The notes beneath the pieces are model-generated. The model was not told where the DNA came from, searched no databases, and saw only the letters and a list, made by a program, of their open reading frames with translations. The translations under genes and the position numbers were made by a program. Below are positions 1 through 35,742 of a DNA stretch of 35,742 nucleotides, one piece after another. Every line of letters starts with the position of its first letter. Positions within the stretch are counted from its first letter, which is position 1. This stretch comes from Hondaea fermentalgiana (Eukaryota > Sar > Bigyra > Thraustochytrida > Thraustochytriidae), in NCBI GenBank assembly GCA_014084085.1, contig NPFB01000040.1, positions 898,173-933,914 of the forward strand, read 5' to 3'.

Positions 1-28
1 CGGTTGGTCGGCTGGCGGAGGTCCGCTC

Positions 29-58
29 CGCGCGCGCGCGCGAGCGAGCGAGCGAGCA
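29..58. repeat. CG / AGCG microsatellite
   Basis: About seven CG dinucleotides (29-42) run directly into three to four AGCG units (43-58). This is a simple-sequence tract in the GC-rich flank, with no coding role apparent. Confidence 0.8.
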
Positions 59-416
59 GCGCCTGAGATTGCAGAGAGGCAGGCGATCGAGCATCGACCG
101 GCCGGTCGGCGCACGGCGGCCCTCGGCGAGGGCGCGGGCGGCAGGCCGCGAGCGCGAGAGGGAGCGAGCAGGAGACCCTCCCGCGAGGGTCTGCGCCTGG
201 CCGCGAGGCCTTTCTGGACAGGGGCGAGCGAGGAGCGGGAGAGAAGAGGAGTCGGCGTCGAGAGAGGCCAACGGCGGTTGCCCAGGCCACTCGAAGACCT
301 TGTTCTTTTCTTTTCTAATCTTTGCTTGCTGTTTCTCCGAGCCAGAAAGAACAAGCAAGGCGAGCGTGGTGAACTCCGCGGCGACGTTGGAGATCAGGCA
401 CGTTCCGAGGACGATC

Positions 417-444
417 TGCGCACTTTGCTGTGCGCACTTTGCTG
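417..444. repeat. Perfect 14-bp tandem duplication in the leader region
   Basis: The 14-mer TGCGCACTTTGCTG occurs twice back to back (417-430 and 431-444). It lies in the non-coding flank and may be a replication-slippage duplication. No binding site is recognised. Confidence 0.85.
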
Positions 445-574
445 TTGCAGTACGTACGCAAGCAAGTGCGCGCGAAGGCAAGGTATCGCAGATACTAGTT
501 ACTTCGGTTCCTCCCTTTCAAGGGGAACGAAGAACAAACAACAAGAGTACAAGGTCGCACTTGCAGCGGCATTA

Positions 575-596
575 AACGCCCAGAGTCTGAGGCGTT
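575..596 (+). other. Small inverted repeat (potential hairpin) upstream of the start codon
   Basis: AACGCC at 575-580 can pair with GGCGTT at 591-596. Inside it, CAG at 581-583 can pair with CTG at 587-589 around a three-base loop, leaving A590 bulged. The element sits about 110 bases before the start codon. It lies between two related direct-repeat copies of a CACTTGCA(A)GCGG sequence, at roughly 558-569 and 601-613. If transcribed it would form a short leader hairpin. A role is unproven. Confidence 0.4.
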
Positions 597-703
597 AGTG
601 CACTTGCAAGCGGAGCGACAACACCGTGGCACGTCGGAGACCGGGCATAGGGCTCGAATATCTTCCGTGTACCACCATCAGCATCGTCAAGAACACGATC
701 AAC

Positions 704-826
704 ATGAGTGCTCCTCTTAGCCACTCGAACCGGCGCCGCTTCGCAGCGGTACCGGCCATGGCGCAGACGAGCATTTTCTTCTTCAAGTACATTGTGGCGG
801 CCACCCTCGTGGCGACGGCCACAGGC
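704..826 (+). other. Signal peptide
   Basis: Residues 1-41 have a basic start (three consecutive Arg at 10-12, Lys28) followed by the hydrophobic core YIVAATLVATATG. Cleavage is likely after Gly41, with Ala39 at -3. The mature chain would then begin with Gln and reach its first cysteine at residue 48. Starting at Met19 instead gives a shorter, more typical signal peptide (MAQTSIFFFK and the same core). The protein should enter the secretory pathway. The alternative, a signal anchor, is less likely because a Cys-rich extracellular-type region follows immediately. Confidence 0.8.
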
Positions 827-3800
827 CAGTCGAGCAACGACGCTTGCACTGCTCACCAAAGTAACGGAGACAACCCGTACTGGTACGAGATCGAGACCAC
901 CTGCATGCCTTGTCTGCAGACACCCGGGTGCGGGTTCTGTTTGTCAACGCTCAGATGCCTCGGCGGCGACGAACACGGCCCCACGGCCAACGGCACCTTT
1001 TGCCCCGACTGGCTTGGACCCCAGGATTCGTGCCCCATCCCGCCGGCCTGCGGCGAATTCGACGACTGCGAGTCGTGTGCATCTCACGAGGACTGCGCAT
1101 GGTGCCCATCGGAAAACTCGTGCATGATTCTCACCGAGGTCTTTTCCAACGGCTGCCGTGGAACCGTCTTTGATCCGCCGTGCCCGGCCTCCTTCGTCGG
1201 CATCAACCGCGTCATCGGTAACCTGGTCGTGGAACCGGATCCAGTCTTTGGCGGCGGACATATCTCCGTGTCTGGCTCCGCAGAGGACACCGGCAACAGA
1301 TTCGAGTTCGAGCTTACCGACTCCGAGCTCTCCTTGCAATCTGCCACGGACGTCAGTATCGCTGCAGGAAACCGAACTGGCGTCAACGAGCGCGGCGGCG
1401 ATGTCAACATCGACGCAGGTGATGGCAACAGCCTCAACCGAGGCGCTGGAGGCCACATCCGCCTCGCGGCGGGTACCGGTGCTGGAACGGTTGCCCAGGG
1501 CGGCGCTGGTGCAGGTGGAGATGTCGAGCTCGTTGCAGGTTCGTCGACCGAGGCCACCGGTGGTCGCGTCGTGCTGCGCGCAGGTTACTCGCTTCGCGCC
1601 ACTGGAGGTCGCCTCGACCTTCTCTCCGGAGAAGGCGCGAGCACCACCAGCGGCGGCGTGTACATTGCCTCTGCGGACGCCTCAGACCTGTCTGGGCACA
1701 TTCGCGTGACCTCGGGAAGCTCTTCTGCGGGCAACTCGGGAAGCCTTTTGCTGTCCACCGGAGACGCGATCATGCAGCCCGGGGCGCTCCGTATCCAGGC
1801 GGGTAGTGCACTCAATACTGCAGAGGACTCCGTCTACCGAGGCGGAGACGTCGAAATCTCTGCGGGTCGGGCAGCCATTGCCACGGGTGGCGACCTTATC
1901 TTCGCCTCTGGAGCGAGCGATGGCTCCTCGTCGGGTCATATCACCATCACGAGTTCGCCGTCGAGTGCGAGTGGTGGATCGTCCGGGTCCATCAACCTCT
2001 TTACGGGCTCAGCCACAGACGGACCCAGCGGCTCCATCGTGCTTGAGACTGGCGAGGCCCTCAACGAAATGCCTGGCCGAATCCGCCTCAGCGTTGGCAC
2101 ATCCACATCGACTGGTCATGGTGGCGACATTGAGCTCGTTGCCGGCGAGGCAACCGAGGCGACTCGATCGGGTGGTGCCGTCAATCTCAATGGCGGCGCT
2201 GGACCGCGAGGAGGTCCCGTATACCTGACGGGTGGTGCCGCCAGCGGAACTGGCTCCGCTGATGTTGGCGGGGCTCTCGAACTCGTCGGCGGATCATCTA
2301 GTGCTGGCTACGGCGGCGCCGTTACCATTCGCAGTGGTACGAGCACTGGGCTTGGGTCAGGCGACGTTTCGGTGCGGTCCGCGACTGCTGACACGACGGG
2401 AACGTCCGGATCTCTTTTCCTGGAGACCGGTGATGCTGCGCTTGGTGACACGGGCCAGATTCGACTCGCCACGGGAAGTTCCTCCGCTGGAAGTGGCGGG
2501 ACCATCTCCATTGCTGTTGGCATAGGCACCTCGGGTCGCGGAGGCGATCTTTCCCTGAGAGCCGGGCGAACGCTTGACCCCTCTCTTGCGGGCGGCAGTG
2601 TCGTTATCGAGAGCGGAACTGCGCAGAACTCTGCATCCGGTGATGTGTCCATGCACACGGCCTCTAGCCTTGGCGACGATGCAACTGCAGGAACAGGCTC
2701 CATTGACATCAGGACGGGAGACACTGGGTCCGGCGTAACCGGCGATGTAACCCTCGCAAGTGGGTCTGCTCAAGGCCTCGGCCAGTCTGGTTCTGTCGTC
2801 ATCTCCGTGGGCGACTCTGGGTCCGGATCGGGCGGAACTGTCAGTCTCAACGCAGGACTTTCCAGCGGTGACGGAGCCACGGGTGGTGACATTGAACTCA
2901 CGGCCGGGTCAGGGACGTCAACCACAGGCGGAAGCGGTGGCGACGTCATCATCCGCGGTGGTGCTGCCGGAGGCGACGTTTCAGCGGATGGCGGGGCCGA
3001 AGGTCAAGGCGGCGAGGTGCAGCTCCATGGTGGTTTCTCCACCGACTCGCCAGGTGGCGCCGTGGTCCTCGAGGGCGGTGAAAGCACCAACAACCTCGGC
3101 GGCGATATTCGAATCTCGAGTGGCACGGGCACGGAGACTTCCAGTGGCAGCGTTTCTATCTCCACCGCGAACGCCGGCCCCGCTGGTGTGTCCGGTGCGA
3201 TCGCGCTCAGCACGGGAACTACCTCTCTTGGCAACTCCGGGACCATCGCAATTACCACAGGTGCGGCAAGCGCAGGGTCTGCCGGAGACATCAGCGTTGC
3301 TGTTGGCACATCCGAGGATGGTGATGGCGGCAACGTCATCATTGCGGCCGGTCTGGCAAGCTCGAATGCAGCCACAGGCGGCCAAGTGCTCATTTCTGGT
3401 GGCGAAGGAAGCGACGACGATCTCAGCAACGGCGGAAATGGCGGCCTTGTGCGCATTCAGGGTGGTGAGGCCAAGGGCAGGTCCACCTCGGACGCCGGAG
3501 GCAATGTGGAACTGGCGGGCGGTATTTCGGCAGGCGGGAACGGCGGTGCAATCTCCATCACCTCCGGTGCTGGCGTGGAGCGCTCCAGCGGGTCCGTCTT
3601 GCTTGCATCTTCCAATGCAGGCACAAGTGGTGTGAGTGGCGATCTTGTGCTTCAGTCTGGCGTTGCGACAGCTGGTGACTCTGGATCCATCGCACTTGAA
3701 ACCGGGTACGCGACAGATGGCAAAGGTGGCAGCATCGTGCTCTCTGTAGGTGCTGGGGACATGGGCGATGGTGGTGACATCCGACTTACTGCAGGCACCA

Positions 3801-6800
3801 GCCTCGATGCGGCGAGCGCTGGTGGCGCTGTCGAGATCCGAGCCGGCCAGGGTTCAAGCGCCCACTCCGCCGACGGAGGCGATGGTGGCCACATGGGTAT
3901 TTACGGTGGAGAGGCTCGCGGCACGGCTTCAATTGATGCTGGTGGAGACGTCGATATCCATGGAGGGCGATCTTTCGCCGGTACGGGTGGCTCGCTTCGT
4001 ATTTCCTCGGGTGCGAGTACCGGAACCAGCTCGGGTCACATCATCATCGACACGAGTAACGCCGGCAGCACAGGTATCAGCGGCGCGATGACGCTGTCCA
4101 CGGGCACTTCAAGCTTCGGGGACAGCGGCTTTGTGTCTGTTGTCACGGGCAAGGCCATGGGTGGCAAAGGTGGCTTCATCAACCTTTTCGTTGGCGAAGG
4201 CAATTACGGAGAGGGAGGCCATGTCTCCATTTCGGCGGGAAAAACGACGGATTCTTCCGGAGCCTCTGGTGGCTACATTGCAATGACTACGGGTTACTCG
4301 GCCCAGACCAGTTCTGGTTCCTTTTCGCTGCGCACCCCCAACGCTGGTCTCATCGGCGTTTCGGGGGGTATCTCGCTCAGCACAGGTACTACAAGTGACG
4401 GAAACTCAGGAATGATCGGTCTGGGCACGGGTGAGGCCAACGAGGGTCACGGTGGCGATATTCGCCTGTACGTGGGCACCGGGCATTCGGGCGATGGCGG
4501 AGACGTTCTGATCACAGCCGGCGAAGCCACTGACGCTGCAACTGTAGGAGGAGACATCATCCTGACCGCGGGCGAGGGCTCCAGCGAAGACTTTTCGAAT
4601 GGTGGCAATGGTGGTAAAATTCAGCTCTTTGGTGGCGCGGCCCAAGGTACCTCGAGTTATGACACAGGTGGTAACATTGAGCTTCAGGGCGGCTACGCGC
4701 GCCAGGCTTCGGGTGGTGACATCACCTTGACCTCAGGGTTTAGTAAGCAGACCACCAGTGGTCATGTCGTCATTGTCACTGCTGACGCAGGTGTCAAGGG
4801 CGTGTCGGGTTCAATCTCGCTCGCAACCGGCGAAACCTCGGACGGACCCTCGGGCGCTTTCTATGTAACAACGGGCGATGCCAACAATGGCAACGCGGGA
4901 AATATCGAATTTTTTGTCGGCTCCGGCAACTCTGGATCGGGTGGTGATGTCTTTGTCACCGCCGGCGAAACAACGGCCAAGTCGGGCAGCGGAGGTGATA
5001 TTCGGATGGCAACGGGTTACTCGACGGAGACCTCCAGTGGGTCCTTCTTCCTTGACACACCAAATGCAGGCAAGTCTGGAGTCAGCGGCGCCATGCACTT
5101 TAATACCGGAACTTCGAGCAAGGGCAACACGGGTCAGATTTCATTTGACACTGGCACGGCAAACCGCGGCAGCGGCGGCTCTTTCACCGTTCAAGTAGGC
5201 ACGGGTAACTCTGGCAACGGAGGGCATGTCAGCCTCATTGCCGGTGAATCCAGCGCGGACAAGAAAGCTGGTGGCCACGTGGAAATTCGCGGAGGTCTCG
5301 GTTCGAGCAGCAACGGCGCCAACGGTGGTGATGGTGGAAACGTCACAATTATTGGCGGCGAAGCGCTTGGAGGCGACGAAGAGGATCTTGGTGGTTTTGT
5401 CAACGTTACGGGTGGCCAAGCCTACAAAGGAACGGGTGGATCGATCCTCCTCACGACCGGTTTTGGTCGTGAGACTTCGAGCGGTCGCGTGAACATTTCA
5501 ACCGCTGACGCTGGAAAGGAAGGCGTCTCTGGTAGTATCTCGCTGGTCACTGGACATTCTTCAGCCGGAGACTCTGGAATCGTTCGCATGCGGACGGGCA
5601 ACGCGGAAGACGGCAAGGGCGGCAACATCGAACTTTACGTCGGCAAGGGCGACTGTGGTAATGGCGGAGACGTTAACATCACCGCCGGTGACACCTCTCA
5701 GGCCAGGACACAAGGAGGAAGCATTGAAATGCGGGCTGGTACGGGTTCCTCCACTTCAAATAGCGACGGCGGTGATGGCGGCGATGTGCACGTGTACGGT
5801 GGACGCGCAGCTGGCCTCAACGCGCGCGATCGGGGTGGTAACATCACTCTTGAAGCCGGCCCGAGCGCCATGGGCACTGGTGGATCTATTCTTATGAAGA
5901 CTGGATATTCCTCACGTCGCAGCAGCGGCGAATTTATTCTCGAAACTGCGAATGCCGGCGAAGCAGGTGTTTCGGGTCGCATGGTCCTGCGCACAGGCAC
6001 AGCAAGTGACGGCGATTCTGGCTATGTGCACATTGAAACGGGAACTGCCTTTGACGGTAAAGCAGGTCACATCAATATGACTGTTGGCTCTGGCGCTGTT
6101 GGAAATGGCGGCGCGGTCTATATTACCGCGGGAAATACCACCGACATGCGTAACGAGGCCTCCGGAGGAACCATCACGGTCTCATCCGGTGCAAGCTTGG
6201 CATCTTCGAGCGGCGACATTTCCATCTCCACGCCGAATGCAGGCGAGGAGGGCGTAAGCGGGGCGATCCGCCTCTGGACCGGCACCACTAGCATGGGCAA
6301 CTCTGGACTTTACGCGATTACTACTGGTCGCGCAACGGACGGTCGAGGCGGTAGCTTTCTCGTTCAGGTCGGCACGGGCACTGGCTCGGGATACAATCTT
6401 GGTGGCAACATCACGATGCGAGCAGGCAACACGACTTCGCCGGCGACGCGTGGCGGGCCGGTCGAAATCACCGCCGGAAACGGACTCTCAACAGACAACT
6501 CGAACGGCGGCTCGGGCGGCCACGTAAATCTTACTGCTGGCCTCGCTGCCGGAAAGGCGACTGTCAACACGGGCGGAAACGTTAATATCAACGCCGGTGC
6601 CTCAGCGCGTGGCACGGGTGGCAATATCTATATTGCAAGTGGACGGAGTTCTACTCACTCGTCGGGTTCCGTCACGATTCTTACGCCTGATTCGGGCGCC
6701 AACGGAGTCAGCGGCGGTATGTCTTTCAACACTGGTAAAGCTCTCGCTGGATCCTCCGGAGGCTTTAATGTGACGACTGGAAATGCAACGGACGGTCGCG

Positions 6801-9800
6801 GAGGCGACATTCAAATGCTTGTTGGCACTGGCGACTCGGGCCGTGGTGGAAATATTCTCCTCGCTGCGGGCCGTACCAACTCTGACTCCCGAACGGGTGG
6901 TTCCATCGAGCTCGCCTCTGGCCTTGGTGCTGTCGAGGATAGCGGGTACATCAACCTTCAGACATCTGACTCTGGATCCGCAGGCCGAAGCGGCTACATC
7001 AAGCTTGAGACTGGCTATGGTACCGGAGACTCCTCTGGCGGGATTGATTTGATGTCGGGGAACTCGACCGGCGGTCACGGCGGCGACATCCGCCTTCTCG
7101 TTGGAACTGGGCAGCGTCTGAGTGGAGGCGCGGTTGTTATTGACGCAGGCGACACCTCTGCTGCTACGTATACGGGAGGTTCAATCAACATTACGAGCGG
7201 TAAGGGCATTTCGAGCACATCCGGTGCGATTGCAATCTCTACACCCTCGGGCGGTTCCGGTGCTGGTGGCGCAAGCGGTTTCGTTCGCATCTCCACAGGC
7301 GAAGCCACCAAGGGTTCCTCAGGTGCTATTCTCCTCAGCACGGGCGATGCTACCAAGAGCGGGGCTGGAGGGCGCATTGACTTGAGCGTCGGAAGCGCCA
7401 CCAAGGGTACCGGCGGCCGTGTTCGCATCGAGGCTGGTGAAACGTCTGAAGAAGGAATGCACGGCGGACCGGTCGAGATTCTCGGCGGAAACAGTACCGA
7501 CTCGGGCGCAGGATTTGGCGGACGTGTACTCATTCGCGCGGGCGCGACGCTTGGGTCCGACGCACGGAGTAACACGGGTGGCGAGGTTTATGTTGCTGCT
7601 GGCCTCTCGCAAGGTGGTTTCGGCGGCAACCTAACCATGTTTTCCGGAAGAGGTCTTGAGGGTTCAAGTGGCAACGTTACCATTGCCTCGGCCGATGCTG
7701 GATCGAGGGGGGTCTCTGGGAACATTCGTCTTGCAACAGGCACATCGTCCTTTGGGTCATCGGGGAGCCTCGCAATTGCAACGGGAGCCTCCCGACTCAA
7801 TGGCCATGGAGGTAACATTTCGTTGACCGTGGGTACCGGTTCTATTGGAAACGGTGGCAATGTCACGATCCAGGCAGGTAACATGACTGCGACGGGAGCT
7901 ACGGGTGGTTCCATTGCGATCGCATCCGGCATGTCCGAGGCCTCTAGCAGTGGATCCATCGTTATCCGTACGGCCAAGGCCGCCAACGCGCGAGGAAGCT
8001 CGGGTAGCATTCAGTTGAGCACCGGTCCTGCTCTGAATGGGCCGGCGGGAGAGATCAAAATGGCCACCGGAGCTGCAGAGATTGGTGCAAACATTAGTCT
8101 GACCGTAGGGCCTGGAACCCAGGGCGACGGAGGGCAGATTGTTCTCAGGGCCGGAAACACGACCCGGGGACAGGGTGGACGCCTCTCTCTCACAGCTGGC
8201 GATGGCTTGAACATCGATGAAACTGAAGGCGGTGATGGAGGAGACATTGAAATTCGAGGCGGTGTCGCTTTCGGTAGGTCTGTCTCCAACGCCGCTGGCG
8301 GTCATGTTCTTGTTGCAGGAGGCCTCGCGCAAACGGTCACCGGTGGAAACGTGACACTGCGGAGCGGAGCAAGCAGTGCGACGTCAAGCGGAGGCATCAC
8401 TGTCGAAACTGCAAATGCCGGCATTAGCGGCGTTAGCGGCGGAATCTCGATCGGCACGGGTGTATCCTCCAAGGGCGACTCTGGCGCCATTGTAATCTCC
8501 ACTGGCGATGCGGAAGGCTCGAGTGGATCCATCTCCATCATTGGCGGCGGCGCAGACGACGGACCTGGCGGCGTGCTATCCCTCACGGCCGGCTCCACGT
8601 CGCGCGATAACAATGAAGCTGACGCAACTGGCGGTGCGCTTACGCTTGAGTCTGGTACTTCTGCACGCACAAGCAGCGGCGAGATTAGCATTCGGACGCC
8701 CAATGGTGGGTCTGCTGGTGGAACATCTGGGTCCATTGCGCTCTCCACGGGCAACGCAACGGAAGGCAATGCAGGAAATATCACTTTGACCTCTGGGTAT
8801 GGAATCAACGGCCGCGCAGGCACCATCTCTCTCGATGTCGGTGCTTCCATGTCAGGCCAAGGTGCGGACCTGATTCTCAGCGGAGGCGACACCTTGACCA
8901 AGGAGGGTGAGACTGGTGGCCATGTCTCGATCACCTCGGGTGCAAGCGAGCGGACAACGAGCGGAAATGTGATCATCGCGACCGCCGACAGCGGGGCTGA
9001 CGGTGCAAGTGGCTTTATTTCGCTTAGTACCGGTGATAGTGCGGGCCAGGACTCTGGTGTCATCACGATTGCCACAGGTGATGCCTCGGATGCCACCGCC
9101 GGCGGAATCCGGCTCCATGTGGGGGCTGGGTCGAGCGGTGCGGGAGGAAACATTGAATTTTCGGCAGGCGATGTCGCCGGTGACTCTGCAAAGAGTGGAG
9201 GGTCCCTGCACCTCGAAAGCGGGTCGTCTTCATTGGGCTCCTCCGGCGACATTCTCATTGAGACCGCTGCTGCTACCTATGCAACCGCCAAGAGTGGCTC
9301 CATTTCGCTTCTGACGGGCGAGGCGTTGGGCGCTGAATCGGGTCAACTTCTTCTTCAGACTGGCGACTCAACGAATGGGGCTGGTGGAGACATTCGAATC
9401 CAAGTGGGCGCCGGCTCGAAGAACGCTGACGGAGGCGAAATTGTCATTGATGCCGGTGCTTCAACTGGTGGCAACGGTGGGGATATCACGCTTACGAGCG
9501 GCGCTTCCGATGAAGCCTCAAGCGGCAGCGTTATTATCCGTACGCATAGCTCAGACGGCTCAGACGGCTCGAGCGGCGACATCGAGATTTCCTCTGGAAA
9601 TTCGAGCGATGCAAACTCCGGATCCTTGAACCTTTTCACCGGCATGTCAGATGCGGCGGCTGGCGGGACAATCTCGTTGCAGGTCGGAAATGGTGTTTCC
9701 GGTGCAGGTGGCGCCGTCGTCTTGACGGCGGGTAATATGACCTCTCGCGACGCTGGCGTGGGAGGCTCCATTAGGATCCTTTCTGGAGCCAGTACGACCA

Positions 9801-12800
9801 GCGCGTCCGGATCAGTTCGCATTGAATCGCAAGCTGCAAGCGAGGACGGCTCCGGTGACATCATCCTTGCTTCTGGCGCTGGGTCTGATGAGGCTACATC
9901 TGGCAACCTCCGACTTGGCACGGGCGCCACCAACGCTGGGGTTTCTGGTAGCGTGCGCATTGCCGTCGGACGAGCTTCGACGGCGAGCGCCGGGGATGTG
10001 GACATCTTGGCAGGCAATTCAGAAAGCATTGTCTCTGCTGACAAAGCTGGCGACGTGAACCTGGTGGCCGGCAATGGCACGTCGAGCTCGCAAGGCCAGG
10101 GTGGCTCCATTTCGTTGCGGTCAGGAAATTCTGCGGGCTCACTGAAGACCGCTGGAGCCATTGATCTTCAAGCCGGGCGCGCTGCGGGGCAGGGAGAGGG
10201 CGGTTCCATCTCCGTTCTTAGTGGTGAGTCCCGCCTTGGGACCTCAGGATCGATTAGTCTTGCATCAGCGGACGCCGACACAGGTTCCTCCGGGTCAACG
10301 GGCCAACTTGCTTTCGCGACGGGTACAGCCGACTCAGGCGATTCGGGCATTGTCGTGATTGAAACCGGTAACACGGATCTGGGTGATGCTGGCTCCATTC
10401 GCCTTCAGCCAGGTAAAACAAACCGCGGTCAGGCCGGTGACGTACTCTTCACGGCGGGCGCCTCCGAATCCACTACGGGAGGATCGATCGTCTTGATGAG
10501 CGGAGCTTCCGATGACACGAGCAGCGGTGCAGTCAGCATCGCGACTGCCGAAGGCGGCTCTGAGGGCGTCAGTGGGGCAATTTCGCTTCGCACAGGGGCA
10601 TCGCATGATGCCGATTCTGGGGAGATATCTTTACAAACAGGAGATGCAGAAGGCACTGGCGCTGTTGCGGGAGCGATTTCCCTGCGAGTCGGCGAGTCTG
10701 CAGATGAAGCGGGTAGCAACATCACAATGCTCGCGGGTTCCACCGCAAGTTCGCGCGTGGGCGGGTCGGTGAATATCACCACGGGCCGTTCATCGCAGAC
10801 CTCGAGTGGATCGATTCTGCTGCAAACTTCAAGCGCAGGGGCCGCGGTGTCTGGTCAAGGCGGTGTATCTGGAAAGGTGCAGGTTCTCACTGGTGTGGCA
10901 ACGCGCGGATCCTCGGGAGAAGTCGAGCTCTCAACAGGAAGCGCCCAGGCGTCCGGCGGGAATATTCGTCTTCAGGTCGGTACAGGCTCCTCGGGAGTCG
11001 GCGGCGGAATATATCTTCGAGCTGGCAATGTCACAGGAAGCGCCGCAACCACCGGTGGTACCATTTCGCTGCTTGCTGGCTACTCTAGCACGACCACGAG
11101 TGGAAGTGTGCTCATCGCGACCCCAAATGCTGGAATTCTAGGTGACTCTGGCGCTTTGCGTCTGAACACTGGGAATGCAGCCAGTGGCGGAAGCGGATCC
11201 GTGCTCCTCAGCACCGGACGCGGCGCCGCAGGTGCCGCTGGGTCAATCTTCCTCAGCGTTGGCGATACGACAGGCGGACGGGAACCTGCTGGAAACATTA
11301 GTCTCACAGCTGGTGCTGCTATGGGAACCGGTGAACAAGGTGGCGCGATCTACATCACGAGTGGTAGCAGCGATGAGGGCGAGAGCGGCGTCATCGAGAT
11401 GAAGACTGCCTCCGCCGAAGGAACAGAAGGAAGAAGCGGGTCAATGCTTCTTGCGACGGGAAGCAGCGTTGACGCAGATTCTGGAACGCTGACGATTAGC
11501 ACGGGAGATTCTGACGACGCCGCTGGTGGCGCACTTGACATTTTCGCCGGCTCTGGCTCTGCAGGCAAAGGTGGCCTGCTCACACTACAGGCTGGAAACC
11601 AGTCGTCTGGCGACGGCGGAAATGTGATCATTTCTGCAGGAGGGAGCACACACGGTGCAAGCGGCTCGATCGCTCTGTTGACACCAAATAGCGACGAGGA
11701 TGAAACTGGCAGCATTCGTCTCGCTACAGGTTCTGCGGCCTCGGACAAATCGGGACGGATTTCGCTGAACACTGGCGATGTTGATGGCTCCAGCCCAGCT
11801 GATGTTGCAGGATCCATTCAAATCGCAGCTGGGAGCACGCGGACCGCGCAAGGCGCGAATGTGAGCGTCTCTGCAGGCAACTCTGAGCTTTCCGCCGGCG
11901 GAGATCTCTACCTTGATGCTGGGAATGCCACCACCGATGCTGCAACCCGTGGCGGGCACGTATACATTTCGGGTGGAACAACTGTATCCACTGCGACTTC
12001 CTCCGGGGGTGGAGCCGTCACAATCGAAGCTGGCTCGGCTCGCCGTGGGACCGGAGGTGCGGTGGAGATCTTTTCTGGGAAATCCTCTTCTGCTAACACC
12101 GGTGAAATCCTCATTCGCACTGCGAGTGCTCAGGCGAGCACTGGAAAGCGTAGTGGCGCGGTGACTGTTGCAACCGGCGAAACCGAGGAAGGTCCCTCCG
12201 GCGAGATTCTCCTTCAGACAGGAACGGCATCATCTGGATATGGCGGTCCCATCAAGCTCAGTGTCGGTGACGGTGATTCTGGCAAGGGTGGTTCAATTAC
12301 CTTGGATGCTGGGTATTCAACTGGGGCATCGGGTGGTGACGTCGAAATTACCTCTGGGCGTAGTGGCTACCACAGCACTGGAGCCGTCAGCATTTCCACT
12401 GCAGATGTCGACGCGTCGACAGCGAACAGTGGTCTTATTTCCCTTCAGACCGGAAGCTCCGGCAATGTTGGGGGGTCAAGCGGTGCGATTCTTCTCCAAA
12501 CAGCTGATTCTCCCAAGGGCGCAAGTGGAAGTATCTCGGTACTCGTGGGGAAGAGCAACGGGCTCCGCGCGGGAGGCGGGAACCTGACCACCCGTGCGGG
12601 TGATAGCGATGATGGAACGGGAGGATCTGTTCTCATTAGCTCTGGCGCGTCTGACTCGTTGTTGCACAACAGTGGCTCTCTCACTTTCCGCACGGCCAAC
12701 GCCATGGCCACAAGCGGGGCCGTTTACATCGCATCAGGCAATGCTACAACGTACTCTTCAGGTAGCGTCTCGATTGTTTCCGGCTCGGGTGCCGACGGCG

Positions 12801-15800
12801 CCGGGAAGATCAGTCTTACCGCTGGAAAGGCAACTCAAGGCGAGGCGGCCAATGTGGAGATCACTGCTGGTGCCACGGGTCAGGCAGCAATGTCAGAGAC
12901 CGGCGGAAGCGTGATCCTGACGAGCGGAAAGAGCGAGCGCGTCAGCAGCGGCAGCATCCTGCTGCAGACCGCGAGCGCTGGAACGTCGGCTGGTGCTACA
13001 TCGGGACACATCGCGCTCACCACAGGTTCCGCATCGAAGGGCGATACCGGTGAAGTTTCGCTTTCGACCGGCGACGCAGGCGACGGCAGCGCTGGGCGCA
13101 TTTCGCTCTCTGTGGGATCCAGCACGGATGCCCAAGGTGGGTCGCTCGACTTGCGTGCCGGTGATGTCACTTCTGGTGGTTTTGAGGCTGGATCGATTGC
13201 CCTTCGCAGTGGCGCAAGCTCTGAGAGCTCGAGCGGAAGTATCTCCCTGGAGACCAGCGATGCCGCACAGAGTGGGGCCTCGGGACTTGTACGCATCAAC
13301 ACAGGTACAACTGCCGAGGGAAGCTCTGGGACGATCTCGCTTCAGACGGGCGATGCAACAGAGGGCAAAGGTGGAGACATCATTCTCAAGGTTGGATCTG
13401 GAGACTCAGGCACGGCTGGTGCTGTTGAGATTAGCGCTGGACACATGACCAACACGGCAGGCGGCGATGTGAGTATCTCCTCCGGGTCGAGCACGCAAAC
13501 GCACAGCGGCGATGTCGTCATCGAATCCCCCAGCGGAGGTGTCAATGGTAACAGTGGTACTCTCCGCCTTTCAACGGGTGCTGGCGGGGTGGCTTCGGGG
13601 TCTTCTGGTGAAATCATCCTGGAGACCGCAGGTGCCTCGATGGGCGAATCGGGGTCAATCACCTTGTCGGCAGGCCAAGCGAGCGAAGACGGTGGTTCTA
13701 TCTTATTGCAAGCTGGCCAGTCCTCGAGTGAAAGTGGTGGCAACCTTACCATGTTTGCCGGCACATCGCAAACCGGTGCTGGCGGCAGCGTGAACATTAC
13801 GTCCGGCTCTGGCAGATCGCAGAGTGGTAATGTCACCATCGCGTCGAGCCATGCGACTTACCAGGACGGTCGATCCGGCTCCCTCGTTCTTGCGTCAGGC
13901 ACGTCGCACGAGACAGCCGGAAACCTGACCTTTTCCGTGGGTCGCACCCTCGGATCTTCAAACCAAGGTGGCAGTGTTCGAGTATATGCTGGTAACGCCA
14001 CGAGTAGTACCGGTGGGGAAATCATCATTCAGTCCGGCGGCAGCACTACCTCCTCAAGTGGAGCGATTCGCATTGAAACTTCTGGAAGCGGCTCAGGCGG
14101 GACAAGTGGACCCATCTATTTGTCCACCGGCTTTGCGATGGAAGACGCGTCTGGCGCTATCCGCATTGTCACGGGAGATGCTGACGCAGGACGTGCAGGG
14201 AATATCGAAATTAACGTCGGATCTGGTGAGTCTGGTGACGGTGGTAGCGTAAGCATCACGGCAGGTCACACGCGAGCCGTGAATCACGTCGGCGGCGATA
14301 TCGCTATTTCATCTGGATCGAGTGTCTCGTCATCTAGTGGCGGGGTGGCTATTGCTACCGCTTCTGGTGGCTCAGCCGGGCGAAGTGGGGAAATTAAACT
14401 CTCCACAGGTACGGGAGACGCTCAAGGATCGGGTGCTATCCGCGTACGAACAGGAAACTCGGCGTCCGCCAGTGCTGGAGGCATCTTTATCCAACCTGGC
14501 GACAGCGACGCTGTCGATACCGCGGACGACGGAGTGGTACGGATCGCCGCAGGTGATGTCTCTCATGGCACTGCCCCAGGCGTTTCCGTGCTCGGTGGCT
14601 CGAGCGGAACTTCGACGAGCGGAAATGTGAGCGTCGCTTCGCAAGACGCTGGAACGAGTGGATCGAGCGGGCGTATTAGCCTCGAGACCGGTCTTGGCGG
14701 ATCCGATGAGGGAGGTTCCGGAGGCATCTACGTTACCACAGGCGACGTGCCAAGCGATGGCGCTGCTGGCTCCATAGATCTCCTCGTGGGCTCGAGCTTT
14801 GATACTGCCGGTAGCAATATCTCGCTAACGGCAGGCTACAGCGCCGGAAACTCCGAAACTGGTGGCAGTGTCATCCTGTCTTCTGGTGGCAGTGCCAGAG
14901 CAGATAGCGGGCGTATCATTCTCTCCACGGCTCAGGCTGGCTCTCAAGGTAACAGTGGCGGAATTGTGCTTGATACCGGCAGTGCGGAAGAGGGCGACTC
15001 GGGTAGCATAACTCTGAATACTGGTTCGTCTGAGTCTCGTGGCGTGGCTGGCGACATCACCGTCGCGGTCGGCGAGTCTTCTGCCGGTGACGGTGGGGTG
15101 ATTTCCCTCATGGCGGGGAAAACTATCGCGCCTGGTGCGGATGGTGGCAGCATTGAGATCTTGTCCGGAGAAACCAAGAGCGCAACGAGCGGCTTGGTGC
15201 GTATTGCCTCGGCCGCGGCGTCCGAGTCGGGTGGGTCCATGAGCGGAAGTGTTGAGATTGAGACGGGCGATTCCGTTTCAAGCACAACGGGCTCAGTCGG
15301 CATCCGTACAGGCTCGGCGGCCACTTCATCGGGTGATATCATTCTCGAAAACGGCGCCTCGGAATCCGGAACTGGTGGATCCATCTCAATTCTCGCTGGA
15401 AGCTCTTCGAGCAGTACTGGTGGATCAATCTCGCTTATTGCTGGTTCGAGCGACGCTCGAGGAAGTGGCAGCATTCAGATTGCCACCAGCAGTGCCGGTG
15501 CACTTGCGACATCTGGCGACATTTCCCTTTCGACGGCGGAAGGGCCGGGCGGCTCTGGTGGGCTTTCGCTGCACACGGGTGGCTCTGAAGATGGCACCAG
15601 TGGGTCCATCTCTTTGGTTGCTGGTACCGCTGAACAAGGTGGAAATGTTGACGTTGCTGCGGGCAACACGACTGGCAGCTTTCGTGCCGGAAATCTGACG
15701 CTGAGCGCTGGTCATCACTCGGCAAATGTTGCCTTGGGAGGCGGAGGCAGCATCTCCATTCGAGCTGGTGACGATGACTCCTCGCGGAGCCATAGCTCCC

Positions 15801-18800
15801 TGGGCGGTGGGGATATTCGCCTTGATGCCGGATCTGCGGCAGGAGCTCGACCCGGTGGCGCGATTTCCCTTTCAACTGGCGCGAGCGGGGGGCGGTCTTC
15901 TGGAAGCTTTTCGGTACAAACGGCGAGTGGGGAGGCCACTACAGGAGCCATCTCTCTCGCTACTGGAGATAGCCAGGAGGCTCCTTCGGGTTCTATTGTG
16001 ATCTCCACGGGAAGTGCTTCGAGCGATTCAGCCGGTAGTATTAATCTCAGCGTCGGCGCGAGCGCTGAAGCCGGTGGAGAGATTAGCTTGCATGCCGGTG
16101 ACAGTGCGACGAGTGTGGGTGGACGTGTGGATATTCTGTCTGGAGCATCTTCCACAGCAACCGGGACTTCAGGGGACATCTCAATTGCTTCTGCAGGCGA
16201 AACCGGCGCGCACCCTGGCGGAACGGGAGCCGTCACGCTTGCAAGTGGCTCTGGCTCTGGCGCGACGGGTGGTATCGAACTCTCAACGGGTGTCTCCTCG
16301 TCAAGAAAGGCAGGCTCCGTCTCTATCGCGGTCGGCTCCTCTGCTTCCGGGTCTGGATCAGGGGTCGAGATATCTGCAGGATCTCAAGTAGCCTTGACCT
16401 CGTCTGCGTCTCGGACAGGGGGCAACATCGAACTTCGCTCGGGCGAATCGTCCCTCTCTTCTAGCGGAGCGATCTCGATTTCAACACCTGATGCTGGCTT
16501 GAAGGGCTCGTCGGGCAGCATTTCGCTCTCGGTTGGAACAGCGACTTCCTCGTTATCGGGAGGTAGCATCACCCTCGCCAGCGGTGGTGCCTCGTCAGGC
16601 ACTGGTGGCGCGATTGATATTCTCTCCGGTGCGGCGACCAATGGTCGTGGCGGCGCAATCAGCGTTGCAGTTGGGCGCAGTGCGTCTGGAAGTGGTGGAG
16701 GCATTCTCATCGCCTCGGGAACTTCTGATGAAGCCAGTGGTGGACTCGTGAACATTTCGGCAGGAGCAGGCGATGACCGAGGTGGCGATCTCGTGATCGG
16801 CGCCGGGCCTTCGTATGGAACAAGCACAAGAACTTCGCTAGGAGGAAATCTCAATATCTCAGCAGGTCTTTCGCGGAAGGCCCTGGGTGGCAACCTTACA
16901 ATCGAATCTGGCGCGAGTTTGACGTCGAGCAGTGGCAACCTTGCAATTGCGACTGGGAGCGCCGAAGAGACCTCAGGAACCCTGAGCTTGACAACAGGTA
17001 GAGCCGCCGTGGGTTCTTCAGGCACCCTGCAGCTCCGTACTGGCGTCGCGAGCGAAGGTAAGGCCGGAGGTATCGAGATTGCCGCAGGTGCTTCCGAGGC
17101 CAGCAGCGCTGGAGCTGATGTCTCCATCATGGCAGGAAACGCGACGGAAGAAGACGCCTCTGGAGGTCGCCTGCGCTTGTTCTCTGGTCCTGGTGAGGCA
17201 TTCAGTGGTTCTGTATCCCTCGGATCTTCGTCCAGCTCTCTTAGTGGGTCCGTTCAAATTGCCTCTGGTGAAGCCACAAATGGTGATTCCGGAGCTATCT
17301 TCCTCGGATCCGGAGCATCGACACATGGGGCTAGCGGGAGCGTGACCATTGGCGCGGGCTCCGGAACCAGGGGCTCAGGGGGGGGTGTCTTCCTTTCCGC
17401 TGGTTCGCAGAGTACCGGAGAAGGAACCACAGGCGGCGCAATCAATCTTCAGAGTGGCGCGAGTTCGGCGTCAACAAGCGGAGATGTGAACATTGCCACG
17501 GCTTCTGCAGGGGAAGCCGGTGTATCAGGGAAGATCTCCTTGTCGACAGGAACATCCTCTGTGGGCGACAGCGGAATGCTGTCTCTGACTACGGGCGATG
17601 CAGATTATGGTGCTGCAGGCAACATTGCCATTTCGATTGGGGTGGCGTCTGTTGGAACGGGAGGAAATTTTACTCTTGATGCAGGAAACACCACCTCAAA
17701 TCGTGACGGTGCTCGCGGCGGAAGCGTGGCGATTCGTTCTGGTTACTCCTCTGAAGCGAGCAGTGGTCCAATTCAGATCGAGACCGCAATGGGGGGCGCA
17801 GCAGGCGATTCGGGAACTCTCGCTCTAGGCTCTGGCGCGGCTGTTCTCGGGAATTCCGGAACCGTGATCCTTGGTTCTGGAAGTAGTGCAGCCGGCACGA
17901 GTGGTGCCGTGCGCCTTACAACAGGCACTTCGGTATCAGACGGCATGGCTGGTAACATCGAACTTGAGGTAGGCGAGTCCCAAGATGGCAATGGTGGCGA
18001 TGTCGTTATTTTTGCTGGTAATACCAGCTCTGCTGGAGGTTCTGGAGGTAGCGTGTACTTGCATGCAGGTGGGGGTGGCGATTTCGCTTCGAGCGGATCC
18101 ATTTTCCTCGCTACCAACGCCTCTGGGCTTGGCTCTGGGGGCATTTCTTTAAGCACAGGTGCCGCAAGTTCTACTTCTGCCGAATCCGGATCGGTCTCAA
18201 TTACTACTGGCTCCTCTGCTCTTGGCGAAGCAGGCGCGATCAATATTGTGCCCGGGGCTACGGCGAGTGAGAGCCACGCTGGGGCTCGCGTTCTCATTGC
18301 TGGTGGGGACTCGGAGTCTCTGTCAGGAGGCAAATTGACCTTGCGTAGCGGCGCATCTCTTACTTCTTCGAGTGGAGATGTTGAGATCCTCACCAGTGGA
18401 GTGCAGGGCGGTTCGAGTGGTAAGGTGCTCTTGCAAACCGGATCCTCGACAAATGGCGACACCGGGAGCATTGAGCTGAGCACGGGTGACGTGGGGTCTT
18501 CAGGTCAAGCTGGTGCGATCAGCCTTTCGGCAGGAAGCAGTGACAGTGCTCAGGGCGCTGGAATTTCTCTCCGCGCTGGCGAGACGACCATGCGAGCCTC
18601 TTCTGGCGGCGAAGTGTCAATTGTATCTGGGGCCTCACTCGACTCAGGTACGACGGGTGGAGTGTCGTTGTCAACGGCTGACTCCACTGACGGTGCTACT
18701 GGTGATATCAGTCTTATCACTGGTGTGGCCACCGGTGCATCTTCTGGTGCAATCAGGCTGAGCACCGGTGCATCCGCTGCTGATGGCGCGGCAGGTAAAA

Positions 18801-21800
18801 TCGTACTTGCAGTCGGCGGCGCTGACGAAGGTGCCGGTGGAAATATTGAGCTTTCTGCCGGCGCCGGCACAACTGTTGGCGGCTCGTTGCTAATGCAAAG
18901 CGGTGAAGCGCCGAGCGGCGAGGCCACCGGAAGTGTGGCCATTTCCTCGGCTGACGCAACATCTGCCGACTCGGGAATGGTCACAATTGGTTCTGGAGTA
19001 AGCTCGAGTGGGTCTTCCGGAATTACAAGTGTGGTGACCGGCGATGCAGCAGCAGCAGGTGCAGTTCACGTTTCAGCTGGTTCCAGTAGTGTTGCAACAA
19101 GTGGCGCGAACGTCGAGATCCAGGCAGGTGCCGCGACTGCGGAGTTGAGCACTGGTGGAGATGTGTCGATCCTCTCGGGCGAAGGCATTGATGGATCCGG
19201 AAGCATCGCGCTCGGATCCGCGGACTCGAGCTCCCTTGAAAGCGGCACGGTGAGCATCGCTACTGGTGCTGCGGGCTCGAACGCAATGCACAACTCGGGC
19301 GAGCTTTCACTCTCGACAGGATCTGCCGGGAACTCGGGCGGCGTCAGCATCAGCACTGGAGCAGCAGAAACTGCTCAAGCTGGTTCGATCGATCTTCTGG
19401 TGGGAGACAGTGCTGGCGCAACAGGCGGGAACATCGTCCTCTCAGCTGGCGCTGCTTCAGCAACAGGTGGCAGTGTGTCCATCACTGGAGGCGAAGGACC
19501 AACGCTAAGCGGTGATGTGCGCATTCGGGGTGGTGCTGTTCCATCTGGTGGCAGCACTGGCGGCAATGTCATCCTCGCGTCTGGCGGCATAGATGCCACG
19601 GTGGAACTGCAAACCTCAGCGGGGAATGCGGTCGTCACAGTTGACGACAGCGGTGCGCTCACGCTCAAGTCATATGATAGCGAAGCGATCACTGTCGACG
19701 CAGCTGGAACCCTCGATTTCCAAGCTCGTTCTGCCACGGGAACGCGATTTTGGTCGAGCACAGGTAATGAGACTGTGTTTCGGATTGAAGACGATGAGGT
19801 CGACTCCCATGTGCCCTTGCACACGCCGAGCACACAAAGTTCTTCAGACAGCCGCATCAAGCGCGACATCCAGGACGCAGACAAGAATGAAATCTTGCAA
19901 AGACTTCAGACAATCGAGGTGAAAAAGTACAAGTACACCGAGGAATGGGCCAAGGTGAGACGTCACGATGGAAGCTTTGTCCGCGGCGTCATCGCGCAAC
20001 AACTTCGCGAGGTCTTTCCTGAGCACGTGAGCGTGAAAGCCTGGGGTATTCCGGAGCAAGGTATCTGGTACGAGGACTTTCACGTTATCGACAAGGTTGG
20101 TCTCATCATCGATCTGGTTGCAGCAATGCAGGAACAGCATGCTCATTTCACGATTGGCGCTTCTGATGTGGGCGGAAGCTCTTCAGTTGCCATTCAATCT
20201 ATCGAAGGAACGGAAGATCGCCCTGACACCGGCCATGTACGTGTTGCCTCGGGCGAAACCTTTTATGGGTCCTCGGGTAGCGTCTCAATCCAATCAGGAG
20301 ACGCTCGCGAGGGTCCAGTTGGAGATATCGAGGTGATGGTCGGGACCGACAACGGAACCGTCGCGGATGTGGGGGGTGCTCTCCGTCTATCAGCAGGTGC
20401 GAAACGATCTGGACGCGGCGGGGACTTTATTGCTGTTGCCGGCGTGGGAAGCACAGTCGGAGGTACCGCTCGCGTGAGTGCTGGCGACGGGAGCACGGGA
20501 GAAGGAGGCGCGATTCGTCTTGCCGCAGGCAGCAGCAACAGTGCGGCTGGTGGCCGCGCCTCTCTCCTTGGTGGCGACTCAAGTCTCGCCGCGGGCGGAC
20601 ATGTGGATATCACCGCAGGATCATCGCTCGGGGACGCCCAAGGCGGAAGCGTACATCTTCAAAGCGGCGGAAGTTCTCTCGGCGGGGACTCTGGTAATAT
20701 CTCGGTCGCCACCGCTGAAAGTCTCAATGCTCAGAGCGGTGACATCAGTATCTCTACGGGCGCGAGCAACCTTGGCGTCGCAGGATCGATTCGCCTTGTA
20801 TCTGGCGATAGCTCAATGCAGGCCGGGGACCTTGCATTCGCTGCGGGGTCTTCCACCGCAGGCCTCGGAGGAAGTGTGCGCATCTCCAGCGGAGCGTCGA
20901 CTGGGCTCGATGCCGGAAACCTTGAACTTATCGCCGGTGATGGTCGAGCCGCAGCGGGTAATGTTTCCATTCTCGCAGGCGCAAGTTCCTCTGCTCTTGG
21001 TGGAACTATTCTTCTTCGTGCTGGAGGCGGTCTCGGGTCTACAGACGGGGGCGACCTTGTTGCGCAGGCTGGTTTCTCTGAAGAAGGAGTGGGAGGTGCT
21101 CTCGTGTTCGCTTCTGGCGCTGGAGCGGAAGAAACTGGCCGCGTGGAAATCTCATCTGCTGTAAGTAGTGGAGAGACAGGTGGCGTTTCTGTTGTCAGCG
21201 GCGCCAGCGCAGCTGGTTCTTCGGGAGATGTCTATCTGGCCTCTGGAAGGGCGGCTAGCTCAAGTGGCTCAATCGTCCTCGAGACAGGCAACTCAACCGG
21301 TGCTACTGCTGGAAACATTGAATTACGCGCAGGGTCTGGCCCATCTTCTGGCTCGGTGCTTTTGACACCAGGCGACGGCCCAACTAGCGGAGTCTTCATT
21401 CAAGATGCTTTGCAGGAGCCCCGGGTCGAAGTATCGAGTGCCGGCGAGGTTCGCTTGAGCTCCAGCCCGTCCGAGGACGTAGTCTTCGAGCCTGGACATG
21501 ACACGCGTATCGAGTTTTCGAACTCGGAGTCCGAGTTTACCATTGGTAACACGGAGAACATGGTTGACGGAAACATCACCTTCCGCATCCGGCAAGACGA
21601 GATTTACGCGCATGTTCCCATCCAAGCTACCTCTGTGGTGTACCCGTCTGATCGACGGATCAAGCAGAATATCGAAGACGTCGATCAAGCGAGCGTCTAC
21701 CACCGTTTGCAGCAGGTCGAGATGAAACAATACGAATATAACGCGCAATGGCGCTCGATTCGTGGCATGACGGAAAGCAAGGTCGTGCGTGGAGTGATTG

Positions 21801-24800
21801 CTCAGCAGCTTCGTGAAGTCTTCCCCGAGTACATCAATATCATCTCCAACTTGTCTTTCCCGGACAAAAACTTCGCGCTCGAGGAGTTTCACGAAGTGAA
21901 CAAGCAAGCGATTACGCTTGATATTCTCGGCGCATTCCAGGTCCAACACAAGCGATTTACGCTTGGCGTTGATGAGACTGACAAAAGTGCTTCTGTTCGC
22001 GTGACAACGGCGAATGGCGGAGACTATTATTCTGCCGCTACCGCGGGAGTGGGCGCAAGTGGTGATATTGACATTACCACGGGAAATGCGGTCTTGGGCA
22101 AAGCAGGAGATGTTAACATTGCAACGGGCTCTTCAACCAGTGGTGCTGCGGGCAGCATCAACATTGGCCCTGGTGTCTCCGATTCCAGCTCTGGCGGAAA
22201 GCTGACGCTCAGGGCAGGTGAGGCCAGAGCCGAAGCGATGCAAGGTGGAGATATCGTGATCGAGGCAGGCTCAAGTGCTTTGGCTACTGGAGGTGCCCTT
22301 GAATTCGCGACTGCTGCATCAAGCGCGCAGGGTAGCGGCTCCATCCATGTTACTTCAGGCGCAGTTTCCTCCGCCGCGACTTCTGGCATGCTGTCGCTTG
22401 GAACAGGAAGCTCGCAGGGTCGCGCAGGAGATGTTGAGGTCAACCCGGGGTCTTCACAAAGCGGAGCCGCCGCATTGCGTCTCGCAGGAGGCTCGAGCTA
22501 TGAAGCACAAGGTCAGGGAGGGGCCGTCGAAGTGACCACGGGCGCCAGCTTTTCCGAGGGACAATCGGGCAATCTTGCGCTTCGTAGCGCCGATTCGGAC
22601 CAGTCCTCTGGTGGGGTAGAGCTGAGCAGCGGCGTAGCTCAGGGAGCCACGTCTGGAGGAGTGCTTGTTCAGACAGGCGAAGCGTCGTCACAAAGCGGCG
22701 AGCTCGCGCTCCGAACAGGGGCTACGAGCAAAGGACCCGCAGGGTCAATTGTGCTTGCTGCTGGCGAGTCTTCCTCCAAAGGCGGAAGCATCGCGCTCTC
22801 CTCAGGGTCTGCACCGAATGGTGGCACGGCGGGCGACATTTCCCTTAATGCCGGTTCGGGCACGTCTGGGGGTACACTCAGCTTCAGCGCAGGGGAATCG
22901 ACCGCGGAAGGCGGTGGCTCCGTTGCAATTCAGGCCGGAGGCTCTTCTGCGACGACTCTTGCAAGCGCACAAGGTGGTGAGGTAACGATCGAGGCTGGCG
23001 CAAGTGCTCTGGGCACGGGTGGCCAGGCAAGCCTCGTCGGAGGCAATGGTGCTATTGGAGGTGGTCTGAGCTTGAAATCGGGAAGCTCTTCGAATGGTCT
23101 CACGAGCGACCTCACTATTCAAGGCGGTGATGTTCTATTCGTCGAAGACGTCGAGCTTCTCGAAGCCACGTTGGACAGCCAGGCGACGGCCTTCAATGCT
23201 GGCCCTGTCACCGTGCGCGGAGGTACTTCCCGGGTGACTGGGGTAACTGGCGGCTGGCTTGATCTTCGAGCCGGTGCCGGAGCAAGCGATCGCATCTCCG
23301 GTGGTTCTGTCTTGATGTACTCTGGCGAAGGCGGCGCTCAGGGTTCAAGCGGTAACATCACCTTTGCTTCTGCGGCTTCGTCCGCCACTGGTAACGTTCG
23401 CATTGCTTCTGGCGCCGCGGCTGAGCTCGACAGTGGTAATATTGTCGTGGCCTCTGGCAACTCGGACGGTGGCAAATCCGGAAACGTGACACTTCAGGCA
23501 GGAAATGCGGGCGAATCCTCGGCCGGGAGCGTCTTTATTGAGAGCGGTAGCTCAGATGTCGTCGCCGGAGATGTACGGATTTCCGCTGGCGCGTCAACCG
23601 AGGCTCGTGGCGGAGCCATCGAGCTCCGAACCATCGCAGGCGCGGAGACTGTCGCCGGTGATATTGTGATCGCTCCGGGAGACAGTACGTCGGGCGACGA
23701 AGGTCTCGGCAGCGCTGGTTCTGTCGTGCTTCGCGCAGCTTCAGACTCTGGCGAAGCGTCCGGAGGAGACATTCTCATTGAGGGAGGCCATGCTCGCAAC
23801 GTGGACGGGCGCGGCGGCCAGGTATCGATCTCTGCGGGATCAGCGAACAAATTTACTGGCGGAATGCTCTCACTAGCAAGCGGGTCCAGCGTTCTCGGGT
23901 CCTCGGGTGAGGTAATCATCTCCTCGGCCGAAGCTCCTGAAGAAATCTCTGGGTCGGTTGCTGTGACTTCTGGCACTGCCAACCTTCAAAGCGGAGACGT
24001 AGAAGTGTCGAGTGGAGCTGCCGACCAGCGCTCTGGCGATTTGCGTCTCCGCGTTGGCGCGGGTGCCAGCAATGCGGGGACGCTTCAAGTTTTCGGTGGA
24101 CAGTCGACTCGGGGTCTCGGTGGCGACATCGAGGTGCTTAGTGGAGCCACGGAAACAGGCTCTCGCACTGGAGCAATCTCCATCAGCTCTGCCGGAGGCG
24201 AAGAAAAGGGAGTAAAGTCTGGTGACCTGACGCTGGCCAGTGGGAGCGCAGTTGAGGGTGTCTCGGGGTCGATCGCTATTTCGGCAGGTCACGGCGGCCA
24301 AGGTGGCGGCAGCCTCGACTTCCAGGCTGGACCGAGCGACGAGTCATTTGGCGGAAGCGTTGCGCTTTCTGCTGGTGCGTCGAAAGAGGATCAAGCCGGT
24401 TCTGTCGAGATCCTTGGTGGCACTTCCTCTTCTGCAAATGGTGGGGCCGTTGCAATTCAAGCCGGAGATGGAAGCACAGGCGCGGGCGACTTGTCCCTCG
24501 GCGCAGGCTCCACGACAGGGCGAGAGGCAAGCGGTGGCTCGGTCTCCATTTCTGCCGGAAGCGCGGGTACGTCGGGTAACGGTGGAGATCTGACGATGCA
24601 GGCCGGCGCAGGATCACGCAAGTTTCGGGGCGGCCATGCTGTCCTCCGTAGTGGTGATACCACTGAGAAAGGGGGCATGGCCGGGGATGTCCTTGTTTCA
24701 ACCGGAAGCAACGATGCTGGTGGCTCGGGCTCGATCAGCTTGACCACGGGTGCCAACTCATTGCAGTCGGGTTCGATCGAGCTCACAACGAGCGATGCTG

Positions 24801-27800
24801 TCGAACAGTCGGGGTCCATCCTCCTGTCGACTGGTTCCACTGATGAAGAGGGTGAGACAGCTGGTTCCATCGAGTTGTCGGTAGGCGCAACTGCAACTGG
24901 TGATGGCGCCTCAATCATCGCGCGCGCTGGAAAAGCCACAGGCGAGGCAAGCTCGGGAGGTGGAATCGACCTTTTCGCCGGCTCAAGCCAGGATGGTGTT
25001 GGCGGACTCACGCGAATTTCAGGAGGTGCCTCTACGTCGGGTTCGCAAGCTGGCTCCGTCTCCATTATTGGAGGTGAAGCCGCCAAGGGCATCGGAGGGC
25101 ATATCAACCTCACGGCTGGAGTTGGCCAGTCACTGGGCGGCTCTCTTGCGTTTCGTGGCGGAGAGGCCCTTGAGAGTGGCGGAAACGTTGAAGTGGAATC
25201 CGGTGCTGCGACCCGAGGTGAATCTGGGTTTCTTAAAATGCGAAGCGCAGACTCCTCGCAAGGAGATTCGGGTGCAGTCCTTGTCGAGTCCGGTTCTAGC
25301 AGATCCGAAAAGTCGGGGTCCCTCGAGTTCAAATCCGGTGACGCTAGGTCCTCGGGCAGCGTCTCTCTCTCAACCGGCGCTTCTTCGTCTGGATCTGGCA
25401 ATTTGCTCATGGCCACAGGCGATTCAACCTCTTCAGCTGCGGGCACCGTGCAACTGACGGGAGGCGCTTCCACAGCTAGTACTGGCGGCAGCATCGAAGT
25501 TACGGGCGGACATGGAAATCGTAATGGTGGCAGCATTCGCCTTGCGACTGGAGAGGGTCTCTCGAGTGGTACTTTTGAAGCCGGAACTGGTGAGGCCACT
25601 TCACAATCAGGGAATGTGGTACTGTCGACGGGCGAGTCCATCAAAACGGGTGCGGTGCATCTTCTTTCCGGAAATGCTTCTACGCAAGCCGGAGGTGTGC
25701 TCATCCAGGCCGGAATTTCTCGTGCAACGACCAAAGGCGCGAGCGTGACGGTCGCATCGGGTGGAACCAGGGGCGCCGGCGCCGAGACGGGAGACATTGT
25801 ACTTTTTACTGCGTCTTCCGAGCTCGGTTCTTCTGGCCTTGTCAACCTCACTGGAGGCTATGGCGCCCGCCAGGGTGGCTCTGTTTTCCTTGCTGGTGGT
25901 TCGTCGATCTTGAAGGGCGGAAATATCAATTTGCGCGCGGGCGGCGCATCCCAAGGTTCTGCCGGTGATGTGAGCTTCTTGGCCGGAAATGCCTCGAGCA
26001 GCGCATCCGCTGGCAGTGTTGAAATCCGCGCAGGAAATGGCGAGGCGTTTCCCGGAGGAGACGTTCTCATCTCTGGCGGCGCGAGCTCGCTCTCAAAGAG
26101 CGGCAGCGTCTCTATTGAGACCACCAAAGGTTTCTCGAGCGGTTCCGGTGCAATCACTCTCGCAACGGGTGCTGGCGATGGCGGTCCAACTGGCCGTTTG
26201 AGTTTACGCACGGGAGACTCGGGCTCAGCCGCTGCTGGTAACGTCGAAATCGCTGCGGGCAAGAGCTCCAAGACAGCGGGTTCGACCGTCGCCATCATTG
26301 CTGGCAACACAACAGGTAGCAATTATGGTGGCACTGTGCAAATTCAGGGTGGTGCGACCGCAACTGGAAAAGGCGGTTTGCTTCATCTTCTTTCTGGCAC
26401 CAGCACGTCTGGGTCAACCGGTGACATCATGCTCGAAACCAGCCGTGGACAGGGCTCTGGTAACGTGACGATCCGATCCGGCATTGGCAGCCAGGTCTCT
26501 GGCCCAGTGCTCATGGCGTCTGGTAACACAACCGAGGGTAAGAGCGGAGACGTCAGGATTGAAGTGGGCGCTGCGACATCAACCACGGCGTCTCCGGGCA
26601 CTCTTCGGATCCATGGTGGACATGCTGTTGGTCGATCAACACCAGGTGGTGCTATTGTGATGGAAAGTGGGGCTCACGCGGGTGCCAACTCCAGTGGAAC
26701 GATCTCCATTCGAAGCGCTGACAGCAAGCAATCGGGGACGGGATCTATTTCGCTAGCGTCAGGTAGCGGACCAGCCTCGAGCGGAGACGTTAGCATTCGA
26801 ACAGGAGACTCGACCAGTACGGGTGCCGCTGGAGATATTCTTCTTTCTGTTGGGGCTACGTCTCTGTCGGAAGCCCAAGGTGGATCGATTTCAGCGCTCG
26901 CCGGAGCTTCTAAGGAAGGTGCTGGCGGGGACATCACGCTCACGACCGGTTCAGGGGCGACCACTTCGGGCCAACTTAACCTTGCCACTAGCAAGGCTGG
27001 TGATGGCAACAGCGGTTCTGCATTTCTCTCTACTGGTGACGCTGCTGAAGTTTCGGGCTCGATGACTATCTCCACTGGTGATGCTTCGGACGGTGGTGCG
27101 GGCAACCTAACCTTGCAAGGAGGGCGCTCGTGGTCGATGTCTGGAGGCAACGTTGATCTCATCGGGGGCGCTGGCCAGCAAGGAGGTGGGCGCATTCAGC
27201 TAGAAGCCGGTGCCACGACACAGGGCCAAGGCGCAGCGATAACTCTTGTCGCCGGCGAGAGCGCATCTGGGCCTGGTGGAAATGTTAGAATTGCTGCTGG
27301 GGAGGGCTCAAGCCTTGGTGGCGCAATTGAAGTCGTCACGGGGACCGGAGCTGCGCAATCAGGGGCCATCTCGGTCGGAACCGCAGCGGCAACTTTGACG
27401 GACGCGACCTCGGGCGCAATCGATATGAGCACTGGGTCTGCGAGCGGCGCCGCGGGAGCTATTGCAATCAAGGTTGGCCAGACCACCGCAGGGCCTTCCG
27501 GCGGAGCGTTTGATCTTGCGTCAGGAACAGCTACGGCTGGTAGCAGCGTGGGCGGTCGCCTTAGCTTGCAGGCTGGAAACGGCACTGGAACAGGTGGCAC
27601 GGCGACCCTTCGTGCGGGCCACTCGCCTTCCGGTTCAGGAGGCAACTTGACTATTGCTGCAGGTTTTGGCCAAGGTCGAGGCGGCCACGTCAAACTGCAA
27701 GGCGGTGCGAGTGTTTCGGGCATCGCCGGAGACGTTCGCATCACTGGTGGAGACAGCGCGGGGACGAGTCGTGCAGGATCGGTCCACATATCCGCCGGTG

Positions 27801-30800
27801 ACTCTGTCGGTGCGGCCGTGGGCGCCGATGTTGTTGTACGTTCTGGTCATAGCTCGCAAGGCGTTTCCGGGTTGGTGAATGTCAGTACGGCTGCAGCAGA
27901 CGGCTCGAGCGGACCTTTGAGCCTGTTCTCCGGCTCTGCCGGCGCAGCCTCTGGGGACGTTACCATCCAGACGGGGCAAGCCGGCGGTGCCGCGGGCAAT
28001 ATTCGCGTACAGGCCGGATCTTCGCTTTCTGCCGACACCGGGGCGCACGTTCTCATCAATGCGGGGGCAGTCACGGCTTCGCGCGCGACGGGTGGGGCCC
28101 TCAACTTGACCGCAGGGCTTTCGTCGACCGGCGTTGGAGGCGCCGTTGCTCTCCGTGCAGGCTCCAGTAACGAAAACATGGGCGGCAAGGTGCTCGTGTC
28201 GAGCGGCTCGGGACCTTCAGGATCGGGTCAGGTGACGCTCGAGAGCGCCTCGGCGGCAAGCGAAGCATCGGGAGCCGTAACTCTTCAATCGGGTGCGTCA
28301 CCATCCGGGGTGTCTGGGAGTGTGACGGTCGCGTCCGGATCGGGTCTCCAAGGTGGCGCCATTTCTTTGCTTGTTGGAAATTCAACTCGTGAGACGGGAG
28401 GAGATGTCACGATTAATGCCGGTCGAACATCGACCACCGCAACGGCTGGCTCGGTGCGGGTAAATGCTGGTACGTCAACCGGTGGAATGGGTGGAAGTGC
28501 CGTCATTCTTGGAGGCGTGGGTGCTACACAAGGAGGCAACGCAACTCTGGGGACTGGCGCGGCGTCAAACGGTGCATCAGGTTCCCTCTCTCTCTTTACC
28601 GCCGATGCAGTCAGCGCTGGGTCCGGATCTGCCACACTGAAGACTGGCACCGCGAGCGCTGGGAGCACAGGCAAGCTGACCCTTGCCACGGGTACGGCAA
28701 GTGCCGGAGCAGCCGGAAACATTGATGTTGTTGCTGGGTCGAGCGCATCTGCCAACGGGGCTCAAGTCCGTGTGAATGCCGGCAATGCGACACGCGCAGG
28801 CATTGGTGGGGACGTCCTCATTGGCGGTGGACATGCGCTCTCAGCGGCCCGCGGTGGACATGTTAGTGTTTCTGCAGGCAGTTCAACGAGAGGCACTGGA
28901 GGTCAAGTGGCCGTTCTCTCCGGTGATGGTGCTGTCATGTCCGGAAGCGCGAGCTTTGGAAGCGCCAATGGCACAGCCTCTAGCGGTGGTGTCTCTTTGC
29001 GTTCCGGAGTTGCGGCGGCTGGCGCGAGTGGCTCCGTTCGCATTGCCACTGGCGACGCTTCAGCGTCAGCTGGTTCCATCTCAGTTGAGGCAGGTGCCTC
29101 TCAGCAGCAAGCTGGCGCAGACGTTCAAGTGTCGGCTGGTGCGAGCTCTTCGGCAGAGGGCGGAAGCATTCGTTTGACGTCGGGAGCCGGAGTTAGTGAG
29201 AGCGGCGAGCTTGTGATGAGCACCGCAAACGCTGCCTCGCTTTCCGGTGGCATCACGCTAACGAGTGGTGCTTCGAGCCAGGAATCTGGGGCTGTACAAT
29301 TGGGCTCCGGTATGGCACCCTCAAAAACAGGAAATGTGGACGTCATGGTCGGAGATGCAGCCACCGGCCAGGGCGGCAATCTTACCCTGCAAAGTGGCTT
29401 TAGCGGCGGAAGTCGCGTGGGGGGGCGCGTTCTCATTCAAGCCGGCTCGTCCGCGGCATCCAGCGGTGGTAGCGTCGATATCGCGGCGGGTTCTGCGCAG
29501 GGTGCAGGATCTTCGGCAGGTGGTACGGTTACGATCACTTCTGGAGGTGGCACGGCGGCGTCAGGCGCAGTGCTCGTTTCAACTCCCAAATCAGCCGTCT
29601 CTGGATCCATTCGCATTGCAAGTGGTAACGCCACAACCTCATCTGGTGGAATCGCCATTGCCGTGGGCGAGGGCAGCGCGGCTGGCGCGCTTCTCCTGGC
29701 TGGCGGCAAATCAACATCGCGGACCCAAGGTGGCTCGCTGACTATGCACGCCGGCGCGAGTACAAGCGGAATGGGTGGCAACGCCGTCTTGCGAGGCGGC
29801 AACGCCACCGGTGGCTCGGCGCAGGGTGGGGCCCTCCATCTCGCCTCTGGTTCGAGCGTTGGCGGCGAGAGCGGGGGTATTCTGCTCGAGACCCCTGCCG
29901 CAGTTAGCGCTGCTTCCGGCGCTGTCGTACTGCAGACGGGCGACTCGAGCACGGAGCGTTCGGGTGCGTTTCTCGTTCAAACGGGCAACGCGTCGTCGGA
30001 TTCCGCCGGGGACATTTCTGTGCATGTTGGTAACTCACTCGGCGGTGACGCCGACGGCGGTATGGTAAATATCCGTGCTGGAGCCGCTTCGGGCAAAGGA
30101 TCGGGAGGAAATCTAGTTTTGACGAGCGGTACCAGTGGCTCCGGTGGCTCGGGTGGAGACATCCTGGTGCAAGGTGGCTCGGGAGCTTCCTCAGGCGGGT
30201 CGATTCGTGTTCAAAGCGGATCGTCCTCTACGCTGCAGTCAGGAGAGGTCCTGATCAGTTCTGCGGACGCAAGCGCGGCCGGCGTAGCAAGTGGACCCGT
30301 TCGCATTGCCACGGGCGTCGTAGCAAGTGGAACAGCTGGGAACCTGACTCTCGAGGGCGGCCAGTCGCAAGGATCTGGGTCCGGAGGCCACGTCCGCATC
30401 GCTGCTGGTTCATCGGCTGATCGAGCAGGCGGAAGCGTAGAAGTCGCGACGGGGTCGTCGACTGCGACAACCAGCGGGAACCTGACCCTCAGCTCTGGAA
30501 GTGGCCCGTCGAGCGGCTCTATTCAGATTGCCTCTGGGGCAACCTCAGCAGGCAGGGGTGGCAACATTCGTATTGCCGTGGGCGCATCGGCGGGGTCCAT
30601 TTACGATGGTGGCAATGTAACACTTGCAGCAGGTTCTGCGACCCGGCGTGGTGGCCAGGTTCTCGTGCATGGCGGTGACAGTGCGACCGCAGAAGGCGGC
30701 GCGATTGTAATCAGTGCCGGTGCTTCGGAGTCAGCTGTCGGCGGGGCTGTGGCGCTTCGATCCGGCGCCAGCGAGACTTCTGATTCAGGCGACGTCGAAA

Positions 30801-33800
30801 TTTCCACCCCAGACGCTGAGCGCTCGGGCGCCGTGTCTGGTGACATATTGCTTGAGACGGGTCTCGGAATTGGGGCACAGGCAGGCCGGATTGCTCTCGT
30901 TTCTGGAAATGGCCAGAGCAGTCGCGGCGGCGAGATTGTTGCAACCGCAGGCAACTCCACAAAGGGCTCGGGTGGCGGAATCTCCCTTCAAGCTGGAGCG
31001 AGTTCCGATACTTCGCTTGCGGATAGCGACGGTGGCGCGATTCGCCTTGCCTCTGGTGATGGCAATGCCGGGGGCGGAAATATCACCCTGGTTGGTGGAT
31101 CCGGAAGTAGCTTGAGCGGCGGGTCTGTGCGCGTTTTGACGGGCGCGAGCTCTCGCGCTGTCAGTGGTGAATTTTCTGTGGAGACGGCGGCTTCCAGCAC
31201 ATCAGGCCGAATTAGACTCGCAACTGGATCGGGTGCGGCCGGTGCATCCGGTGAAATCTCGTTGCAAACGGGCACGGCCAAAAGCGGCAGTGCTGGAAGT
31301 GTGCGCGTCTCTGCGGGCGAGTCGCCTGCGGGCCGCGGTGCGGCCGTCATGATCGCTGCAGGGGCGTCTGGTCTCTATTCAGGAGGTAACATTACCCTTG
31401 AGACTGGCGAGGGTGCGACTAATGGTGGTAATCTTGTCATGAGCACCGGTGCCGGCCTTGGTGGGCGCGGAGGACACGTGCTTGTCACAGCAGGCGAGTC
31501 AATGAGTGACGATGGAGCTGCAATCGTCTTTCAGGCTGGGTCCACGAGTGGTAACTTTGCAACGGGAGGAAATCTTTCGTTCTGGGGTGGAAGTGGATAC
31601 AGCGGTGGTCCTGTGGAGTTCTATGGCGGCAACGCGACCAAGGGGGCCGGCGGAAATATGAAACTTTTGTCGGGTGGAAGCGAATCAGGTGACAGCGGAG
31701 ATGTACTCGTGCACACCGCTGACGCTTTGTCCAGTGGCTCCAGTGGAAAGGTTCATTTTACATCTGGGTCAGCTGAAGCTGGCGATACGGGAGATCTTCT
31801 TTTTGCCACTGGTGACTCCGCAGATGGCCACGCCGGTGGTGTTTCTGTGCTGGTAGGCGACTCTGCTTCTGGAGTTGGAGGCGATGTGGTCATTCAGGCA
31901 GGTAGCAGCGAAAGCGAAACGGGAGGTTCTGTTTCGATCGCCGCGGGCTTTGGACAGAAGACCACAAGCGGGTCCGTTCTCATTCATTCCGAGGATTCGG
32001 GTCCTCTTGGTCGGAGCGGGAGTATTCAATTCTACACTGGTGCTGCTGCTGTCGGTGCGAGTGGTAGTATCTCATTCGAGACGGGTGACAGTGCCAATGG
32101 GGCCTCTGGAAACATGTGGTTCTCCCCTGGTCTTGGCAAGTTTGATCGTGGTGGCAATGTGTCATTCACTGGAGGTTCGAGCACGACCCATCGCGGTGGC
32201 CAGGTGAGCTTCGATACAGGCCGAGGACTTGCAACATCGAGTGGAGACTTGTTCTTTGCAACGGGTGATGCTGGTAGATCTGGCATCAGTGGCCAGATTC
32301 TCTTGCGCACCGGGACTTCCTCCCAAGGCTCGAGTGGAACAGTCCACTTTTCAACGGGCAAGGCCCTGAGCGGAAGTGCCGGTAACATTGAGTTTTATGT
32401 TGGCAACTCCACTGATTCGCGTGGTGGAAACATCACAATGGTGGCCGGTACGAGTAACTCGCGCGCTGGCGGCAACGTACAAATTTATTCTGGTTCAGGC
32501 ACCAGCTCTTCGAGCGGGAATGTGACAATTGCATCTCGTGAGGCAGGGACCTCTGGCGTGAGCGGAGAGCTTCAACTCTTTACTGGGAACAGCATCAAGG
32601 CAAACACCGGACTCATCAACATAACGACCGGGTCTGCTCCAGCTGGGCGAGCAGGCCGCTTTCATGTGCAAGTTGGGCTTTCCGGCTCTGGTGCGGGAGG
32701 CAGCGTGTTCGTGGCAGCCGGAAACAGCACCAAGGCTACGGGCGGTGGCATTGTCATTCGCTCTGGTTCGGGCGAGGCCACTTCGAGCGGAAAGATCAAT
32801 CTCTACACGCCAAATGCCGGGGTCAAGGGGCAAAGCGGAGATATCGCCGTTTGGACAGGAAACTCGACCGTAGGTCGAACTGGAAGCTTAAGCTTCGTCA
32901 CGGGCACCTCGTCCAAGGGTGCTGCAGGCAATGTGCAGATTTTCGTGGGCGCTTCGACAGGCATTAAGGGTGGTCATGTTAACATTACTGCCGGTACGAG
33001 TGACGAGCTAACTGGCGGTGATATCTACCTGCAATCGGGAAATGGTACTGCCACGTCTAGCGGTAAAATTGTCATCGAGACGGCCCGGGCTGGTCTACTC
33101 GGCGCCACTGGCATGGTTGCGGTCCGTTCGGGCGACGCCAGTGCTGGAAGCACAGGTGAGGTGCAGCTGACGACTGGTCGTGCCTCGACCGGTCGCGCCG
33201 GCAACATTTCCTTGACTGTTGGATCCGGGGACTCTGGCGCTGGAGGCGACATCACTCTGTCAGCTGGGCCCACCCGAGGGGTGCTTGGTCTCACCGGAGG
33301 TGGTATTAGCATGGTTTCTGGCAAGTCGGCAGAGTTCTCAAGCGGCAGCATTTACATTGCTACGAGCAACGCTGGAAACAGTGGCGTGAGTGGTGCCATG
33401 AGTCTCAGCACAGGTATTGCGACCCTCGGCTCGAGTGGAGAGATTCAATTGGAGACTGGTCGATCTTCGCTTGGTGGCAAGGGCGGTGACATCAGCCTGG
33501 TCGTTGGCAAGGGAACTCTAAATGAAGGAGGTGACGTGAAGGTCCGCGCTGGCAACACCACGCACGAAACAGGTGGGTCCATCTCCTTGTACTCTGGCTA
33601 TGGTTCTGCGACCTCAAGCGGCGCCATCACGTTGAAGACGCTGAATTCGGGCCTCACCGGAGTGAGCGGTCCTGTGCTGGTTTCTACTGGGACCACAACA
33701 TACGGTGCTTCTGGTGAGATTCGTCTCTCGACTGGAACAGCGCTTTCGTCGAATGGCGGGGCTATCAGTCTCTTGGTTGGCACGGGCGACACTCAAGGCG

Positions 33801-35742: not shown

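Follow-up and report, generated by a model that had tools for sequence, protein, structure and literature searches.

A giant open reading frame of the thraustochytrid Hondaea fermentalgiana carries two S74/ICA domains with conserved catalytic surroundings, both embedded within one repeat protein, and the same embedding recurs in four database relatives. Elsewhere this virus-fibre domain joins three chains and cuts itself free: in viral fibres it is the terminal chaperone, in MYRF the release switch. Judging from the sequence, the cutting site looks to have been kept and the known trimerising device to have gone, and this single-celled eukaryote probably encodes the repeat protein, which exceeds 11,000 amino acids, for secretion. 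What is new is the tandem, zipper-less, in-line use of the ICA domain in a giant protein, that of MYRF being internal but single. The view of the initial annotation that no described protein has this arrangement stands insofar as our literature search returned none with tandem internal S74 domains among the matches listed, and has to be narrowed insofar as an internal S74 domain is known from MYRF.

The window, that is, the whole stretch of 35,742 nucleotides analysed, ends where contig C172 ends, and the giant frame is still open there. With a mechanical GTG start the ORF covers 626-35740 of the + strand (11,705 codons); the initial annotation numbered its residues from the first ATG (Table 1). 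By a uniform-codon estimate, the probability of a frame staying open this long is about 10^-243, the other two forward frames contain 231 and 453 stops over the ORF, and a chance origin is excluded by the open frame itself together with the PF13884 E-values given below. The rest of the gene is probably nt 1-4992 of contig C160, outside the window; the C-terminal 113 aa there gave best E-values of 0.037 (PDB), 0.067 (Pfam), and 0.049 (PHROGs), which we count as no match. The host is a eukaryote and not a phage (assembly of 36 Mb), and the ORFs upstream look cellular by eye. A PfaA-type model matched part of contig C154 (461.9 bits; cut-off 1010.1), a hint, short of proof, of a thraustochytrid; that model also gave matches in 11 of 14 control genomes, none of them above the cut-off. 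At the N-terminus, the core of the probable signal peptide ranks sixth among the 19-residue hydropathy windows of the giant protein (overlapping windows counted), and no TM-like segment was seen in the giant ORF. A second ATG, at 758, lies inside the probable signal peptide. The Cys-rich segment has 16 Cys between ORF residues 74 and 186; PF01437 matched two stretches of a 216-aa piece (27.7 bits; cut-off 23.1) and nt 1049-1129 in the genome scan (24.4 bits), and stayed under the cut-off (19.1 bits) inside the 4,000 aa scanned, as did PSI_integrin on the N-terminal Cys-rich piece.

Table 1. Features of the giant reading frame (window coordinates)
Feature	Position	Strand	Basis or detail
Giant ORF from first ATG	704..35742	+	11,679 codons present, open at window end
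Probable signal peptide (MSAP...FFFKYIVAATLVATATGQ)	704..829	+	Read from translation; putative cleavage site
Cys-rich segment with PSI (plexin) repeats	845..1183	+	PF01437 profile, Cys positions
Repeat block 1, G/S/A/T-rich units	1256..19555	+	346 strand motifs; commonest spacing 15 residues
Low-glycine segment before domain 1, fibre-stalk-like (..FRIEDDEVDSHVPLHTP..)	19556..19843	+	Putative fold
S74/ICA domain 1	19844..20152	+	PF13884, 7dc3; Ser 19844-19846, Lys 19859-19861
Repeat block 2, between the two S74 domains	20246..21355	+	24 strand motifs
Low-glycine segment before domain 2 (..FRIRQDEIYAHVPIQ..)	21356..21646	+	Sequence; PHROG matches
S74/ICA domain 2	21647..21961	+	PF13884; Ser 21647-21649, Lys 21662-21664
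Repeat block 3, runs off contig	22076..35740	+	274 strand motifs

A search with PF13884 (Peptidase_S74), which the initial annotation had proposed, matched the giant protein twice, at E=4.4e-13 (49.7 bits) and 8.4e-12 (45.6 bits) against a Pfam cut-off of 22 bits. The Ser-x4-Lys dyads had been read correctly as S6381/K6386 and S6982/K6987 (nt 19844 and 21647; S6407/K6412 and S7008/K7013 when the ORF is numbered from 626), the hallmark VRGVIAQQLREVFPE is indeed identical in both domains, and one open frame does run through both within a single giant repeat protein, with 5,299 and 4,698 residues counted from the two serines to the window end. No further S[DN]x[RK][ILV]K motif was found elsewhere in the giant ORF. 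Repeats had also been said to continue for thousands of residues after each domain; this is so after domain 2, whereas after domain 1 they extend for about 400 residues and are followed by the second stalk and domain 2. PHROG tail-fibre profiles extend over the S74 domains and the low-glycine segments preceding them; the low-glycine, stalk-like sequence and these matches are compatible with a putative triple beta-helix stalk before domain 1, where the model has a pLDDT under 60. A 200-aa repeat model built from 16 rows (pLDDT 71) had no secondary structure assigned and gave no match at E<=10 in a fold search of the PDB; the repeats may form a solenoid or a triple helix, and the term fibre used in the initial annotation is provisional.

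The domains are closer to that of MYRF than to that of K1F: by both sequence and fold search the closest solved structure is the MYRF ICA domain 7dc3 (family profile E=3.4e-14). With the domain 1 model as query, 7dc3 occupied ranks 1-3 (E 5.9e-5 to 1.7e-4, TM by target 0.53-0.56) and K1F 3gw6 rank 4 (E 5.3e-4, TM 0.22). The order of elements in this moderate model, made for domain 1 only, fits alpha1-beta1-alpha2-beta2-alpha3-beta3/4-alpha4 (mean pLDDT 53; residues 101-180 at 66-81 per ten-residue block); the dyad stretch reaches a pLDDT of only 28-37, and the model therefore does not extend to the geometry of the cutting site.

Conservation at the cutting site was assessed over six copies, the two of the giant protein and four from database proteins, every one flanked by repeats. 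The Ser-x4-Lys dyad is present in all six whole copies, and nine of the ten positions that we chose from PMC8326128 as those where mutation blocks or alters MYRF cleavage are invariant, versus 25 of 97 columns overall (hypergeometric p=1.2e-5, or 5.6e-5 for eight of nine without position 667, Ile as written in PMC8326128 and Leu in the chain; both values uncorrected for the relatedness of the copies). Among MYRF single mutants, a full block of cleavage is reported only for S587A and K592A, the others being partial (PMC8326128). Adding the cutting-hole residues 621, 657, and 663 named in that paper gives ten of 13 invariant positions, with 621 being Trp in the giant-protein family copies and Phe in MYRF. 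Lys671, likewise invariant across the six, argues weakly for cleavage because MYRF K671A is still cleaved (PMC8326128).

The zipper positions of MYRF (L685, L692, R695/I696, L699) are not kept in the six copies: the L685 equivalent is Gln in four, Thr in one, and Leu in one, no heptad pattern was found by eye after it, and the local alignment to 7dc3 stops there. By sequence, the trimer-zipper helix is shortened to about two heptads in every copy; the last helix of the domain 1 model is 15 residues long, with a strand of low confidence beginning 18 residues past the conserved Lys, and the PF13884-matched stretches stop before the zipper-equivalent helix. Mutation of single zipper positions is enough to block cleavage of MYRF (PMC8326128; PMC3742443, in excerpt), and zipper mutations block its trimerisation as well (PMC8326128). 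The earlier description of the domains as catalytically intact holds for the dyad and for most of what surrounds it; the C-terminal zipper that MYRF needs for cleavage is missing.

These observations can be joined in the following model, parts of which are conditional. In a giant, probably secreted beta-repeat protein of a protist, two MYRF-type ICA modules, each preceded by a short stalk, would be built in as in-line junctions; where three chains meet at such a module, the Ser-Lys dyad would cut directly before the serine (S6381, S6982), in the mode of MYRF and phage tailspikes, and repeat or stalk contacts would substitute for the lost zipper. The predicted products are an N-terminal piece carrying the PSI repeats, a 601-residue middle piece, and a very long C-terminal piece. 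That the modules act as junctions at which the giant protein cleaves itself into three pieces is plausible, with the chances about evenly balanced; the missing MYRF-type zipper is evidence against such processing. The fuller proposal, that in this eukaryotic lineage two tandem zipper-less ICA junctions divide a giant secreted repeat protein into trimeric pieces of defined extent, every downstream one beginning with the chaperone of the one before and no outside protease taking part, is tentative and less likely than not, and secretion, trimerisation, cutting, and zipper replacement by repeat or stalk contacts all enter it as presumed steps.

The loss of the zipper in all six copies, as read from sequence, would suit modules that do not cut but act as structural knots, trimerising or capping the repeat rod, with the dyad kept for the fold. 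Assembly without cutting is possible, as the MYRF zipper mutant L683A still forms oligomers while its processing is improper (PMC3742443, in excerpt); against this, Ser, Lys, and most cutting-site residues are invariant in all six, beyond the rest of the domain, and we regard such knots as rather unlikely. Conservation of the cutting site is also what one would expect if the modules cut and the pieces stayed clamped by trimer and stalk, giving one nicked fibre in place of three products, and the long repeat regions on both sides of each cut could hold the trimer; yet the two parts separate in phages and MYRF (PMC3742443, in excerpt), and this outcome appears unlikely. If the three-piece model were true, extracellular maturation would join the uses of the ICA domain, by way of tandem internal copies in a giant secreted protein. 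The combination of a conserved cutting site with a missing zipper offers a direct test of whether ICA cleavage is triggered by the zipper or by trimer contacts supplied by neighbours.

Domains 1 and 2 are 43% identical, domain 1 is 49-51% identical to each of the four relatives, and domain 2 is 50-58% identical to three of them and 40% to the fourth (P0003). The two copies are thus less alike than most copy-relative pairs, and both dyads appear to have been retained since a duplication that is old. All four relatives with a whole domain have repeat-domain-repeat in one predicted protein, three of them on short contigs (1.7-3.6 kb); the search that found these relatives scored the 7,992 candidates with the most shared words. 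With a 10,000-aa query including the region over both domains, none of the 452 candidates scored reached E<=0.001, nor did a 2,801-aa query that included only domain 2 find a match among 70, and no relative with two S74 domains in one protein was seen in these searches. That introns or separate genes remove the domains, leaving no mature protein with both, is very improbable given this arrangement in the relatives, the frame open through both domains and the flanking repeats, and the stops in the other forward frames.

In viral S74 frames the domain was single and last in all 107 closed frames, the stop lying 89-134 residues after the start of the domain (a 108th frame had an open end); this sample of 85 loci, 80 of them the best 80 of 260 confirmed relatives from at least 600 stretches, was picked with a C-terminal-type query and contains near-copies, and the profile used included the window's own S74 domains. 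Of 27 viral contigs five were confirmed; in each the domain lies close to the C terminus, and the five include two near-copy pairs. In prokaryote genome contigs 36 stretches fitted a pattern and none was confirmed. Matches at E<=0.01 came from 92 of 50,697 annotated phage records, all below 60% identity and each spanning less than 80% of the query. Polinton-like viruses of protists commonly have S74 fibres (PMC12220804, in excerpt), and yet an origin of the domains from viral fibre genes that entered a repeat gene and are now decaying is disfavoured to the point of being extremely improbable by the frame open throughout, GC3 of 0.57 and 0.62 in the two domain blocks versus 0.49-0.56 in the repeats, the old duplication and the four relatives with the same embedding, and the C-terminal type or distant relation of the sampled viral and annotated phage copies.

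Neither NDT80 nor MYRF_ICA (PF13887) matched the giant ORF at E<=0.01; in the six-frame genome scan PF13887 gave no match at E<=1, and NDT80 none either, its control being silent as well, so that its absence is not demonstrable thereby. The giant protein resembles MYRF/MrfA in the internal position of the ICA domain (about 530 residues follow the cut in MYRF; PMC3742443, in excerpt) and in most residues around the cut, and differs in its two copies, the zipper not kept, the probable signal peptide, and the lack of an NDT80 or MYRF_ICA match and of a TM-like segment. With the S74 chaperones of phage tailspikes and tail fibres (K1F endosialidase, T5 L-shaped fibre, GA-1 neck appendage) it shares PF13884, the Ser-Lys dyad, and tail-fibre PHROG matches over domain and stalk; unlike the phage type, which is single, C-terminal, and removed after folding, its copies are two and internal. 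The fibres of polinton-like viruses are likewise large modular proteins with S74, encoded in protist-associated DNA, but are described with single, often C-terminal copies and lengths of up to 3.9 k aa (PMC12220804, in excerpt). The giant extracellular proteins of Apilactobacillus kunkeei are similarly very long surface proteins (3,000-8,000 aa), but bacterial, and the opening of the abstract describing them makes no mention of an S74 domain (PMC12863079).

The window comprises the final 35,742 bases of contig C172 (assembly of 36 Mb, 238 contigs) and is occupied by a single + strand ORF of 11,679 codons, counted from the first ATG (position 704), which is open at the contig end. Through profile searches, we found that two S74 domains of the encoded giant protein pass the PF13884 cut-off; their Ser-x4-Lys dyads, hallmark and coordinates agree with the initial annotation, as does their embedding within one giant repeat protein. 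A second contig, C160, starts within similar repeats (top match 53% identical to the window's last 200 residues); they cover 1,663 residues before a stop codon is reached. The giant gene therefore probably ends on C160, and, if the two contigs join, the giant protein would have at least 13,342 residues. The small non-repeat domain ending the C160 protein had no significant family or PDB match.

A probable signal peptide at the N terminus of the giant protein is followed by 16 cysteines with PSI (plexin) repeats: the PSI match scores 27.7 bits, above the Pfam cut-off, when a short N-terminal piece is scanned, and lies under the cut-off when the scan covers 4,000 residues; a PSI_integrin match in the short piece is sub-cut-off. 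Downstream of this segment lie repeats with high Gly, Ser, Ala and Thr, and 649 strand motifs were counted in the ORF, most frequently spaced by 15 residues (250 of 648 spacings). Glycine falls below 12% over 60 residues at the N terminus, in both S74 blocks and in one further short island (3681-3740); a scan of the ORF in three pieces recovered no further Pfam families at E<=0.01. Immediately upstream of the giant gene sits a cluster of five overlapping ORFs (2,636-2,847 aa, ~8.5 kb) and, because these long ORFs overlap on both strands, the region is suggestive of a long tandem or low-complexity repeat.

The nearest solved relative by sequence is the MYRF ICA domain (7dc3; E=3.9e-7 for domain 1 with flanks, 3.4e-14 for the family profile). 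A model of moderate quality, covering domain 1 only, likewise recovered 7dc3 at ranks 1-3 of a fold search (E 5.9e-5 to 1.7e-4), with the K1F chaperone 3gw6 at rank 4; within residues 101-180 the ten-residue blocks have pLDDT values of 66-81, and everywhere else confidence is poor, including the dyad stretch (28-37). The observation in the initial annotation is confirmed and its interpretation partly borne out: it was right on embedding and dyads, the processing is a proposal, and the proper comparison is MYRF. A protein search yielded six related proteins out of 7,992 scored candidates, and two further searches, aimed at longer relatives, yielded none. Of the six, four (P0001-P0004) have the whole domain, always with repeats on both sides; P0006 ends 21 residues into the domain, and P0005 consists of repeats only. 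Since P0003 comes from EukProt, the family is at least partly eukaryotic. Domains 1 and 2 are 43% identical to each other, as against 49-51% (domain 1) and 40-58% (domain 2) to the four whole-domain relatives, which points to a duplication that was probably not recent. MYRF positions 621, 634 and 667 (Phe, Thr and Leu in the MYRF chain) are invariant Trp, Arg and His in the six embedded copies, a possible signature of this subfamily.

We chose ten MYRF positions at which, in the relevant passages of PMC8326128, mutation blocks or alters cleavage: nine are invariant in the six copies, versus 25 of 97 columns overall. Excluding position 667, where those passages and the chain disagree, leaves eight of nine; adding three more residues named as hole-lining gives 10 of 13. 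The same passages state that MYRF trimerization and cleavage need a four-heptad helix with L685, L692, R695 and L699 (PMC8326128). In the sequence alignment roughly two heptads are left in each of the six copies, after which the sequence becomes repeat-like, the last helix of the domain 1 model has 15 residues, and the alignment of the domain to 7dc3 stops at L685. We read the reaction centre as kept and the trimerizing device as changed, its replacement being conceivably the stalk or the repeats. The initial annotation had proposed self-processing into at least three pieces; we give self-cleavage with separation of the pieces an even chance. That the S74 domains do not cut at all would fit the shortened helix, but sits poorly with the nine invariant cleavage positions and is rather unlikely. 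Cutting without separation of the pieces appears slightly less likely again.

Five S74 domains were found in the genome, of which three are not C-terminal: domains 1 and 2 and that of an ATAD3-type protein, located near its N terminus (35.2 bits, above cut-off) with a Ser-x4-Lys (Ser 46) and a sub-cut-off MYRF_ICA trace. We know of no precedent for an ATAD3-S74 fusion. By eye, the starts of the other two S74 proteins resemble signal peptides. Upstream of the giant gene, a presenilin-like and a CSC1-like ORF adjoin two MFS transporter-like genes (by eye). A partial PUFA synthase match elsewhere in this genome hints at a possible thraustochytrid.

Features located in the genome of the giant protein
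Feature	Location	Remarks
Candidate C-terminal part of the giant protein	L023:1-4992 (G000:C160)	1,663 residues
ATAD3-type AAA protein with S74	L010:4471-7488 (G000:C14)	ATAD3_N and AAA above cut-off
Protein with classical C-terminal S74	L008:4199-7894	phage-fibre-like
Protein with classical C-terminal S74	L009:4043-5566	phage-fibre-like
Five overlapping ORFs	L007:195-8771	overlaps window 1-600
MFS transporter-like genes	L029:167-2254 and 3508-4971	adjacent, closely similar
PfaA-type PUFA synthase, partial match	G000:C154:26768-29299	461.9 bits, under cut-off 1010.1

Among 85 viral loci, a sample selected by a C-terminal-type query, 108 frames carry an S74 domain and none carries two; the domain starts 89-134 residues ahead of the stop in all 107 closed frames. 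No tandem internal S74 case was found in the literature among the matches listed. S74/ICA domains, and their internal position in MYRF, are known already, and the tandem internal pair appears to be without precedent among those matches. In the passages of PMC12220804 on polinton-like virus fibres, S74 is described as single and often C-terminal, whereas the giant protein has two, both internal; the ICA domain of MYRF, in the corresponding passages of PMC3742443, is internal but single, whereas the giant protein holds it internally in two copies.
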